Origin: Eubacteriales bacterium
GTDB taxonomy: Bacteria > Bacillota > Clostridia > Lachnospirales > Lachnospiraceae
DNA: 64,000 nt
NCBI GenBank assembly: GCA_030536995.1
Contig: JAUNOY010000006.1
Span: 1 to 64,000, forward strand
Direction of reading: 5' to 3'
Positions 1-64,000 of the stretch are shown here, piece after piece (position 1 is the stretch's first letter; the number at the start of each line of letters is the position of its first letter). A program made the position numbers and the translations under genes. The notes under the pieces were generated by a model, which was not told the origin of the DNA, ran no database searches, and saw nothing but the letters and a program-made list of their open reading frames with translations.

Positions 1-67
1 ATATAGAAACTTATTAACCAAGTAGTCTTACTGACTACACCATTATTATACTAGGAGAGATGTCATT

Positions 68-403
68 ATGAAGGAAGAATTAATTAAACTTTTTTGCTCA
101 AAAGTAAATCTGGAACTTGGCAGATACAAAAAGAGAATGTTGAAAATGACACCGGAAGAAATCTATGGTAGTTCTTACCAGATTGAGTGCATGGTTAATA
201 TCAGCGACTGTCTGATTGAGAAAAGCGAGAAGATGTCTGAGGATATTCTGCGATGTTTACTGGTATTACCGAGTCTGTTAGGGTTCTTTTATCACAGATG
301 GATGAAGGTAGGAGATTCTTTTCAGCAGGAATTAGAAGAAAGCCTGAATGTCAGTATTCAGGAGATTTCTGGTATGGCAGAAATTAGGAAGGAGGCAGCA
401 TGA
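68..403 (+). CDS. Hypothetical protein, 111 aa, first gene of accessory block
   Basis: An AGGAGAG ribosome binding site at about 53-59 precedes the ATG by a normal spacing. The product is a soluble, charged, mostly helical small protein with several Cys and Met residues and no motif that I recognise. There is no signal peptide or clear membrane segment. Its stop codon overlaps the start of the RadC-like gene (ATGA at 400-403), so the two are probably translationally coupled. The context is a phage/plasmid-like recombination block, but no function can be assigned. Confidence 0.7.
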   Translation: MKEELIKLFCSKVNLELGRYKKRMLKMTPEEIYGSSYQIECMVNISDCLIEKSEKMSEDILRCLLVLPSLLGFFYHRWMKVGDSFQQELEESLNVSIQEISGMAEIRKEAA

Positions 404-855
404 AAAAGCATGTCAGTTGTGTACGGACCTGTCTGGTAAAAGAAGGTTCTGTATTGTATGAGAGCAAATCCGGCGAGAGGACAATTACATCACCAAGGGA
501 AGCGGCGGATTTTGCTGCTTCCTTTTTTAACGGAGCAGATAAAGAGATGATCTATATATGCTGTTTGGATGCAATATATCAGCCAGTGTGTATGGAAATG
601 ACAGCCAAAGGCGGAAGTTCATGGTGCAATGCTGAACCGGCACAGGTATTCAAAACAGCAATCTTATCCAATGCAAGTGGGATCATATGTTTTCATAACC
701 ACCCATCAGGAAATTGTACACCCAGTAAAGAAGATAAAAGTTTAACCAGACGATTAAAAGAAGCTGGAGAACTTCTGGGGATTAAGCTATGGGATCACAT
801 CGTTCTCGGAGATAACAGGTTTTTTTACAGCTTCAAGGAGGCAGGGATTTTATGA
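400..855 (+). CDS. RadC-like JAB/MPN-domain protein
   Basis: The 151-aa product matches the C-terminal JAB (MPN, RadC) domain. The metal-binding motif HNHPSG lies at residues 99-104, followed by the Ser/Asp region PSKED at 108-112. It lacks the N-terminal helix-hairpin-helix part of chromosomal RadC, which is usual for the short versions carried by mobile elements. JAB proteins of this type are metal-dependent hydrolases; the cellular role of RadC-type versions is unsettled, and their repair role is doubtful. The gene overlaps its neighbours on both sides by four bases (400-403 and 852-855), indicating one transcript. Family assignment is firm; function is not. Confidence 0.88.
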   Translation: MKKHVSCVRTCLVKEGSVLYESKSGERTITSPREAADFAASFFNGADKEMIYICCLDAIYQPVCMEMTAKGGSSWCNAEPAQVFKTAILSNASGIICFHNHPSGNCTPSKEDKSLTRRLKEAGELLGIKLWDHIVLGDNRFFYSFKEAGIL

Positions 856-1076
856 ACAAAAAAAGAAGAGAAAAAGTAGCGGATGCATTTGAACTGGTAC
901 GAAAGGTACAGGAGCTTCTTCAGGAAGTAAAGGAAGAGGAACAGGAAGCACTGGATAATCTTCCGGATAGTCTTCGTGACAGTGAAAAGGGGGAACAGAT
1001 GCAGGAATATGTAGAACTTATGGAAGAAGCGGAAGGGTATCTTAACGATGCAGCTTCTGTGATCGGGCAGATTTAA
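852..1076 (+). CDS. Small acidic coiled-coil hypothetical protein, 74 aa
   Basis: The start overlaps the stop of the RadC-like gene (ATGA). The product begins with a basic stretch and is then very rich in Glu, Gln and Leu with heptad-like spacing, suggesting a helical coiled coil. I recognise no family. The next gene follows after 13 bases with an AAGGAGG site, so it sits inside the same operon. Small accessory proteins of this kind are common in conjugative and phage-like modules. Confidence 0.65.
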   Translation: MNKKRREKVADAFELVRKVQELLQEVKEEEQEALDNLPDSLRDSEKGEQMQEYVELMEEAEGYLNDAASVIGQI

Positions 1077-1089
1077 GGAGGATACAATT

Positions 1090-2022
1090 ATGGCAGCAAA
1101 TGTTGAAAGTATGTTTTATGTAAGGGAGACACCGTGGCACGGACTGGGAACCGGAGTGATGGAAGCTCCGGCTTCAAAAGAGGCGTTGACACTGGCTGGA
1201 CTTGATTGGAAGGTGCTACAGGAGCCGGTATATACACAGTCTGAGGAACTTATAAAAGGCTACAAGGCAAATGTGAGGGATAGTGACAGGAAGGTATTGG
1301 GAGTTGTTACAGACCGGTATAAGGTCATACAGAATGAGGAAGCCTTTAGCTTTACGGATTCGTTATTAGGGGAAGGTGTACGTTACGAAACGGCAGGCAG
1401 TCTGCAAGGAGGAAAAAAGGTATGGCTTCTTGCAAGACTGCCGCAAGAGTATATTATTTCCGGAGAACAGATTAGCCCATATCTGGTATTTTCCAACACG
1501 CATGATGGCTCCGGTGCGATCAAGGTGGCGCTGACACCAATCCGTGTGGTATGCAATAATACGTTGAATTTAGCGCTGAATACGGCGAAACGGTCATGGT
1601 CTATGATACATACAGGTGATATTCAGGGAAAGCTGGAAGAGGCGAAAGATACGTTATTCCTTGCTGAGAAATATATGAGTTCCCTTGGCAAAGAGTTCGA
1701 TGAACTGCGTATGAAGAAAATGACGGATAAACAGGTCATGGACTATATTGAAGTTCTGCTTCCGCTGGATGAGAACTTTACACCTTTGCAAAAGAAGAAT
1801 ATTGCAAGACTCCGTGAGGACATGAAGATGAGATACTTTGATGCACCGGATTTAAAAGGACTGGGAAACAATGCCTACCGTTTTGTAAATGCGGTGTCTG
1901 ATTTTGCTACACACGCAGAACCATTGCGGAAGACAGTGAATTACAAGGAGAACATCTTTGCGAGGACTATGGATGGAAACCCGTTGATTGACAGGGCATA
2001 TCAGATGGTGCTTGCAGCTTAG
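1090..2022 (+). CDS. DUF932 phage/plasmid-like protein
   Basis: The 310-aa protein shows the typical DUF932 (TIGR03299-type) start, with a TPWHGLGTG motif at about residue 15, the segment VVTDRYKVIQNEEAF near residue 80, and the central block TPIRVVCNNTLNLAL. This family occurs on phages, plasmids and integrative elements. Its biochemical role is not established, although it is often near recombination genes, as it is here with YqaJ and a Rad52-like protein. The start is supported by an AAGGAGG site about 8 bases upstream. The length is normal for the family. Confidence 0.88.
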   Translation: MAANVESMFYVRETPWHGLGTGVMEAPASKEALTLAGLDWKVLQEPVYTQSEELIKGYKANVRDSDRKVLGVVTDRYKVIQNEEAFSFTDSLLGEGVRYETAGSLQGGKKVWLLARLPQEYIISGEQISPYLVFSNTHDGSGAIKVALTPIRVVCNNTLNLALNTAKRSWSMIHTGDIQGKLEEAKDTLFLAEKYMSSLGKEFDELRMKKMTDKQVMDYIEVLLPLDENFTPLQKKNIARLREDMKMRYFDAPDLKGLGNNAYRFVNAVSDFATHAEPLRKTVNYKENIFARTMDGNPLIDRAYQMVLAA

Positions 2023-2038
2023 ATGGAGGATGAGCGGG

Positions 2039-2170
2039 ATGAAAAGGTTTGGGATAATAAATCTGATATTGATTCTGCTTACAGTGATGGTGCTTATCCT
2101 GATATTCAGGGAACAGGCTGTAAACTATTGGAGCAGCATATTTGAAATGACAGGAGGATGCGTGTTATGA
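2039..2170 (+). CDS. Single-pass membrane microprotein, 43 aa
   Basis: The longer frame begins inside DUF932, but the start at 2039 has a GGAGG site (2025-2029) at nine bases and gives a 43-aa protein. It has a short basic N-terminus, then about 18 uninterrupted hydrophobic residues (roughly residues 5-22) and a polar tail. The stop TGA (2168-2170) overlaps the preferred YqaJ start in an ATGA, which argues that it is translated. It is probably an inner-membrane peptide with the C-terminus outside. No family is recognised. Confidence 0.6.
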   Translation: MKRFGIINLILILLTVMVLILIFREQAVNYWSSIFEMTGGCVL

Positions 2171-3105
2171 AAAGAAGAATGGTACCAACAAAAGATATGA
2201 CAAGAGAAGAATGGTTACGGTATCGGAGATGTGGAATCGGAGGTTCCGATGCATCCGTAATCATGGGAGAAAACCCGTGGCGTTCTGTTCTGCAGCTTTG
2301 GGAAGAAAAGACCGGGGACGGTGCAGTTACGGATAATGGGAACGAATATACATATTGGGGAAATGTGATGGAACCGATCATCCGAAAGGAGTTTATGAAC
2401 CGCACTGGATTAAAGGTTCGTCAGAAACATGCCATCATCTTTCATTCGGTGTTTCCGTTCCTGTTTGCAGATGTAGACGGTATCGTTACGGACGGGAATG
2501 GTGAGAAATGTATTTTTGAAGCAAAGACAGCATCCCAGTATAAGGAAAAGGACTGGGAGACAGGAGTTCCGAAGGAATACTATTTACAGGTACAGCATTA
2601 TCTGGAAGTCTGCGGTATGGATAAAGCTTACGTTGCTGTCCTGATTGGCGGGAATACCTTTAAAATCTATACGGTGCTGCGGGATCAGGAAGTAGTCGCA
2701 GAGCTTCTTTGTAAAGAAAAGGTATTCTGGGAAGAGCATGTACTGACAGGTATTCCTCCAATGGCAGATGACTCCAAGGCAACTGCGGAATATCTGGACA
2801 GCCGATATAGCGATACTGTCGCAGACAGTATCCAGTTGCCGGAGAACATGAAGGAAATCTTACAGGCTTATGATGCAGTAGATATTCAGTTGAAAAGGCT
2901 GGAGAAGGAGAAGACCGGATTATCCAATCAGATCAAGGCGGCTATGGAAGACCATGAACGGGGTGAACTGGATGGAATGACCGTTCAGTGGAAAAAGATC
3001 GAAAGGGAATCTCTGGACAGCAAAAGACTGAAAAAGGAAAAGCCGGAATTGTTTCAGGAATACCGCAGTGTCAGTTCCTATCGCAGACTGACGGTTGCTG
3101 CATAG
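2167..3105 (+). CDS. YqaJ-family phage-type exonuclease
   Basis: The product is a 312-aa YqaJ-like viral recombinase (lambda-exonuclease / PD-(D/E)XK fold). Visible motifs are GGSDASVIMG at 25-34, Glu in NVMEP (about 69), Asp in the ADVDG stretch (about 102-104), the EAK catalytic element (118-120) and QVQHYL (141-146). Such nucleases resect duplex ends to give 3' single strands for a partner annealing protein, and the next gene encodes one. The start at 2167 is preferred over 2158 because it gives nine bases to AGGAGG (2152-2157) and an ATGA overlap with the preceding microprotein. The C-terminal third looks helical and charged. Confidence 0.92.
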   Translation: MKRRMVPTKDMTREEWLRYRRCGIGGSDASVIMGENPWRSVLQLWEEKTGDGAVTDNGNEYTYWGNVMEPIIRKEFMNRTGLKVRQKHAIIFHSVFPFLFADVDGIVTDGNGEKCIFEAKTASQYKEKDWETGVPKEYYLQVQHYLEVCGMDKAYVAVLIGGNTFKIYTVLRDQEVVAELLCKEKVFWEEHVLTGIPPMADDSKATAEYLDSRYSDTVADSIQLPENMKEILQAYDAVDIQLKRLEKEKTGLSNQIKAAMEDHERGELDGMTVQWKKIERESLDSKRLKKEKPELFQEYRSVSSYRRLTVAA

Positions 3106-3115
3106 GGGGATCCTT

Positions 3116-3883
3116 ATGAGTGAAAAGAAGATACGTGCTTTGAAAGCAGATGAGATTGAGTGCAGGGTATCCAATATCAGTGACAAGGGTGTGACCCTGC
3201 TGTTATATAAAAATGCAAGGGTCGATCAGGCAATCCTCGATGAGACTTTCGGGGTATATGGCTGGCAGAGGAGCCACAGGCTGGTGGGAGATGATCTTTA
3301 CTGTACCGTGAGTATATGGGATGAGGAGAAACACATCTGGATAGCAAAGGAAGACGTTGGTACAGAGGGAGATTACGAAAAGGTAAAGGGTCTCGCTTCG
3401 GATGCATTTAAAAGAGCCTGTGTAAATATTGGGATTGGGAGGGAGCTTTATTCGGCTCCCTTTATCTTTATCCCGGCATCTGTGGTGCAGATCGGAGAAA
3501 AGAATGGAAAGCGGTTTGTAAGAGACAGGTTTACAGTACAGTCCATTACTGTATCAGAGAAGAAGGTGATCACATCCCTTACGGTAGCTAACCAGAATGG
3601 AACAGAAGTTTTTTCCTATAAGGAAAGGAAACAGAAGCCTCCATCAAAGACAGAAGAACCCCAGAAACCAAAAACAAAAAATGCTGGGGAAAAAGATAGG
3701 CAGAGTGCATTGCCAGAGTTTACGTTACGGGAACTGGATATTCTCTATGATGAATTGTACCGGACGGGAGTAACCGAAGAAGCTTTATTGAAACGATATG
3801 GACTTGATTCTATGAAAGATATGAATCGCGATATTTATATGAGAGCCTTGTCAGGGCTTAGAAAAACAAGAACAGCGGCATAA
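3116..3883 (+). CDS. Rad52/Rad22-like single-strand annealing protein
   Basis: The 255-aa protein resembles Rad52-type phage annealing proteins. It has an N-terminal core with the YGWQRSH segment (48-54), then GTEGDYEKVKGLASDAFKRA (82-101) and GIGRELY (106-112), followed by a Lys/Pro-rich linker and a helical C-terminal tail. Such proteins coat single-stranded DNA and anneal complementary strands. Together with the upstream YqaJ nuclease this forms a phage-like exonuclease/annealase pair. The start at 3116 is chosen over the longer frame because GGGGGA lies just upstream. Assignment to the Rad52 superfamily rather than to Erf or RecT is by motif recall. Confidence 0.8.
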   Translation: MSEKKIRALKADEIECRVSNISDKGVTLLLYKNARVDQAILDETFGVYGWQRSHRLVGDDLYCTVSIWDEEKHIWIAKEDVGTEGDYEKVKGLASDAFKRACVNIGIGRELYSAPFIFIPASVVQIGEKNGKRFVRDRFTVQSITVSEKKVITSLTVANQNGTEVFSYKERKQKPPSKTEEPQKPKTKNAGEKDRQSALPEFTLRELDILYDELYRTGVTEEALLKRYGLDSMKDMNRDIYMRALSGLRKTRTAA

Positions 3884-3887
3884 AAAA

Positions 3888-3903
3888 GGCTGTCAGCAGC
3901 CTA
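3888..3903 (+). other. Small hairpin between genes
   Basis: AGGCTG and CAGCCT can pair around a four-base loop directly after the Rad52-like gene. There is no T run, so it may be a transcript-stabilising or weak attenuating hairpin rather than a terminator. Confidence 0.35.
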
Positions 3904-3922
3904 AGAGAAAAGGAGAATGATT

Positions 3923-4843
3923 ATGGAGTATAACAAATTTGTGGAAGAATTAATGAAAAAGATAAAAGAGACAACAGACATAGAAAATCTGGATGTGAAT
4001 TTGCAATCGGATGGAAAAACGCTGGAGGATGACCGTATCTGTGTTACACTGTACGATGATAGAGAAACGGTACACCTGATGAAGATCCGTTCTATGGAAG
4101 CTTATCGTGCATACCAGTCCGGGGAAAAAATGGAAGCGATCGTTCGGGACATAAAAGATGATATTTTTATATACAGAGAAGATATCATACAAAATCTTCG
4201 TAAGCTGCGTGTTTATGAGAACGTAGAGAACAGACTCTTTATCCAGGCGGTCAGCTATGACAGGGAAGGACTGGAACAACAGGTATACGAAGTGGTGGGA
4301 GACATTGCACTTGTGCTGTGTTTTGAAGTATGGGAAAACAGGGACAATATCGTGAAGGTAAAAATCCCGTTCTGGATACTGGAAAAGTGGGGAAAGGAAA
4401 AAGAAGAGGTATGGCAAAGAGCTATGGAGAATACTGCCCGCAGAGCAGAACCGAGGCGTTTTCGTTACGAAAACCTGATACGCGACCCGGAATATGATGG
4501 GGACCGCTTTATGGAGGAGCCACTGGAAGACAGTGTGTATGAGACAGGGCTGGGTATGTGTATCAGTACAGCAAAAAAAGTAAATGGTGCAACGGTCGTA
4601 TTTTATCCGGGAGTAGCCAGACGGCTCAGTGACCTTATGGGAGGGCATGACTTTTACATCGTGTTTACCAGTATACATGAGGTGATGGTACACAGAGCAG
4701 ATATCGTGCCGCTGGAAACTCTATGTTGTATTCAGAAGGATATGTGCGAAAATGTGACTGCAAAAGAAGAACAGTTGAGCAGAAGGATTTATCGCTATTG
4801 CAGAGATAAAGACTGTATCATTCAGGCAGAAGAATGCGTTTAA
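3923..4843 (+). CDS. DUF5688 family protein
   Basis: The 306-aa protein has the look of the DUF5688 family, which is abundant on accessory DNA of Lachnospiraceae. It has an N-terminal helical part, a middle with RLFIQAVSYDRE, and a C-terminal half containing FYPGVARRLSDLMG and FYIVFTSIHEV. No catalytic motif or membrane segment is evident, so function is unknown. The start at 3923 is preferred over 3917 because AGGAG (3911-3915) is then seven bases away. A hairpin follows the gene and probably ends the block. Confidence 0.75.
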   Translation: MEYNKFVEELMKKIKETTDIENLDVNLQSDGKTLEDDRICVTLYDDRETVHLMKIRSMEAYRAYQSGEKMEAIVRDIKDDIFIYREDIIQNLRKLRVYENVENRLFIQAVSYDREGLEQQVYEVVGDIALVLCFEVWENRDNIVKVKIPFWILEKWGKEKEEVWQRAMENTARRAEPRRFRYENLIRDPEYDGDRFMEEPLEDSVYETGLGMCISTAKKVNGATVVFYPGVARRLSDLMGGHDFYIVFTSIHEVMVHRADIVPLETLCCIQKDMCENVTAKEEQLSRRIYRYCRDKDCIIQAEECV

Positions 4844-4856
4844 ATATTTGAAGATC

Positions 4857-4885
4857 GAACAGGACAGTTTCAGGCTGTCCTGTTC
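4857..4885 (+). terminator. Strong hairpin after DUF5688 gene
   Basis: GAACAGGACAG and CTGTCCTGTTC form a perfect 11-bp stem around a seven-base loop. No U tract follows, so it could be a factor-dependent or bidirectional end, or a processing hairpin. Confidence 0.5.
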
Positions 4886-4995
4886 CATAACAGAAAAAGA
4901 TATCATTTTTTGCGGACAGAAAGAAGATAGAGATAGATAAACTTGCGGCAACATGATAGAATAGAAATATCAGTGTGAGATGGATGGTGATAGAA

Positions 4996-6342
4996 ATGAT
5001 CGAACTGAAACGGGAGATTTATCAGGAATTACTAAAGTGGAAACAGGAAGATTCCGGGAAAGTCCTTGAGGTAGAAGGGGCAAGACAGGTTGGAAAAACA
5101 TATATCCTGAATAAATTTGCAAAAGAGAACTACAGTCAGTTTATATATGTAAATATGTTACAGACATCCGGCAAAGAACTGCTGCAATGTTTTGCGAAAG
5201 CAACAGAATGGGAGCCGGGGCAGCCAAGACTGAAAAAACCTTTGCATGATGCATTGGTTTTATTTGAGCCGGATTTTCAGGATACGAAAGAAACGGTAGT
5301 GGTCATTGATGAGATTCAGGAATCCGCGGAAGTATACTCCAAGATCCGGCAGTTTGCCAGAGATTTTTCCTGTCATTTTATTGTCACAGGAAGCTACCTT
5401 GGAAAAACGCTGGATAAAGAATATTTTCTCCCGGCTGGTGATATGGACGTCCTTATCATGGAAACTTTATCATATGAAGAATTTTTAGATTCTGTAGGGA
5501 AGAGAGGAGTATATGAGACGGTAAGCCTATATGGGGATTCTGCGCACAGCGATTATGAGGAACTGAAAGAGTATTACCGTATTTACACAGAGATCGGCGG
5601 TTATCCGGCGGTTGTCAAAAAGTATTTGGAAACCAGAGATTTGGGAAAATGCAGAGAGGTGCTGCGGAATATCATCCGTATTTTTATCGACGAGTCAGAG
5701 CGTTATTTCAATAATGTGATAGAAATACAATTATTTGACCAGATTTTTTCTGCTATTGCACAGAGCATGATAAAAGAAAAGAAAGGCTCAGGTGATCTGG
5801 TAGCGGAATTATCAAGTATTCTCTTTAAAGAAGAAAGCAGCCGATTGACAAAAGCCAGTATCAATCAGGCGATTGCATGGCTGTATCGTTCTCATATCGT
5901 TGGTTACTGTAACCGGGTGAATGAGTGTAATATGCTGGATGTATCGTATAATACGAGATTTTATTTCCGGGATGTAGGTCTGGCAAGATATTTTCTGAAG
6001 ATGACAGGCGCCGATCCGGGAACCGTACAGGGGATTGTGAGTGAAAATTTTGTTTACCTTTATCTGGAACGACAGATCAGACAATCCATGATCGCAGGAA
6101 ATGCCCCGGCTTTTGGCACATATAAAGGGGGAGAAATTTATTTCTATGTAAGAAGTCTGGATTCTTATAAAGACTATGCGATTGAAGTGAAGGCAGGTAA
6201 TAATCAGGGAAAAACAGCCCGTCAGATGTTATTGGATAAAAAAGTAGACAGAGTTTATTACTTAAAGGGCGATACCTATGGTGGGGTTCGTGAGGGAGCA
6301 GCTACCGTTCCAATTTACCTGACAGGCAGGATTGCATTTTAA
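4996..6342 (+). CDS. AAA ATPase with DUF4143 domain (copy 1)
   Basis: The 448-aa protein carries an N-terminal AAA_14-type P-loop domain, with Walker A GARQVGKT at 28-35 and Walker B VVVIDEIQES at about 101-110 with a following sensor FIVTGSYLG. The C-terminal DUF4143 part contains the EVKAG element (about residue 404) that resembles a degenerate PD-(D/E)XK nuclease core. Members are common in gut anaerobes and archaea, and their biological role is poorly known. It is closely related along its whole length to the protein at 7204-8562. ATG 4996 is the start that aligns with that paralogue; its ribosome site is weak. Confidence 0.88.
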   Translation: MIELKREIYQELLKWKQEDSGKVLEVEGARQVGKTYILNKFAKENYSQFIYVNMLQTSGKELLQCFAKATEWEPGQPRLKKPLHDALVLFEPDFQDTKETVVVIDEIQESAEVYSKIRQFARDFSCHFIVTGSYLGKTLDKEYFLPAGDMDVLIMETLSYEEFLDSVGKRGVYETVSLYGDSAHSDYEELKEYYRIYTEIGGYPAVVKKYLETRDLGKCREVLRNIIRIFIDESERYFNNVIEIQLFDQIFSAIAQSMIKEKKGSGDLVAELSSILFKEESSRLTKASINQAIAWLYRSHIVGYCNRVNECNMLDVSYNTRFYFRDVGLARYFLKMTGADPGTVQGIVSENFVYLYLERQIRQSMIAGNAPAFGTYKGGEIYFYVRSLDSYKDYAIEVKAGNNQGKTARQMLLDKKVDRVYYLKGDTYGGVREGAATVPIYLTGRIAF

Positions 6343-6367
6343 AAAATTAATGAGCAAATAAGCAGGA

Positions 6368-6401
6368 GAGCAGAGGTGTGTACATCCCCCTGCTCTTTTT
6401 C
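6368..6401 (+). terminator. Rho-independent terminator after ATPase copy 1
   Basis: GAGCAG (6368-6373) pairs with CTGCTC (6390-6395), the stem being extended inward by GG and CC pairs, and a run of five T follows. It lies just upstream of the resolvase, so the resolvase likely has its own transcription. Confidence 0.7.
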
Positions 6402-6419
6402 TATGCAGGAGTGAGAGTT

Positions 6420-7037
6420 ATGGAATATGGATATGCGAGAGTCAGCAGCACAGAGCAGAATTTGGACAGACAGATTATGGAGCTGAAAAAGTATGTGGCT
6501 GAGGGTAATATTGTGGTGGATAAAGCAAGCGGAAAGAATACGGAGAGAGAAGGATATCAGGCATTGAAAGGTCTTTTCGGATTGAGAGAAGGAGATGTTT
6601 TGTACGTTACTTCTTTGGACAGATTGTCAAGGGATAAGGAAGATATCAAACGGGAGCTGCAATGGTTTCAGGATAAAAAAGTTAGACTTAAAATCCTTGA
6701 TCTGCCCACATCTTTGATTGAAGTACCGGAAGGTCAGGCGTGGATTCTGGAGATGATACAAAATGTGCTGATTGAGGTCTTGTCCAGTATTGCAGAACAG
6801 GAAAGACTTACCATTCGCAAAAGACAAAGAGAAGGGATTGAGGCAGCAAAGGCAAAAGGAAGACATCTGGGAAGACCACGATTGAAGTTACCAGAAGAGT
6901 TTCCGGCAATCTACGACAGGTGGAAAGATGGTCAGCTTACAGCAAAAAAAGCCATGTATCTTTTGGGTATGAAACCGTCACATTTTTACCGTAAGGTGAG
7001 AGAATATGAAGCAGGAAATGAGCCAAAAGGTGTTTGA
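6420..7037 (+). CDS. Small serine recombinase (resolvase/invertase family)
   Basis: The 205-aa protein has the resolvase catalytic domain with YARVSSTEQN at 5-14 (nucleophile Ser9), the conserved SLDRLSRD segment, and a long E helix, followed by GRHLGRP and a short C-terminal helix-turn-helix. The length is typical of Tn3-type resolvases and DNA invertases. ATG 6420 has AGGAG at 6407-6411, eight bases away, and begins exactly at the family start, so the longer frame from 6378 is discarded. It sits between two paralogous ATPase genes, so it could resolve, invert or mobilise this segment. No res or hix site was identified. Confidence 0.93.
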   Translation: MEYGYARVSSTEQNLDRQIMELKKYVAEGNIVVDKASGKNTEREGYQALKGLFGLREGDVLYVTSLDRLSRDKEDIKRELQWFQDKKVRLKILDLPTSLIEVPEGQAWILEMIQNVLIEVLSSIAEQERLTIRKRQREGIEAAKAKGRHLGRPRLKLPEEFPAIYDRWKDGQLTAKKAMYLLGMKPSHFYRKVREYEAGNEPKGV

Positions 7038-7203
7038 ATTTTGGGAGATATTCCAGAATTAGAATCGAACTTTTTGGTACATTATATGCTTGTAGAGAGG
7101 AACTGTCTCAAAAGGTTTACCTTATGGAAAAGAAAGTGGTGTTTTTTTCTCTTTCATGTTATATTAGAAGAAGAACTGTAATATAGTTGGGCGGTGAAGC
7201 AGA

Positions 7204-8562
7204 ATGAGTAAATATTTAAAAAGAGAGGCTTATGACAGGCTGCTGAAATGGAAGCAGCGTGAGGGACATTCAACACTGGAAGTCTCAGGGGCTCGTCAGG
7301 TAGGAAAAACGTACATTGTCAATAAATTTGCAGACGAACAGTATAAGCAGAAAATATACATTAATCTCCTTGACTTTTCAGGGGAACTCTTTATTGAGCG
7401 ATACAAAGCATTAAGAGATGAGATTATACATGGTTTACTGTGTGAAAATCCAATGTATGAGTTACTGAAAAGAACGCAGCCTGATTTTGTGGATTCTCCA
7501 GATGTAGTTGTGATTATAGATGAGATTCAGGAATCAGCGGATATATACAATCGTGTCAGAGAGTTTACCAGATATCTAAAATGTGATTTTATTATCACAG
7601 GAAGTTATCTGGGAAGGATTTTGAACAAAGAGTTCAAATATTCCGCAGGTGATTTGGATTCGCTGGAAATAAATACGTTGAATTTTGAAGAGTTCCTTAT
7701 GGCAGTAGGGGAACATTCACGATATGAGAAGTTAGATCTGTTTGGAGCTGGATTAGAGGAAGATTACCAAAGATTATCGGAACTATATGAAACGTATCTG
7801 AAAATCGGAGGCTATCCGGCGGTTGTACTCCGATATTTGGAAACACAATCCATAGAGAGTGCAAATACAGAGCTGTTGAAAATCATCAGGCTTTTTACAA
7901 ATGAGAGCAAGCGCTATTTTGAGGACATTCTGGATAACGAGGTATATGATAACATATTTTCCGGGGTTGCCAGAGTTCTTGTAAAGGAAAAGAAAGGTTT
8001 TGAAAAAGACAGTTTCAGCGAAGAATTGCAGAGTATAGTGGTAAAAGATTATTCCAGCAACATTGGGAAAGCATCTATCAATAGGGCCATAGACTGGCTG
8101 TACAGTTCTGGAATCATAGGATTTGCAGGAAAAATTCAGGATTGTAATATTTTAGATTTTAAGGCAAAATCCAGATGCTATTTTATGGATGTAGGCTTGA
8201 CGAATTACTTTCTTACTCATATTGGCTGTTCCGAAAGTGACGTTGCAGGCATATCAAATGAAAACTTTGTCTATCTTGATTTGAAGAGACGCATAATGCC
8301 ACCGGGGGAAATTGCTTTGGAAACACCCGCATTTGCAACTATCGGAAATGGTGAAATTGACTTTTATCTGAAATCTTTAAAAACGCAGAAAACGTATGCC
8401 ATTGAGGTGAAGGCAGGGAAGAAAAACAGCAGAACAGTTCAGATGATTTTGGACAAGAAAAAAGCAGATTACATTGTGTATGCCAAGGGAAATACTCATG
8501 GCGGTATCACAGAAAATGTATACACGATACCAATATATGGGGTTGGAAAATTTGAATTTTAA
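7204..8562 (+). CDS. AAA ATPase with DUF4143 domain (copy 2)
   Basis: The 452-aa protein is a clear paralogue of the gene at 4996. It shares LLKWKQ near the N-terminus, Walker A GARQVGKT at 29-36, Walker B VVVIIDEIQES at about 101-111, FIITGSYLG, and the C-terminal AIEVKAG element. Sequence differences are spread over the whole length, so this is an old duplication or independent acquisition rather than a recent copy. GGGCGGTGAAG upstream of ATG is a poor ribosome site. A hairpin terminator follows at 8591. Function is unknown beyond ATP binding and a putative nuclease-like C-terminus. Confidence 0.88.
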   Translation: MSKYLKREAYDRLLKWKQREGHSTLEVSGARQVGKTYIVNKFADEQYKQKIYINLLDFSGELFIERYKALRDEIIHGLLCENPMYELLKRTQPDFVDSPDVVVIIDEIQESADIYNRVREFTRYLKCDFIITGSYLGRILNKEFKYSAGDLDSLEINTLNFEEFLMAVGEHSRYEKLDLFGAGLEEDYQRLSELYETYLKIGGYPAVVLRYLETQSIESANTELLKIIRLFTNESKRYFEDILDNEVYDNIFSGVARVLVKEKKGFEKDSFSEELQSIVVKDYSSNIGKASINRAIDWLYSSGIIGFAGKIQDCNILDFKAKSRCYFMDVGLTNYFLTHIGCSESDVAGISNENFVYLDLKRRIMPPGEIALETPAFATIGNGEIDFYLKSLKTQKTYAIEVKAGKKNSRTVQMILDKKKADYIVYAKGNTHGGITENVYTIPIYGVGKFEF

Positions 8563-8590
8563 GCGATGAATATTGCAATGAAAATGAGAG

Positions 8591-8614
8591 GAGCACCCGT
8601 GAAGGGTGCTCTTT
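8591..8614 (+). terminator. Terminator-like hairpin after ATPase copy 2
   Basis: GAGCACCC (8591-8598) pairs perfectly with GGGTGCTC (8604-8611), followed by a short TTT. It separates the ATPase gene from the AT-rich orphan gene downstream. Confidence 0.6.
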
Positions 8615-8756
8615 GGGTATGATTAAATAATTCTGAGATGATGGAAAATCACCTTAAATTAAAAAAAATTTTTGAAATTAAAGATTTAGTGCGATTTTAT
8701 ATATATTTTTTATGATTTTTTAAAAATAAGGTGATTGGAAAGGTGGACTAGATAAT

Positions 8757-10835
8757 ATGCTACTGTTCGATAGAAAACTTTGTGATGAAATTAATGGAAT
8801 CAAAGAAAAATTAAAGGGAAAAATTGATGTTGAAAAATTATTGAGGGAAGCTGAAGCTGAGTTTGTTTGGGATGAAGAAGCGTTTAATGAGAATAGGGTG
8901 CAGGATGTTTATGGTAAAGTTCTTAAAAGTGCTCAACAGTTTGTGGAACTCATAGAGAATAATGGGAAGAAACTTCCCTCAGATATAATAATGGATTCGC
9001 TTTTATATATGGCTTTTATGAAAGTAATGGAAGATTTGGATTCCGAAATAATAAATCCAAAGACAAGTAAAAAACGTAAAAAGCAATTAATGACATTCGC
9101 AAAAGCCAATACTTGGTTAGAATGCTCCTGTAAGTGTTATAAGAAATATTTAAAAAAGCGGTGGTTAAATGCACATGAAGTATACGAAAAAAATTTGCTT
9201 CTTGTTTTCAAATATTCTGTTTTGCTAGAGGATATTCTTACAGGAGATATGAGACTTCCAAAAGAAATTAAACAACAGATTGATGCGGCAGATAAACATT
9301 TTTGGAACAATGATTGTAAGAGGGAACTTAAAGGTCTTAGTTTAGAAGACAAAAAAAAGAATGAAAACTTTTTTAAAGAAGTTGTGAAGAATAAGAAGAT
9401 ATGGGAATGCTTTTCTAAGGATACAATATACGAGTTGTATAGTCGTAAAGTAGAGGAACTGCTTCGAAAGAATATGAATCGTGATGAAGTGTGGTGGTAT
9501 ATTGGTTTTAATCTTAAATATGGAACGGATACATATTTTAAAAATGCATATCTTAAAAATGCATACGAAAGGTGTCTAAAAAAAGTAGGTGAAGAATGTA
9601 TTTGGGATGGTAGAAAAGCTTATAATGGCACAATTCCAAGTGGAAAGTATTTTTACGATAGCTCTATAAAAGGAAAAATTGAAGAAGTTTGTTATGATGA
9701 GGAAAAAACAGTTCAGATTATTCGAGCCAAGATAAAACAAATATTCAAGGAAAATGCAGATATAGAAGATCAATTGGATTTTACCAAGTTGGTATTTGCA
9801 GGTATATTATGTGAAATAAGGTATGAAACGGAAAGTCATTGTGGCAGAGTTTCAGGTAGTGATATGGAAATGGGGATATTATATGATGACGAAAAGTTTT
9901 GGGTGTATGACAAACAAAGTAAAAGGTTAGTTACTGAAATAACAATAGAAAAGTACGCTAAAAAATTACAAATGAAAGAAGAGGAGGATTCTGAACAAGA
10001 AGCAACGATAAAAGCCCTGAAAGAAAAATTTGAGTATGGAGAGATAAAAAATGATTTGAACCCGATATTCCAACTGAGACAAGATTTTGATCCGGAAATA
10101 AAAGCGGTAATTAATGGAAAAGGCAAAAACAGAAACTTTTCGAATCGATTAGAAAAAATCTTTAGTTGCAAAGAGGGAATGAGTCTTTATGAATCCTATA
10201 TTGTTGAAAAACAGTCGGGCTTTTATTTGGCTTGGATGATTTATAATAGAACGGTGAAACTACGATTTATTAAAAATCCTGGAATACAAGAAGGCATAGT
10301 AAAATTGACAATGGAATTGAGTGAAATTAAAAATGCAGATATAAGACTTGTTATAGCAGAACATGTTTTGGATATGCTGGATGAAATTCTGTGCATGGAA
10401 AATATGGATATTATACAGGGAATAAACGCTATTTGTGAGGGAATAAAAGAATGTGCTGAACATTTCAATGAAAAATATAATCTTCTTTATGAAATAATGC
10501 TCCTTATATTTACAGATGAAAAATGTCTTTCGAACGGTAAATATAGATATCAGCTTCTGGAATGGAATATATTTAAGCTAAGTGTTACCTTTATGAATAT
10601 GGAGCGCAAATTTAAAAAAGTGTATTATGAGTGTAAGAAATCAATGGATAAGGAATTTAGTGGTTTTAACAATGAACTGTACAATACAGAGCTAAATTGT
10701 ATTGTAAAATCAGATGCTAATAGTCCATTTCATAAATGGTTTTGTTGTATTTATGAAAAGCATATTCCGAAAAAAAAGGAGGAAACAAAAGGGAAAAGCG
10801 TAAAACCTGACAAGTCATTGGAAACAATAGGATAG
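8757..10835 (+). CDS. Large orphan protein, 692 aa, function unknown
   Basis: No family is recognised. The protein is Lys/Glu-rich, apparently almost all alpha-helical, with scattered Cys and Trp and no signal peptide, P-loop or membrane segments. A charged linker lies near 400-425, and the end is a low-complexity Lys-rich tail. The gene and its flanks are much more AT-rich than the core genes downstream, suggesting recent acquisition. AAGGTGG lies about 12 bases before the ATG. It is monocistronic: a terminator precedes it and a 17-bp perfect inverted repeat follows. Isolated large helical proteins on mobile elements are often defence or toxin genes, but nothing here proves that. Confidence 0.75.
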   Translation: MLLFDRKLCDEINGIKEKLKGKIDVEKLLREAEAEFVWDEEAFNENRVQDVYGKVLKSAQQFVELIENNGKKLPSDIIMDSLLYMAFMKVMEDLDSEIINPKTSKKRKKQLMTFAKANTWLECSCKCYKKYLKKRWLNAHEVYEKNLLLVFKYSVLLEDILTGDMRLPKEIKQQIDAADKHFWNNDCKRELKGLSLEDKKKNENFFKEVVKNKKIWECFSKDTIYELYSRKVEELLRKNMNRDEVWWYIGFNLKYGTDTYFKNAYLKNAYERCLKKVGEECIWDGRKAYNGTIPSGKYFYDSSIKGKIEEVCYDEEKTVQIIRAKIKQIFKENADIEDQLDFTKLVFAGILCEIRYETESHCGRVSGSDMEMGILYDDEKFWVYDKQSKRLVTEITIEKYAKKLQMKEEEDSEQEATIKALKEKFEYGEIKNDLNPIFQLRQDFDPEIKAVINGKGKNRNFSNRLEKIFSCKEGMSLYESYIVEKQSGFYLAWMIYNRTVKLRFIKNPGIQEGIVKLTMELSEIKNADIRLVIAEHVLDMLDEILCMENMDIIQGINAICEGIKECAEHFNEKYNLLYEIMLLIFTDEKCLSNGKYRYQLLEWNIFKLSVTFMNMERKFKKVYYECKKSMDKEFSGFNNELYNTELNCIVKSDANSPFHKWFCCIYEKHIPKKKEETKGKSVKPDKSLETIG

Positions 10836-10960
10836 AATAAAAACAGAATATCAAATGCTGAAAGAATTAAGATTGTAACATTGGAAAGCAAATAAACTTA
10901 CATACAGCAGAAATGATTATTGGGAAATGTGCAAAAGTTTTGAACAAAATCTTTTCGGAA

Positions 10961-11010
10961 AATAGAAATAGCCAAGCATGGATGTATATCCTAGCTTGGC
11001 TATTTCTATT
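10961..11010 (+). terminator. Perfect 17-bp inverted repeat downstream of orphan gene
   Basis: The arms at 10961-10977 and 10994-11010 are exact reverse complements, with a 16-base loop. The right arm ends in TTTCTATT, so it could act as a bidirectional terminator. The length and perfection are unusual for a plain terminator. Confidence 0.6.
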
Positions 11011-11070
11011 AGTTCATGAAAACGAAGGATCGTTGGAAGCCAAACTGCAAATGCGGTGGTGTGGGAGGCG

Positions 11071-11092
11071 GGGAAATTTAATTAAATTTCCC
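11071..11092. repeat. Perfect 22-bp palindrome
   Basis: The sequence consists of GGGAAATTTAA followed by its exact reverse complement. It lies in the 433-base gene-free stretch 10836-11268. It could be a second hairpin or a binding site for a dimeric DNA-binding protein. Apart from this, the 17-bp inverted repeat and a weak imperfect hairpin at about 11111-11134, I see nothing in the stretch. Confidence 0.5.
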
Positions 11093-11268
11093 TTCTACTC
11101 GATTCAACATGGGTTAGATTCTCGATCTAAATCCTCTAAAAGATAGTGAGTACCAATGGTATTAGGTGTCAATAGGCCAAATTCAATCAAGACGCAGAAG
11201 TTGGTCGCTACGAAGTTGTGCCCAAATGTATACTATACTTTAGCCATAAAAAAAGGAGGAAATAACCA

Positions 11269-13125
11269 ATGAATAATCATCAATATACAAACACAGGCGG
11301 ATATATTTATTCCAATGTGGCTGGTCACATTCCGACACAGGAGCAGCTTACAAGTTTCCAGAATGATTTGTGCATCACAAACCAGAATTTGGCAACTTTG
11401 TCAGAGCATATGCAGGCAACAGGAGCAGCAATTTACAGGTCAAATGAGTCCGTGACTGAAACTGTCGAAAAACTTCGGAAGGATATGAAAAAAGACAGGA
11501 AGAAAAAAACAACACAGAAGGTTGCAATGATGTCCAACAGTATTTATATCATTCAGTTTTTTGATGATGGAACGTCAGAGGCTATGCCATTGTTTCTGAG
11601 CTTGGGTGGAAAATATTACATCAAACGTCTGATTTTTCCAGCAGAGAGAAAAGAAAAAAATAGGGTCGAAATTTGGTTCCCAGATCAGGATGTTTTTGTT
11701 TATGTTCCTGAAAATAGCAGCGGAAAAATCTTATTTGATGCGTTTGTAGAAGCAGGTGTTGCTTTCAATACGCAACTTACAGTAAGTCGGTGTACTCAGG
11801 CTTTGGCTGAATTTTTTATCCCTCGAATTCGCGAATGTGAAAATACCATTCTCTATTCTGGGCTTGCAGGATGGGAAGGAAGATTTTTTATGACAAAAGA
11901 ATGCTTTCGTCGATTTCGATATTATAGACATTTTCCCGATTCTTTACCAGTACTGGAAAAAAGTTTGCCTGGTGTAAATTCCAAAGCTGGGCAGGAGAGG
12001 GTAAAGGAATACCTCAATTTGATTAATGATGTGAAGGGATATCGTCTGCGCTTCTGGCTTTTTCTTTATCCCTATGTGGGGTTGCTTAAAACAATTTTAG
12101 ACCAGAAGGGATATCGAACAGATTTTATTCTGACATTGCTGACTGACGATTTGGGGGTAAAAAAGTGCATTTTAAATTACCTTCAGTTGTTCAATAGGTA
12201 TCAACTGTGTCCGACAACCATTGAGGGTTCAGAAAAAAGGGTTATGGAAACTGTAGCCTGCGAAAAAGATGAGGTTCTTGTAGTTGATCATTCCACTCTA
12301 GTGACCGAAACACCTTACAAGCTACATACAATGGAAAACAATTTGGAAAAAATTATGAAAATTTCGACCGGTGAAAAAATTCTTCCGCCTCCATATAATC
12401 GGGATGCGACATTTGTACTTGCCGTGATTAGCGATGTAGGTATAAATTTCAAAGGCTGCACGCTGAATTTTATTGTGGAAATGGAAGATTTAAAAAAAAT
12501 GACATTTAGTAGAGAGGAGGGTGATGATTATATAGGTGAAAACTTTACAGGATTTGTAAATTGGGCTATGGAAAAATTTAATCGCATGGAAGCACAGCTT
12601 TGTAATTGTCCAAAAGAATTTCGGGATAGGAAGGCCACGATTAAAGCAGTTTCAGGTATCGTGGAAGCGAGATTTGCGGATATAGGCATTAATGTTTGGG
12701 AAGTGCTGAAGATTGATGTGAATACACTTTTCGAAAAAGGGCTTTTTGAGTGTGATAATATTGCCGAAAATGATTTGCTGCTTCGAAAGTTTCGGGAGCT
12801 GGTTCGCGAAAATATTCAAAAAACAGTTGTGCTTCCTAAGAAGCATGGAGTTATGGAAAATGGAGCTGTGTATTTTGATGAGGAATGGATATGGATTCCG
12901 TCATTTTTATGTACCACATGGTTGACAACTGCTGGCCTCCGAAAACAGAGGAAACGACTGTTGTTTACTTTGAAGTCTGAGGGGATTTTATACGCGGATG
13001 AGGGCTATACGCATCGTACGCAGATTCAGTTTAATACATTGGAGACAATTATGCTGAAGAGGGACTTTTTTACAAAGACTGGTGAAGTGGAAGTGATTTC
13101 CTTGGGGAGGGAACGCGATGATTAA
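11269..13125 (+). CDS. 618-aa protein of HerA-linked module, possibly degenerate DUF927-like
   Basis: There is a strong AAAGGAGG site upstream. The protein starts with a polar, Gln/Thr/Asn-rich region (1-60), a Lys-rich helix (about 68-85), then a mixed domain. Segments such as YSGLAGWEGRFF (about 197-208) and a later VLVVDHSTLV recall the layout of DUF927-type phage/plasmid helicase-like proteins, but I see no intact Walker A, so any ATPase fold would be degenerate. This resemblance is weak and inferred. The stop lies eight bases inside the next gene, so it is coupled to the HerA-like ATPase. Base composition is AT-rich. It is the least understood member of the module. Confidence 0.6.
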   Translation: MNNHQYTNTGGYIYSNVAGHIPTQEQLTSFQNDLCITNQNLATLSEHMQATGAAIYRSNESVTETVEKLRKDMKKDRKKKTTQKVAMMSNSIYIIQFFDDGTSEAMPLFLSLGGKYYIKRLIFPAERKEKNRVEIWFPDQDVFVYVPENSSGKILFDAFVEAGVAFNTQLTVSRCTQALAEFFIPRIRECENTILYSGLAGWEGRFFMTKECFRRFRYYRHFPDSLPVLEKSLPGVNSKAGQERVKEYLNLINDVKGYRLRFWLFLYPYVGLLKTILDQKGYRTDFILTLLTDDLGVKKCILNYLQLFNRYQLCPTTIEGSEKRVMETVACEKDEVLVVDHSTLVTETPYKLHTMENNLEKIMKISTGEKILPPPYNRDATFVLAVISDVGINFKGCTLNFIVEMEDLKKMTFSREEGDDYIGENFTGFVNWAMEKFNRMEAQLCNCPKEFRDRKATIKAVSGIVEARFADIGINVWEVLKIDVNTLFEKGLFECDNIAENDLLLRKFRELVRENIQKTVVLPKKHGVMENGAVYFDEEWIWIPSFLCTTWLTTAGLRKQRKRLLFTLKSEGILYADEGYTHRTQIQFNTLETIMLKRDFFTKTGEVEVISLGRERDD

Positions 13126-14170
13126 AGATATAAGCGGAGTAAAAATCAAACTTGCAAATGTTCCAAATGCACACTGCCTTCTGTTGGGGCAGTCTGGAAG
13201 TGGAAAAACAGTTGGTTTGAATGTTTTAATTAAAGAAGCACTGAAAGATGGGAATCAGGTTTTTGTTGTTGACTATTCCGACAGTTTTACGGCAGAAGAG
13301 ATTGAGAAGGCAAAAGTCCTGAAAGCAGAAGATGTTACTTTTAAGGATTTGAGCAAAGAAACTTTTGTACTGCCCTTCCTTTCAGGAAATAAAGCGAAAG
13401 ATGTTGAATCTATTTCGATGGCACTTTCAGAAAGTTTTGAAATTTTTGGGAGGAGACAGAAAGAGGTTCTCCATGAGTTGGTTTCTAACATTTGGGAAGA
13501 CGGATCTGTTCGTTTTGGCGGGATTATGGAAGATTTAGACTTGATGTATTTGATCGAAAAAGACAATGATTCAGACAAAGCACAGAGAATTGAAAAATTG
13601 TCTGAAAAGCTTGAATGTTTAGCTGAAAGTGACTTCATCGAACTTGTTAACATAAGTGGAAGTGGAGAAATTTCAAATTCAGTTCAAATTTTGGGATTTT
13701 CAAGTTTTCCATTCGAAACAAGAAAAAAGGTTGCAAACTTTTGTTTGGAGCTTTATTGGAAAAAAATACGGTGTAGGCAAGATGATATGAAAACAACTCG
13801 CATTGTGCTCGATGAGGTGCAGAATGTTGGATTTAGAAAGACGCAGGCCTTCACGAATATGATTCGAGAGGGACGTAAATTTGGGCTGGGTGTTTTCATG
13901 GCAACACAGTTTGAAAATGACACAGAAAAAATGGAGCTTCTTATGCAAGCCGCGAATGTACTGCTTTTTAAACCAACGATTAGAAATGCTAGAAAAACAG
14001 CGAAACTTATCGAGGAGGAAAACTGCAAGACGTGGTTGAAAATATTGGAGCAGTTAGAGATTGGGCATTTTGTTTTGATGGGAACTTACAATGTAAATCA
14101 AAATACTAAAATGCATCAAACGCCAATTCTGGCGCAGATGGAAATTAACAGTAGGGAGGAAATAAAATGA
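13118..14170 (+). CDS. HerA/FtsK-like P-loop ATPase
   Basis: The 350-aa protein has Walker A GQSGSGKT at 24-31, and Walker B TRIVLDEVQNVG with acidic pair 232-233. It then has the REGRKFGLGVFMATQ segment typical of HerA/VirD4/FtsK-type motor ATPases (DUF87, AAA-10 group). No membrane helices are present, so it is not a classical conjugative coupling protein with an anchor. It overlaps the 618-aa gene by eight bases and the next small gene by four (ATGA), implying a fixed-ratio complex. HerA-like ATPases pair with nucleases in repair and in several phage defence systems; a partner nuclease is not obvious here. Confidence 0.85.
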   Translation: MIKDISGVKIKLANVPNAHCLLLGQSGSGKTVGLNVLIKEALKDGNQVFVVDYSDSFTAEEIEKAKVLKAEDVTFKDLSKETFVLPFLSGNKAKDVESISMALSESFEIFGRRQKEVLHELVSNIWEDGSVRFGGIMEDLDLMYLIEKDNDSDKAQRIEKLSEKLECLAESDFIELVNISGSGEISNSVQILGFSSFPFETRKKVANFCLELYWKKIRCRQDDMKTTRIVLDEVQNVGFRKTQAFTNMIREGRKFGLGVFMATQFENDTEKMELLMQAANVLLFKPTIRNARKTAKLIEEENCKTWLKILEQLEIGHFVLMGTYNVNQNTKMHQTPILAQMEINSREEIK

Positions 14171-14409
14171 ATAAAAATATTTTTTGGGAATCAGAATCAA
14201 AGTATGTGAATACATATGAAGCGAATAAAATACATACGGAGGAACTTATGCCAGTGCCAGATTACAAAGAAATTGAAATCGAAAAATCAGGGATGAAAAT
14301 CTGTTTTCTCTTCCCGTCAAAGACAGAAGAGAACACGGAAATCCGTAAAGACATCAAGGCGATTCTTGCAGGTGCTTTACGTGAACAGGTAGAGTACAGA
14401 ACTCATTAA
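14167..14409 (+). CDS. Small conserved-looking protein, 80 aa
   Basis: The start overlaps the HerA-like stop (ATGA) and has GGGAGGAAAT just upstream. The N-terminal half is polar, the middle GMKICFLFPSK forms a short beta-like segment, and the C-terminus RKDIKAILAGALREQ is a helix. That layout recalls small proteins that sit just before large serine recombinases (TnpW-like), but the match is only in pattern. Its position between the ATPase and the recombinase suggests a regulator or cofactor of one of them. Confidence 0.6.
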   Translation: MNKNIFWESESKYVNTYEANKIHTEELMPVPDYKEIEIEKSGMKICFLFPSKTEENTEIRKDIKAILAGALREQVEYRTH

Positions 14410-14416
14410 CGATGAA

Positions 14417-14451
14417 GAGTGGGGCGGGGCGTATAACTCTTTGCCCCACTC
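14417..14451 (+). terminator. Hairpin between small gene and recombinase
   Basis: GAGTGGGGC (14417-14425) and GCCCCACTC (14443-14451) pair perfectly around a 17-base loop. No U run follows, so it may attenuate rather than fully stop transcription into the recombinase gene. Confidence 0.45.
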
Positions 14452-14492
14452 AATGCAAAGGAATTTTTAAATGGGAAGGACGGCTCTTATAT

Positions 14493-16178
14493 ATGAAGAA
14501 AAAAGTAAGGATGCTTCTCCGTGTAAGTTCCAATCAGCAGTTGGAAGCAGACGGAGATTTAAGTATTCAGAGACAGCTTGTAAGGGAATACATAGAAAAA
14601 AATCCAGACTGGGAGCAGGATACAAAAGAGTATTTTGAGGGTAGTAACAGTGGTTATCACAATTCTGTAGCAGATCGAGATGTGCTGCAGGAGGCGCTGC
14701 AGGATGCAGAAGCAGGAGAATATCAGATTTTGGTGGCATACAAGGATGACAGAATTGGAAGACGTATGTGGGAAATTGGGGCATATGTTATGGCACTGAA
14801 AAATTGCGGTGTAGACATTTACACGGTAAAAGATGGATGTATTTCACCGGAATCAGATGATATTATGGGGCAGATGGTGCTGGCGATGCGTTACGGAAAT
14901 GCTCAGAAAAGCAGTTCGGATACAGGAATGCGTGTGAAGGACTCAGCTCAGAAAATGGTACAGAAAGGAAAATATGTAGGTGGAACACCACCATATGGAT
15001 ATAAATTGGAATTGTCAGGTGAGCTTAGTAAGCATGGACGTGCGCTTCATCATTTGGTAATCGAACCGGAAAGGGCAGAAGTGGTAAAATATATCTATGA
15101 ACTGTCCTTGAATAAAGAATACGGTTCTGCAAAGATTGCCAAAATATTAAATGTCCATGAGGTATATAAAAAGATGGCTCCCAAAGATTATTGGAAGTCG
15201 GGAACAATTACCAGTATATTGACAAATCCTATTTACACAGGAAGGACCGCATACAAACGTCGGGAAAAAGTTAATGGCAAATTTAAACGTCTGGGTAATG
15301 AAGAATGGATTATTGCATCAGAAGCGAATCAGAAACTGATTGTTATAGACGATGATATTTGGAATAAGGTGCAGGAAAGAAGGGAGCGCAGAGGCAGCAA
15401 ATATAAAAAAAGTCTTAAAAACCAAGATGTAACAGTGATTCAGCGTAATAGTGGAGAACTGGCATTGATTGATATTATATACTGCGGCTATTGTGGCAGT
15501 AAGATGACTAATGGAAGTAAATATAATTATTGGACGATTAAGGACACAGGGGAACGGCGTACCAGCAAAATACCCATTTACAAATGTCAGAATGCCTGGC
15601 AGGGGATTCCGCACGACAAAAGCAAGCAATACCGTGCAGATAAAATTGAACCAGTTGTTTTTGAGGCTATTGCCAGCTACATAGGTGTTTTGCAGGAAAA
15701 TGAAGATGTATTTCAGCAAATTGAAGATAATAAAAATAGGGAAGTACTCTTAAAGAAGGGGGAATTGAAGAAAGAAAAACAGGAATTAGAAAAAATACAA
15801 AATAAGATCAGCGTAATGGAAGGTCATATACCAGATGCAATGACTGGAGAGTATCCTTTAAATTTGAAAGAATTGATGGACATTATTCGGAAGCACAAAG
15901 ATCAGATGCAACAGCAGCAGAAAGTGGTTTCACAAAAAGAATCAGAGTTAAAAAGCATAAATGTTTCCTCCAGAGACTGGGAGCAGCTTAGGAAAGAGAT
16001 TCCTAGTTGGCAGGAGGTGTTCCTCAATTCGGATACCGCAACCAAGCGCGTACTCGTGAATAAGCTTATAAAACGCATAGAAATTAAGAAAGATGAGATA
16101 AAGGTAGAGTTTAAAATAAACTTGAATGATTTCTTGCCTCAAACCCGAATTACTGATGGTTTCGACGTACCGGAATAA
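14493..16178 (+). CDS. Large serine recombinase / integrase
   Basis: The 561-aa protein has an N-terminal resolvase domain with MLLRVSSNQQ at 7-16 and DRIGRR near 90, the recombinase domain with GTPPYGYKLE and ILTNPIYTGR, a zinc ribbon with a CGYCGSK knuckle at about 332-338, and a C-terminal coiled coil. This architecture is that of TnpX/TndX and phage-type large serine integrases, which integrate and excise elements at short att sites. The start at 14493 begins at the conserved family N-terminus. The last codons run into a foreign gene fragment at about 16165, so the 3' end of the integrase gene marks the element border (attR). The stop codon lies in or right next to the target gene. Confidence 0.94.
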   Translation: MKKKVRMLLRVSSNQQLEADGDLSIQRQLVREYIEKNPDWEQDTKEYFEGSNSGYHNSVADRDVLQEALQDAEAGEYQILVAYKDDRIGRRMWEIGAYVMALKNCGVDIYTVKDGCISPESDDIMGQMVLAMRYGNAQKSSSDTGMRVKDSAQKMVQKGKYVGGTPPYGYKLELSGELSKHGRALHHLVIEPERAEVVKYIYELSLNKEYGSAKIAKILNVHEVYKKMAPKDYWKSGTITSILTNPIYTGRTAYKRREKVNGKFKRLGNEEWIIASEANQKLIVIDDDIWNKVQERRERRGSKYKKSLKNQDVTVIQRNSGELALIDIIYCGYCGSKMTNGSKYNYWTIKDTGERRTSKIPIYKCQNAWQGIPHDKSKQYRADKIEPVVFEAIASYIGVLQENEDVFQQIEDNKNREVLLKKGELKKEKQELEKIQNKISVMEGHIPDAMTGEYPLNLKELMDIIRKHKDQMQQQQKVVSQKESELKSINVSSRDWEQLRKEIPSWQEVFLNSDTATKRVLVNKLIKRIEIKKDEIKVEFKINLNDFLPQTRITDGFDVPE

Positions 16179-16185
16179 AGGCTAC
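16140..16185 (+). mobile_element. Putative attR junction of the integrated element
   Basis: Integrase coding sequence merges into the SpoIID-like gene near TTTCGACGTACCGG (16161-16174). Target homology resumes at about YRNKGYDF. The exact crossover cannot be fixed without the other end or an empty site. No second copy of the core was noticed in the window, so attL is taken to lie upstream of position 1. Confidence 0.55.
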
Positions 16186-16758
16186 GATTTTACCATAACT
16201 TCTTCAACAGCCTATGACCATAAATGGATTTACGGGCGGAATATTTTTGATCCTATAGATAGAATTGTGGATGAGCTTTTTGAAAATTATCTTTCCAGAC
16301 CAAATGTGAAGCAGCCTATTTTGACACAATACTGCGACGGAGAAATGGTGAGGTGTGCTGACAGAGGCTGGATGACTCAGTGGGGAAGTAAAAGTCTGGG
16401 AGATCAGGGCTATTCTCCCATAGAAATACTCAGATCTTTTTATGGAAACGATATGTATATTAATGTGGCTGAAGAAATTTCCGGTATTCCGTCTTCGTGG
16501 CCCGGCTATGACCTGACACTTGGGGCGTCCGGAAATAAGGTGAGACAGATTCAGGAACAGCTTAATGCCATTGCAGGGGCGTACCCGGCGATTCCCAGAC
16601 TGGCAGTGGACGGGATATACGGACGGGAAACAGAGAAAGCTGTGAGCTCCTTTCAGAATGTTTTTGGACTTTCGGTTACCGGAATCACTGATTATCCGAC
16701 ATGGTATAAAATTCAGGAAGTCTATGTGGGAGTGAGTCGGATTGCTGAACTCAGATAA
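16150..16758 (+). pseudogene. 3' part of a SpoIID-like / peptidoglycan-binding gene, interrupted by the element
   Basis: The reading frame from about 16150 starts abruptly in the middle of a protein. It shows a SpoIID/LytB-like core (QYCDGEMVRC, then MTQWGSKSLGDQGYSPIEIL, then FYGNDMYI), followed by a PG_binding_1 domain (GASGNKVRQIQEQLN, LAVDGIYGRETEKAVSSFQ). In intact clostridial relatives a large N-terminal region precedes this. No signal peptide, ribosome site or N-terminus exists here, and the join coincides with the end of the serine integrase gene. The ATG at 16126 lies within the integrase gene and is probably not used. The intact gene would be restored by precise excision. Confidence 0.8.
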
Positions 16759-16811
16759 AAACTTCTGTAGCAGGAATTTTTTTCCGTAGCAGAAAATAGG
16801 ATTATAACAGA

Positions 16812-16843
16812 CAAAAAAATCCTGCATCTTTAAAAGATGCAGG
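16812..16843 (-). terminator. Terminator of tRNA-Leu (minus strand)
   Basis: CCTGCATCTT and AAGATGCAGG form a 10-bp stem; read on the minus strand it is followed by a run of T. It fits as the terminator of the tRNA gene and may also stop the pseudogene transcript. Confidence 0.75.
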
Positions 16844-16853
16844 AAATAAAAAA

Positions 16854-16938
16854 TGCGGAAGATGGGACTTGAACCCACACGAGCGCATTGCTCACAAGAT
16901 CCTTAGTCTTGCTCGTCTGCCAGTTCCGACACTTCCGC
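16854..16938 (-). tRNA. tRNA-Leu, anticodon AAG
   Basis: On the minus strand the sequence folds with a 7-bp acceptor stem (GCGGAAG with CTTCCGC), a long variable arm as in type II tRNAs, and a T arm with GGTTCAAGTCC. The anticodon arm has stem CAAGA/TCTTG around loop CTAAGGA, giving anticodon AAG, which reads CUU and, if A34 is edited to inosine, more codons. The discriminator base is A; CCA is not encoded. Having A34 rather than GAG is unusual outside some Firmicutes. Confidence 0.93.
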
Positions 16939-17169
16939 ATATCGCATTTCTTTGGGGCTTATTTTCGTTTGTCCCTCGCGACAAGTGATACTATACCAAA
17001 GGTTTGGAAGAATGTCAACAGTTTTTTGAAAAAAAATAAAAAAATATTTTTTATTTGAAAAAAAGAGGAATTTGATATTTTATGTAGAATATAATTAATA
17101 AGAGATATTTTGTCGTTGCTATTCACAAAGCGTTTTTTATTTAAAAAAGCGTTTATGGAGGTACTGCCT

Positions 17170-18183
17170 ATGAGAAATATCAGAGAAAGTATGGAGCAGA
17201 GAGAATGGGAGCTTTTAAGTCCCTATGCAGCTCACAGTTTTCATTCCAGAGGCCGGGAACGTCCGGAAGAAGAATGCGACATACGTACAGTTTACCAGAG
17301 AGACAGGGATAGAATTCTGCACAGTAAAGCGTTCAGACGCCTGAAGGATAAGACACAGGTTTTTCTGGCGCCCCAGGGGGATCATTATAGAAACAGACTG
17401 ACACATACGCTTGAGGTATCACAGATTGCCAGAACCATAGCCAAGGCGCTGCGCCTGAATGAGGATTTGGTAGAAGCTATTGCTCTTGGACATGACCTTG
17501 GTCATACGCCATTTGGACATGCAGGAGAACGGGCGCTTAATCTGGTGAATCCTGAAGGCTTTGTCCATTATAGGCAGAGTGTGAGAGTGGCGCAGCTACT
17601 GGAAAAAGACGGAGAGGGACTCAATCTGACTTGGGAGGTAAGAGATGGAATTTTGAATCACCGTATCAGCGGAAGCCCCTCTACTATGGAAGGTCAGGTT
17701 GTGCGCTTCTCGGATAAAATTGCCTATATTCATCATGATATGGATGATGCACAGAGGGCGGGGATTATTACGGAGGATGATATTCCAATTACTTTGAGAA
17801 TGCTTCTTGGTTATACGACAAGAGAGAGACTGAATACCTTTGTCCATGACATTATTGAGAACAGTCTGGAGAAAGATACAATAAGGATGTCCTCAGAAAT
17901 TGAAGAAGCTATGATGGAACTTCGGGAAATCATGTTTCAGAATGTTTACGAGAATCCTGTGGCAAAAAAGGAAGAAGATAAGGCAGTAAAAATGCTGTCG
18001 GAATTGTATGAATATTATATAGAACATCCCGAGGCAATGTCCAGGGAATACCGAGAACTGATTTTGCACAGAAAAGAGAAAAAAGAACAGGTTGTCTGTG
18101 ATTATCTTTCTGGTATGACAGACCAGTATTCTATGGAGAAATTCCGGGAAATTTACATACCTAAAGCATGGGAGGTTTTTTAA
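17170..18183 (+). CDS. dgt: Deoxyguanosinetriphosphate triphosphohydrolase-like HD protein
   Basis: The 337-aa HD-domain enzyme hydrolyses dNTPs to deoxynucleoside and triphosphate. Visible metal-binding elements are RLTHTLEVSQIA with the first His, and the HDLGHTPFGHAGE motif at about residues 109-121. A conserved DKIAYIHHDMDD lies further on. ATG 17170 is chosen because GGAGG (17157-17161) is eight bases upstream; the longer frame lacks this. It is followed one base later by dnaG, so the gene opens the dgt-dnaG-rpoD operon known from many Clostridia. It probably protects replication by keeping the dNTP pool in balance. Confidence 0.92.
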   Translation: MRNIRESMEQREWELLSPYAAHSFHSRGRERPEEECDIRTVYQRDRDRILHSKAFRRLKDKTQVFLAPQGDHYRNRLTHTLEVSQIARTIAKALRLNEDLVEAIALGHDLGHTPFGHAGERALNLVNPEGFVHYRQSVRVAQLLEKDGEGLNLTWEVRDGILNHRISGSPSTMEGQVVRFSDKIAYIHHDMDDAQRAGIITEDDIPITLRMLLGYTTRERLNTFVHDIIENSLEKDTIRMSSEIEEAMMELREIMFQNVYENPVAKKEEDKAVKMLSELYEYYIEHPEAMSREYRELILHRKEKKEQVVCDYLSGMTDQYSMEKFREIYIPKAWEVF

Positions 18184-18184
18184 C

Positions 18185-19978
18185 ATGCGTTATTCAGAAG
18201 ATATCATTGAAGAAGTCAGAATGAAAAATGACATTGTAGATGTGATATCCCAATATGTGAAACTTACACGAAAGGGGAATTCATATTTTGGACTTTGCCC
18301 TTTCCACAATGAAAAAACGCCATCCTTTTCTGTTACGCCGTCCAAACAGATGTACTACTGTTTTGGATGCGGGGCAGGAGGAAATGTATTTACCTTTGTA
18401 ATGGAATATGAAAATTTCACCTTTGGGGAGGCGCTGAAGTATCTGGCGGATCGCGCAGGAGTGGAACTTCCGAAAATCGAATATTCCAAAGAAGCAAAGG
18501 CAAAGGCAGAGAAGAAGGCGCAGCTTCTTGAAATAAATAAGCAGGCAGCTCAGTATTTTTACTATCAGCTTCGCAGGGAAAACGGCAGGAATGCCCACGA
18601 TTATCTTACGGGAAGAGGACTTAGTGAAGAAACTATCCGGAAATTCGGGCTTGGTTATTCCGATAAGTACAGTGACGATCTGTATAAATTCCTGAAATCC
18701 AAAAACTACAGCGATGAGCTTTTGCGGGAATCAGGGCTTTTTAATACGGACGAACGTCATGGAATGTACGATAAATTCTGGAACAGAGTGATTTTTCCGA
18801 TTATGGATGTAAACAATCGTGTCATAGGTTTCGGGGGGCGCGTGATGGGGGATGGAAAGCCCAAATATCTGAATTCCCCTGAAACAAAGATTTTTGACAA
18901 AAGTCGCAATCTGTACGGTTTGAATATTGCAAGAACTACAAGGAAAAGCTATCTGATTCTCTGTGAGGGCTATATGGATGTGATTGCCATGCATCAGGCA
19001 GGCTTCACCAATGCTGTGGCATCTCTGGGAACAGCGCTGACATCGGGACATGCGAGTCTTCTCAAACGGTATACACAGGAAGTTCTTCTTCTTTATGACA
19101 GCGATGAAGCGGGAATCAGGGCAGCTCTTCGCGGAATCCCTATTCTCAGAGAGGCGGGGGTTAATTCCAGAGTGGTGAGCTTAAAGCCGTATAAAGATCC
19201 GGATGAGTTCATCAGGAATGAAGGCCCGGAGGCATTTGAGAACCGGTTGAATCAGGCAATGGACAGTTTCATGTTTCGTATCCATACAGCGGAAAGTGAA
19301 TTCCCTATGAGTGAACCTCAGGGACAGAATCGCTTCTTTCAGCAGTGTGCGCAGATGTTACTGGAGTTGGGAGATGAGCTGGAAAGAAATCTTTACATAG
19401 AAGCTATTGTAAAGGAATACAGACGTTATGGAATCAGCGTGGACGACCTTCGCAAACGTGTGAATACACTTGCAATGAAGGGAACTCCGGCAGAAAAGCG
19501 TATACAGCCTAAAAGTGCAGCCTCACAGCAGCCTAAAAAAGAGAGCGCTGCTCAGAAAGCGCAGAAGCTGTTGCTTACCTGGCTTGTAACGTATCCCGGT
19601 ATCTTTGATACTGTGGAGAAATATATAAGTCCGGAGGATTTCGTCATTCCCCTTTACAGACAGGTGGCGCAAATGCTGTATGATCAGCATGAGGAGGGAG
19701 ATGTGAATCCTGCAAAGCTTCTTAATGCTTTCACAGACAGTGAGGAGCAAAGAGAGGTTTCCTCGTTATTTAATGCCACAATTCATCTGGAAAATGAGGA
19801 AGAGCAGCAGAGAGCCTTTGCGGACACAATTCTCAGAATTAAGGATGAGAGCCTGAAGGAGCAGAACAGAAATCTGGATCCTTCGGATATGAACGGGCTT
19901 TTGGATGTCATAAAAGCCAAGAAAGAGCTGGAAGAACTTGGAAGAAAGAGAAGCCAGCTGCATATTTCATTTGAATAA
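18185..19978 (+). CDS. dnaG: DNA primase
   Basis: The 597-aa primase makes RNA primers at the replication fork. It has the N-terminal CHC2 zinc finger (CPFHNEKTPSFSV, then CFGCGAGG), the RNA polymerase core with IFPIMDVNNRVIGFGGR, and the TOPRIM domain with ILCEGYMDVIAMHQAG and LLYDSDEAG. A C-terminal helicase-interaction region follows a linker. The length is normal. The start is one base after the dgt stop, with GGGAGG inside the end of dgt. rpoD follows, forming the conserved macromolecular synthesis group. Confidence 0.97.
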   Translation: MRYSEDIIEEVRMKNDIVDVISQYVKLTRKGNSYFGLCPFHNEKTPSFSVTPSKQMYYCFGCGAGGNVFTFVMEYENFTFGEALKYLADRAGVELPKIEYSKEAKAKAEKKAQLLEINKQAAQYFYYQLRRENGRNAHDYLTGRGLSEETIRKFGLGYSDKYSDDLYKFLKSKNYSDELLRESGLFNTDERHGMYDKFWNRVIFPIMDVNNRVIGFGGRVMGDGKPKYLNSPETKIFDKSRNLYGLNIARTTRKSYLILCEGYMDVIAMHQAGFTNAVASLGTALTSGHASLLKRYTQEVLLLYDSDEAGIRAALRGIPILREAGVNSRVVSLKPYKDPDEFIRNEGPEAFENRLNQAMDSFMFRIHTAESEFPMSEPQGQNRFFQQCAQMLLELGDELERNLYIEAIVKEYRRYGISVDDLRKRVNTLAMKGTPAEKRIQPKSAASQQPKKESAAQKAQKLLLTWLVTYPGIFDTVEKYISPEDFVIPLYRQVAQMLYDQHEEGDVNPAKLLNAFTDSEEQREVSSLFNATIHLENEEEQQRAFADTILRIKDESLKEQNRNLDPSDMNGLLDVIKAKKELEELGRKRSQLHISFE

Positions 19979-20017
19979 GGAAACAATATAAACACTATAT
20001 GGAGGTATAGAGCACAT

Positions 20018-21142
20018 ATGGAAATGAATATGGGTAAATTCAGTGAGAAACTGGTAGAACTTCTGGAGCTTGCAAAAAAAAGAAAGAATGTTTTGGAGTA
20101 TCAGGAAATCAGCGATTTCTTCAAGGATCAGCCACTGGAAGTAGAGCAGATGGAAAAGGTTTTTGATTTTCTGGAAGCTAGCGGAGTGGATGTCCTGCGT
20201 ATCACAGAAAATGTGGATGAAGTAATTCTGGATGATGACGCAGATATTGATAAGCTTGACGAGGAAGAGGAAATCGACCTTGACAAAATTGACCTGTCCG
20301 TTCCGGAAGGTGTGAGCATCGAAGACCCAGTCCGCATGTACCTGAAAGAAATCGGTAAGGTCAGCCTTCTTTCTGCTGAAGAGGAAATTGAACTCGCTCA
20401 GAGAATGGAAGAGGGGGACGAGGCTGCTAAGAAGCGTCTTGCAGAGGCGAATCTTCGTCTTGTTGTCAGCATTGCGAAGCGTTATGTTGGAAGAGGAATG
20501 CTGTTCCTCGATCTGATTCAGGAAGGTAACCTCGGACTTATCAAGGCGGTGGAGAAGTTCGATTACCGCAAGGGATATAAATTCAGTACCTATGCAACCT
20601 GGTGGATTCGTCAGGCAATCACAAGAGCGATTGCAGACCAGGCGAGAACCATCCGTATTCCGGTTCATATGGTAGAGACGATAAACAAGCTGATTCGTGT
20701 TTCACGTCAGCTTCTTCAGGAATTAGGCCGCGAGCCATCCCCGGAGGAAATTGCAGAAGAAATGGATATGAATGTTGAGCGTGTACGTGAAATTCTTAAG
20801 ATTTCTCAGGAACCGGTATCTTTGGAAACTCCGATCGGTGAGGAAGAGGATAGCCATCTTGGAGATTTCATTCAGGATGACAATGTACCGGTACCGGCAG
20901 ATGCGGCAGCGTTTACTCTTCTTAAAGAGCAGCTTGTGGAGGTTCTCGGAACTCTGACAGAAAGAGAGCAGAAGGTTCTGCGTTTGCGTTTCGGACTCGA
21001 TGACGGTCGTGCCAGAACTCTTGAGGAGGTTGGTAAGGAGTTTAATGTTACAAGAGAGCGTATCCGTCAGATTGAGGCAAAGGCTCTCCGTAAGCTGCGT
21101 CATCCAAGTCGCAGTCGTAAGCTGAAGGACTATCTGGATTAA
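20018..21142 (+). CDS. rpoD: Primary sigma factor of RNA polymerase
   Basis: The 374-aa sigma-70 protein is of the short Gram-positive SigA type. Region 1.1 is N-terminal; region 1.2 contains [11 protein letters not shown]. Region 2 has [20 protein letters not shown] and [15 protein letters not shown], region 3 follows [13 protein letters not shown], and region 4 has the helix-turn-helix [19 protein letters not shown]. It recognises the TTGACA/TATAAT promoters seen elsewhere in the window. GGAGG lies upstream of the ATG with a long spacing of about 12 bases. Confidence 0.98.
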
Positions 21143-21152
21143 GGAGAAAAAT

Positions 21153-21857
21153 ATGCAGCTTTCTAAGCGTTTATCTGCAGTTGCCTCAATGGTAACAGAG
21201 GGAAACCGTCTGGTGGATGTAGGTTGTGATCACGGATATCTTCCTCTGTATCTGTATCTTAATAAAAAAATTCCCAGCGCTATTGCAATGGATGTGCGCC
21301 CGGGACCGCTTTCAAGAGCCAGAGATCACATTGCGGAATATGGCCTTGAAAAGTACATAGAAACAAGACTTTCTGATGGTCTTTATGCCCTCTCTCCTGG
21401 AGAGGGCGATACATTGACAGTAGCCGGAATGGGCGGACCTCTTATGGAGAGGATTCTGACGGCGAAAGAGGATGTCCGGGAAAGTTTTGAGGAACTTATT
21501 TTACAGCCTCAGTCAGATATTCCTCATTTCCGGAGATTCCTGAGAGGAATCGGATGGGAAATTGTCGAAGAAGAGATTGTTCTTGAGGATGGGAAATTTT
21601 ATCCTATGATGAAGGCAGTCAGAGGAAAAGCGCAGACAATTTCCGAAGACGTGCCCTATACGCCGGAGGAAGCTTTCGGAGAGATACTTTTGAAAAAGAG
21701 ACACCCTGTTCTTAAGCTTTATCTGGAAAGAGAACTGCGCATCAGAAACGGGATTTTGGAGAAATTGAAAGACGCGGCGGCAGATGATCGTCGTAAAGAA
21801 ATAGAGGAGGAGCGCAGACTGATTCTGACTGCGCTGGAACAATATGAAGGCATTTGA
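21153..21857 (+). CDS. trmK: tRNA (adenine-22-N1) methyltransferase
   Basis: The 234-aa SAM-dependent methyltransferase of the TrmK/YqfN family methylates A22 of tRNAs in Gram-positive bacteria. The N-terminal Rossmann part contains LVDVGCDHGYLPLYL with the SAM-binding GCDHG, AMDVRPGPL, and GMGGPLM, which is a family hallmark. The C-terminal half forms a coiled helical domain. It starts 10 bases after rpoD with GGAGAAA, and its end overlaps the Nif3-like gene by 14 bases. The same order (rpoD-trmK-nif3) is found in many Firmicutes. Confidence 0.93.
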   Translation: MQLSKRLSAVASMVTEGNRLVDVGCDHGYLPLYLYLNKKIPSAIAMDVRPGPLSRARDHIAEYGLEKYIETRLSDGLYALSPGEGDTLTVAGMGGPLMERILTAKEDVRESFEELILQPQSDIPHFRRFLRGIGWEIVEEEIVLEDGKFYPMMKAVRGKAQTISEDVPYTPEEAFGEILLKKRHPVLKLYLERELRIRNGILEKLKDAAADDRRKEIEEERRLILTALEQYEGI

Positions 21858-22626
21858 ACTGATTTCCTGGCTCGAGGAGAAATACCCGACTTCTGCAGCG
21901 GCAGACTGGGATAATGTGGGACTTCTCACAGGAGATGACACAAGAGAAGTGAATCACGTCTTTCTCGCACTGGATCTCACAGAGGAGACTCTTGCCGAGG
22001 CTATTGAGAAAAAGGCGGATATGATCATCACCCATCATCCTATGATTTTTTCAGGGATAAAAAAAATAAACAACCATAGTTTTACAGGAAGAAAGATTAT
22101 GACTCTGATTCGGCATGAAATTCCCTATTTTGCTATGCACACCAATTATGATGTGCTGGGGATGGCGGATTTAAGCGCAGAATATCTGGCTCTTACAGAT
22201 ACAAAGGTGCTTTCTGTGACCCGGGAAGAGGATCAGGAGACTCAGGGCTTTGGAAGAGTGGGGAAAATCCCCGAAAAAATGACGCTTGGAATGTATGCCT
22301 GCAAGGTAAAGGAAGCTTTGAGGCTGCATGATGTAAAGGTTTATGGAAAACTGGAAAGAGAAGTTGAAATTGCTGCAGTCTGCACAGGGTCAGGGAAAAG
22401 TATGATTCGTGAAGCAATAACGGCAGGGGCGGACGTTTATGTGACGGGAGATATTGACCACCATACAGGGATCGATGCCGTGGCAGAAGGATTGGCGATT
22501 ATTGACGCCGGACATTATGGCACGGAATATATTTTCATGGATGCAGTCAGAAGGGAGCTAGAGATAGCTTTCCCGAAACTTCAGGTCACCTGTGCTGAGA
22601 TAAGGAGTCCGTATACGGTCCTGTAG
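21844..22626 (+). CDS. Nif3-like dinuclear metal centre protein
   Basis: The 260-aa protein belongs to the Nif3/YqfO (GTP cyclohydrolase I type 2) family. It has the N-terminal AADWDNVGL, the metal-binding HHPMIFSGI segment at about 61-69, the AMHTNYDV element, and a C-terminal VYVTGDIDHHTGIDA plus DAGHYGTE. The family binds two metal ions; its physiological role is not settled. It overlaps trmK, and the pair is co-conserved in Firmicutes. Compared with Bacillus YqfO it lacks the inserted central domain, giving the short form. Confidence 0.9.
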   Translation: MKAFELISWLEEKYPTSAAADWDNVGLLTGDDTREVNHVFLALDLTEETLAEAIEKKADMIITHHPMIFSGIKKINNHSFTGRKIMTLIRHEIPYFAMHTNYDVLGMADLSAEYLALTDTKVLSVTREEDQETQGFGRVGKIPEKMTLGMYACKVKEALRLHDVKVYGKLEREVEIAAVCTGSGKSMIREAITAGADVYVTGDIDHHTGIDAVAEGLAIIDAGHYGTEYIFMDAVRRELEIAFPKLQVTCAEIRSPYTVL

Positions 22627-22651
22627 AGAGCGGAAATGGAGGGATTTTGTT

Positions 22652-24319
22652 ATGGAACAAAGACAGATTCGTGTTACAGTTGGGGGAGAAACGAGAAGCT
22701 ATCCGGCAGGAACAAGTTATGCTGAGGTGGTGAGGGAATTTGAAGGCAAAACAGATGCGCCGGTCATTCTTGTGACAGAGAACGGGCGTCTCCGTGAACT
22801 TCATAAACGGCTGAAAAATGACTGTACTGTCGAGCTGATTACCACAAAAGATCCCATCGGATATGAAACCTATAAACGAAGTGCCTGTTTTGTGATGCTC
22901 AAGGCTATTTATGATGTTGCAGGCAAGGATAATATTGATAAGGTTGTTATTCACTATTCTGTAGGCAGTGGCTATTATTTCACTATGGAGGGGAGTACAA
23001 TACTGAGCCAGACCTTCCTTGATCGTATTAAGGAAGAAATGCACAGGATTGCAGATGCCTGTGTACCCATTGCCAAGCGCAGTGTGAGTACAGACAGTGC
23101 AATCAGGCTTTTTCACAGACATCATATGTATGATAAGGAGAAACTTTTTCGTTATCGAAGGGTATCCAAGGTGAATATTTACAGCATTGAAAACTTTGAG
23201 GATTATTTCTATGGCTTTATGGCAAATCATACGGGCTATGTAAAGTATTTTGACCTGAGTCTGTATGACGAGGGATTTGTGCTGAGGCTTCCCACAAGGG
23301 AGAAGCCGGATGTGATTCCGGATTTTGTGCCAAGAGAAAAGATTTTTAATGTGCAAAAAGAATCTCAGGAGTGGGGCGATAAGCTTGATATTTCCACAGT
23401 AGGAGAACTAAATGACAGGATTACGAAAAGGGGGATTCAGAACGTGCTTCTCATTCAGGAGGCGCTTCATGAAGGAAAGATTTCCAGAATTGCAGAGCAG
23501 ATTGCGAAGGCGGGAAATAAGAAGTTCGTAATGATTGCGGGACCGTCTTCCTCAGGAAAGACGACATTTTCCCATAGGCTTTCTATTCAACTTGCAGCTC
23601 ACGGATTGAAGCCGCATCCTATTGCAGTGGATAATTATTTTGTAAACAGAGAGGATACGCCTCTGGACGAATTCGGAGAAAAGAATTATGAATGTCTGGA
23701 AGCGATTGATGTGGAACAGTTCAATAAAGATATGCTGGCGCTTCTCAATGGAAGGAGAGTAGAACTACCTGTTTTTAATTTCAAGACAGGGCAAAGAGAG
23801 TATAAAGGAGATTTCCTTCAGCTTGAAAAGGATGATATTCTTGTTATCGAAGGAATTCACGGCCTTAATGACAAATTAAGTTATGCTCTTCCGAAAGAGA
23901 GTAAATTCAAAATCTATATCAGTGCGTTGACCGCGCTTAATATTGATGAGCATAACCGTATTCCGACAACGGACGGACGGCTGATTCGAAGGATTGTCAG
24001 AGATGCAAGGACGAGGGGGACTTCTGCAAAAGATACGATTGCAAGATGGCCTTCTGTGCGCAGAGGAGAGGAAGAAAATATTTTTCCGTTCCAGGAGCAG
24101 GCGGATGCAATGATTAATTCTGCACTGATTTATGAACTTGCAATTCTGAAGGTATATGCGGAACCGCTTCTGTTCGGAATTGATAAAAATGAGCCGGAAT
24201 ATCAGGAGGCGAAGCGCCTGCTGAAATTTTTTGATTATTTTGTTCCGATACCAAGTGAGGAAGTGCCGAATAATTCTATTTTAAGGGAATTTATAGGAGG
24301 AAGCTGTTTCCATGTCTAA
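22652..24319 (+). CDS. Nucleoside (uridine) kinase with TGS and ThrRS-like editing domains
   Basis: The 555-aa protein begins with a TGS-like domain (to about residue 65), then a region like the second additional domain of threonyl/alanyl-tRNA synthetases (around HRHHMYDKEK). It ends with a uridine-kinase/phosphoribulokinase P-loop domain, Walker A GPSSSGKT at about 303-310. This fusion is common in Clostridia and often annotated as a nucleoside kinase. Its substrate has not been fixed by the sequence. It is the last gene before rnpB. Confidence 0.88.
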   Translation: MEQRQIRVTVGGETRSYPAGTSYAEVVREFEGKTDAPVILVTENGRLRELHKRLKNDCTVELITTKDPIGYETYKRSACFVMLKAIYDVAGKDNIDKVVIHYSVGSGYYFTMEGSTILSQTFLDRIKEEMHRIADACVPIAKRSVSTDSAIRLFHRHHMYDKEKLFRYRRVSKVNIYSIENFEDYFYGFMANHTGYVKYFDLSLYDEGFVLRLPTREKPDVIPDFVPREKIFNVQKESQEWGDKLDISTVGELNDRITKRGIQNVLLIQEALHEGKISRIAEQIAKAGNKKFVMIAGPSSSGKTTFSHRLSIQLAAHGLKPHPIAVDNYFVNREDTPLDEFGEKNYECLEAIDVEQFNKDMLALLNGRRVELPVFNFKTGQREYKGDFLQLEKDDILVIEGIHGLNDKLSYALPKESKFKIYISALTALNIDEHNRIPTTDGRLIRRIVRDARTRGTSAKDTIARWPSVRRGEEENIFPFQEQADAMINSALIYELAILKVYAEPLLFGIDKNEPEYQEAKRLLKFFDYFVPIPSEEVPNNSILREFIGGSCFHV

Positions 24320-24379
24320 ATAGTTCCGGCGAATGTTGCCATCATGAGGCAGCGACAGGAATAAAATTTCAGGATTTAC

Positions 24380-24408
24380 TTTACAAGAAGAAATAATCGT
24401 GTTAATAT
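24380..24408 (+). promoter_or_regulatory. Sigma-A promoter of rnpB
   Basis: TTTACA (24380-24385), a 17-base spacer and TAATAT (24403-24408) place a transcription start at about 24415, just at the beginning of the RNase P RNA. Confidence 0.7.
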
Positions 24409-24414
24409 ACACAG

Positions 24415-24776
24415 GTGCAACCAGGCCAGGTAATCGCGGCTGAGCAGACGAAAGGGTTCAGACGAGGAAAGTCCGGGCTTCGCAGGGCAGGATGCCGGAT
24501 AACGTCCGGTGGAGGTGACTCCCAGACCAGTGCAACAGAAATAAACCGCCTCATATTCTGAGGTAAGGGTGGAAAGGCAGTGTAAGAGACTACCGCCGTT
24601 CTGGTAACAGAGCGGGCACATGTAAACTCCATTCGAAGCAAGACCGAAAAGAAAGCTATACGGCTGCCCGTCGTGCTTTCAGGTGGGTCGCTTGAGCCTT
24701 TTGGCAACGAAAGGCCTAGACAGATGATTACCCAATGACATAACCCGGCTTATCGGTCTGATTGCATATTGATGAA
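24415..24776 (+). ncRNA. rnpB: RNase P RNA
   Basis: The catalytic RNA that trims the 5' ends of pre-tRNAs. Conserved blocks are seen in order: GAGGAAAGTCCGGGCTTC near 24465, CAGTGCAACAGAAA near 24530, GGTAAGGGTGGAAAGGC near 24562, and the closing ATAACCCGGCTTATCGG near 24740, which pairs with the first block to form P4. The ends are estimated from the promoter and from the terminator. No protein-coding gene overlaps on either strand. Confidence 0.95.
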
Positions 24777-24787
24777 GAATGAAAACT

Positions 24788-24815
24788 CCGCAGATTTTTC
24801 TGCGGGTTTTTTTTG
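24788..24815 (+). terminator. Rho-independent terminator of rnpB
   Basis: CCGCAGA and TCTGCGG form a 7-bp stem with a TTTT loop, followed by G and eight T. Confidence 0.9.
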
Positions 24816-24890
24816 CGTAATTGCTGGAAAATATTGAAAAAAAATTAGGGATATGATAGAGTTAAATTATCATATGACAAGTAAGGGGGG

Positions 24891-25385
24891 ATGAAAATCA
24901 GTAAAAAGGCAACGGCTGTTCTTCTTTCAGCAGTAATGATAGTTTCAGCGGCAGTACCGACATGGGCGGCAGAGTTCTCAGATGGTATGGAAAAGACAAA
25001 TGAGATTTTGTTTTCGGATAGCGAGTACGAGGAAGTTTTAGGAATAGAATCTGAACAGACGGAAGTGACACCAACACCGGAGTTAACACCGACACCGGAA
25101 ATTACTCCGTCTCCGACCCCCTTTGACCCGAACGATTTCACAGGGACAGACTGGCCGTACAGATTTGCGCAGGATGTATTTGACACAAATACTGGAGACT
25201 GTTTCGGATTTGCATGCAGCGTGGCAATGTGCGCCAAGGAACTTGGGTATGACCCGGAAATCATTATTACAACGGGGGATCATGGATTTGTTATAATAAA
25301 TGGACTCTACTATGACAATATGGGAGGACTGTTTGGCGCGTCCAGTCATTTTGTGTATAGTACCTTCCGCAGTTACAAATTGTAA
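24891..25385 (+). CDS. Secreted small transglutaminase-like protein
   Basis: The 164-aa protein has a signal peptide ending near ASA/WAA (residues 1-27), then an acidic region and a Thr/Pro-rich linker (about 60-78). A compact domain follows with NTGDCFGFAC (Cys about 105), GDHGFVIING (His about 131) and a YYDNMG Asp, the order of the transglutaminase/cysteine protease core. It is shorter than usual for that fold and lacks CW repeats. A poly-G ribosome site almost touches the ATG, which is unusual. It opens a group of five secreted proteins. Whether it acts as a protease or cross-linker is unknown. Confidence 0.75.
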   Translation: MKISKKATAVLLSAVMIVSAAVPTWAAEFSDGMEKTNEILFSDSEYEEVLGIESEQTEVTPTPELTPTPEITPSPTPFDPNDFTGTDWPYRFAQDVFDTNTGDCFGFACSVAMCAKELGYDPEIIITTGDHGFVIINGLYYDNMGGLFGASSHFVYSTFRSYKL

Positions 25386-25419
25386 GGAGCGGAGTATAAA
25401 AGAAAAAGGAGGAATTTTC

Positions 25420-26064
25420 ATGAAAAAACTTAAAAAAATGCTTGCCATACTTTTATGTCTGGTAATGATTCAGGTGCCTGTTCAGACCTTCACTCAGACA
25501 ACAGAAGTACAGGCTGCAGTGAAGAAGCAGGTGAAGTACAACAAAAATAACGGCAAATACTATTATTACGAAGACGGTAAAAGAGTAAATGTCAAAAACA
25601 AATGGATAACGGTTTCCAAACAGAGATATTATTTCGGAAAGAGCGGTTATGCCTATGCAGCGCCGAAAGAAGACGGAGTTGTCTATAATGTCATAACAAA
25701 GAAAATCGGTTCCAAAGTATACGGATTTGACAGCAGAGGCCGTATGGTAAAGAATGGTCTTTATTATCGGGCAGACGGGGTATGCTACTACTTTAATTCA
25801 AGAGGAGAATATTCACAGAGCGCAACTAAGAAATACAGAGCGCTGACTCCGAAAGGACATCCGGCAGTGCAGAAGAAGAGCGCTTCTTATGCCCGCAAGC
25901 TTCTGGACAAGCTCAGTAAACCGAAAAAGGTCGAGAATCTCGGAAGCAGCTGCGTGATTATGAACGGTACGGATTACAGAGCAGTTTATGCACATTACGA
26001 ATTGCAATATACAAGAGATAACAAGACTAAAGAATCTTTCGTTACAGGTATCTGGCCAAGATAA
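25420..26064 (+). CDS. Secreted CW-binding-repeat protein
   Basis: The 214-aa product starts with a signal peptide (to about VQAA, residue 31). It then has repeats of the cell-wall/choline/glucan-binding type: short aromatic units such as KYYYYEDGKRV, QRYYFGKSGYA, KVYGFDSRGRMV and VCYYFNSRGEY (about 40-135). The remaining C-terminal part, with AHYELQYTRDN, is a small basic domain of unknown function with no catalytic motif seen. ATG 25420 is supported by AAAGGAGG. It follows the transglutaminase-like gene by 34 bases, so co-transcription is likely. Confidence 0.8.
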   Translation: MKKLKKMLAILLCLVMIQVPVQTFTQTTEVQAAVKKQVKYNKNNGKYYYYEDGKRVNVKNKWITVSKQRYYFGKSGYAYAAPKEDGVVYNVITKKIGSKVYGFDSRGRMVKNGLYYRADGVCYYFNSRGEYSQSATKKYRALTPKGHPAVQKKSASYARKLLDKLSKPKKVENLGSSCVIMNGTDYRAVYAHYELQYTRDNKTKESFVTGIWPR

Positions 26065-26081
26065 GGAGAAGGGAGAAAACA

Positions 26082-26984
26082 ATGAAAAAGGGAAAAAAGA
26101 TTCTTGCTGCAATTCTTGCGGCAGCAATGACAGTTACAAGTGCTGCTCCGGTACTGGCTTCTTCTGAGGAAATATATCCGGAAGCAGTTTTTACAGATGA
26201 AATAGTGTTTGCAGATGCGGCATGGGCTGAGGAGACAGAAACTTCGTCAGAGCCGGAAAAGCCAGTAGAGCCGGAATATACGCCGGGATGGAATGTGATT
26301 GACGGAAAAAGATATTACCTTGGTAAAAATAATGAGCTGCTTACAGGATGGCAGACTATCAGTAAAGCAAAATACTATTTTGATCCTGAGACAAAGGCTG
26401 CGGCGACAGGATTAAAAACTATTAAAGGAAAAAAATATTATTTTGCCAAAAATGCAAAATTATACACATCCAGATTATATCAGAAAATCGGAAGCAGATA
26501 TTATTCCATTGATAAAAAAGGTGTTCTGAAAAGTCTTTCCACTGTAGAAAGAATGGCTGCACAGCGCGTGACAAGGCTGGGCAAAAATCTGAAAAAAGCT
26601 TTTGACTGGAGTTCCAGAATCAGATATAAAGCATTGAAGGCTCCGTCAGCAAAAAAAGCACCGGCATATTATGGTGAATACGGATTTAAAAATAACCGCG
26701 GAGATTGTTATGTTCAGGCGTATACATTCTACTGGATGGCGAAATCTCTTGGCTATAATATCAAGGTTATAAAAGGCTATGTTCCTCAGGGACTGGATGC
26801 AAATGGCAAACCGAATAAATTCGGCTCTCATGCGTGGTGCGAAATTAAGAGCGGCAGCAGAACTTATGTATATGACCCGAATTTCGAAACACTTTACAGA
26901 GGAAAAGGTTATAAGTTCCGTTATGGAGATAAAGGTCATTACAGATATTTCGACAGCAAAAAAAGAGAAATCAAGAAAAAATAA
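26082..26984 (+). CDS. Secreted CW-repeat plus transglutaminase-like protein
   Basis: The 300-aa protein has a signal peptide (to about VLAS, residue 27), a Glu/Pro-rich linker (45-65) and CW-type aromatic repeats (GKRYYLGKNNELLTGWQ, AKYYFDPETKA, GKKYYFAKNAKL) to about 150. The C-terminal transglutaminase-like domain has NRGDCYVQAYTF (Cys about 209), GSHAWCEI (His about 247) and VYDPNFE (Asp about 266), a plausible catalytic triad. It is probably attached to the cell surface by the repeats. It starts 17 bases after the preceding gene with AAGGAGAAGGGAG. Confidence 0.85.
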   Translation: MKKGKKILAAILAAAMTVTSAAPVLASSEEIYPEAVFTDEIVFADAAWAEETETSSEPEKPVEPEYTPGWNVIDGKRYYLGKNNELLTGWQTISKAKYYFDPETKAAATGLKTIKGKKYYFAKNAKLYTSRLYQKIGSRYYSIDKKGVLKSLSTVERMAAQRVTRLGKNLKKAFDWSSRIRYKALKAPSAKKAPAYYGEYGFKNNRGDCYVQAYTFYWMAKSLGYNIKVIKGYVPQGLDANGKPNKFGSHAWCEIKSGSRTYVYDPNFETLYRGKGYKFRYGDKGHYRYFDSKKREIKKK

Positions 26985-27002
26985 AGACGAGGTAAACAGG
27001 AT

Positions 27003-27773
27003 ATGAAGAAAAAAATTCTGACAGCATTATTTGCAGGCATTTTCGGTAGCGCAGTAATCGTATCCGGTTCTGTATGTACTTTTGCGGCAGGAACTGAGGT
27101 AGCAGAGAAATCAGCAGAGGATACAGCAGAGCTAAAGACAATCGGGGCGAAAGAAAAAGAAGAGGGTGCTTTTTCCGTAAAGCTGAAAAATGCGACAGGA
27201 AAAGACATCAAGGAAATTAAAATCAAGGTTTCAGGACACTCGGAATTTGCGGATACAGAGAATCTTCTGGAGAAAGATGCGGTATTTGCTGCAGAGGAAG
27301 AGAGAATTCTCAACTATCTTCCGAAAGTGAAAGAAGAAACAGAAGAAAAGAAAGAAGATAGTAAAGAAAAAGAAGAACCTCTGGTATTTGATATTCAGCT
27401 TACTTTTGCAGACGATACAACTGCAGTCGTACATACTTTCCCGTTCGGTGACATTGAAGAAGGAGAAATCTGTATGGACGGAGAACTGGCATACCTCGTA
27501 TTTGAAAGTGTAAATCTGAAAAAAGAAGTAAATACGTTGGAGACAGAAACAACAATCGCTGAGACGATTAAGGCACAGAAAGAAGCGGCTGCACAGGCGG
27601 CTGCCAGCTCTTCCGGCAGTGAGTCTTATGATTATTCTTATGATTATGATTACGACTATTCCGGGGACTATGACTACGGTGACGGAGATGACGGCGGAAG
27701 TGATGCCGGAAGTGGGGATGGTGGAACTACTGACGGCGGAGACGGCTGCCTTAACGGAGGTCTGTTAAATTAA
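27003..27773 (+). CDS. Secreted acidic protein with Tyr/Asp/Gly-rich tail
   Basis: The 256-aa protein has a signal peptide (to about TFAA, residue 30) and a domain (about 45-185) with beta-like segments and a long Glu/Lys insert near 100-125. A Gln/Ala helix follows, and then a low-complexity tail alternating Tyr, Asp and Ser that changes into Gly/Asp repeats and ends with one Cys close to the C-terminus. No sortase motif or enzyme domain is seen. It lies between two transglutaminase-like genes with short gaps, so it may be their substrate or a structural partner, which is inference only. Confidence 0.75.
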   Translation: MKKKILTALFAGIFGSAVIVSGSVCTFAAGTEVAEKSAEDTAELKTIGAKEKEEGAFSVKLKNATGKDIKEIKIKVSGHSEFADTENLLEKDAVFAAEEERILNYLPKVKEETEEKKEDSKEKEEPLVFDIQLTFADDTTAVVHTFPFGDIEEGEICMDGELAYLVFESVNLKKEVNTLETETTIAETIKAQKEAAAQAAASSSGSESYDYSYDYDYDYSGDYDYGDGDDGGSDAGSGDGGTTDGGDGCLNGGLLN

Positions 27774-27802
27774 TAATTGTTCATGCAGAAGGAGGCAGGA
27801 GG

Positions 27803-28735
27803 ATGAAAAAGAGAAAAAGCTTTTTCGTAATGCTGTTCGTCTCCATAATGTTGGCGTGTTTATTGCCGACTGCTGTAAGTGCAGCCAGAGAAAATGACGG
27901 GCTTACATTGGGAAAGAACGGCAGATATTGTTATTATGAGAATGGCAAAAAGGTGAAAAAGGCATGGAGAACGGTAAACGGCAAAAAATACTATTTCCAG
28001 TCTACCGGATGGTCAACTCCTTACAGCCTGTACATAGACGGTAAGGTTTATGTTTTTAACAGTAAATCCCAGCTACACCGGCCATCAAAGAGGAGCATTT
28101 TTAAATCCAAGGGATATTACTATTGTGTAAACCCGGATGGGACTGCAGATACAGGATGGCTGACATATAAAAACAGACTTTACAAGGCTTATTCCAAGAG
28201 TGGAAGATTTGCGGTGAATAAAACAGAAAACGGAATCCGTTTTGGTAAAAACGGGGCAGCTGTTAATAACATACCAGCCAAATTAAAGATGAAAACGATG
28301 AAGATTGTTTCCCGGATAACCAATAAGAGAATGTCCAGGAGTCAGAAGCTCAGAGCATGCTGGAATTATATCGTGCACAGCGGGCGATTTTCGTACTATC
28401 TGACAGAACCTAATATCTGGAAAAAGGGATGGCAGCAGGAAATTGCTCTTTCCATGCTGACGAAAAACAGAGGAGACTGCAATGGTTTTGCCTGTGGATT
28501 TGCAGCTTTGGCTGCCGAAGTTGGGTATACTCCATATGTGATTTCGGGACGGGTACCCGGGAACAGAGACGGAGCTGCAGATGGGTTGACAAGACACTGT
28601 TGGATAAAAATCAATGGAAAGCATTATGACCCGGAAGGAACCTGGGCTAACTGGGCAGGATATGTATACGGAACATCCGGATATCCAATGTATCATACAA
28701 TACAACAGACAATAAATTTTAAAACATATGTATAA
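27803..28735 (+). CDS. Secreted CW-repeat plus transglutaminase-like protein
   Basis: The 310-aa product has a signal peptide (to about VSAA, residue 28) and CW-type aromatic repeats (GRYCYYENGKKVKKAWRTV, GKKYYFQSTGW, GKVYVFNSKS, GYYYCVNPDGTADTGW) up to about 130. A transglutaminase-like domain follows with NRGDCNGFACGF (Cys about 226), TRHCWIKING (His about 264) and YDPEGTW (Asp about 274). GGAGGCAGGAGG precedes the start. It is the last gene of the secreted cluster, ending at a bidirectional terminator shared with pyrI. It is a paralogue of the 26082 protein, which has the same architecture. Confidence 0.85.
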   Translation: MKKRKSFFVMLFVSIMLACLLPTAVSAARENDGLTLGKNGRYCYYENGKKVKKAWRTVNGKKYYFQSTGWSTPYSLYIDGKVYVFNSKSQLHRPSKRSIFKSKGYYYCVNPDGTADTGWLTYKNRLYKAYSKSGRFAVNKTENGIRFGKNGAAVNNIPAKLKMKTMKIVSRITNKRMSRSQKLRACWNYIVHSGRFSYYLTEPNIWKKGWQQEIALSMLTKNRGDCNGFACGFAALAAEVGYTPYVISGRVPGNRDGAADGLTRHCWIKINGKHYDPEGTWANWAGYVYGTSGYPMYHTIQQTINFKTYV

Positions 28736-28770
28736 AAAAACCGCGTCCCCAATAAAGGGATGCGGTTTTT
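28736..28770. terminator. Bidirectional terminator between secreted cluster and pyrI
   Basis: A 14-bp stem (AAAAACCGCGTCCC with GGGATGCGGTTTTT, one G-U pair) has A runs on one side and T runs on the other, so it can end transcription from both converging directions. Confidence 0.9.
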
Positions 28771-28774
28771 CTCT

Positions 28775-29212
28775 TTATTTATTTCTGTTACCTCTGTATT
28801 TCTCCTCGCAGTATTTACATCTGTAAACCTCTTTTTCCGGATCTGCAAGTACAAAAATCTGGTCAAGCTCCTGCTCAATGGAAGTGATGCAGCGCGGATT
28901 CTTGCATCTGATCACGTTGACGATTTCTTTCGGAAGATGAAGTTCTCTTTTTTCAACGATTTCGCCGTCTTTAATGATGTTTACCGTGATATTGTGGTCA
29001 ATGAAGCCAAGAACATTAAGGTCAAGGTTGTCGATAGGGCATTCAACCTTAATGATATCTTTTTTACCCATTTTGTTGCTGCGCGCATTTTTGATAATTG
29101 CAACAGTACAGTCAAGTTTGTCAAGTTTTAAGTCATGATAAATTGTCATTGCTTTACCAGCTTTGATATGGTCTAATACGAAACCTTCGCGAAGTGCTCC
29201 TACATTTAACAT
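28775..29212 (-). CDS. pyrI: Aspartate carbamoyltransferase regulatory chain
   Basis: The 145-aa protein is the regulatory subunit that binds nucleotide effectors and joins catalytic PyrB trimers. The N-terminal allosteric domain is followed by the zinc domain with Cys pairs CKNPRC and CKYC in the last 40 residues. It overlaps the pyrB end by seven bases and is transcribed with it. It acts at the first committed step of pyrimidine synthesis. Confidence 0.96.
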
Positions 29213-30129
29213 GGTAATTCCACCTCCAGTAATGTGAGAATCAACGCCATACGGACATATACGCCGTACTGTGCTTGTTTGAAGTATGCGGCTCTTGGGT
29301 CGGAATCCACTTCTGTGGAAATTTCGTTTACACGTGGAAGCGGATGAAGAACATACATATCGTCTTTAGCAAGGCTCATTTTCTGCTTGTCGAGTATGTA
29401 GAAATCTTTCATGCGGACGTAATCTTCCTCATTAAAGAAGCGCTCTTTCTGAACACGGGTCATGTAAAGGATATCAAGAGATGGCATGGCGTCTTCCAGA
29501 CGTTCTACCTCCTGGAATTCAATATGGTTGCGTTTCAGTACATCTTCACGGATATAACTTGGGATGCGAAGTTCTTCAGGGGAAATCAGAATAAATTTCA
29601 CATTTTCATAGCGAACCAGAGCTTCAATGAGAGAGTGAACAGTACGACCAAATTTCAGGTCTCCGCAAAGTCCGATAGTGATATTGTCTAAACGGCCTTT
29701 CATGGAACGAATCGTGAGTAAGTCTGTTAAAGTCTGGGTAGGATGCTGATGGCCGCCGTCACCGGCGTTGATAACTGGAATGGAAGAAGCCATGGAAGCT
29801 ACTAACGGAGCACCCTCTTTCGGATGACGCATAGCACAGATGTCTGCATAACAGGATACGACGCGGATAGTATCACTTACACTCTCACCTTTTGAGGCGG
29901 AACTGGAATCAGCGGAAGAAAAACCAAGGACTTTTCCGCCAAGGTTCATCATAGCTGCTTCGAAGCTTAAGCGAGTACGTGTGCTTGGCTCATAAAACAG
30001 AGTAGCAAGCTTCATGTCGTCACATACATGCGCGTATTTCTTGGGGTTCTTTGCGATGTCGCTGGCTAAATCCAGAAGAGTGTCAAGTTCTTCTACAGAG
30101 AAGTCCAGCGGGCTCATTAAGTGTCTCAT
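29206..30129 (-). CDS. pyrB: Aspartate carbamoyltransferase catalytic chain
   Basis: The 307-aa enzyme joins carbamoyl phosphate and aspartate. Signature motifs are the phosphate-binding [12 protein letters not shown] at about 45-56, [23 protein letters not shown], and HPLPRVNEI near the C-terminus. ATG at 30129 is used because GGAGG lies six bases before it; the frame upstream to 30180 would add 17 residues not expected for the family. It is followed by pyrI in the same operon. No attenuator or PyrR site was recognised upstream. Confidence 0.97.
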
Positions 30130-30217
30130 TTCATACCTCCATATTCTTGTAGTAAGTTGGTATTGATTTTCAGGAATCATAAAAATTTTTAGTTACTCAA
30201 AAATTCCTTCATAACAT

Positions 30218-30223
30218 ATTATA
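30218..30223 (-). promoter_or_regulatory. Probable -10 box of pyrBI
   Basis: TATAAT on the minus strand lies about 90 bases upstream of the pyrB start. A TCTTGA about 17 bases further up is a weak -35. Confidence 0.45.
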
Positions 30224-30240
30224 ACATATAAATGGTTTTT

Positions 30241-30639
30241 TCAAGAAGATTTTTTTACTATTTTTTCAAAAAAAAGTCCTGCTGCAAACCATAATGGAGC
30301 ATAGTCAAGGCGAATCAGACCTTTATAGTTCCAGGGAGTGTTGCTGTAATCCCAGGGGCATATGTGTAAAAGTTTCAAAACAGCGCCGCTTACAAATTCG
30401 GTAAAATAAATTCCTATTGTATAAAGACTGCCCCGCAGCGCGACCGGAAAACGGGCGATTCTTTTATAGACGGGGCCGATAACAGAAGCGCACCCATAAA
30501 TAGGAAACATCAGGAGGGAGGTTTTGCCCATCATGGTAAAACTGCCTTCTAAAAGGGAGTGAAGTCCTGTCCAGAGAATTTCCATGCACCAGCCTATGGC
30601 GCCGCAAAGGAAAAATGTTTTCGGGAGAGTTGATTTCAT
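30241..30639 (-). CDS. Putative ABC-transporter type IV membrane protein
   Basis: The 132-aa product has three to four hydrophobic segments and matches the small membrane family labelled putative ABC transporter type IV (CmpB-like). Typical features are FFLCGAIGWCMEILWTG near the N-terminus, SLLMFPIYGCASV, and the end CPWDYSNTPWNYKGLIRLDYAP, where Trp-Asp-Tyr is a family signature. There is no ATPase partner nearby, so actual transport is uncertain. It lies just upstream of pyrB on the same strand. Confidence 0.75.
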   Translation of the reverse strand: MKSTLPKTFFLCGAIGWCMEILWTGLHSLLEGSFTMMGKTSLLMFPIYGCASVIGPVYKRIARFPVALRGSLYTIGIYFTEFVSGAVLKLLHICPWDYSNTPWNYKGLIRLDYAPLWFAAGLFFEKIVKKSS

Positions 30640-30705
30640 ATGATTTTTCCTCGTATCAGAGTATTTTTTTTACAACAATTTAACCTGATTGTAGTATTGC
30701 CCGCC

Positions 30706-30734
30706 TTGAAAAAAACATACATCTGGGATATAAT
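30706..30734 (+). promoter_or_regulatory. Sigma-A promoter of the folC train
   Basis: TTGAAA (30706-30711), a 17-base spacer and TATAAT (30729-30734). It lies 70 bases before folC and may drive the whole plus-strand gene series down to mobB. Confidence 0.8.
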
Positions 30735-30804
30735 GAAATAACCTTAATTTAGCGTTGTACATTGACGATGTTTGGGGAAAAGCTTAAAGAGGAGTATTGA
30801 AAAA

Positions 30805-32085
30805 ATGAACTACAGAGAAAGTCGCGCCTATATCGAAAATGCCCAGCCCCTGGGAATGGTTCTGGGACTGGGAAATATGCTGGAGCTTATGGAAAGGCTT
30901 GGAAATCCGCAGGATGATCTGAAATTTGTCCATGTAGGAGGAACAAATGGAAAAGGCTCTGTAATTGCATATTTATATTCGACGCTGACACTTGCGGGAT
31001 ACCGGGTGGGAAGGTACGTCTCACCAACCCTTTATTCATACAGAGAGAGACTGGAAACAGCAGGGAAAAAAGTAACCAAAGAAAAATTTGCGGAATATAT
31101 TACAAAAATTGCAGAAGTAATTGAAGAAATGACAGCGGAAGGTCTGCCTCATCCAACGCCGTTTGAAATTGAAACGGCTGCAGCTTTTTTATATTTTAAG
31201 GAAGAAAACTGCGATCTTGTCCTTCTGGAAGTAGGGATGGGTGGAGATTTGGATGCTACGAATATTATCAGAACAACTCTTATTTCTGTTCTTACATCCA
31301 TCAGCATGGATCATATGACATTTCTGGGAACTACCCTTGGTGAAATTGCGGAGAAAAAAGCAGGTATTATTAAAGATGGCTGCCATACTGTGACGATTAA
31401 TCAGGAACCGGAGGCTCTGGCTGTGATTCTTGAACGATGTGAGGGAATGGGAGTTGCCTGTACAATTTCTGATTATAAAGAGGCGACTGTACTGGAAGAG
31501 AGCTGCCAGGGGCAGACATTCCGTTACAGAGACGAGGTTTACCAGCTTTCGCTTGCTGGCGTATGTCAGATTGAAAATGCTGTTCTTGCCCTAAATGTAC
31601 TGGACGTACTTTCTGAAAAAGGTTTTCCTGTTGCACTGGAGCAGAGGAAAGAGGGGCTTTTAAAAACATCATGGGACGGCAGATTTACTTTTATACATGA
31701 GAAACCGCTGTTTATTGTGGATGGCGCTCATAATCCGGCAGCAGCAGACAGACTGGTAGATTCCATTGAACATTATTTTAAGGGGAAACGGATTATTTTT
31801 ATCGTTGGTGTGTTTAAAGATAAGGATTATAGAAGTGTGATCGAAAAAACAGCAGGTTACGCAGGGGAAATTCTGACAATAGAGACGCCTGATAATCCAA
31901 GAGCTTTATCAGCAAAAGAGCTTGCCCATGTTGTTGCAGAGTATAACCCTAATGTACGTGCCATGAGTAGTGTGGAAGAGGCGGTAAAGACTGCGTTTGA
32001 GCTTGCCGGGGAAGAAGATGTTATCATCTCTTTTGGATCTCTTTCCAACATCGGAAAAATTACAGAAGCAGTAGAAGGCGAATAG
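30805..32085 (+). CDS. folC: Folylpolyglutamate synthase / dihydrofolate synthase
   Basis: The 426-aa Mur-ligase-like enzyme adds glutamates to folates. It has the P-loop GGTNGKGSVIAYL (about 40-52), the DLVLLEVGMGGDLDATN segment, and DGAHNPAAA in the C-terminal domain. The start at 30805 is preferred over 30772 because of AGAGGAG ten bases upstream. It is followed after 15 bases by pheA. Polyglutamylated folates also serve the glycine cleavage operon downstream in this window. Confidence 0.93.
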   Translation: MNYRESRAYIENAQPLGMVLGLGNMLELMERLGNPQDDLKFVHVGGTNGKGSVIAYLYSTLTLAGYRVGRYVSPTLYSYRERLETAGKKVTKEKFAEYITKIAEVIEEMTAEGLPHPTPFEIETAAAFLYFKEENCDLVLLEVGMGGDLDATNIIRTTLISVLTSISMDHMTFLGTTLGEIAEKKAGIIKDGCHTVTINQEPEALAVILERCEGMGVACTISDYKEATVLEESCQGQTFRYRDEVYQLSLAGVCQIENAVLALNVLDVLSEKGFPVALEQRKEGLLKTSWDGRFTFIHEKPLFIVDGAHNPAAADRLVDSIEHYFKGKRIIFIVGVFKDKDYRSVIEKTAGYAGEILTIETPDNPRALSAKELAHVVAEYNPNVRAMSSVEEAVKTAFELAGEEDVIISFGSLSNIGKITEAVEGE

Positions 32086-32100
32086 GAAACGGAGAGAAGA

Positions 32101-33231
32101 ATGGTTGATTTACAGGAATGCAGAGACAGAATAGACGAGATTGACAGCGAGATTATCCGGCTTTTTGAGCAGAGAATGAAAGTCTGCGAGGATGTGGCTG
32201 AATATAAAATCAACACAGGAAAAAAAGTGCTGGATCCTCAGAGAGAGCGTTCTAAAATTGAAACGCTGCGTAAGAAGGCACACGGAGAATTTAATGCTCT
32301 TGGTGCACAGGAGCTTTTTCAGCAGATTATGGCAATAAGCCGTAAAAGGCAGTATCAGCTTCTCACAGAACATGGAGTAGAGGATGAGGAAGAGCTTGAG
32401 ATGGTGGAGGCTCTTTTGCTTAAAGATGTGACGGTAGTCTTTCAGGGAGTAGAGGGCGCATACAGCTACGCTGCTATGAGGGAATACTTTCAGGATGATA
32501 TTAAAAGCTACCATGTTAAAACATGGAGAGATGCAATGGAAGAGGTTTCCGGAGGAAAAGCGGATTATGCAGTTTTGCCCATTGAGAATTCTACGGCAGG
32601 GATTGTAGCAGATATCTATGATCTTTTGACAGAATATCAGTTAAGTATCGTAGGAGAACAGATCATCCGTGTAGAACATGTGCTTCTTGGGCTTCCGGAT
32701 GCGGAAATCGAACAGATTACGCAGGTATGTTCTCATCCTCAGGGACTTGCCCAGTGCGGGAAATTTCTGGAAGATCATCCGCAGTGGAAAAGAAAAGAGG
32801 TGGAAAATACAGCTGGAGCAGCCAAACGTGTGCAGGAAGAAGGCGATCTTTCTCAGGCGGCGATCGCAAGCATTCATGCAGGCGAGCTTTACGGTCTAAA
32901 GATTCTTGCCCGTAATATCTGTCATAATGAGAAAAATGTTACGCGGTTTATCATTGTAAGCAAAAAGCCGGTCTACGTAAAGGATGCCCGCAAAGTCAGC
33001 ATCTGCTTTGAGCTACCCCACGAAAGCGGTACTCTTTACAATATGCTTTCCCATATTATTTATAATGGTCTTAATATGTCGCGTATCGAATCCCGCCCGA
33101 TTCCGGGTAAAACATGGGAATATCGCTTTTTTGTGGATTTCGAAGGAAATTTGAAAGACAGCGCTGTAAAAAACGCCCTGCGCGGGATTAAAGCGGAAGC
33201 CAACCGCATGAGGGTTCTCGGAAACTATTAA
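32101..33231 (+). CDS. pheA: Bifunctional chorismate mutase / prephenate dehydratase
   Basis: The 376-aa enzyme catalyses two steps to phenylpyruvate. Residues 1-90 are an AroQ-type chorismate mutase (CRDRIDEIDSEIIRLFEQRM). The prephenate dehydratase part begins at about 110 with VVFQGVEGAYSYAAM and contains PIENSTAGIV and the TRFIIVSKKP end. A C-terminal ACT domain with ESGTLYNML and IESRPIPGKTWEYRFFVD binds phenylalanine for feedback inhibition. It sits between folC and a DUF815 ATPase with short gaps. Confidence 0.96.
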   Translation: MVDLQECRDRIDEIDSEIIRLFEQRMKVCEDVAEYKINTGKKVLDPQRERSKIETLRKKAHGEFNALGAQELFQQIMAISRKRQYQLLTEHGVEDEEELEMVEALLLKDVTVVFQGVEGAYSYAAMREYFQDDIKSYHVKTWRDAMEEVSGGKADYAVLPIENSTAGIVADIYDLLTEYQLSIVGEQIIRVEHVLLGLPDAEIEQITQVCSHPQGLAQCGKFLEDHPQWKRKEVENTAGAAKRVQEEGDLSQAAIASIHAGELYGLKILARNICHNEKNVTRFIIVSKKPVYVKDARKVSICFELPHESGTLYNMLSHIIYNGLNMSRIESRPIPGKTWEYRFFVDFEGNLKDSAVKNALRGIKAEANRMRVLGNY

Positions 33232-33240
33232 CACAAATTT

Positions 33241-34569
33241 ATGACAGAAAGAAGAACAGCGATCATGGGAATGAAGGAATGTGTTCTTTACCGGGACTTT
33301 GCCCACGGTGAAGTGCTGGAAAAAATGACGGCTCTTATCGCCGCCGCTGAAAAAAAACAGGAAAAAACAGAGCAGAATAAAGACGATTTTTATGGATGCG
33401 TAAACCAACTGGTGGAAATGGCAGGCTTATATGGTTTTTCGGGAAATCTGTGGCACTGCTATCTTACCTTACTTCTGGTCAATCACGAAAACGCGTTCAG
33501 CAGGGCGTGTGAAATTCGCGGAGAAGTGGCTGGAAGTATCAACGAACTGGCGCTTCATGATTTCACTATTTTTAAAGAATGGTACGATTTTGACCTTATG
33601 GTATTTGACAGAAGCTTCGACACTTCATGCTGCCGGATTCTGTGCGATTACACAAATACGGATACAAACAGCAAGATGTTTAACAAGAGGATAAGGGACC
33701 GTATCTGCGAGATGAGCAAAACTCTGGCAGCAGCAAAAAGCACGGAAGAATTTAAAGCGGATATGGTTCAGTTTTATAAAGATTTCGGAGTGGGTAAGCT
33801 TGGACTTCACAAGGCCTTCCGTGTAGGGCATGCGGCAGACGGAGAAGTTGTCATTGAACCGATCACGAGAACCGCTCATGTGAAGCTGGATGATCTGGTA
33901 GGATATGAGATTCCGAAGCAGAAGTTGATTGAGAATACAGAAGCCTTTGTGGAGGGAAGAAAGGCAAATAACTGTCTTCTTTTCGGAGATGCGGGGACTG
34001 GAAAATCATCCAGTATCAAGGGGATTCTCAATGAGTATTATGACAGAGGGCTTCGTATCATAGAAGTGTACAAGCATCAGTTTCAGGATTTAAATGATGT
34101 GATCGCTCAGATTAAGAACAGAAATTATAAGTTTATTATCTATATGGACGATCTTTCGTTTGAAGAATTTGAAATAGAATATAAATATCTGAAGGCAGTG
34201 ATCGAAGGAGGGTTGGAGAAAAAGCCCGATAATATTCTGATTTATGCGACCAGCAACAGAAGACATCTGGTAAGAGAACGTGCCGGAGACAAGCTGGAGA
34301 TTATGGATGAGGATGACCTTCATTCATCAGATACGGTACAGGAGAAGCTTTCTCTTGTATATCGTTTCGGGGTGCGTATTTATTTCGGTGCACCGAATAA
34401 AAAAGAATTTCAGAATATAGTGAAGACTCTGGCGCAGCGTTTTGGCGTGACGATGCCGGAGGAGGAGCTTCTTCTGGAAGCAAATAAATGGGAACTTTCC
34501 CACGGGGGATTAACGGGAAGGACAGCCCAGCAGTTTATTGATCATATTCTTGGTACAATAGAAAACTGA
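33241..34569 (+). CDS. DUF815 AAA+ ATPase
   Basis: The 442-aa protein has an N-terminal helical region of about 180 residues and a DUF815 AAA+ domain with Walker A GDAGTGKSS at about 250-258, Walker B FIIYMDDLSFE at about 299-309, and YATSNRRHLV as sensor. The family is widespread and of unknown role. The start is uncertain: ATG 33241 has no clear ribosome site, and an in-frame ATG at 33265 has AAAGAAGA upstream. It starts within 10 bases of pheA. Confidence 0.88.
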   Translation: MTERRTAIMGMKECVLYRDFAHGEVLEKMTALIAAAEKKQEKTEQNKDDFYGCVNQLVEMAGLYGFSGNLWHCYLTLLLVNHENAFSRACEIRGEVAGSINELALHDFTIFKEWYDFDLMVFDRSFDTSCCRILCDYTNTDTNSKMFNKRIRDRICEMSKTLAAAKSTEEFKADMVQFYKDFGVGKLGLHKAFRVGHAADGEVVIEPITRTAHVKLDDLVGYEIPKQKLIENTEAFVEGRKANNCLLFGDAGTGKSSSIKGILNEYYDRGLRIIEVYKHQFQDLNDVIAQIKNRNYKFIIYMDDLSFEEFEIEYKYLKAVIEGGLEKKPDNILIYATSNRRHLVRERAGDKLEIMDEDDLHSSDTVQEKLSLVYRFGVRIYFGAPNKKEFQNIVKTLAQRFGVTMPEEELLLEANKWELSHGGLTGRTAQQFIDHILGTIEN

Positions 34570-34607
34570 AAGCATCAGGAAAAACTAAGCAGAAAGGGGA
34601 TTTTACA

Positions 34608-36143
34608 ATGACAGTAACCACATTTGCAGCAATTGACATTGGTTCCTATGAAGTCAGTATGAAGATTTTTGAATTGTCTAAAAAATTCGGCTTCAGAGAA
34701 CTGAATGATGTCCGATACAGCCTGGAAGTGGGAAAAGGCGTTTATTCAGGACGTAAGATGGATAAAGAAATGATTGATATCCTGTGTGAAGTTCTGAATG
34801 ATTTTAAGCGGATTATGGCAGATTTTGGTGCGGAAGAATACAGAGCCTGCGCAACAAGTGCATTTCGTGAGCTGGAAAATCCGATTCTTGTTACGGAGCA
34901 GATTTATCGAAGGACACAGCTCAAAGTAGAAGTTCTGAGCAACGCAGAACAGCATTTCCTTGGCTATAAATCGATTGCTGCCATAGAAAACGGGTTCAAA
35001 AAGATGATCCAGAAAGGCACCGCTATTCTGGATGTCGGTGGGGGAAGTCTGCAGGTATCTCTTTTTGATAAGGATTCTCTTGTTACGACTCAGAGTCTTA
35101 AAATGGGAAGCTTAAGAATTCGTCAGCGTCTGAAAGAACTGGAAAAAACAACGATACATTATGACCGCCTTGTAGAAGAATTTATCCGAAATGATATTGT
35201 GAGTTTCCAGAGGCTTCATCTCAGGGACCGGGATGTAAAAAATGTGATTCTCATGGGAGATTTTATCACAGATACGATTTTTCAGGAAGAAATGCGGGAT
35301 AATATCATTACAAAAGAAGAGTTTATGCAGCGTTATGAGAATACGGTGCATAAATCAGAGCAGGTTCTTGCAGAAGAAATGGAAATTGATCCCGAATATG
35401 CGGCTCTCGTGGTACCGACTATGATTGTCTGCAAAAGTTTTATTGATGTGTTTAATGCGGAAGCTCTGTGGGCTCCGGGAGTGTCACTTCTTGATGGGAT
35501 TGCATATGATTTTGCAGAAAAAAAGAAATTTATAAAAAGCGTACATAATTTTGAAAATGATATTCTTGTAACAGCAAGAAATATTGCCAAACGGTACTCC
35601 AGCGGAAGGAGTCATATTCAGGGAACGATGAATCTCTGTCTTGATATTTTTGACAGTATGAAAAAGGTTCATGGAATGACTGCTAGAGAAAGGCTTCTTC
35701 TGCAGATAGCAGCCCTTCTCCATGATTGTGGCAAATATATCAGTATGGGGGATGTGGCAGAGTGTTCTTATCAGATTATCATGTCCACGGAAATTATCGG
35801 TCTTTCCACGGAAGAACGGGAAATGATTGCCTGGACTGTGCGTTTTAATTCAGTTCCGCTTACTGTTTATGACGAATTAAAAATGAAAGCGGGAATTGAC
35901 AGAACGAGTTATATGACTGTTGCGAAAATGGCGGCTATTTTGCGGCTTGCAAATGCGATGGACAGAAGTCATTATCAGAAAATCAGAGGGATTAAAACGG
36001 TTCTCAAAGACAGAGAGCTTCAGATGACCGTGGATTCCAATCAGGATATTTCTCTGGAACTGGGGCTTCTGAAAGATAAGGTAGAATTTTTTGAAGATGT
36101 ATTTGGTATTGGACTCAAGCTCAGATGTAAGGGAAGAGCATAA
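34608..36143 (+). CDS. Ppx/GppA family phosphatase with HD domain
   Basis: The 511-aa protein has an ASKHA-fold N-terminal part with AAIDIGSYEVSMKIFE (about 6-21), EYRACATSAFRE and the phosphate-binding ILDVGGGSLQVSLF (about 141-154). A C-terminal HD domain contains AALLHDCGKYISMG (about 368-381). Such enzymes degrade polyphosphate from the end or remove the 5' phosphate of pppGpp. It lies 12 bases before ppk1, so synthesis and breakdown of polyphosphate are encoded together. The length matches long Ppx forms. Confidence 0.9.
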   Translation: MTVTTFAAIDIGSYEVSMKIFELSKKFGFRELNDVRYSLEVGKGVYSGRKMDKEMIDILCEVLNDFKRIMADFGAEEYRACATSAFRELENPILVTEQIYRRTQLKVEVLSNAEQHFLGYKSIAAIENGFKKMIQKGTAILDVGGGSLQVSLFDKDSLVTTQSLKMGSLRIRQRLKELEKTTIHYDRLVEEFIRNDIVSFQRLHLRDRDVKNVILMGDFITDTIFQEEMRDNIITKEEFMQRYENTVHKSEQVLAEEMEIDPEYAALVVPTMIVCKSFIDVFNAEALWAPGVSLLDGIAYDFAEKKKFIKSVHNFENDILVTARNIAKRYSSGRSHIQGTMNLCLDIFDSMKKVHGMTARERLLLQIAALLHDCGKYISMGDVAECSYQIIMSTEIIGLSTEEREMIAWTVRFNSVPLTVYDELKMKAGIDRTSYMTVAKMAAILRLANAMDRSHYQKIRGIKTVLKDRELQMTVDSNQDISLELGLLKDKVEFFEDVFGIGLKLRCKGRA

Positions 36144-36155
36144 GGGGAGGATTTT

Positions 36156-38303
36156 ATGGATATCAAAAATTTTGAAAAAAGTGAATATTTCGTAAACCGT
36201 GAGTTAAGCTGGCTGAAATTTGATGAGCGTGTTTTGAGTGAAGCCAGAGATAAAAATCTGCCGCTTTTTGACAGACTTAAATTTTTAAGTATTACAGCGT
36301 CCAATCTGGATGAGTTTTTTATGGTGCGTGTGGCTTCACTCAAGGATCAGGTTCACGCAGGATATCAGAAAACAGATATAGCAGGGATGACCGCCAAGGA
36401 GCAGTTAAAGGAGATAAGTGTCCAGACGCACGAACTGGTACATGTACAGTATAACACTCTTAACCGCGCGCTTCTTCCGGCACTGGAAAAGGCAGGACTA
36501 CATCTCGTTGTGAGCCATGAGGAACTGACAGAGAAGCAGAAAGAATTTGTAGACAGCTATTTCGAAGATAATGTCTATCCTGTACTGACACCGATGGCAA
36601 TGGATTCTTCAAGACCGTTTCCTCTTATCAGAAATAAAACGCTGAATATTGGAGCATTGATTACAAAAAAGGATAAGAAAAAGGGCGAATTGCTTTTTGC
36701 GACTGTACAGGTTCCGTCCGTGCTGCCTCGTGTCATTGCAATTCCTTCCGGCAAAGAAGGAGTAACTGCGGTAATTCTTCTGGAAGAAATCATTGAGCGC
36801 AATATTGATAAATTATTTTTAAGCTATGATGTTGTCTGTGCACATCCTTACCGTATTATGCGAAATGCGGATCTTACCATTGACGAAGATGAGGCAGAAG
36901 ATTTACTTGTGGAGATCCAGAAGCAGCTTAAAAAACGCCAGTGGGGAGAGGTTATTCGTCTGGAAGCCGAAGAGAAGATGGATAAACGTCTTTTGAAAAT
37001 CCTGAAAACAGAATTTGAAATTAAGGATGAGGATATTTTTGAAATCAGCGGTCCTCTGGATCTTACAATGCTGATGAAGGTTTACTCTCTGGAAGGCTTC
37101 GATGAATTTAAAACACCGAAATATACGCCTGCTCCTGTGCCGGCATTCAGAAATGACAAAGATATCTTTTCCGTAATCCGTGAGGGAGACGTATTTCTGC
37201 ATCACCCGTATATGAGCTTTGACCCTGTTGTAAACTTTGTCCGTCAGGCTGCGAAGGATCCGGATGTACTTGCGATCAAGCAGACCCTTTACCGTGTCAG
37301 CGGCAACTCGCCGATTATTGCCGCCCTTGCCCAGGCTGCCGAAAATGGCAAACAGGTTTCTGTTCTTGTGGAGTTAAAGGCGCGCTTTGACGAGGAAAAT
37401 AATATTGTCTGGGCGAAGAAGCTGGAGAAAGCGGGATGTCATGTTATCTATGGCCTTGTGGGACTGAAGACGCACAGTAAGATTACCCTTGTTGTGAGAA
37501 GAGAAGAGGCGGGAATCCGCCGCTATGTACATCTGGCTACCGGAAACTATAATGACTCTACAGCGAAGCTTTATACAGACTGCGGTATTTTTACCTGTGA
37601 CGAGCGGTTTGGGGAGGATGCTACGGCTGTATTTAATATGCTTTCCGGCTACTCTGAACCGAAGCGCTGGAACGAGCTGATTGTTGCGCCTATCTGGATG
37701 AAAGAGTGTTTCCTGAAGATGATCAAGAGAGAGGCGAAAAATGCGAAAGAGGGGCTTCCGGCTCTGATTCGGGCAAAAATTAATTCTCTTTGCGACCCGA
37801 AAATTATGGCTGCGCTTTGCTATGCGTCCTCCTGCGGCGTGCAGGTGGAGCTTCTGGTGAGAGGAATCTGCTGTCTGAAAGTAGGAATCCCGGGAGTCAG
37901 CGAAAATATTCATGTGCGTTCCATTGTAGGAGAATTTCTGGAACACAGCCGTATTTTCTATTTTGAGAATGGAGGAAATCCGGAAATATACATGGGAAGT
38001 GCAGACTGGATGCCTCGAAATCTCGATCGTCGTGTGGAGATTGTATTCCCTGTTGAAGATGATGAGATTAAAAAAGAGATTGCCCATATTCTGGATCTGG
38101 AATTCAGGGATAATGTAAAAGCTCACATCCTTCAGGCAGACGGAACCTATGTAAAAACGGACAAACGGGGTAAGGTTCTTGTAAATTCACAGATGGAATT
38201 CTGTAAGGAAGCTACGGAGGCAGCGGCAAACAGAAAAAAAGACGAGAAGGCGAAGACCAGGGTGTTTATCCCGGCGGAGCCAGCTGAGGATATCGAAGAG
38301 TAA
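36156..38303 (+). CDS. ppk: Polyphosphate kinase 1
   Basis: The 715-aa enzyme reversibly makes polyphosphate from ATP. It starts with YFVNRELSWLKFDERVL, typical of the PPK1 N domain. The phosphorylated histidine lies in VHLATGNYNDSTAKLYTD (about residue 450), and the second conserved His in the GEFLEHSRIFYF block. The C-terminal tail after about 680 is Lys/Ala-rich and variable. AGGGGAGG precedes the start. A ppx/gppA gene is directly upstream and mobA follows. Confidence 0.96.
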   Translation: MDIKNFEKSEYFVNRELSWLKFDERVLSEARDKNLPLFDRLKFLSITASNLDEFFMVRVASLKDQVHAGYQKTDIAGMTAKEQLKEISVQTHELVHVQYNTLNRALLPALEKAGLHLVVSHEELTEKQKEFVDSYFEDNVYPVLTPMAMDSSRPFPLIRNKTLNIGALITKKDKKKGELLFATVQVPSVLPRVIAIPSGKEGVTAVILLEEIIERNIDKLFLSYDVVCAHPYRIMRNADLTIDEDEAEDLLVEIQKQLKKRQWGEVIRLEAEEKMDKRLLKILKTEFEIKDEDIFEISGPLDLTMLMKVYSLEGFDEFKTPKYTPAPVPAFRNDKDIFSVIREGDVFLHHPYMSFDPVVNFVRQAAKDPDVLAIKQTLYRVSGNSPIIAALAQAAENGKQVSVLVELKARFDEENNIVWAKKLEKAGCHVIYGLVGLKTHSKITLVVRREEAGIRRYVHLATGNYNDSTAKLYTDCGIFTCDERFGEDATAVFNMLSGYSEPKRWNELIVAPIWMKECFLKMIKREAKNAKEGLPALIRAKINSLCDPKIMAALCYASSCGVQVELLVRGICCLKVGIPGVSENIHVRSIVGEFLEHSRIFYFENGGNPEIYMGSADWMPRNLDRRVEIVFPVEDDEIKKEIAHILDLEFRDNVKAHILQADGTYVKTDKRGKVLVNSQMEFCKEATEAAANRKKDEKAKTRVFIPAEPAEDIEE

Positions 38304-38331
38304 AAAAATCCATTCAAGGGAAGTGGAAAAA

Positions 38332-38946
38332 ATGCAGAAAAAACGGGAAGGAAACTATTCCCTCCTCCTCCTGGCGGGGGGGAAGAGCAGCCGCATGGGG
38401 AAGGACAAGGCAGGACTTTTCCTGAATGGCAAGACGTTTCCGAGACATTTGATAGATAAGGCAGAGCAGCTTGGAATCAGGCAGAAGTTTCTCTCCGGTC
38501 ATTTCATGGAAGAAGCAGACGTCCGGGTTGTGGAAGATATTTATAAAGACAGAGGACCTTTAGGAGGGCTTCACGCCTGCATGAAGGTTATGGAAACGCC
38601 GTATTGTCTGGTACTTCCTGTAGATGTGCCCCAGATTCCCCTTAAAGTGCTGGAAGCTCTTCTGGCTGCACATGAGGAGAAGTGTATGCAGGGACAGGGG
38701 GAGCTTCCGCTTCTTCTGGCTCATGGGGACAGGGAGGAGCCTCTTATTGGCATTTACCCTGTGAAGATGGCGGATGCTGTCGGCGAAGTGATTCGGGAAA
38801 AATCCTGCTGGGTTTTCCGGATTTTGAACCAGTGGGGCTACGAGACCTGCGAAATCCCTCTGGAGGAGTGGCAGGTGGGAAATATCAATACGCCAAAGGA
38901 ATATGAGCTTCTTTTGGAGTATGCGAAAAGAGGAAAGATAGAATGA
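38332..38946 (+). CDS. mobA: Molybdenum cofactor guanylyltransferase
   Basis: The 204-aa nucleotidyltransferase attaches GMP to molybdopterin to make the MGD form used by FdhF. The N-terminal LLLAGGKSSRMGKDKAGL (about 13-30) is the GTP-binding signature; DRGPLGGL and PVDVPQIP follow. ATG 38332 is favoured over the GTG at 38323 because of its spacing to AAGGG. It overlaps moeA by four bases (ATGA). It opens the cofactor group that precedes the formate dehydrogenase operon. Confidence 0.93.
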   Translation: MQKKREGNYSLLLLAGGKSSRMGKDKAGLFLNGKTFPRHLIDKAEQLGIRQKFLSGHFMEEADVRVVEDIYKDRGPLGGLHACMKVMETPYCLVLPVDVPQIPLKVLEALLAAHEEKCMQGQGELPLLLAHGDREEPLIGIYPVKMADAVGEVIREKSCWVFRILNQWGYETCEIPLEEWQVGNINTPKEYELLLEYAKRGKIE

Positions 38947-40154
38947 CAGAGGGAGTTTTTCTGGAACAGGCTGTGGAGCTTATCAGAGAGCATGTGCAGA
39001 AAATCACAGATACGGAAATAGTGGAAGTAAAAGATGCAGGGGGCTATATTCTTGCGGAAGACATTTATGCGGATGTGGATAATCCGCCGTTCCCAAGGTC
39101 TCCGGTAGACGGCTATGCAGTGCGCTCGGAGGATTTGCAGGGAGCATCTTTTGATTCTCCTGCGAAGCTTACAGTGGCAGGCTGTATCTATGCAGGGGAT
39201 GACGGGCAGTCCTTTCAGGCTCAGCCCGGAGAGTGTTACCGGATTATGACAGGAGGGCCTTTTCCGAAAGGGACAGACACTGCGGTGAAGCAGGAGGATA
39301 CGGACTACGGGGAAGATACCGTGGAAATTTATAAAGAACAGAAAGCGTTTGACAATTACTGTTTTCAGGGAGAGGATTATAAGAAAGATACGCTTTTGAT
39401 TACTTCCGGAATCAGGATTACCTTTGCAGAGCAGGGGATTTTGGCAGGAATCGGACGGACGCAGGTGAAGGTATACCGTAAGCCGGTGATTCGTGTATTT
39501 GCAACGGGAGATGAGCTGTGCCGTCCGGGGCTTCCCTTAAAACCGGGAAAAATTTATGATTCCAACAGTATGATGGTTTCATCCCGTCTCCATGAGCTGG
39601 GAGTTATGCCGGCTTCCGTGGCTCACTCCGACGACAGCGAGGAAGGAGTTGCACGGGATTTAAAGAAGGCTTCAGAAGATGCGGATATCATAGTGACAAC
39701 AGGAGGAGTGTCTGTAGGGAAAAAAGATATTCTTCACGGCGCATTGAAGCTTCTTGGCGCAGAAAAAATCTTCTGGAAAGTAAAAATCCAGCCGGGGACG
39801 CCGACAATTTTTTCCGTATATAAAAATACGCTGATTCTTTCCCTGTCCGGAAACCCCTTTGGGGCAATGGCGAATCTGGAGCTGCTTCTAAGACCTATGC
39901 TTCAGGAAATGACAGGAAATGAAATTTTTTATATGGAACAAAAGGATGGTACTGCCTGCATGGAATTTCCCAAAAAGAGCAGAGTGAGACGTTTCGTCCG
40001 CGCAATCTGCCGAAACGGAGAGGTCTTTCTTCCTCAGGGAATTTTTTCTTCGGGCGCAATCGGTACGCTGCGGGGGTGCAACTGCTTTCTTGATATTCCG
40101 GCAGGCAGCGGCTGTATCGAAAAAGGAGAGAAGGTACACGTATGGATGCTGTAA
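38943..40154 (+). CDS. moeA: Molybdopterin molybdenumtransferase
   Basis: The 403-aa enzyme inserts molybdenum into adenylylated molybdopterin. The sequence shows the family pattern PPFPRSPVDGYAVRSED (about 41-57), the RIMTGGPFPKGTDTAV segment, GDELCRPG, TTGGVSVGKKD and LSGNPFGAM. The start overlaps mobA and the end overlaps mobB, so the three are translated as one block. Length is normal. It works with MobA and MobB towards bis-MGD for FdhF. Confidence 0.95.
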   Translation: MTEGVFLEQAVELIREHVQKITDTEIVEVKDAGGYILAEDIYADVDNPPFPRSPVDGYAVRSEDLQGASFDSPAKLTVAGCIYAGDDGQSFQAQPGECYRIMTGGPFPKGTDTAVKQEDTDYGEDTVEIYKEQKAFDNYCFQGEDYKKDTLLITSGIRITFAEQGILAGIGRTQVKVYRKPVIRVFATGDELCRPGLPLKPGKIYDSNSMMVSSRLHELGVMPASVAHSDDSEEGVARDLKKASEDADIIVTTGGVSVGKKDILHGALKLLGAEKIFWKVKIQPGTPTIFSVYKNTLILSLSGNPFGAMANLELLLRPMLQEMTGNEIFYMEQKDGTACMEFPKKSRVRRFVRAICRNGEVFLPQGIFSSGAIGTLRGCNCFLDIPAGSGCIEKGEKVHVWML

Positions 40155-40651
40155 AGAAACCCTTTCTTGCCGCAGTGAGCGGTGTGAAAAATTCGGGGAA
40201 AACTACATTTCTTGAAAAGCTGGTGCCGGAACTTGCCGCCCGCGGCTATCGGGTTGCGGTGATCAAGCATGACGGCCATGAATTTCAGGGAGATGTGGAA
40301 GGGACAGATACATATCGGATGAATCAGGCAGGTGCTTACGGCACCTGCATTTTTTCAAAAAACAAGTGGATGATCCAGAAAAAAGAGCCTGATATGAAGG
40401 TGGAAAGGCTGGTGGGATTTTTTCCTGAGGCAGACATTATTCTTCTGGAGGGGATGAAGGATTCCCCTTATCCGAAATTTGAACTTGTAAGAAAAGGAAA
40501 TTCGAAGGAAAGCGTCTGCTGCCCGAAAACTCTGATGGCTCTTGTGACAGATACGGAGCTTCAGGTGGAAGGAGTGCCGGTTGTGGGACTTGAGGACATA
40601 AAAAATTGTGCAGATTTACTGGAAAAACACATGAAAAAATGGAGAAATTGA
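40142..40651 (+). CDS. mobB: Molybdopterin-guanine dinucleotide biosynthesis adapter protein
   Basis: The 169-aa P-loop protein has Walker A GVKNSGKTTFLEK at about 15-27, and KHDGHEFQGDVEGTDTYRM, the typical MobB block with conserved His and Asp. It binds GTP and helps MobA. It overlaps moeA by 13 bases. The family is firm; its exact role is accessory. It ends 117 bases before fdhF, which has its own promoter. Confidence 0.93.
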   Translation: MDAVKKPFLAAVSGVKNSGKTTFLEKLVPELAARGYRVAVIKHDGHEFQGDVEGTDTYRMNQAGAYGTCIFSKNKWMIQKKEPDMKVERLVGFFPEADIILLEGMKDSPYPKFELVRKGNSKESVCCPKTLMALVTDTELQVEGVPVVGLEDIKNCADLLEKHMKKWRN

Positions 40652-40691
40652 CGAGATTGTGAAATTTTTCTCGATATTTTTTATGGATATC

Positions 40692-40720
40692 TTGAAGTAG
40701 AAAAATGATGGTGATAAAAT
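40692..40720 (+). promoter_or_regulatory. Sigma-A promoter of the fdhF operon
   Basis: TTGAAG (40692-40697), a 17-base spacer, and TAAAAT (40715-40720). It is 48 bases upstream of the fdhF start. Confidence 0.7.
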
Positions 40721-40730
40721 AAAAAAAAGT

Positions 40731-40749
40731 GTGCGTGAAATGAACGCAC
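40731..40749 (+). promoter_or_regulatory. Hairpin in the fdhF leader
   Basis: GTGCGT and ACGCAC pair around seven bases just before AAGGAGG (40753 onwards). It leaves the ribosome site free. It may stabilise the mRNA 5' end; no riboswitch consensus is seen. Confidence 0.4.
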
Positions 40750-40767
40750 GAAAAGGAGGGTATTGCC

Positions 40768-42957
40768 ATGGCTTTGAAACAAGTCCAGACAACCTGCCCG
40801 TACTGCGGAGCAGGCTGCCAGATTATGTTCACAATCGATGCGGATAAAAATAAGATTGTGGAAGCTGTTCCGGCGCAGGGAAGAACAAATGCCGGAACTC
40901 TCTGCCTGAAAGGTCATTATGGCTGGGACTATCTCAACGATCCTCAGATCCTGACGAAACGTCTCCGCAAACCAATGATCCGCAAAGGCGGTAAGAAATC
41001 ACCTCTCGAGGAGGTTTCCTGGGAGGAAGCAATCTCCTACGTTGCCAAACGTCTGGGAGAAATCAAGGAGAAATATGGTCCTGATTCCATTATGGGTACA
41101 GGTTCTGCACGAGGTGCGGGAAATGAAGCCAATTATCTGATGCAGAAATTCATGCGCGCATGTATCGGTACAAACAATGTCGATCACTGCGCGCGAATAT
41201 GACATGCGCCTTCGGTAGCGGGTCTACTGTATTCTTTAGGTTCAGGCGCAATGTCAATGGGCATCCCGGAGATCGAGGATGCAGGCTGTTTACTTTGCTT
41301 CGGTTATAACGGAGCAGATTCCCATCCGATCGTAGCGAGACGTATTGTCCGCGGCAAACAGAAGGGAATGAAAATTATCTGTGTTGACCCACGTGTGACA
41401 GAAACCGCGCGTATTTCCGATATACATTTACAGCTTAAGGGCGGAAGCAACCTTGCTCTTGTAAATGCGATGGCTCATGTCATCTGGAAAGAGGGACTGA
41501 CAGACGATGCGTTTATCGCAGAACATACAAAGGGATTTGATGAATTCCTGAAAGTAATTGAAAAATATACACCGGAATATGCAGAGCCGATCACTCACAT
41601 TCCGGCAGAAGAAATCCGTAAGGCGGCAAGACTGTACGCGACAACGAAACCGGCCATGATTCTCTACGGTATGGGTGTGTGCCAGTTTACACAGGCAGTA
41701 GATGTTGTAAAGGGCCTTGCAAACCTTGCTCTTATGACCGGAAACTTCGGCGGTCCTTCCATGGGAATCGGACCTGTCCGCGGACAGAACAACGTACAGG
41801 GTGCCTGCGATATGGGCGCGCTGCCGAATTCCTATCCGGGATACCAGAATGTTACAGTTCCGGAAAACCGTGAAAAATTTGAAAAGGCATGGGGAGTACC
41901 GCTTTCCGATAAAATCGGATGTCCGATCACTCACGTACCTCACAGAATTCTTCACGAAACAGATGAGAAAAAGAAAATTCACGCATATTATATCTTTGGT
42001 GAAGATCCGGCGCAGTCCGATCCGGACCTTGCTGAGGTAAGAGAAGCGCTGGACAAGTGCGACTTCGTTGTGATGCAGGATATTTATATGAATAAGACAG
42101 GTCTTTACGCAGACGTCATTCTCCCCGCAACTGCATGGGGCGAGAACGAGGGCGTATATACCTGTGCAGACCGCGGTTTCCAGAGAGTTCGCAAGCTCAT
42201 TGAGCCGGAAGGAGACTTAAAGCCAGACTGGCAGATCATTGCTGAGATTTCCACAGCAATGGGATATCCGATGAACTACAAAAATACAGAAGAAATCTGG
42301 AACGAGCTGATTGACCTGTGTCCAAGCTTTGCCGGCGCAACATACGAAAAAATGGAGAAATACGGCGGCGTTCAGTGGCCGTGCCGTGACAAATCCATGG
42401 AAGACAAGGGTACTCCGTATCTTCATAAAGACGGAGTATTTGCCACAAAGGATCATAAGGCACTGTTTTACGGAACTGACTGGCATCCGCCGTTAGAGCT
42501 GGAGAATGACCAGTATCCGATGACCTTATCTACAGTCCGTGAGGTAGGCCATTATTCTGTACGAACCATGACAGGTAACTGCCGTACTCTTAGAAATCTG
42601 GAAGACGAGCCGGGATGGGTACAGATGAATACAGAAGACTGCCGCCGTATGGGCTTTGAAAAAGGAGAGCTTGTCAAGATTCTTTCCAAACGAGGCTATT
42701 GTATTACACGATGTCTGCCTACAGACCGTGTAAAACCGGGCGCTACTTATATGACCTACCAGTGGTGGATTGGCGCCTGCAACGAGCTGACAACTGCCAA
42801 GCTTGACCCGATCAGTAATACGCCGGAGTACAAATATTGCGCCTGCCGCGTAGAAAAGATCAAAGATCAGGAGTGGGCGGAAAGACATGTAAAAGAGCTT
42901 TACGAAGATATCCGCGCCCAGATGGGTATTGATACCGGAAAGGGGGCGAAAGCATGA
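40768..42957 (+). CDS. fdhF: Formate dehydrogenase H-type, selenocysteine-containing catalytic subunit
   Basis: The 729-residue molybdopterin enzyme interconverts formate and CO2. An in-frame TGA at 41200-41202 is read as selenocysteine (residue 145) in the context VDHCAR-I-Sec-HAPSVAG, matching Sec140 of Escherichia coli FdhF. The N-terminal [4Fe-4S] site uses Cys10, 13, 17 and 46. Molybdopterin-binding regions such as GPVRGQNNVQGACDMGALP and FGEDPAQSDPD follow. Conceptual translation stops at the TGA if not recoded, so automatic annotation may split it into two ORFs (40768-41202 and 41251-42957). It starts an operon with two Fe-S subunits and a hydrogenase, the HDCR layout. AAGGAGG is well placed. 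Confidence 0.97.
41200..41253 (+). promoter_or_regulatory. SECIS-like element with UGA recoding site
   Basis: Directly after the TGA, GCGCC (41206-41210) can pair with GGCGC (41245-41249) as a lower stem, and GGTAG with CTACT forms an apical stem-loop with loop CGGGT. The distance of the apical loop from the TGA, about 17 bases, is as in bacterial SelB-binding SECIS hairpins. Confidence 0.75.
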
Positions 42958-43493
42958 ATTACTTCGTAAAAGGAAATCCAGACCTTTGCATCGGCTGCCG
43001 TACCTGTATGATCGGCTGTGTGGTTGCACATGAAGGTAAACATATTTTTGAGGTTGATCCTGATTCCTACAGCTTCAACCCGAAGCTTCATATGGTAAAG
43101 ACTGCCCGGTTAAGCGTTCCGGTACAGTGTAAGCACTGTGAAAATCCGGCATGTATGGCAGTATGTCCTGTAGGAGCGATTTCCCGGAAAGATCACTGTG
43201 TGGTGATTGATACGGATATTTGCATGGGATGTAAGTCCTGTATGGATGCATGTCCGTTTGGTGCGATTAATATGACGGTGAAGACAGGCTGTCTGCAGGC
43301 AGACGGTTCTGAGAAAAAAGTTGCCAATAAATGTGATTTGTGTTACGGGCTGCCGGGAGGTCCTGCATGTGTGAGAGTCTGTCCTACAGAGGCTCTGACT
43401 CTTGTAAAAGAGGAGGATTTAAACACTGCCATGGGACGTAAACGTGCGGAAACAGCAAGAAATACATACCGTGAGACACACCCGCAGGAATAA
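42954..43493 (+). CDS. HycB/HydN-like polyferredoxin subunit (first)
   Basis: The 179-aa protein carries four [4Fe-4S] motifs: CIGCRTCMIGC, CKHCENPACMAVCP, CMGCKSCMDACP and CDLCYGLPGGPACVRVCP. It starts inside the fdhF stop (ATGA overlap), so it is stoichiometric with it. In HDCR complexes, HycB-type subunits conduct electrons between the formate dehydrogenase and the hydrogenase. It is soluble, with no membrane helix. The name hycB2-like is by position and family only. Confidence 0.93.
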   Translation: MNYFVKGNPDLCIGCRTCMIGCVVAHEGKHIFEVDPDSYSFNPKLHMVKTARLSVPVQCKHCENPACMAVCPVGAISRKDHCVVIDTDICMGCKSCMDACPFGAINMTVKTGCLQADGSEKKVANKCDLCYGLPGGPACVRVCPTEALTLVKEEDLNTAMGRKRAETARNTYRETHPQE

Positions 43494-43511
43494 CAGGAGG
43501 CTGGTTCAAAA

Positions 43512-44072
43512 ATGAAAAAAGAATTAGGATGTTTCGTTGTTGGCGACAGCACGAAATGTACCGGATGTAAGGCATGCGAGGTTGCATGCTTTACCGTCCA
43601 TAACCGTAAGAGCAATCATGTGGGAAAAACCGTGGGGACGGTTACAGTTCCGGTGACTCCCAAGCTGTATCTTACAAGATTTGAAGATGGCTGTATGCCG
43701 ATTCAGTGTAAACATTGTGAGGATGCGCCCTGCCTTAACGCATGTACCAAGGGAGCGATCAGCCGCGTTGACAATCAGGTAATCGTAGATCCTGAGAAAT
43801 GTATCGGCTGTAAGGACTGTATGCAGGCATGTCCTTTTGGCGCGATCGCTCTTCTTCCTTATGCAAAGGACGGAAAACTGGTTGCCCAGACAATGGGAGA
43901 CACCAGAGTGTTCGCTTCCAAATGCGACCTCTGTGAAGGAATCGAGGGAGGCCCTGCATGTGTGAGAGTCTGTCCTCATCAGGCGCTCCGTCTTGTTGAT
44001 CCGGAGGCGGAAAGAGAAGAAAAAAACAAAAAAGCAGCAGAAACTCTGCTTCTGACGAAAAACTGGAGATAA
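43512..44072 (+). CDS. HycB/HydN-like polyferredoxin subunit (second)
   Basis: The 186-aa protein is related to the previous one. Motifs are CTGCKACEVAC, CKHCEDAPCLNAC, CIGCKDCMQACP and CDLCEGIEGGPACVRVCP, giving four [4Fe-4S] clusters. A charged C-terminal helix (about 155-186) extends beyond the ferredoxin core. In the thermophile HDCR a C-terminal helix of such a subunit builds enzyme filaments, so this could do likewise (inference). CAGGAGG precedes the start, 18 bases after the first subunit. Confidence 0.93.
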   Translation: MKKELGCFVVGDSTKCTGCKACEVACFTVHNRKSNHVGKTVGTVTVPVTPKLYLTRFEDGCMPIQCKHCEDAPCLNACTKGAISRVDNQVIVDPEKCIGCKDCMQACPFGAIALLPYAKDGKLVAQTMGDTRVFASKCDLCEGIEGGPACVRVCPHQALRLVDPEAEREEKNKKAAETLLLTKNWR

Positions 44073-44087
44073 GGGAGGGCGGAATTC

Positions 44088-45449
44088 ATGATAGTTGCAA
44101 TTGATCAGAATCTTTGTACAGGCTGCCGTGAGTGCGCGGAAGTTTGTCCTGCCTATGCCATCGTCGGAGAGCAGGGGAAACCGCAGACTATTGATACAGA
44201 CAAATGTATCATGTGCGGTCAGTGTGTTCAGAAGTGTAAATCCTATGTTTCCATTCTGACACACGGCAAAGAGGCTTATGAGAAAGTAAGAAAAGAAAGA
44301 AATATTCCGGATAGCGTACAGGAGCCGTTATTTGCCGCTCATGCAGTGTGCAATCTGGATAAAGTAAAAGCAGCGCTTGCTGACAAAGAGAAATTCACAA
44401 TTGTACAGTGCGCGCCTGCAGTGCGTGTAGCGATTGCAGAGGAGTTTGGCGCAGAGCTTGGTACTCTGACACCGGGCAGGCTTTCCGCAGCTCTTCATGC
44501 GCTGGGCTTTGACAGAGTGTATGATACCAACTTCCCGGCTGACGTAACCATTATGGAAGAAGGTACAGAGCTTGTGAAGCGTGTGACTCAGGGCGGTGTG
44601 CTTCCGATGTTCACCTCCTGCTGTCCTGCATGGGTGAAGTTCCTGGAGAACAATTATCCGGAGCTTACAGACCATCTTTCCACAGCCAAGAGCCCGCAGC
44701 AGATTGGCGGGGCAATTTTCAAAACCTACGGAGCGCAGCTTGAGGAAAAATCAGGCGCGGATATTTACAGTGTTTCTGTTATGCCGTGTACCTGCAAGGT
44801 GTTTGAGTGCCAGCGTCCGGAGATGAAGGACAGCGGCTTCAGGGATGTGGATGTTGCGATTACGACCAGAGATCTGGCATGGCTTATTAAAGATATGGGA
44901 ATTGACTGGAACAATCTTGAGGAGATGGAGTTTGACCAGCCTCTTGGACTTTATACAGGCGCAGGCACAATCTTTGGCGTTACAGGCGGCGTTATGGAGG
45001 CTGCTATCCGTACAGGATATGAGCTTGTTACAGGCCAGCCGATTCCGGATGTGGAAGTGACGGCAGTCCGCGGTACAGAAGGTTTCCGTACATCTACGAT
45101 CAGAGTTGGAGATCTGGATTTGAGAGTCGGCGTTGTGACAGGACTTAAAAATGTGATTCCTGTGCTGGAAGCTGTGAAGGCAGGCACTTTAAATCTTCAT
45201 TTTATTGAGGTTATGACCTGTCCGGAGGGCTGTGTCAGCGGCGGCGGACAACCGAAGCTTCTGATGGATACAGACAGAGAGGAAGCATATGCTGCAAGAC
45301 GCGCGGCAACCTTTGCCCATGACAAAGCGCTTCCAATCCGTAAATCCCATGAAAATCCGGCAATCAAAAAAATCTACGATGAATTTCTTGAAGAGCCGAA
45401 TAGTCATATTGCGCATCATCTTTTACATACTACTTACTGTAATAAGTAA
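44088..45449 (+). CDS. [FeFe]-hydrogenase, HDCR-type
   Basis: The 453-aa enzyme has an N-terminal pair of [4Fe-4S] motifs (CTGCRECAEVCP at 10-21 and CIMCGQCVQKC) and the three H-cluster signatures: TSCCPAW near residue 175, MPCTCKVFE near 231 and EVMTCPEGCVSGGGQP near 373. It oxidises H2 or evolves it. With FdhF and two HycB-like proteins, and without any membrane subunit, it matches the HydA2 component of hydrogen-dependent CO2 reductase. A formate-hydrogen lyase direction is equally possible. It is followed by a strong terminator. Confidence 0.95.
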   Translation: MIVAIDQNLCTGCRECAEVCPAYAIVGEQGKPQTIDTDKCIMCGQCVQKCKSYVSILTHGKEAYEKVRKERNIPDSVQEPLFAAHAVCNLDKVKAALADKEKFTIVQCAPAVRVAIAEEFGAELGTLTPGRLSAALHALGFDRVYDTNFPADVTIMEEGTELVKRVTQGGVLPMFTSCCPAWVKFLENNYPELTDHLSTAKSPQQIGGAIFKTYGAQLEEKSGADIYSVSVMPCTCKVFECQRPEMKDSGFRDVDVAITTRDLAWLIKDMGIDWNNLEEMEFDQPLGLYTGAGTIFGVTGGVMEAAIRTGYELVTGQPIPDVEVTAVRGTEGFRTSTIRVGDLDLRVGVVTGLKNVIPVLEAVKAGTLNLHFIEVMTCPEGCVSGGGQPKLLMDTDREEAYAARRAATFAHDKALPIRKSHENPAIKKIYDEFLEEPNSHIAHHLLHTTYCNK

Positions 45450-45466
45450 ATATTGTTATAAAATGC

Positions 45467-45503
45467 AAAGGAGTTCCTGTAAAGACAGGGACTCCTTTTT
45501 TTC
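45467..45503 (+). terminator. Rho-independent terminator of the fdhF-hydrogenase operon
   Basis: AAAGGAGTTCCTGT pairs with ACAGGGACTCCTTT (one G-U), ending in a run of T. It separates this operon from selB. Confidence 0.92.
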
Positions 45504-45576
45504 TATTTTTATCGTGAAATAAATGAAAGGTTGTGGTAGAATAAGGAATAATGGATTTTGGAGCGGGAGATGAGGT

Positions 45577-47481
45577 TTGATGAAGCATGTGATTATTGGC
45601 ACGGCAGGACATGTGGACCATGGGAAATCCTGCCTTATCAAGGCTTTGACAGGAATAGAAACAGACCGTCTGAAGGAAGAAAAAAAGAGAGGCATTACCA
45701 TTGAACTGGGCTTTGCTTATCTGGATATGCCGGATGGGAGCAGGGCAGGAATCGTGGATGTGCCCGGACATGAAAAATTTGTGAAGAATATGCTTGCAGG
45801 CGCGGGAGGCATGGATCTGGCGATGCTGGTAGTTGCGGCTGACGAGGGAATTATGCCGCAGACAGTGGAGCATCTCGATATTTTGTCTATTCTGGGAATA
45901 AAGAAAGGCGTTATTGTTATTACCAAGACAGACCTTGCAGAGCCGGAGCTTGTAGAACTTGTAGAAGAGGATGTCAGAGAACTGGCAGAGGGGACATTTC
46001 TGGAAGATGCGCCTGTTGTGCCGGTGTCTGTCTATAAAGGAGAAGGACTGGATGAACTGAAGGAGATTCTTTATCAGATGTGCAGGGAGCTTCCGGAGCG
46101 CGGACAGATGAATAATTTCCGTCTTCCCATTGACCGTGTTTTTACATTGAAAGGATTTGGAACGATCGTCACAGGAACTCTTGCGGAAGGAAAAATAAAA
46201 AAAGAGCAGGAGGCAGTCCTTTATCCGGAAAATGCTCCTGTAAAAATCAGGAGTATTCAGGTGCATGAAGCAAACACAGACGTTGCATATGCAGGTCAGC
46301 GAGTGGCAGTAAACATCCCTGACCGTAAAAAAGAAGAAATTCTCCGCGGAGACGTTCTTGCTCTGAAAAACAGTATGTATCCGACTCATATGGCAGACGT
46401 TCGGGTGGAAGCTCTGAAACATACGGAACGTATTATCAGGCATGGCAGCCGCGTACATATTTATCATGGAACGAAAGAGCTTCTGGGCAAAATTATCCTT
46501 ATGGACAGAGATGAACTGAAAGCAGGGGAGAGCTGCTATGCGCAGCTTCGTCTGGAAGAAGAAACAGTGGTTCGAAAAGGCGACCGTTTTGTTATTCGCT
46601 TCTATTCTCCTGCGGAGACAATCGGCGGAGGGGTAATCCTTGACGCCTGTCCTGCGAAGCATCGCAAAAATGATAAAAAAGCTCTGAAATCTTTTGAGAT
46701 AAAAGAGAAAGGTACTCAGGAGGAAATGCTGGAAGTTTCCCTTAGAGAACACTGGGGATATTTCTGCAACCTTCAGGAATTATGCAGGCGCAGCTCTCTT
46801 GACCGCTCAAAGGTAAAAAATGCGGCTAAGAAGCTGGAGGAAGAGAAAAAAATCCTCTGTCTTTACGAAGAAACGTATATTCACAGAGAGGAATTTGATT
46901 TTTACCGCAGAAAAACAGAAAAATTTCTGGATGAGTTTCACAAAACCTATCCGTTAAAAGAGGGAATGGGGATAGAGGAAGCCAGAAGCAGGTTAGGCTT
47001 TCCGGAAACACGGATTGCGGATGCAGTTCTGAATCTTCTGAAAGAAGAAAAGATTATAAAAGAACAGCATGGAATGCTCAGTAAAAAGCGGTTTAAAGTA
47101 GTTGTAAAGGAAGATGAGGATGCGATTATGCAGGAAATTATCCGCTATTATCTGGAAGCGGGATTTGCGCCTCTGACTACGGAACTCTATGGAAAAGAGC
47201 ATCGGAATCAGAAGAAATTTCAGGCAGTTTTTACTTCCCTTCTGAATAAGAAGACATTGATTCACCTTGATACACAGTATTGCGTACACAGGGACTATTA
47301 TGAAAAGGCAAAAAAAGCCTTTGCAGAGATGGCGCAGGAAAAACCTGTGGTAATTCTCGGAGAATTTCGCGATTATCTGGGGTGTTCCAGAAAGGTGGCA
47401 GTTGCGCTTCTTGAGCATTTTGACAAAAATGGATTTACCAGAAAAACAGAAGAAGGGAGAATCCTGAAGGTAAAGAATTGA
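45577..47481 (+). CDS. selB: Selenocysteine-specific elongation factor
   Basis: The 634-aa EF-Tu-like GTPase brings Sec-tRNA to UGA codons carrying a SECIS hairpin. G motifs are [11 protein letters not shown] (about 8-18), DVPGHEKF and the TKTD element; the EF-Tu-like domains follow. The C-terminal part contains winged-helix repeats that bind SECIS (end with [20 protein letters not shown], typical of WH4). It stands directly upstream of selA with one base between stop and start. Its known client in the window is fdhF. Confidence 0.97.
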
Positions 47482-47482
47482 T

Positions 47483-48880
47483 ATGAGTGAGGGAAAAAAA
47501 GAAGAGCTTTTCAGAAAAATACCGAAAGTAGATACATTACTAAAAGAAAAGGAAATACAGGAACTGTGCTCTGCGTATGGGCATGGCGCAGTAGTGGATG
47601 GAATACGGCAGTGTCTGGAAGAACTGCGAAGAAGCGCAATAGAGTCTCCGGAGCTGTTTGCTTCAAAAATGGAAGGTCTTGGCGCACAGATAATAAAGAA
47701 GGTGAAAGAAACAGACGCTCTGTCTGTGTGTAAGGTGTTCAATGCGACAGGGATTATTCTTCACACCAATCTGGGGCGCGCGCCTCTGGGAAAGCGTCAG
47801 CTTGAAGCAGTTCTTGAAACCTTCGGCGGTTATTCTAATCTGGAATATAATCTGGAAACAGGAAAGCGCGGCAAACGATGGGAGCATTATGCGGGAGAAA
47901 TTTCAGAAATCACAGGTTCCGGGGGCGCGATTGCTGTGAATAACAACGCGGCAGCCGTGACTTTGATTCTCAGCACTCTCACAAGAGGGAAGGAAGTCAT
48001 TGTATCCAGAGGAGAGCTGATTGAAATTGGCGGACGTTTCCGTATTCCGGAGGTAATGGAGCAGAGCGGAGCCATTCTTCGAGAGACAGGATGCACCAAC
48101 CGCACAAGAATCTCCGATTACGAGAAAGCTATCAATGAGAACACAGGGGCGCTTCTTAAAGTCCATACAAGTAATTATAAGATTATGGGATTCACAGAGG
48201 AGGTTTCTGTGGAGGAGCTGGTGGAACTGGGTGAAAAATATCATTTGCCTGTAATTGTGGATCTGGGCAGCGGCGTTCTTGTAAATCTGGAAAAATATGG
48301 TCTTCCCCATGAACCCACAGTACAGGAAACCTTGAAAAAAGGAGCGGATCTTGTATGTTTTTCAGGTGATAAACTCCTTGGCGGACCGCAGGCAGGAATC
48401 ATCGCAGGAAAGAAAACATACATTAAAGCAATGGAAAACCATCCTCTGATGCGCGCCTTCCGCCTTGATAAATGCACAATTGCAGCTTTGGAGGCTACTT
48501 TCCGTGAATACAGGGATGAAGAGAGGGCTGTGAAAAATATACCTGTTCTGAGGATGATTACCACGCCTGTAAACGAAGTAAGGGAACGGGCGCAGACAGT
48601 CTGTGAGGCTTTGAAAAGCGCAGGAGTGAAAGAAAAGGTGGAAGTGCAAAAGAGCAGAGCCATGCTGGGCGGCGGTTCCATGCCTACAGAAGAAATACCA
48701 AGCTATGCGGTGACTGTTATGCCAAAAAGCGAGAGCTGCGAGGCGCTTGCCGCAAGAATGCGAAGCCTTCCGGTACCCATTATTGTACATATAAAAAATG
48801 ACAGAGTGATTCTGGATATGCGTACAGTGTCAGAGGAAGAATTACATGAATTTACGGAAGAATTAAAGCTGCTGTGGTAA
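47483..48880 (+). CDS. selA: L-seryl-tRNA(Sec) selenium transferase
   Basis: The 465-aa PLP enzyme converts Ser-tRNA(Sec) to Sec-tRNA(Sec). Evidence includes TGIILHTNLGRAPL, the NNNAAAVTLIL segment, VDLGSGVLV, and the PLP lysine in CFSGDKLLGGPQAGII at about residue 296. A C-terminal DNDRVILDMRTV-like block is present as KNDRVILDMRTVSEEEL. Its start is one base after the selB stop and uses GAGG-poor upstream sequence within selB, so coupling is likely. No selD (selenophosphate synthetase) is in the window. Confidence 0.97.
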   Translation: MSEGKKEELFRKIPKVDTLLKEKEIQELCSAYGHGAVVDGIRQCLEELRRSAIESPELFASKMEGLGAQIIKKVKETDALSVCKVFNATGIILHTNLGRAPLGKRQLEAVLETFGGYSNLEYNLETGKRGKRWEHYAGEISEITGSGGAIAVNNNAAAVTLILSTLTRGKEVIVSRGELIEIGGRFRIPEVMEQSGAILRETGCTNRTRISDYEKAINENTGALLKVHTSNYKIMGFTEEVSVEELVELGEKYHLPVIVDLGSGVLVNLEKYGLPHEPTVQETLKKGADLVCFSGDKLLGGPQAGIIAGKKTYIKAMENHPLMRAFRLDKCTIAALEATFREYRDEERAVKNIPVLRMITTPVNEVRERAQTVCEALKSAGVKEKVEVQKSRAMLGGGSMPTEEIPSYAVTVMPKSESCEALAARMRSLPVPIIVHIKNDRVILDMRTVSEEELHEFTEELKLLW

Positions 48881-48916
48881 GGATTAAAGATTGACAGTAA
48901 GAATGTCAGATTTTTT

Positions 48917-49014
48917 TGGCGGACGCCTGTGAGAATCGAACTCACCCAGGATGCGGTTAACATCCAACACAGGTTTTGAAGACCAGGGGGCACACCAGTT
49001 ACCCAACGACGCCC
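48917..49014 (-). tRNA. selC: tRNA-Sec, anticodon UCA
   Basis: On the minus strand a 98-base tRNA including encoded CCA is seen. The anticodon loop is CTTCAAA, giving UCA. It has a long variable arm and the extended acceptor/T geometry of selenocysteine tRNA, with T arm GTGAG-TTCGATT-CTCAC. The acceptor stem is GGGCGTC with GGCGTCC (one G-U pair at each end region). The anticodon stem has a U-U mismatch. It is convergent with selA and divergent from fdhD. Confidence 0.95.
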
Positions 49015-49030
49015 AAAAGAATCGAATTAA

Positions 49031-49058
49031 GTATAACAGAATGAGAAAAAAATAGCAA
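49031..49058 (-). promoter_or_regulatory. Promoter of selC
   Basis: On the minus strand TTGCTA (49053-49058), a 16-base spacer, and TTATAC (49031-49036) lie about 20 bases before the tRNA. The region overlaps the upstream area of fdhD. Confidence 0.55.
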
Positions 49059-49074
49059 GCAGAAAGGTATTGGC

Positions 49075-49758
49075 ATGAAGAAAGAAAACGTACAGATTCA
49101 GAGATTTGAAAATGGAAAGGTTATAAATGTAACAGACGAGACAGCAACTGAGTTTCGCTTTGAGGTAAAAACCTGGGGAAGAGAAAGCCTTTGGATTAGC
49201 TGTACACCGGAAAATCTGGAGGAACTGGTGATTGGTCTTCTTTTTTCCAATGGCTGTATAGATTGTGCAGAGCAGGTAGAACGGGTAGATGTTTCCTTCG
49301 AAAAATCCGAAATTCATGCGATTTTGGGCGAAAAGCATCCTACTGCAAAGGAAGAGACAGCAGAAATTTGTTCCGAGCCTGACATCGTGGAGCTGTTCGC
49401 ACGGGCAGACGAAATTTTTGGACATCCCGGAGAGCTTTTCGCAGATACCGGATGCGCTCATTGCTGTACGATGATGGTGGACGACAGGGTAATCTGCAGC
49501 TATGAGGATATAGGACGCCACAATGCTCTTGACAAAGTGATAGGAAGAGGGTTAAAACAGAAAGTGGATTTTTCCAGAGCAGTGATTTTTACCACAGGGA
49601 GGATTTCGGGAGATTATCTCAAAAAAATCATCGGAGCCGGAATTTCGTGGGTGGTATCGCGTTCCGCTGTGACAGGCGAGGCTGTAAGGCTTGCAAGAGA
49701 GAACAATATCCATATGTTCGGCTTTGTCCGTGGTGGAAATGGAAATATTTATAATTAA
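49075..49758 (+). CDS. fdhD: Formate dehydrogenase sulfurtransferase
   Basis: The 227-aa protein transfers sulfur to the bis-MGD cofactor of formate dehydrogenase, which is needed for activity. It shows the Cys motif TGCAHCCTMM at about 125-134, then SYEDIGRHNALDKVIGRG (conserved DIGRHNAxDK), and IFTTGRISGDY. Length is slightly short, as usual in Clostridia. AGAAAGGTATTGG precedes the ATG. It is the third accessory factor type for FdhF in this locus besides Mo-cofactor and Sec genes. Confidence 0.95.
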   Translation: MKKENVQIQRFENGKVINVTDETATEFRFEVKTWGRESLWISCTPENLEELVIGLLFSNGCIDCAEQVERVDVSFEKSEIHAILGEKHPTAKEETAEICSEPDIVELFARADEIFGHPGELFADTGCAHCCTMMVDDRVICSYEDIGRHNALDKVIGRGLKQKVDFSRAVIFTTGRISGDYLKKIIGAGISWVVSRSAVTGEAVRLARENNIHMFGFVRGGNGNIYN

Positions 49759-49793
49759 TAGCAGGTGAAATTTATAAAAAATGCACAAAAATA

Positions 49794-49822
49794 TTGTTAA
49801 AATCATAATGTAGTGGTATAAT
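49794..49822 (+). promoter_or_regulatory. Sigma-A promoter of the formate channel gene
   Basis: TTGTTA (49794-49799), a 17-base spacer and TATAAT (49817-49822). Confidence 0.78.
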
Positions 49823-49860
49823 ATGTGCCATAACTGATTGTAACGGAGGAGGTATTTTTT

Positions 49861-50616
49861 ATGAATTACGAAGATGTACAGAAGGTTTCCAATGCTGCGG
49901 CAGGCAAAGCAAAGCTGCTGGAAAGCAACTTTGCGAAATACTTTATGAGAGCGGTTATGGCAGGATTTTTCATTGATGTTGCCATGATTTTCTCGAATGT
50001 AGTGGGAAATATTTTTTCTGAGTCTATGCCTGCATGGGGAAAATTCCTTGGAGCCATTGTGTTCTCACTGGCAGTTCTTCTGATTTCCATGATTGGAGGG
50101 GAATTGTTCACAGGAAACAATATGGTGATGGCATTCGGAGCTTTTGATAAAAAGGTCAGTTGGGGAAAGGTTGGAAAGGTATGGCTGGTAAGCTATGTCG
50201 GAAACTTTGTGGGCTGTGCGCTCATGGCGCTGATCTTTGTGGGAGCAGGAGCTTCCGGCACCGCAGATTATTATGCGGGATTTATGGGAAATAAACTGGC
50301 AATTCCGGTTGGTCAGATGTTTATGCGCGCTGTTTTATGTAACTTCTTTGTTTGCCTTGGCGTTCTCTGCGGAATGAAATTAAAGAGCGAGGCAGGAAGA
50401 TTCCTGATGATCGTGATGTGTATTTCAGGCTTTGTTGTAAGCGGCTTTGAACACTGTATTGCAAACATGGGAAATTTTGTTGCAGGAGCGCTTCTTGTAC
50501 CGGGATTGTCTGTAACTGCGATGCTTAAGAGTATGGTGGTAGTAACACTTGGAAATTTGGTTGGCGGTGCACTGCTGCTTGCATGGCCGCTTAGAAAGAT
50601 GAGTGCAGACGAATAA
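49861..50616 (+). CDS. Formate/nitrite transporter family channel
   Basis: The 251-aa integral membrane protein of the FNT family (FocA/FdhC type) has six hydrophobic segments. Typical blocks are the first helix with RAVMAGFFIDVAMIF, the GGELFTGNNMVM stretch after the third, and the SGFEHCIANMGNF segment with the pore His. It would move formate across the membrane, fitting the adjacent formate enzymes. GGAGGAGG precedes the start. It overlaps topB by one base (TAATG). Confidence 0.93.
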   Translation: MNYEDVQKVSNAAAGKAKLLESNFAKYFMRAVMAGFFIDVAMIFSNVVGNIFSESMPAWGKFLGAIVFSLAVLLISMIGGELFTGNNMVMAFGAFDKKVSWGKVGKVWLVSYVGNFVGCALMALIFVGAGASGTADYYAGFMGNKLAIPVGQMFMRAVLCNFFVCLGVLCGMKLKSEAGRFLMIVMCISGFVVSGFEHCIANMGNFVAGALLVPGLSVTAMLKSMVVVTLGNLVGGALLLAWPLRKMSADE

Positions 50617-52646
50617 TGGCAAAGGCTTTATACATAGCAGAAAAACCCAGCGTAGCGCAGGAGTTTGCAAAAGCTTTAAAAATTAACGGACAGAGAAAAG
50701 ACGGATATCTCGAATCAGAAGATTCAGTAGTAACCTGGTGCGTAGGGCACCTGGTTACTATGAGCTATCCCGAAAAATATGACATGAAATACAAAAGGTG
50801 GAGTTTAGATACCCTGCCTTTTTTGCCGCGTGAATTTAAATACGAGGTAATCCCTGCTGTTCAGAAACAGTTTACGATTGTGAAAGGCCTTCTAAACAGA
50901 CCGGATATTGAGACAATCTACGTGTGTACGGACTCCGGACGGGAGGGAGAGTATATTTACCGACTTGTGGCGCAGATGGCAGGCGTCCATGGAAAAAAAG
51001 AAAAGAGAGTCTGGATAGATTCTCAGACCGAAGAAGAAATTCTTCGAGGAATTAAAGAGGCGAAGGATTTGTCCGCATATGACAATCTGTCCGCCTCTGC
51101 TTATCTGAGGGCCAAGGAGGACTATCTTATGGGAATTAATTTTTCCAGAGTTTTGACCCTGAGATATGGGAACAGCGTATCAAACTATCTGAATACCAAA
51201 TATCAGGCAATCTCCGTAGGAAGGGTAATGACTTGCGTCCTTGGAATGGTTGTCCGTAGAGAAAGAGAAATCAGAGCTTTTGTAAAAACTCCGTTTTATC
51301 GTGTGCTTAGCAGTATATCACTGGAAAATGAAAAGTTTGAGGCTGAATGGAGAGCAGTGGAGGGAAGCCGTTATTTCCAGTCCCCTCTTTTATATAAGGA
51401 GAATGGATTTAAGAAAAAAGAGGATGCGCAGAAGTTGATACAGGAGCTTTCTGTGACTGTTCCTCTTACCTGTACGGTGGAAAAGGCAGAGCGCAAAAAA
51501 GAGACGAAGAATCCGCCCCTTCTTTTTAACCTTGCAGAACTCCAGAATGTGTGCTCCAAACTCTTTAAGATAAGTCCGGACGAAACTCTCAGAATCGTGC
51601 AGGAGCTTTATGAGAAGAAGCTTGTGACGTATCCAAGAACAGATGCCCGTGTTCTTTCTACGGCTGTGGCGAAGGAGATTTATAAGAATCTTTCCGGACT
51701 TACCAGATACCCGCAGGCAGGAGAGGCGGCAGCAGGGGCGATTGAACTTGGAAACTGGAAAAATATTGCGAAGACAAGATATGTAAATGATAAACAGATT
51801 ACAGACCATTATGCGATCATACCCACAGGGCAGGGACTGAACGCGCTTGGAAGCCTTTCCTCCACTTCGCAGAAGGTGTACGAAACGATTGTGCGCCGCT
51901 TCTTATGTATTTTTTATCCTCCGGCGATTTATCAGAAGGTAAGTCTTGTGACGAAGATTCAGGGAGAGTCTTTCTTTTCTTCATTTAAAGTTCTTCTGGA
52001 GGAAGGGTACTTGAAGATTGCATCCAATTCTTTTGCAGGGAAAAAAGCCTCCGATGAGGAAAAAAAGGAGGATGACAGCGAGGTTTCCTGTAATGCAGCG
52101 CTCCTTGGAGCATTGCAGAAGCTGAAAAAGGGTGATATACTGTCGGTTAGCGGACTTGGCATTAAGGAGGGGGAGACCTCGCCGCCGAAACGCTACAATT
52201 CCGGTTCCATGATTCTTGCAATGGAGAATGCGGGGCAGCTTATTGAGGATGAGGAGCTCCGCGCTCAGATTAAGGGCAGCGGAATCGGAACAAGCGCCAC
52301 CAGAGCGGAAATCTTAAAGAAGCTCTTTCACATTAAATACCTGTCTCTGAATAAAAAAACACAGGTGATTACTCCCACTTTACTGGGAGAGATGATTTTT
52401 GATGTGGTGAACTGCTCCATTCGGCAGCTTCTCAATCCTGAACTTACTGCAAGCTGGGAAAAGGGCCTTACCTATGTGGCAGAGGGAAGTATCACAGAGC
52501 AGGAGTATATGGATAAACTGGAGCGTTTTGTACGAATCCGCACGAAACAGGTGGAGGACAGTAATTTTCAATATGCCCTGCGGCAGTTTTTTGATGCTGC
52601 AGCGCAGAACTATAAGAAGCCGGAGACTGTGAAAAAGAAGTCCTGA
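50616..52646 (+). CDS. topB: DNA topoisomerase III
   Basis: The 676-aa type IA topoisomerase starts with a TOPRIM domain (LYIAEKPSVAQEFAKAL and VCTDSGREGEYIYRLV). The active-site tyrosine lies in LVTYPRTDARVLS at about residue 342, and GIGTSATRAEILKKL marks the central domain. It relaxes or decatenates single-stranded crossings. It begins in the stop of the channel gene, so it may be translationally coupled to it, though there is no functional link. The length is close to the Gram-positive norm. Confidence 0.94.
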   Translation: MAKALYIAEKPSVAQEFAKALKINGQRKDGYLESEDSVVTWCVGHLVTMSYPEKYDMKYKRWSLDTLPFLPREFKYEVIPAVQKQFTIVKGLLNRPDIETIYVCTDSGREGEYIYRLVAQMAGVHGKKEKRVWIDSQTEEEILRGIKEAKDLSAYDNLSASAYLRAKEDYLMGINFSRVLTLRYGNSVSNYLNTKYQAISVGRVMTCVLGMVVRREREIRAFVKTPFYRVLSSISLENEKFEAEWRAVEGSRYFQSPLLYKENGFKKKEDAQKLIQELSVTVPLTCTVEKAERKKETKNPPLLFNLAELQNVCSKLFKISPDETLRIVQELYEKKLVTYPRTDARVLSTAVAKEIYKNLSGLTRYPQAGEAAAGAIELGNWKNIAKTRYVNDKQITDHYAIIPTGQGLNALGSLSSTSQKVYETIVRRFLCIFYPPAIYQKVSLVTKIQGESFFSSFKVLLEEGYLKIASNSFAGKKASDEEKKEDDSEVSCNAALLGALQKLKKGDILSVSGLGIKEGETSPPKRYNSGSMILAMENAGQLIEDEELRAQIKGSGIGTSATRAEILKKLFHIKYLSLNKKTQVITPTLLGEMIFDVVNCSIRQLLNPELTASWEKGLTYVAEGSITEQEYMDKLERFVRIRTKQVEDSNFQYALRQFFDAAAQNYKKPETVKKKS

Positions 52647-52674
52647 CGGCTTTTTGACGAGGAGGAAAAATATT

Positions 52675-53343
52675 ATGATGAAGGATTTTATGATCAGCAA
52701 TCTACTGGACTTAAAAGAGACGATTGCAGCGGAGTTGTTTGAAGGAAAAACCTATCCGTGGGAAGTGCTTCCGGAAATCGGCGATTTCATTGTAAAGCTG
52801 GGAAAAACTTTGAGTCCGCAGGAATATGACTATCAGGAAGGCGACATCTGGATTGCAAAAAGCGCTAAAGTAGCTCCGACGGCATGTATCAACGGTCCGG
52901 TAATCATCGGAAAAGATGCGGAAATCCGTCACTGCGCGTTCATCCGCGGCAAAGCCATTATAGGCGAGGGCGCAGTTGTGGGAAATTCTACAGAGCTTAA
53001 AAATGCAGTGCTTTTTAACAAGGTACAGGTTCCTCATTATAATTATGTCGGGGATGCAGTTCTCGGCTATAAATCGCACATGGGAGCAGGCTCCATCTGC
53101 TCGAATGTGAAATCTGATAAGAAAACTGTCACAGTAAAAGACGGGGAAGAAAAGATTGAAACAGGGTTAAAGAAATTCGGCGCTATGCTGGGCGATAATG
53201 TAGAAGTGGGCTGCGGTTCCGTACTCAATCCGGGAACGGTTATCGGAAGAAACTGTAATATCTATCCTCTTTCCTCTGTGAGAGGATGTATTCCTGCAGA
53301 CAGTATTTACAAATGCGCAGGAGAGGTAGTGGAGAAACAGTAA
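52675..53343 (+). CDS. Left-handed beta-helix (hexapeptide-repeat) protein, GlmU C-terminus-like
   Basis: The 222-aa product shows hexapeptide repeats from about residue 60 to 205 (for example ACINGPVIIGKDAEI, GKAIIGEGAVVGNST, GAVLGYKSHMGAGSI, LGDNVEVGCGSVLNPGTVIG). That is the fold of sugar-nucleotide acyltransferases. There is no pyrophosphorylase domain, so the common label UDP-GlcNAc pyrophosphorylase would be too strong. The start at 52675 gives nine bases to GGAGG. Substrate is not known. Confidence 0.8.
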   Translation: MMKDFMISNLLDLKETIAAELFEGKTYPWEVLPEIGDFIVKLGKTLSPQEYDYQEGDIWIAKSAKVAPTACINGPVIIGKDAEIRHCAFIRGKAIIGEGAVVGNSTELKNAVLFNKVQVPHYNYVGDAVLGYKSHMGAGSICSNVKSDKKTVTVKDGEEKIETGLKKFGAMLGDNVEVGCGSVLNPGTVIGRNCNIYPLSSVRGCIPADSIYKCAGEVVEKQ

Positions 53344-53448
53344 ATTTCGAATTACAGGATGAGAGCAGACAGTGCTATAATCAAAATATATGAAACAGAC
53401 AGTTGCTTTTTATTATAACAAAAATGACAATAAAAGGAGAGGGCGAGA

Positions 53449-54042
53449 ATGAAGAAGACTGTTGTTTTACTTATTTTGACTTTGACACTGGGGAGTGCAA
53501 TAACAGGCTGCAGCCTTAACAGGAAGGCAGATAAAAATGACCAGACAGCTTCTCAGAATACAGCGCCTACGGAAATACCGGAGCAGGGCTGGGATTCCAA
53601 TGCGCTTTATGATAGGGATTTAGACAGTGAGGAAAAAGCTTCTATGGAAGAACTGGGTTTTTCGACGGAACCGTGGACGTCCATCACAGTCTACAGGAAA
53701 GATCTCAGCGAGGTGAGGATCAACCGTGGAGAGGATGGAATCTGGTATGATGACGACGGAGTATCTTATGGAGACTTCAGTCAGCCGGGAGGAAGTTCTG
53801 AAGAGGATTACAGCAATTATGACAGCAACGGCGAGGCATATTACTGGAATGAGCTGGATGCGCGGAAAGCTGCTATGGAGGAATCCGGTGAGATTAACGA
53901 CCCACATGACCTTTATTCCTGGGATGGAGGGACGAATTCCTATATTCCTTATCAGCAGGCAGGATCAGACGGAAGCCCGATTGGAAGAGGCAATGGATGG
54001 TATTACTTCGATGCAGAAGAGGGAGAATATCTTCCGTGGTAA
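53449..54042 (+). CDS. Putative lipoprotein
   Basis: The 197-aa product has a signal peptide with a lipobox (SAITGC, Cys at about 21), so it is probably lipid-anchored outside the membrane. The mature part is acidic and Asp/Ser/Tyr-rich, without enzyme motifs, and carries WYDDDGVSYGDF and GNGWYYFDAEEGEY segments. GGAGAGGG lies upstream of the ATG. A TATAAT-like box is at about 53376. No function is assigned. Confidence 0.78.
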   Translation: MKKTVVLLILTLTLGSAITGCSLNRKADKNDQTASQNTAPTEIPEQGWDSNALYDRDLDSEEKASMEELGFSTEPWTSITVYRKDLSEVRINRGEDGIWYDDDGVSYGDFSQPGGSSEEDYSNYDSNGEAYYWNELDARKAAMEESGEINDPHDLYSWDGGTNSYIPYQQAGSDGSPIGRGNGWYYFDAEEGEYLPW

Positions 54043-54086
54043 CAGATTTTGAAAATAAAAGCAGAAATATGAAGGCTGCTCTGTAA

Positions 54087-54137
54087 AAACATCGCCCCCG
54101 TCTTTCAGGACCGAGAGACAGAGGCGGTGTTTTTGTT
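54087..54137. terminator. Terminator between lipoprotein gene and traX-like gene
   Basis: ACATCGCC(CCCGTCT) pairs with (AGACAGA)GGCGGTGT and is followed by TTTTT. It probably serves both converging genes. Confidence 0.7.
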
Positions 54138-54152
54138 TTGAAAATACAGATA

Positions 54153-54890
54153 TTATCCAAATAAGATATTTCGCAGGATTACCAGAATGGTAATGTGCAG
54201 CGGGTAAAAAGCATAGAAGAAATATTTTGCAAATTTACCCTTGATGAAACCGCGCTTTCCATTGTACATATTGATGGAGATAAAGGCAAAACACGCCTTC
54301 CATTCATAGTAGAGCCAGCAGCTTCCGATAATTGCCTGAGCAGTTTTTTCGCTGCGGAACCAGTACATAATGAGGAGGAAGATGAAGCCTTTCCATCCAT
54401 AATCCGCGTCCAGAAATACGGAGACGGTCAGAAGTCCCAGTACACACAGAAGCTGAATGGAACGCTTTTCCCAGAAATACTCGATGGCGCAGAATGCTGC
54501 ATAGCCAAGGAACAGGGTGAAAAATACATTCTGCTTCTGGTAGCGCCAGGTATTCGAGAACATGAAATTCCACGGGATTTCAGAAATACAGGCAAAGATA
54601 AGAAGATTTCTGCCGTATTTGAAACGGTTCCGTGTATGAAGGAAGCCCTCCACAAGAAGAAAGCAGAAAATCGGGAAAGCGGCCCGCCCAACATCTCTGC
54701 AGATACGGTACAGGTCATAATTTCGTTCGTTCAGGGTGAACAGAGTCTGGCGGGCAGGCTCATATCCGGTAAGCAGTACAAGCGCCGAGTGGTCAATCAG
54801 CATAATGACCATGGCAATGACTTTCAGGACGCTGCCGCTTAAAACCTGCATTCTTTCAGGCAGGAAAGAGGTATTTTTTAGTTCAGTCAT
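54153..54890 (-). CDS. TraX-family membrane protein
   Basis: The 245-aa minus-strand protein has about seven hydrophobic segments. It starts with LKVIAMVIMLIDHSALVLL, the TraX signature (K-x-I-A with H), then RDVGRAAFPIFCFLLVEGF, and ends with YFFYAFYPLHITIL, all typical for TraX. TraX proteins were found as pilin acetylases of plasmid F, and chromosomal versions are probably acyltransferases of other substrates. GAGGAAT is upstream of the ATG. The plus-strand reading frame at 54195 is a shadow. Confidence 0.88.
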   Translation of the reverse strand: MTELKNTSFLPERMQVLSGSVLKVIAMVIMLIDHSALVLLTGYEPARQTLFTLNERNYDLYRICRDVGRAAFPIFCFLLVEGFLHTRNRFKYGRNLLIFACISEIPWNFMFSNTWRYQKQNVFFTLFLGYAAFCAIEYFWEKRSIQLLCVLGLLTVSVFLDADYGWKGFIFLLIMYWFRSEKTAQAIIGSCWLYYEWKACFAFISINMYNGKRGFIKGKFAKYFFYAFYPLHITILVILRNILFG

Positions 54891-55246
54891 GTTTTATTCC
54901 TCACAAATTATTCTTGATACAAGTATATATTCGCAGAAGGGATTTGTCAATTCAGACAGATTCTTTGAGTGCTGATTTATTTTTCTGATCATATCCCTTT
55001 TCTTTTTTTATGAACGGGGCAAAATGTACGGGGATATTACAGGTTTTTCACAAAAAACAGGTATCTTTTTGAAGAATCTTGATTTTTTTACAAAATATGA
55101 CTGGACGAATTGGGCGTTTTGTGAGAAAATGATGATAGGTTGTTAGGCACGTTTTCAAAAATGCCGTTGGAAACGAAGTGAGCAGCGGTTTAAATGTGTC
55201 TTAATAATAACAACAGAAGTTAATTTAACTTGAAAGGAGTTTTACA
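54891..55246. other. Gene-free 356-base stretch before the NifU-like gene
   Basis: It holds AT-rich DNA with several A/T runs and no convincing protein-coding frame. I see no clear hairpin terminator and no full -35/-10 pair. The last part carries AAAGGAG before the NifU-like start. Given the high-expression codon use of the next genes, a promoter or leader must be here, but I could not pin it down. Confidence 0.4.
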
Positions 55247-55939
55247 ATGATTTATTCACGCGAAGTAGAAGAAATGTGCCCAGTTGCACAGGGCGTTAAT
55301 CATGGCGCCGCTCCAATCCCAGAAGAAGCAAAATGGGTACAGGCAAAAGAAGTCAAAGACATTTCCGGTCTTACACATGGTATCGGTTGGTGTGCACCTC
55401 AGCAGGGTGCCTGCAAGCTTACTCTGAATGTTAAAGAAGGTATCATCCAGGAAGCTCTGGTTGAGACTATCGGATGTTCTGGTATGACTCACTCCGCAGC
55501 TATGGCTTCTGAAATTCTTCCAGGCCGTACAGTAATGGAGGCACTGAACACAGACTTAGTATGTGATGCGATTAACACAGCTATGAGAGAACTTTTCCTT
55601 CAGATCGTTTACGGTCGTACACAGTCCGCATTCTCAGAGGATGGACTTCCGATCGGTGCTGGTCTTGAAGACCTTGGTAAAGGACTTCGCTCTCAGGTTG
55701 GTACAATGTACGGAACTCTGAAAAAAGGACCTCGTTACCTGGAAATGGCAGAAGGTTATGTAACAGGTATCGCTCTTGATGCAGACAACGAAATCATCGG
55801 ATACCAGTTCGTAAGCCTTGGAAAAATGACTGACTTCATCAAAAAAGGCGACGACCCGAATACCGCATGGGAAAAAGCTAAAGGTCAGTACGGCCGTGTA
55901 GCAGACGCTGTTAAGATTATTGACCCGAGAAAAGAATAA
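55247..55939 (+). CDS. NifU-like iron-sulfur scaffold protein of the GGGtGRT pair
   Basis: The 230-aa protein resembles the NifU/IscU N-terminal fold with conserved Cys in GWCAPQQGACKL (about 48-59), ETIGCSGMTHS (about 78) and DLVCDAINTA (about 105). It also has a longer N-terminal extension and a C-terminal part not found in IscU. It is placed right before the GGGtGRT gene, with which it always seems to pair. It probably binds or assembles an iron-sulfur cluster, but its client is unknown. Codons are biased (CGT, GGT, CTT), unlike neighbours. GAAAGGAG precedes the start. Confidence 0.82.
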   Translation: MIYSREVEEMCPVAQGVNHGAAPIPEEAKWVQAKEVKDISGLTHGIGWCAPQQGACKLTLNVKEGIIQEALVETIGCSGMTHSAAMASEILPGRTVMEALNTDLVCDAINTAMRELFLQIVYGRTQSAFSEDGLPIGAGLEDLGKGLRSQVGTMYGTLKKGPRYLEMAEGYVTGIALDADNEIIGYQFVSLGKMTDFIKKGDDPNTAWEKAKGQYGRVADAVKIIDPRKE

Positions 55940-55958
55940 TTTGAGGAGGTAACGGGAA

Positions 55959-56969
55959 ATGGCTTTATTTGAATCATATGAGAGACGAATTGACAAAATC
56001 AATTCTGTTTTAAACAGCTATGGAATTGCTTCTCTTGAGGAAGCAGAAAAAATTACAAAAGACGCAGGTCTTAACGTATACGATCAGATCAAAGGCATCC
56101 AGCCAATCTGCTTCGAGAACGCTTGCTGGGCATACATTGTAGGCGCAGCTATCGCAATCAAAAAAGGCTGCAGAAGAGCAGCAGATGCAGCAGCAGCTAT
56201 CGGTGAAGGTCTTCAGGCTTTCTGTATCCCGGGTTCCGTTGCTGATACACGTAAAGTAGGTCTTGGACATGGTAACCTTGGTAAAATGCTTCTTGAAGAA
56301 GATACAGAGTGCTTCGCTTTCTTAGCTGGTCACGAATCTTTCGCAGCAGCAGAGGGCGCTATCGGTATCGCTGAAAAAGCAAATAAAGTTCGTCAGAAAC
56401 CTCTTCGTGTTATCCTGAACGGTCTTGGTAAAGACGCTGCTCAGATCATCGCAAGAATCAATGGCTTTACATATGTAGAGACTGAGTATGACCCATATAC
56501 AAACGAAGTAAAGGAAGTGTTCCGTAAATCCTACTCAGAAGGACTTCGTGCACAGGTTAACTGCTACGGTGCAAACAGTGTTCCGGAAGGTGTTGCTATC
56601 ATGTGGAAAGAAGGCGTTGATGTTTCTATCACAGGTAACTCTACAAACCCAACACGTTTCCAGCATCCAGTTGCAGGTACATACAAAAAAGAGTGTAACG
56701 AAAAAGGTAAAAAATACTTCTCCGTTGCATCTGGTGGTGGTACAGGACGTACTCTTCACCCAGACAACATGGCAGCAGGTCCTGCTTCCTACGGTATGAC
56801 AGATACTTTAGGACGTATGCATTCTGACGCTCAGTTCGCTGGTTCTTCTTCCGTACCGGCTCACGTAGAAATGATGGGCTTAATCGGCGCAGGAAACAAC
56901 CCAATGGTTGGTATGACTGTAGCTGTAGCTGTTTCCCTTGAGGAAGCTGCTAAAGAAGGCAAATTCTAA
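55959..56969 (+). CDS. GGGtGRT family protein
   Basis: The 336-aa protein has the signature SGGGTGRTLHPD at about residues 258-269, which names the family. Other Gly-rich stretches are GLGHGNLGKML and GSVADTRKVG. Function is not established; it occurs next to a NifU-like gene in many anaerobes. There is no membrane segment. It starts 19 bases after the NifU-like gene with GAGGAGG. Codon choice is strongly biased towards fast codons, implying high expression. Confidence 0.88.
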   Translation: MALFESYERRIDKINSVLNSYGIASLEEAEKITKDAGLNVYDQIKGIQPICFENACWAYIVGAAIAIKKGCRRAADAAAAIGEGLQAFCIPGSVADTRKVGLGHGNLGKMLLEEDTECFAFLAGHESFAAAEGAIGIAEKANKVRQKPLRVILNGLGKDAAQIIARINGFTYVETEYDPYTNEVKEVFRKSYSEGLRAQVNCYGANSVPEGVAIMWKEGVDVSITGNSTNPTRFQHPVAGTYKKECNEKGKKYFSVASGGGTGRTLHPDNMAAGPASYGMTDTLGRMHSDAQFAGSSSVPAHVEMMGLIGAGNNPMVGMTVAVAVSLEEAAKEGKF

Positions 56970-56998
56970 TAAAAAATTCCTTTAAAATCAAAGGACCT

Positions 56999-57035
56999 GG
57001 GGCTTTTGGGATTCTTCCCGAAAGCTCCTTTTTTT
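56999..57035 (+). terminator. Terminator of the NifU-like/GGGtGRT operon
   Basis: GGGGCTTTTGGG and CCCGAAAGCTCC pair over 12 bp (two G-U pairs), followed by seven T. Confidence 0.92.
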
Positions 57036-57121
57036 ATAGTGCAGGGAAATATAATTTTCACAAAAATCATGAAATAAATTTGTGCAATATTATAATTTTT
57101 CTAAACAGAAAGAAGAAAATA

Positions 57122-57150
57122 TTGACAAAATATACAAATAATGATATCAT
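57122..57150 (+). promoter_or_regulatory. Sigma-A promoter of the gcv operon
   Basis: A consensus -35 TTGACA (57122-57127), a 17-base spacer and -10 TATCAT (57145-57150). The start point is about 57157, just before the riboswitch. Confidence 0.85.
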
Positions 57151-57180
57151 AAACATATGATTGAAGTTATAATTGCATAA

Positions 57181-57392
57181 GCCGATAGAAGGATTTGGGA
57201 GAGCCTGTTGAAAGAGAAAACGATAGTTCAGACAACAGCGCCGAAGGGGAAGTAGCGATAAACTCTCAGGCAAAAGGACCAAATTTGGACGGCACTCTGG
57301 AAAGGCGAAAACACCCAAGAAGCAATTCCTTCGAAGCACTTTGCAGAAGGGGGAAGAATCTTTCAGGTAAAAAGACAGGGACGCACAGGTAA
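57181..57392 (+). promoter_or_regulatory. Tandem glycine riboswitch
   Basis: Two glycine aptamers in series. The first has AGCGCCGAAGG (57237-57247) and AACTCTCAGGCAAAAGGACC (57261-57280). The second has AATTCCTTCGAAGCA and AATCTTTCAGGTAAAAAGAC (57357-57376). Both match the consensus for this class. It controls the glycine cleavage operon; such switches usually turn on with glycine. Confidence 0.94.
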
Positions 57393-57437
57393 TACGGTAT
57401 GCAGAAGCTGCCGGTATTATTTGGGCGTATTTTTTTG

Positions 57438-57466
57438 CCTTTTTTCAGAAGAATTGCAGAAAAAGG
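57438..57466 (+). promoter_or_regulatory. Possible SD-sequestering hairpin of the gcvT leader
   Basis: CCTTTTTTC (57438-57446) can pair with GAAAAAGG (57459-57466), which covers half of the AGGAGG site (57464-57469). This may be the expression platform, giving translational control. A weak GGC/GCC-T run nearby would be the alternative. Confidence 0.45.
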
Positions 57467-57479
57467 AGGAAAGAGGGAT

Positions 57480-58568
57480 ATGGAACAGAAAACGCCATTA
57501 TATGAAACACATGTGAAATACGGAGGAAAAATTGTGCCGTTTGCAGGATATCTGCTTCCTGTTCAGTATGGAACGGGTGTGATTACAGAGCATATGGCAG
57601 TGCGTACTGCCTGCGGGCTTTTTGATGTTTCCCATATGGGCGAAATCATGTGTATCGGCAAAGATGCTGTAAAAAATCTGAATCACCTTCTCACCAACGA
57701 TTACACTACGATGTATGACGGACAGGCGCGTTACAGTCCCATGTGCAATGAAGAGGGCGGCGTGGTAGACGATCTGATTGTTTACAAAGTGAGAGACGAC
57801 CATTATTTTATCGTGGTAAATGCGGCAAATAAGGATAAAGATTTCGCATGGATGAAAAAACATGAATTCGGAGACGCGGTATTTACGGATATTTCAGGGG
57901 ATGTGGCACAGATTGCGCTTCAGGGACCGAAGGCGGAAAGAATCCTGAAAAAGCTGGTTGCGGAGGAAGACATTCCGAAAAAGTATTACAGTGCATATTT
58001 TCATAAAAAGATAGGGGAAATGGACTGTATCATATCAAAGACAGGTTATACAGGTGAGGACGGCTTTGAGTTTTATCTGGCTTCAGAGGAAGCACCGAAG
58101 CTTTGGGAACTTCTTCTTGAAACAGGAAAAGAGGAAGGGCTGATTCCATGTGGTCTGGGAGCGAGGGACACCCTCAGACTGGAAGCGGCAATGCCACTCT
58201 ACGGGCATGAAATGAACGATGAAATCACACCGGTTGAAGCTGGGCTGGGAGTCTTTGTAAAAATGCAGAAAGAGGAATTTATCGGAAAAGTTGCGTTGGA
58301 AGAAAAAGGTGTTCCTGCTGTGAAGCGGGTAGGACTAAGAGTGACAGGCCGGGGAATTATCAGAGAACATACCGATGTTTACGCAGATGGCAAAAAAATC
58401 GGCGTTACCACATCGGGAACTCACTGTCCTTATATAAAGGCTCCGGTAGCAATGGCACTCCTTGATACGGAATATACCAAGGTCGGTACTGCCGTAGAAG
58501 CGGAAGTGCGCGGAAGAAAAGTGGCTGCAGAGGTAGTGCCTCTTCCGTTTTATAAAAAAGCAAAATAA
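57480..58568 (+). CDS. gcvT: Aminomethyltransferase (glycine cleavage T protein)
   Basis: The 362-aa T protein moves the methylene group of the H protein-bound intermediate to tetrahydrofolate, releasing ammonia. It has the N-terminal MGEIMCIGKDA, the YTGEDGFEFYL motif at about 189-199, and GLGARDTLRLEAAMPLYGHE (about 223-242). The start at 57480 is chosen because AGGAGG is ten bases before and the family begins here; the 27 residues upstream belong to the riboswitch leader. It is the first gene of the operon. Confidence 0.96.
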   Translation: MEQKTPLYETHVKYGGKIVPFAGYLLPVQYGTGVITEHMAVRTACGLFDVSHMGEIMCIGKDAVKNLNHLLTNDYTTMYDGQARYSPMCNEEGGVVDDLIVYKVRDDHYFIVVNAANKDKDFAWMKKHEFGDAVFTDISGDVAQIALQGPKAERILKKLVAEEDIPKKYYSAYFHKKIGEMDCIISKTGYTGEDGFEFYLASEEAPKLWELLLETGKEEGLIPCGLGARDTLRLEAAMPLYGHEMNDEITPVEAGLGVFVKMQKEEFIGKVALEEKGVPAVKRVGLRVTGRGIIREHTDVYADGKKIGVTTSGTHCPYIKAPVAMALLDTEYTKVGTAVEAEVRGRKVAAEVVPLPFYKKAK

Positions 58569-58610
58569 AAAAGAATATAACGATAATAAAAAATCAGGAG
58601 GAATAAGAAT

Positions 58611-58994
58611 ATGAAACATCCAGAAGAATTACGTTACAGCAGATCACACGAATGGGTAAAAAAATTAGAGGACGGCACAGTTGTTATCGGTCTTACAGAT
58701 TATGCGCAGGATGCGCTGGGAGACCTTGTCTTTGTAAATCTGCCGGAAGAGGGAGATGAGGTAATGGCAGGAGAAGCTTTTGCAGATGTGGAATCTGTAA
58801 AGGCAGTGTCCGACGTATTCTCACCGGTTACAGGAACCGTAGCAGAAGTAAACGAAGCGCTTTTGGACGCGCCGGAGATGATGAATGAAGATCCCTATGA
58901 GGCATGGCTCATCAGAGTTGAGAATGTGACAGACGAAGAAGAACTTCTTGACGCGAGTGCTTATATTGAATTTTACGAAAGTGAAGAGGCTTAA
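58611..58994 (+). CDS. gcvH: Glycine cleavage H protein
   Basis: The 127-aa carrier holds the lipoyl arm. The lipoylated lysine lies in [11 protein letters not shown] at about residue 64, and the typical [20 protein letters not shown] block precedes it. CAGGAGG precedes the ATG. It shuttles between the P, T and L proteins, all encoded in this operon, and would be modified by the lipoate ligase encoded further down. Confidence 0.97.
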
Positions 58995-59051
58995 AATAGA
59001 TTGAACCTGAGTCTGGAGTTTTCCGTTCAGGGCAGAAAGGGGGCTAAATAT

Positions 59052-60368
59052 ATGGGATCCTATTTGCCAAATACGCGGCAGGAGCAGCAGGAGATGCTCG
59101 GAGAAGCGGGATATGAAAGTTTTGACGCATTGTTTGCGCATATTCCGGAGGAGGTAAAGGTAAAAGAATTGAAGCTTCCGTCCGGATTAAGCGAAATGGA
59201 AGTAATCAGTGAAATGGAAGAGATTGCGCAGAAAAATAGGATTTTCCGCCATATTTTCCGTGGAGCAGGGGCATATGATCATTATATTCCTGCAATTGTA
59301 GGAAGCGTTGTAAATAAAGAAGAATTTGTCACAGCATATACGCCTTATCAGGCAGAAATCAGTCAGGGTATCCTTCAGTCTATTTTTGAATACCAGACTA
59401 TGATCTGTGAACTTACCGGTATGGACGTGTCCAATGCTTCTGTCTACGATGGTGCGACAGCAGCGGCAGAGGCGGTTGCCATGTGCAGAGAACGAAAACG
59501 CACAACTGCTTATATATCAGAGACAGCAAATCCGCAGGTAATCTCTGTAATTAAAACATACTGCTATGCAAGCGGAACAGAGGTTGTGATGATTCCGGAG
59601 AAGGATGGAGTTACAGATAAGGAGACTCTGAAAGAAGTTTTAAACGATACGGCAGCCTGCTTCTATGTACAGCATCCAAACTATTACGGAAATCTTGAAG
59701 ATGCGAAGGAGCTTGGAGAAATTGTTCACGCAGCGGGAGCGAAATATATTATGGGTTGCAACCCGATTGCACTTGGTATGATAAAGACTCCGGCAGAGTG
59801 CGGCGCAGATGTGGCAGTAGGAGAAGGACAGCCTCTGGGCATGAGTCTGGCGTTTGGAGGTCCGTATCTTGGTTTTATGGCAGCAACTGAAAAGATGCTC
59901 CGCAAGCTTCCGGGCAGAATTGTAGGAGAGACTGTGGACCGCGACGGAAAGCGCGCCTATGTACTGACGCTTCAGGCAAGAGAACAGCATATCCGCCGGG
60001 AAAAAGCCAGCAGCAATATTTGCTCCAATCAGGCGCTCTGCGCTCTGACAGCAGGGGTATATCTTTCTGCAATGGGTGAAGAAGGCATAAGAAAGGCAGC
60101 TTCCATGTGCTGTTCCAAATCCCATTATTTGCAGGCAGAGCTTGAAAAAGCAGGCTTAAAGCCCAAATACAGCGTACCGTTTTTCCATGAATTTGTGACC
60201 GTATCCGAAGTAAAAGCGGAAATAATTCTGGATGCACTTGAGAAAAAAGGAATTCTCGGAGGTCTTCCTCTTGGAGAGTATGAAATTCTCTGGTGCGCAA
60301 CAGAAAAAAATACAAAAGCAGAAATTGACCTGACAGCAGGTATTGTAAAGGAGGTGTGCGGCGTATGA
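59052..60368 (+). CDS. gcvPA: Glycine dehydrogenase (decarboxylating) subunit 1
   Basis: The 438-aa subunit is one half of the P protein, which decarboxylates glycine with PLP. It has the family start YLPNTRQEQQEML, then YTPYQAEISQGILQSIFEYQ and NASVYDGATAAAEA. Two-subunit P protein is usual in Gram-positive bacteria. ATG 59052 is preferred over the TTG at 59001 because of the AAGGGGG site and family start. It overlaps gcvPB by four bases. Confidence 0.96.
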   Translation: MGSYLPNTRQEQQEMLGEAGYESFDALFAHIPEEVKVKELKLPSGLSEMEVISEMEEIAQKNRIFRHIFRGAGAYDHYIPAIVGSVVNKEEFVTAYTPYQAEISQGILQSIFEYQTMICELTGMDVSNASVYDGATAAAEAVAMCRERKRTTAYISETANPQVISVIKTYCYASGTEVVMIPEKDGVTDKETLKEVLNDTAACFYVQHPNYYGNLEDAKELGEIVHAAGAKYIMGCNPIALGMIKTPAECGADVAVGEGQPLGMSLAFGGPYLGFMAATEKMLRKLPGRIVGETVDRDGKRAYVLTLQAREQHIRREKASSNICSNQALCALTAGVYLSAMGEEGIRKAASMCCSKSHYLQAELEKAGLKPKYSVPFFHEFVTVSEVKAEIILDALEKKGILGGLPLGEYEILWCATEKNTKAEIDLTAGIVKEVCGV

Positions 60369-61801
60369 AACTGATTTTTGAACGGGGAAAAGAAGGACAG
60401 GGCAGCGCTCTTTTACCGGAATGTGATGTACCGGAATTTCATCTGGACGTGCCAAAGCGTGAAAAAGAACTTCATCTGCCTCATGTCTCTGAAAATGAAC
60501 TGAGCCGTCACTATACAGAACTGGCGAAACAGGTGCACGGAGTAAACGACGGATTCTATCCTCTTGGCTCCTGTACCATGAAATATAATCCAAAGGTAAA
60601 TGAGGAAGCGGCTTCTCTTGCCGGCTTCAAAAAAATCCATCCGCTTCAGCCTGTTCATACAGTGCAGGGATGTCTGGAGGTTCTCAAACGTGCAGAAGAG
60701 CTGCTCTGTGAGATTACGGGAATGGACAGTATGACTATGCAGCCGGCAGCAGGTGCTCACGGAGAATTTACAGGACTCCTTCTTATTAAGGCGTACCATG
60801 ACAGCAGAAAGGATACGAAACGAACCAAGATTATCGTACCGGATTCCGCCCATGGAACAAATCCTGCAAGTGCGGCTATGTGCGGCTTTGAGGTGGTAAG
60901 CGTACCATCCGGAGAGGACGGCTGCGTAGACCTTGAGAAGCTTCGGGAAGCAGCAGGAGAGGATACGGCAGGGCTGATGCTTACGAACCCTAATACAGTA
61001 GGGCTTTTTGACAAAAATATTCTTGAGATTACATCTGTGATACACGAGGCTGGCGGTCTGGTATATTACGACGGCGCAAACCTAAACGCAGTCATGGGTG
61101 TGGTACGCCCTGGAGATATGGGATTCGATGTGGTTCATCTGAACCTTCATAAGACTTTTTCCACTCCTCACGGCGGCGGCGGTCCGGGAAGCGGTCCTGT
61201 AGGCTGTAAGGCATTTCTGAAAGAATTCCTTCCGGGCTATCAGGAGATTCGTACAGAGAAAGGGCTTTCCTTTGTGAAACCGGAACATTCCACAGGCGAT
61301 GTGAAAGCGTTTTACGGAAATTTCCTCGTGGTGGTAAAAGCTTTGGCTTATATTCTCACTCTCGGAAAAGAAGGTATTCCGGAAGCTGCGAAAAATGCAG
61401 TTTTAAATGCCAATTATATGATGGAAAAATTAAAAGACATTTATCCTATGGCATATCAGGAAACCTGTATGCACGAGTTCGTTATGAGTCTTGAAAAAAT
61501 GAAACATGACATAGATGTATCTGCAATGGATATTGCGAAATCGCTTCTTGATTACGGCATTCATCCGCCGACTATGTACTTCCCTTTGATTGTACATGAA
61601 GCGCTGATGATTGAGCCGACGGAAACGGAGAGCAGACAGACTCTGGATGAGGTGATTGGAGTATTCCGCGAAATTTATGAAAAAGCACAGGCAAATCCAC
61701 AGGAAATGCATGAAGCGCCTGTGGGAACTTATGTGAGAAGGCTGGACGAGGTTCGGGCGGCAAGAAAACCGGTGCTTCGCTACAGATTTGAACAGAAATA
61801 A
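60365..61801 (+). CDS. gcvPB: Glycine dehydrogenase (decarboxylating) subunit 2
   Basis: The 478-aa subunit carries the PLP lysine in HLNLHKTFSTPHGGGGPG at about residue 260. Other marks are YPLGSCTMKYNPK and DSAHGTNPASAAMCGF. ATG 60365 overlaps the gcvPA stop (ATGA) and has AGGAGG nine bases before; the GTG at 60356 is not needed. It forms a heterotetramer with GcvPA in the cytoplasm. Confidence 0.97.
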   Translation: MKLIFERGKEGQGSALLPECDVPEFHLDVPKREKELHLPHVSENELSRHYTELAKQVHGVNDGFYPLGSCTMKYNPKVNEEAASLAGFKKIHPLQPVHTVQGCLEVLKRAEELLCEITGMDSMTMQPAAGAHGEFTGLLLIKAYHDSRKDTKRTKIIVPDSAHGTNPASAAMCGFEVVSVPSGEDGCVDLEKLREAAGEDTAGLMLTNPNTVGLFDKNILEITSVIHEAGGLVYYDGANLNAVMGVVRPGDMGFDVVHLNLHKTFSTPHGGGGPGSGPVGCKAFLKEFLPGYQEIRTEKGLSFVKPEHSTGDVKAFYGNFLVVVKALAYILTLGKEGIPEAAKNAVLNANYMMEKLKDIYPMAYQETCMHEFVMSLEKMKHDIDVSAMDIAKSLLDYGIHPPTMYFPLIVHEALMIEPTETESRQTLDEVIGVFREIYEKAQANPQEMHEAPVGTYVRRLDEVRAARKPVLRYRFEQK

Positions 61802-61822
61802 AAAGAGAAAGGGGCTGTTCAG

Positions 61823-62827
61823 ATGGTTTCCAGACTTTATGTTTATCGGACAGACAATAAAAATCCATATCAAAATCTTGCAGTGGAAGAATATCTGACG
61901 CTCCACACAGAACCGGAAGAATGTATTCTGTATTTATGGCAGAATCAGCATACAGTGGTTATCGGAAAAAATCAGAATTGCTGGAAAGAATGCAAAGTGA
62001 ACTATCTGGAGGAGGACGGCGGAAATCTTGTCCGCCGTCTTTCAGGAGGAGGCGCTGTTTATCATGATCTGGGAAATCTTAATTTTACATTCTGCGTACA
62101 AAAAGAGAATTACGATTTATCCAGACAGATGGATGTGGTTTTGGAGGCAGTGCAAAGTTTTGGAATTGATGCTCAGAAGACAGGGAGAAATGATATTACA
62201 GTAAACGGAAGGAAATTTTCGGGAAATGCCTTTTATAAATCAGGAAATTTCTGTTACCATCATGGAACCCTTCTTGTCAGTGCAGACAAAGAAAAGATGT
62301 CAAAATACCTCAATGTTTCCAGGGAAAAGCTGAAATCCAAGGGAGTGGATTCCGTCCGCTCCAGAGTGGCAAACCTGAGAGAGTTTGAGGAGAGCCTTAC
62401 AATAGATGGTCTTGCAGACGCTCTTGTGAAAGCGTTTTCAAAAATCTATGGCGTAAAAGCTGAAAAACTGCCGGAACAACGTATGAATCAGACTGAAATT
62501 GCGAAAAAAGAAAAAAGATTCTCTTCATGGGAATGGAAATACGGGAGAAATATTCCCTTTCAGTATCAGATGGAACAGAGATTTAGCTGGGGTGAGGCAG
62601 AGCTTCAGCTCGAGGTAGCTCAGGGAAGAATCCTGCGTGCCAATGTTTTTTCGGATGGAATGGATCAGGAGCTTTTTGGCGAAATACAGGAAGCCCTTGA
62701 GGGCTGTGAATACAGTGAAAGGGCGCTTACAGAAACCTTGTACAGATGCCTTAAGTGTGCAGAAGAAAATGAAATGAAAAGAAAAAGCATTGAGGATATC
62801 TGCACTATGCTGAGGGAAAAACTGTAG
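61823..62827 (+). CDS. lplA: Lipoate-protein ligase
   Basis: The 334-aa enzyme activates lipoate with ATP and attaches it to the H protein. The N-terminal domain has NPYQNLAVEEYL, IGKNQNCWKEC, the RRLSGGGAVYHDLGNLNF motif (about 70-87), and GRNDITVNGRKFSGNAFY. A smaller C-terminal accessory domain follows. Being within the gcv operon, its client is clearly GcvH. AAAGGGG precedes the ATG. Confidence 0.95.
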   Translation: MVSRLYVYRTDNKNPYQNLAVEEYLTLHTEPEECILYLWQNQHTVVIGKNQNCWKECKVNYLEEDGGNLVRRLSGGGAVYHDLGNLNFTFCVQKENYDLSRQMDVVLEAVQSFGIDAQKTGRNDITVNGRKFSGNAFYKSGNFCYHHGTLLVSADKEKMSKYLNVSREKLKSKGVDSVRSRVANLREFEESLTIDGLADALVKAFSKIYGVKAEKLPEQRMNQTEIAKKEKRFSSWEWKYGRNIPFQYQMEQRFSWGEAELQLEVAQGRILRANVFSDGMDQELFGEIQEALEGCEYSERALTETLYRCLKCAEENEMKRKSIEDICTMLREKL

Positions 62828-62866
62828 AGCGTTTTTAGCATATTCAGACAGAAAGGACGAAATGAA

Positions 62867-64000
62867 ATGGCAGAAAAATACGGACTTGTAATCATAGGCG
62901 GTGGTCCCGCAGGATATGAGGCTGCCCTTGATGCAGCAAAAAAAGGAATAAAAACGGCTCTGGTGGAAAAAAGGGAACTGGGCGGAACTTGTTTAAACAG
63001 AGGCTGTATCCCCACAAAAACATTGCTGCACAGTGCAGAGCTTTTTTCCGAAATGAAAAAAAGCGAAGCTTTGGGAATTTCTGTTGAGGGGCTAACTTAT
63101 AATATGGAAAAAATCCAGAACAGAAAAAAGGAAGTTCTGGATCAGCTTCGAAGCGGAATTGAAATGCTGATGAAAAAAAATAAAATTGCGGTTTATAATG
63201 GAACGGGAACAATTTTAAATCCCAACGAGGTGCAGATAGCAGGTGTAGAAGAGTCTTTTATCATTGGAGCAGAAAATATTTTGATAGCAACAGGCTCTGT
63301 ACCGTCTGTGCCGCCGATTCCGGGAGCAAAACTTTTAGGTGTTCATACCAGTGACAGCCTGCTGGAGAATAAGAAAAATTACAATAGTCTTACTATTGTC
63401 GGAGGCGGTGTCATTGGCATGGAATTTGCAGCTGTTTACTGCGCCTTGGGAGTAAAAGTGACAGTGATAGAGTTTCTTGACAGGATTCTTGCAAATATGG
63501 ATAAAGAGATTTCTCAGAATCTGAAAATGATTATGAAAAAACGGGGTGTAGATATTCATACCTCTTCAAGAGTGGAAAGAATTCTGGAGAGAGACGGGTC
63601 TCTTGTGTGTTGTTATGAAGAGAAAGAAAAGATGGTGGAAGCAGTCTCTGATGCGGTATTGATCGCGACAGGAAGAAGGGCGAATACAGAAGAGCTTTTT
63701 GGACCTGAAGTGGATGTTTCTATGGAAAGAGGACGGATTCTGGTGGATGAACTGGGACGTACGAGTATGCCGACTGTTTTTGCGGCAGGAGATGTGACTC
63801 CGTCGGTTCAGCTTGCCCATGCGGCAACGGCAAATGCCAGAAATATCGTAGCATATATTGCTCACCAAAAAGGCGAAAACAGGGAGAAACCTTTCGTGAA
63901 ACCATATCGTACAGATTTGATACCTGGCTGTGTTTATACCAATCCGGAAATAGGAACGATCGGTTTTACACAGGAGGAGGCGAAAGCTTTGGGCAAGCCG
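62867..64000 (+). CDS. lpdA: Dihydrolipoyl dehydrogenase (partial, cut by window end)
   Basis: The first 378 residues of the flavoprotein that reoxidises the lipoyl arm of the H protein (L protein). Seen are the FAD-binding VIIGGGPAGYEAA (8-20), the redox-active disulfide in GGTCLNRGCIPTKTLL (about 40-55), the NAD-binding TIVGGGVIGMEFA and VFAAGDVT. The frame is open to the last base of the window, so the C-terminal dimer interface with the catalytic His is missing here. GAAAGGA precedes the ATG. Confidence 0.95.
   Translation, partial: MAEKYGLVIIGGGPAGYEAALDAAKKGIKTALVEKRELGGTCLNRGCIPTKTLLHSAELFSEMKKSEALGISVEGLTYNMEKIQNRKKEVLDQLRSGIEMLMKKNKIAVYNGTGTILNPNEVQIAGVEESFIIGAENILIATGSVPSVPPIPGAKLLGVHTSDSLLENKKNYNSLTIVGGGVIGMEFAAVYCALGVKVTVIEFLDRILANMDKEISQNLKMIMKKRGVDIHTSSRVERILERDGSLVCCYEEKEKMVEAVSDAVLIATGRRANTEELFGPEVDVSMERGRILVDELGRTSMPTVFAAGDVTPSVQLAHAATANARNIVAYIAHQKGENREKPFVKPYRTDLIPGCVYTNPEIGTIGFTQEEAKALGKP

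Follow-up and report, generated by a model that had tools for sequence, protein, structure and literature searches.

The stretch of DNA analyzed here, the window, is the first 64 kb (64,000 nucleotides) of contig C13 from a Lachnospiraceae draft genome in 40 contigs that is 92.5% complete. The start of the window holds the right part of an inserted element, the end of which abuts the 3' half of a gene; the left part and the 5' half of the same gene are on contig C15. The features of the two contigs are (window positions unless marked C15):

1..16166: right part of the element, cut off at window position 1 by the start of C13 and continued elsewhere
400..855, plus strand: RadC-family protein, below curated cut-offs
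1090..2022, plus strand: phage/plasmid-like protein TIGR03299 (227 bits, above cut-off)
2158..3105, plus strand: YqaJ / RecE-like exonuclease, by profile searches
3095..3883, plus strand: Erf-like ssDNA-annealing protein, by PHROGs
6378..7037, plus strand: small serine recombinase of 219 aa
13118..14170, plus strand: HerA/VirD4-like ATPase (PF01935 DUF87, E 1.1e-9)
14167..14409, plus strand: conserved small ORF of 80 aa, candidate recombination directionality factor, directly upstream of the integrase
14493..16178, plus strand: large serine integrase of 561 aa (PF00239, PF07508, PF13408; phrog_95 integrase, E 1.5e-80)
16167..16176, plus strand: attR core GTACCGGAAT, 10 bp, common to attL
16167..16758, plus strand: sleC 3' half, matching intact relatives and SleC, with an in-frame join to the 5' half on C15
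C15:1-17643: left part of the element, outside the window
C15:17644-17653, minus strand: attL core GTACCGGAAT, 10 bp, common to attR
C15:17635-18423, minus strand: ORF of the sleC 5' half, outside the window, found by a search of the genome with an intact relative

The integrase ORF extends from an ATG at 14493 to a TAA stop at 16176-16178, and the Resolvase, Recombinase and zinc-ribbon (Zn_ribbon_recom) domains of a large serine integrase are all present; a site-specific recombinase is, by Pfam and PHROGs, encoded at the sleC junction of the element. The adjoining ORF (16126-16758, 210 aa) has a start that is overlapped by the integrase gene, is element-derived up to position 16166 and includes a PG_binding_1 domain (E 1.2e-14, above cut-off), while its N-terminus is missing. 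Besides the window's own pieces and splits, the same stretch forms the C-terminal half of an intact ORF of 422-490 aa in 20 of 24 genus-level places with the locus. These intact ORFs align to the fragment only from about residue 12, so the window ORF starts with residues that come from the element. The first-pass annotation, which had placed a serine integrase at the border of an interrupted gene without start and N-terminus, is confirmed on both counts. A tRNA-Leu gene (16853-16939) is noted downstream of the 210-aa ORF, and a tRNA-SeC gene is on the minus strand at 48917-49014.

The 5' half, which the first-pass annotation had proposed to seek and could not see, is present in the same genome on C15, where the intact relative used as query matches the minus strand at 17638-18309 with 70% identity. 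At the left junction the sequence is ...ACGGAGTG-GTACCGGAAT-CAACAG, and at the right junction ...TTTCGAC-GTACCGGAAT-AAAGG. When rejoined in silico at the core, the halves form one frame of 418 aa with a single terminal stop and zero residues lost, and the sequence over the join (NRVYTEW-YRNKGYDFTIT) is as in intact relatives. The lack of a 5' half and the loss of frame or residues at the rejoined site, which had been named as outcomes contrary to the first reading, are both absent, and the claim that a gene was split by an element encoding a serine integrase is borne out by two halves and a common core. The insertion point lies between the TEW and YRN codons of sleC, with the core around GGTAC. 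The stop codon of the integrase is completed by the host half of attR (window 16164-16178), such that the integrated protein ends in VPE; in the excised circle the frame would, as computed, extend to 593 residues, and integration may thus trim the integrase C-terminus. The ends of C13 and C15 have no common sequence, and a direct junction of these contig ends is putative.

Homology over the full length relates the split gene to SleC, the spore cortex-lytic enzyme of clostridia, which Csp proteases activate and which hydrolyses the cortex in germination. An intact relative (L006, 428 aa) matches PDB 9h68_A, 'Spore cortex-lytic enzyme pre-pro-form', with an E value of 3.2e-136 over residues 19-428. 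In the accounts drawn on here, sleC (CD0551) of Clostridioides difficile bears the same product name as 9h68_A (PMC3789822) and belongs to the sigma-K regulon, being indispensable for germination (PMC3789822, PMC3738446), and SleC of C. perfringens and C. difficile is described as the solitary cortex-lytic enzyme (PMC5083711). The SpoIID-like label of the first-pass annotation stands in part: PG_binding_1 is present, but the fragment has no match to Pfam SpoIID and an intact relative reaches 19.6 bits, below the cut-off of 23 for PF08486. Two PF08486 matches of the same genome (on C34 and C17) were considered as the 5' half and rejected, that on C17 being a separate SpoIID-type gene of 277 aa. 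Glu203 of L006, in the stretch SSEIYATWP, is conserved in each of the 78 intact copies and in each of the 35 split copies spanning the position; on the strength of SpoIID work, we take it to be the putative catalytic residue. The TEWYR motif is invariant in the 78 intact copies.

The distribution and upstream regions of sleC support its assignment, from sequence, as a mother-cell sporulation gene. Among 298 family genomes (at least 90% complete, mostly one per genus), sleC is found in 199 and SpoIVA in 201; both occur in 198, sleC only in 1, SpoIVA only in 3 and neither in 96 (Fisher p 1.4e-73, with kinship ignored). The motility control FliG is independent of sleC in the same 298 genomes (101/98/50/49, p 1). 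Upstream regions of 114 copies (78 intact and 36 split) were compared with dinucleotide shuffling over the stretch 60-160 nt before codon 25. The intact controls include 60 family genes that come from the top of the match listing and lean to close relatives. The mother-cell type -10 CATANNNT occurs in 85 of the 114 regions compared to 14.4 +- 4.0 after shuffling, and CATANNNTA in 52 compared to 3.4, a pattern that presumably reflects the consensus of the mother-cell sigma factors E and K. The -10 sites cluster about 80-100 nt before codon 25, with an A/AC preference 17-19 nt upstream of the -10. Of the control motifs, TTGACA is not enriched (3 vs 3.4), while TATAAT is somewhat enriched (20 vs 6.7). 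The strict sigma-E consensus with both boxes is moderately enriched (genus 8/18, family 23/60 and split 12/36, with shuffled means of 1.4, 9.6 and 6.2, respectively), and the strong promoter signal upstream of sleC is the -10 alone. SleC homology, co-occurrence with SpoIVA and the mother-cell type -10 agree with the earlier proposal that the gene is likely used in the cell wall or spore.

Interrupted sleC genes are widespread in the family. A search of public contigs with the integrase as sole query yielded 24 loci from genomes and one from IMG/VR, and a sleC piece adjoins the integrase in 25 of 25 loci in the fetched DNA. The integrase faces the 5' half in six of these (L046, L047, L049, L056, L069 and L070), so that the element can lie in either direction, as a palindromic crossover sequence (GGTACC) would permit. 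The integrase itself is found in 6 of 64 genus genomes and in at least 8 of 397 family genomes, the best three candidates per genome being scored. Independently of the integrase, sleC is split in at least 22 of the 199 sleC-bearing family genomes, with both pieces seen and the break at a fixed place; the count is a minimum, as it comes from 33 of the 199 genomes, chosen because their best matches were weak. Site 1 (between TEW and YRN) is used in 7 genomes, including that of the window, site 2 (between WMT and QWG) in 13 and site 3 (in VVIPEY) in 2, while in six further genomes just one piece is seen or the break is not clear-cut (G093, G101, G141, G172, G182 and G251). The site-2 elements with listed ORFs encode serine recombinases of a different family (domains checked for L102, L103 and L105), the complete ones being about 490-520 aa long; in loci with both types, identity to the site-1 integrase is 23-24%. 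At site 3, the element carries a tandem pair of recombinase ORFs. In two loci, L054 (Lacrimispora saccharolytica An817; 7655-9622) and L062 (878-4100), sleC is broken at two sites, each with its own recombinase, and a middle piece of 71-74 residues is left; in L070 the sleC 3' piece also stops at site 2.

Several loci of this survey are unusual in other respects. The contig of L070 (IMGVR_UViG_3300035327_000291) is listed as viral, but the locus is bacterial and carries sleC with an integrase element, and L061 (JAMPFJ010000001.1) is titled Bacteroidales bacterium, yet has a Lachnospiraceae-type sleC element and is probably misnamed. In G326 the last 49 sleC residues are encoded a second time (C1:858842-858988; L120 5345-5491), roughly 6 kb downstream from the split gene. 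In an order-level relative (G039:C25, L113), a sleC-type gene is in overlapping pieces on one contig with no insert and is probably frameshifted.

Wherever both ends could be read, the split genes are restorable, with an in-frame rejoin in 23 of 23 cases. Of these, 15 are at site 1 (including L047 and L070, which are truncated at site 2), 7 at site 2 and 1 at site 3. Nineteen were joined by script with the conserved motif at the junction and four by reading (L060, G147, G326 and G138), of which L060 and G138 have one mismatch each in the common stretch at the join. The common cores are 3-11 bp, many of just 3-5 bp. Element sizes range from 2.6 kb (G270 and G242) over 3.0-4.3 kb (L066, L060, L061, G049, L052 and L055) up to 18 kb (G326), and the minimal elements of 2.6-4 kb have little apart from the recombinase.

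A mother-cell sporulation gene that is split, an in-frame rejoin at a common core and a recombinase at the junction are features of the skin/gin type of element, and the sequence data make it probable that the element is of this type and is excised in the mother cell to rebuild sleC. A large serine integrase would insert the element into the conserved TEW and YRN codons of sleC, at the core around GGTAC. Vegetative cells would not need sleC, a mother-cell gene, and for this reason the insertions are likely tolerated. During sporulation, excision by the integrase, helped by the small protein encoded upstream of it, would rebuild sleC in the mother cell, whereas the forespore would retain the element and hand it on.

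The main alternative, which we regard as unlikely, is that the insertions plainly inactivate the gene at a hotspot of recombination: a good attB would simply happen to lie in the conserved SleC codons, sleC would be lost, germination would proceed via SleB/CwlJ-type enzymes and the halves would be intact because the insertions are young. SleB/CwlJ-type Hydrolase_2 domains are indeed found in 26 of 26 genomes tested (24 with sleC split, and also G459), with two in the window's genome; thus, SleC may not be the sole cortex enzyme and its loss could be tolerated. Near-identical elements in distant hosts likewise point to recent insertion. In L046, L047 and L070 the integrase is nearly the same (dS about 0.02) while the host sleC is saturated (dS >2), which by sequence comparison is recent transfer between species into the same site. 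Some insertions are therefore very recent, and intact halves prove little there. The split copies also depart more from conserved residues, with 177 departures in 4348 compared to 82 in 8966 for the intact copies at 115 positions conserved in intact copies, a set defined on the intact copies themselves; four divergent lineages (L066, G049, G298 and L068) account for 76 of the 177.

Other observations argue against inactivation. Stops occur in the aligned pieces of 7 of 50 split copies and, by position, each of them falls on or past the junction or ahead of the start, such that none is premature within the halves. The ratio of changes at codon positions 1+2 to position 3 is 0.309 in the 50 split copies and 0.288 in the 78 intact copies (p 0.19), but much of this history may be older than the insertions. 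The most direct comparison is between G022 and Blautia glucerasea (L063, apparently G459), in which the element right side and the flank are collinear at 87-89% identity (88.5% over 3.8 kb for the element right side, 87% for the sleC 3' half and downstream flank), while the left element ends diverge beyond about 40 bp. Common descent of the whole insertion is likely on this evidence. For this pair, both sleC halves have a low dN/dS (3' half 0.036, 5' half 0.095); the integrase has 0.142, the small ORF 0.62 and the next host gene 0.069. Three recombinase types, moreover, use sites in one sporulation gene. The low dN/dS in one related split pair and the restorability of all 23 pairs weaken plain inactivation, although precise integration would also give restorable pairs, and excision in the mother cell is the better reading.

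The element could also be ICE/IME-like and excise only in its own transfer cycle, in few cells and without sporulation control, with sleC restored incidentally, but this we find improbable. The content of the window element is mobile-type (RadC, YqaJ, Erf-like and HerA/VirD4-like ATPase), and cargo differs among elements at the same site. The left part additionally encodes a tyrosine integrase (C15:13874-15016, L035; PF00589) that is possibly of a nested element. Relationships to characterized mobile elements were considered for the integrase and rejected: for an SCC element (CcrA/B/C) the best NCBIfam match is CcrB at 101 bits against a cut-off of 900, and the best phage and plasmid matches are 31.5% and 27.1% identical, respectively.

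The control of excision would depend on the 80-aa ORF, a candidate directionality factor by its place and size. A profile of this ORF with seven relatives as seeds has a match upstream of 29 of 31 site-1 integrases, a count that includes the seven seeds and in which two locus pairs are near duplicates; the ORF has no family in Pfam, PHROGs or NCBIfam. No mother-cell promoter signal above chance precedes it, in line with excision outside sporulation control: among 27 upstream regions, the mother-cell type -10 is not enriched (12 vs 9.4 +- 2.5 shuffled), CATANNNTA is not above chance (6 vs 2.9 shuffled) and sigma-E-like sites number 8 compared to 4.2, with a shuffle maximum of 12. The window's own element has no CATANNNT -10 at this position. 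By contrast, the minimal elements of 2.6-4 kb do not look self-transmissible and the target is a mother-cell gene, both of which speak against an ICE/IME-like cycle.

A further, speculative reading to which we give little credence is that sleC of the Lachnospiraceae is a docking gene for unrelated recombinase elements that act as removable DNA introns, with failed excision serving as bet-hedging. SleC production would then hinge on one or more excisions per mother cell, and cells that fail would release spores without SleC, giving a fraction of slow or superdormant spores in gut germination. That the halves are made as separate cooperating polypeptides, without excision, would fit the open frames kept in both halves but is very improbable, as the 3' half has no conserved start, the window ORF starts inside the integrase gene and the split falls between highly conserved residues (TEWYR).

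If excision in the mother cell, the preferred reading, is true, its meaning would extend beyond the window. Known rearrangements of sporulation genes are a handful, mostly in Bacillus and Clostridium; such rearrangement would be common in a dominant gut family and would reach from spore building to germination. It would account for annotated genomes of spore formers that seem to be without a working sleC, and would provide a testable source of spore-to-spore variation in germination. The elements would also offer sets of natural serine integrases whose attachment sites are defined, together with small candidate directionality factors.

Interruption of sporulation genes is described for sigK, spsM, spoVFB, spoVR, gerE and yabG (PMC4191935, PMC5595907, PMC10747680). 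The phenomenon itself is already known for these genes; no report of an interrupted sleC was found in a search of open-access papers. In a survey of large serine recombinases, diverse recombinases converge on one conserved gene, as for sleC, and the main text of that survey has no match for SpoIID, peptidoglycan or Lachnospir (PMC10083194).

Among the known systems, SPbeta in spsM, vfbin in spoVFB and vrin in spoVR are likewise in mother-cell sporulation genes; these are described as prophages or remnants, whereas the sleC elements are mostly not visibly phage, the window element being screened in part (PMC4191935). The yin element in yabG of C. botulinum has the same three Pfam recombinase domains, a late mother-cell gene as target and a candidate directionality factor, and is reported as unique to one strain, while the sleC pattern spans a family (PMC10747680). 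As YabG processes pre-pro-SleC, the targets of yin and of the sleC elements are in one pathway (PMC10747680). The skin element in sigK of C. difficile is similar in its large serine recombinase and small directionality factor (here a candidate) and in the split mother-cell gene that is restorable in frame, and differs in its target gene; skin CD1234 has a mapped sigma-E/SpoIIID promoter, and no such signal was found for the sleC elements (PMC5025042).

The gin element in gerE of Bacillus cereus is likewise non-phage, has one or more serine recombinases and splits a mother-cell gene with 9 bp of common sequence (PMC5595907). GirX, a small accessory protein of 42 aa, is needed for gin excision and may be compared to the small candidate ORF of the sleC elements (PMC5595907). 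Varied cargo and recent transfer between strains are also common to gin and the sleC elements (PMC5595907). By contrast, excision in sporulation is demonstrated for gin (PMC5595907), while for the sleC elements it is predicted from sequence. The sleC elements are further distinguished from gin, as described, by a germination enzyme as target, several unrelated recombinases, three sites in one gene and sizes down to 2.6 kb. The logic proposed for the sleC elements would thus be that of skin in sigK and gin in gerE, here for a germination gene.
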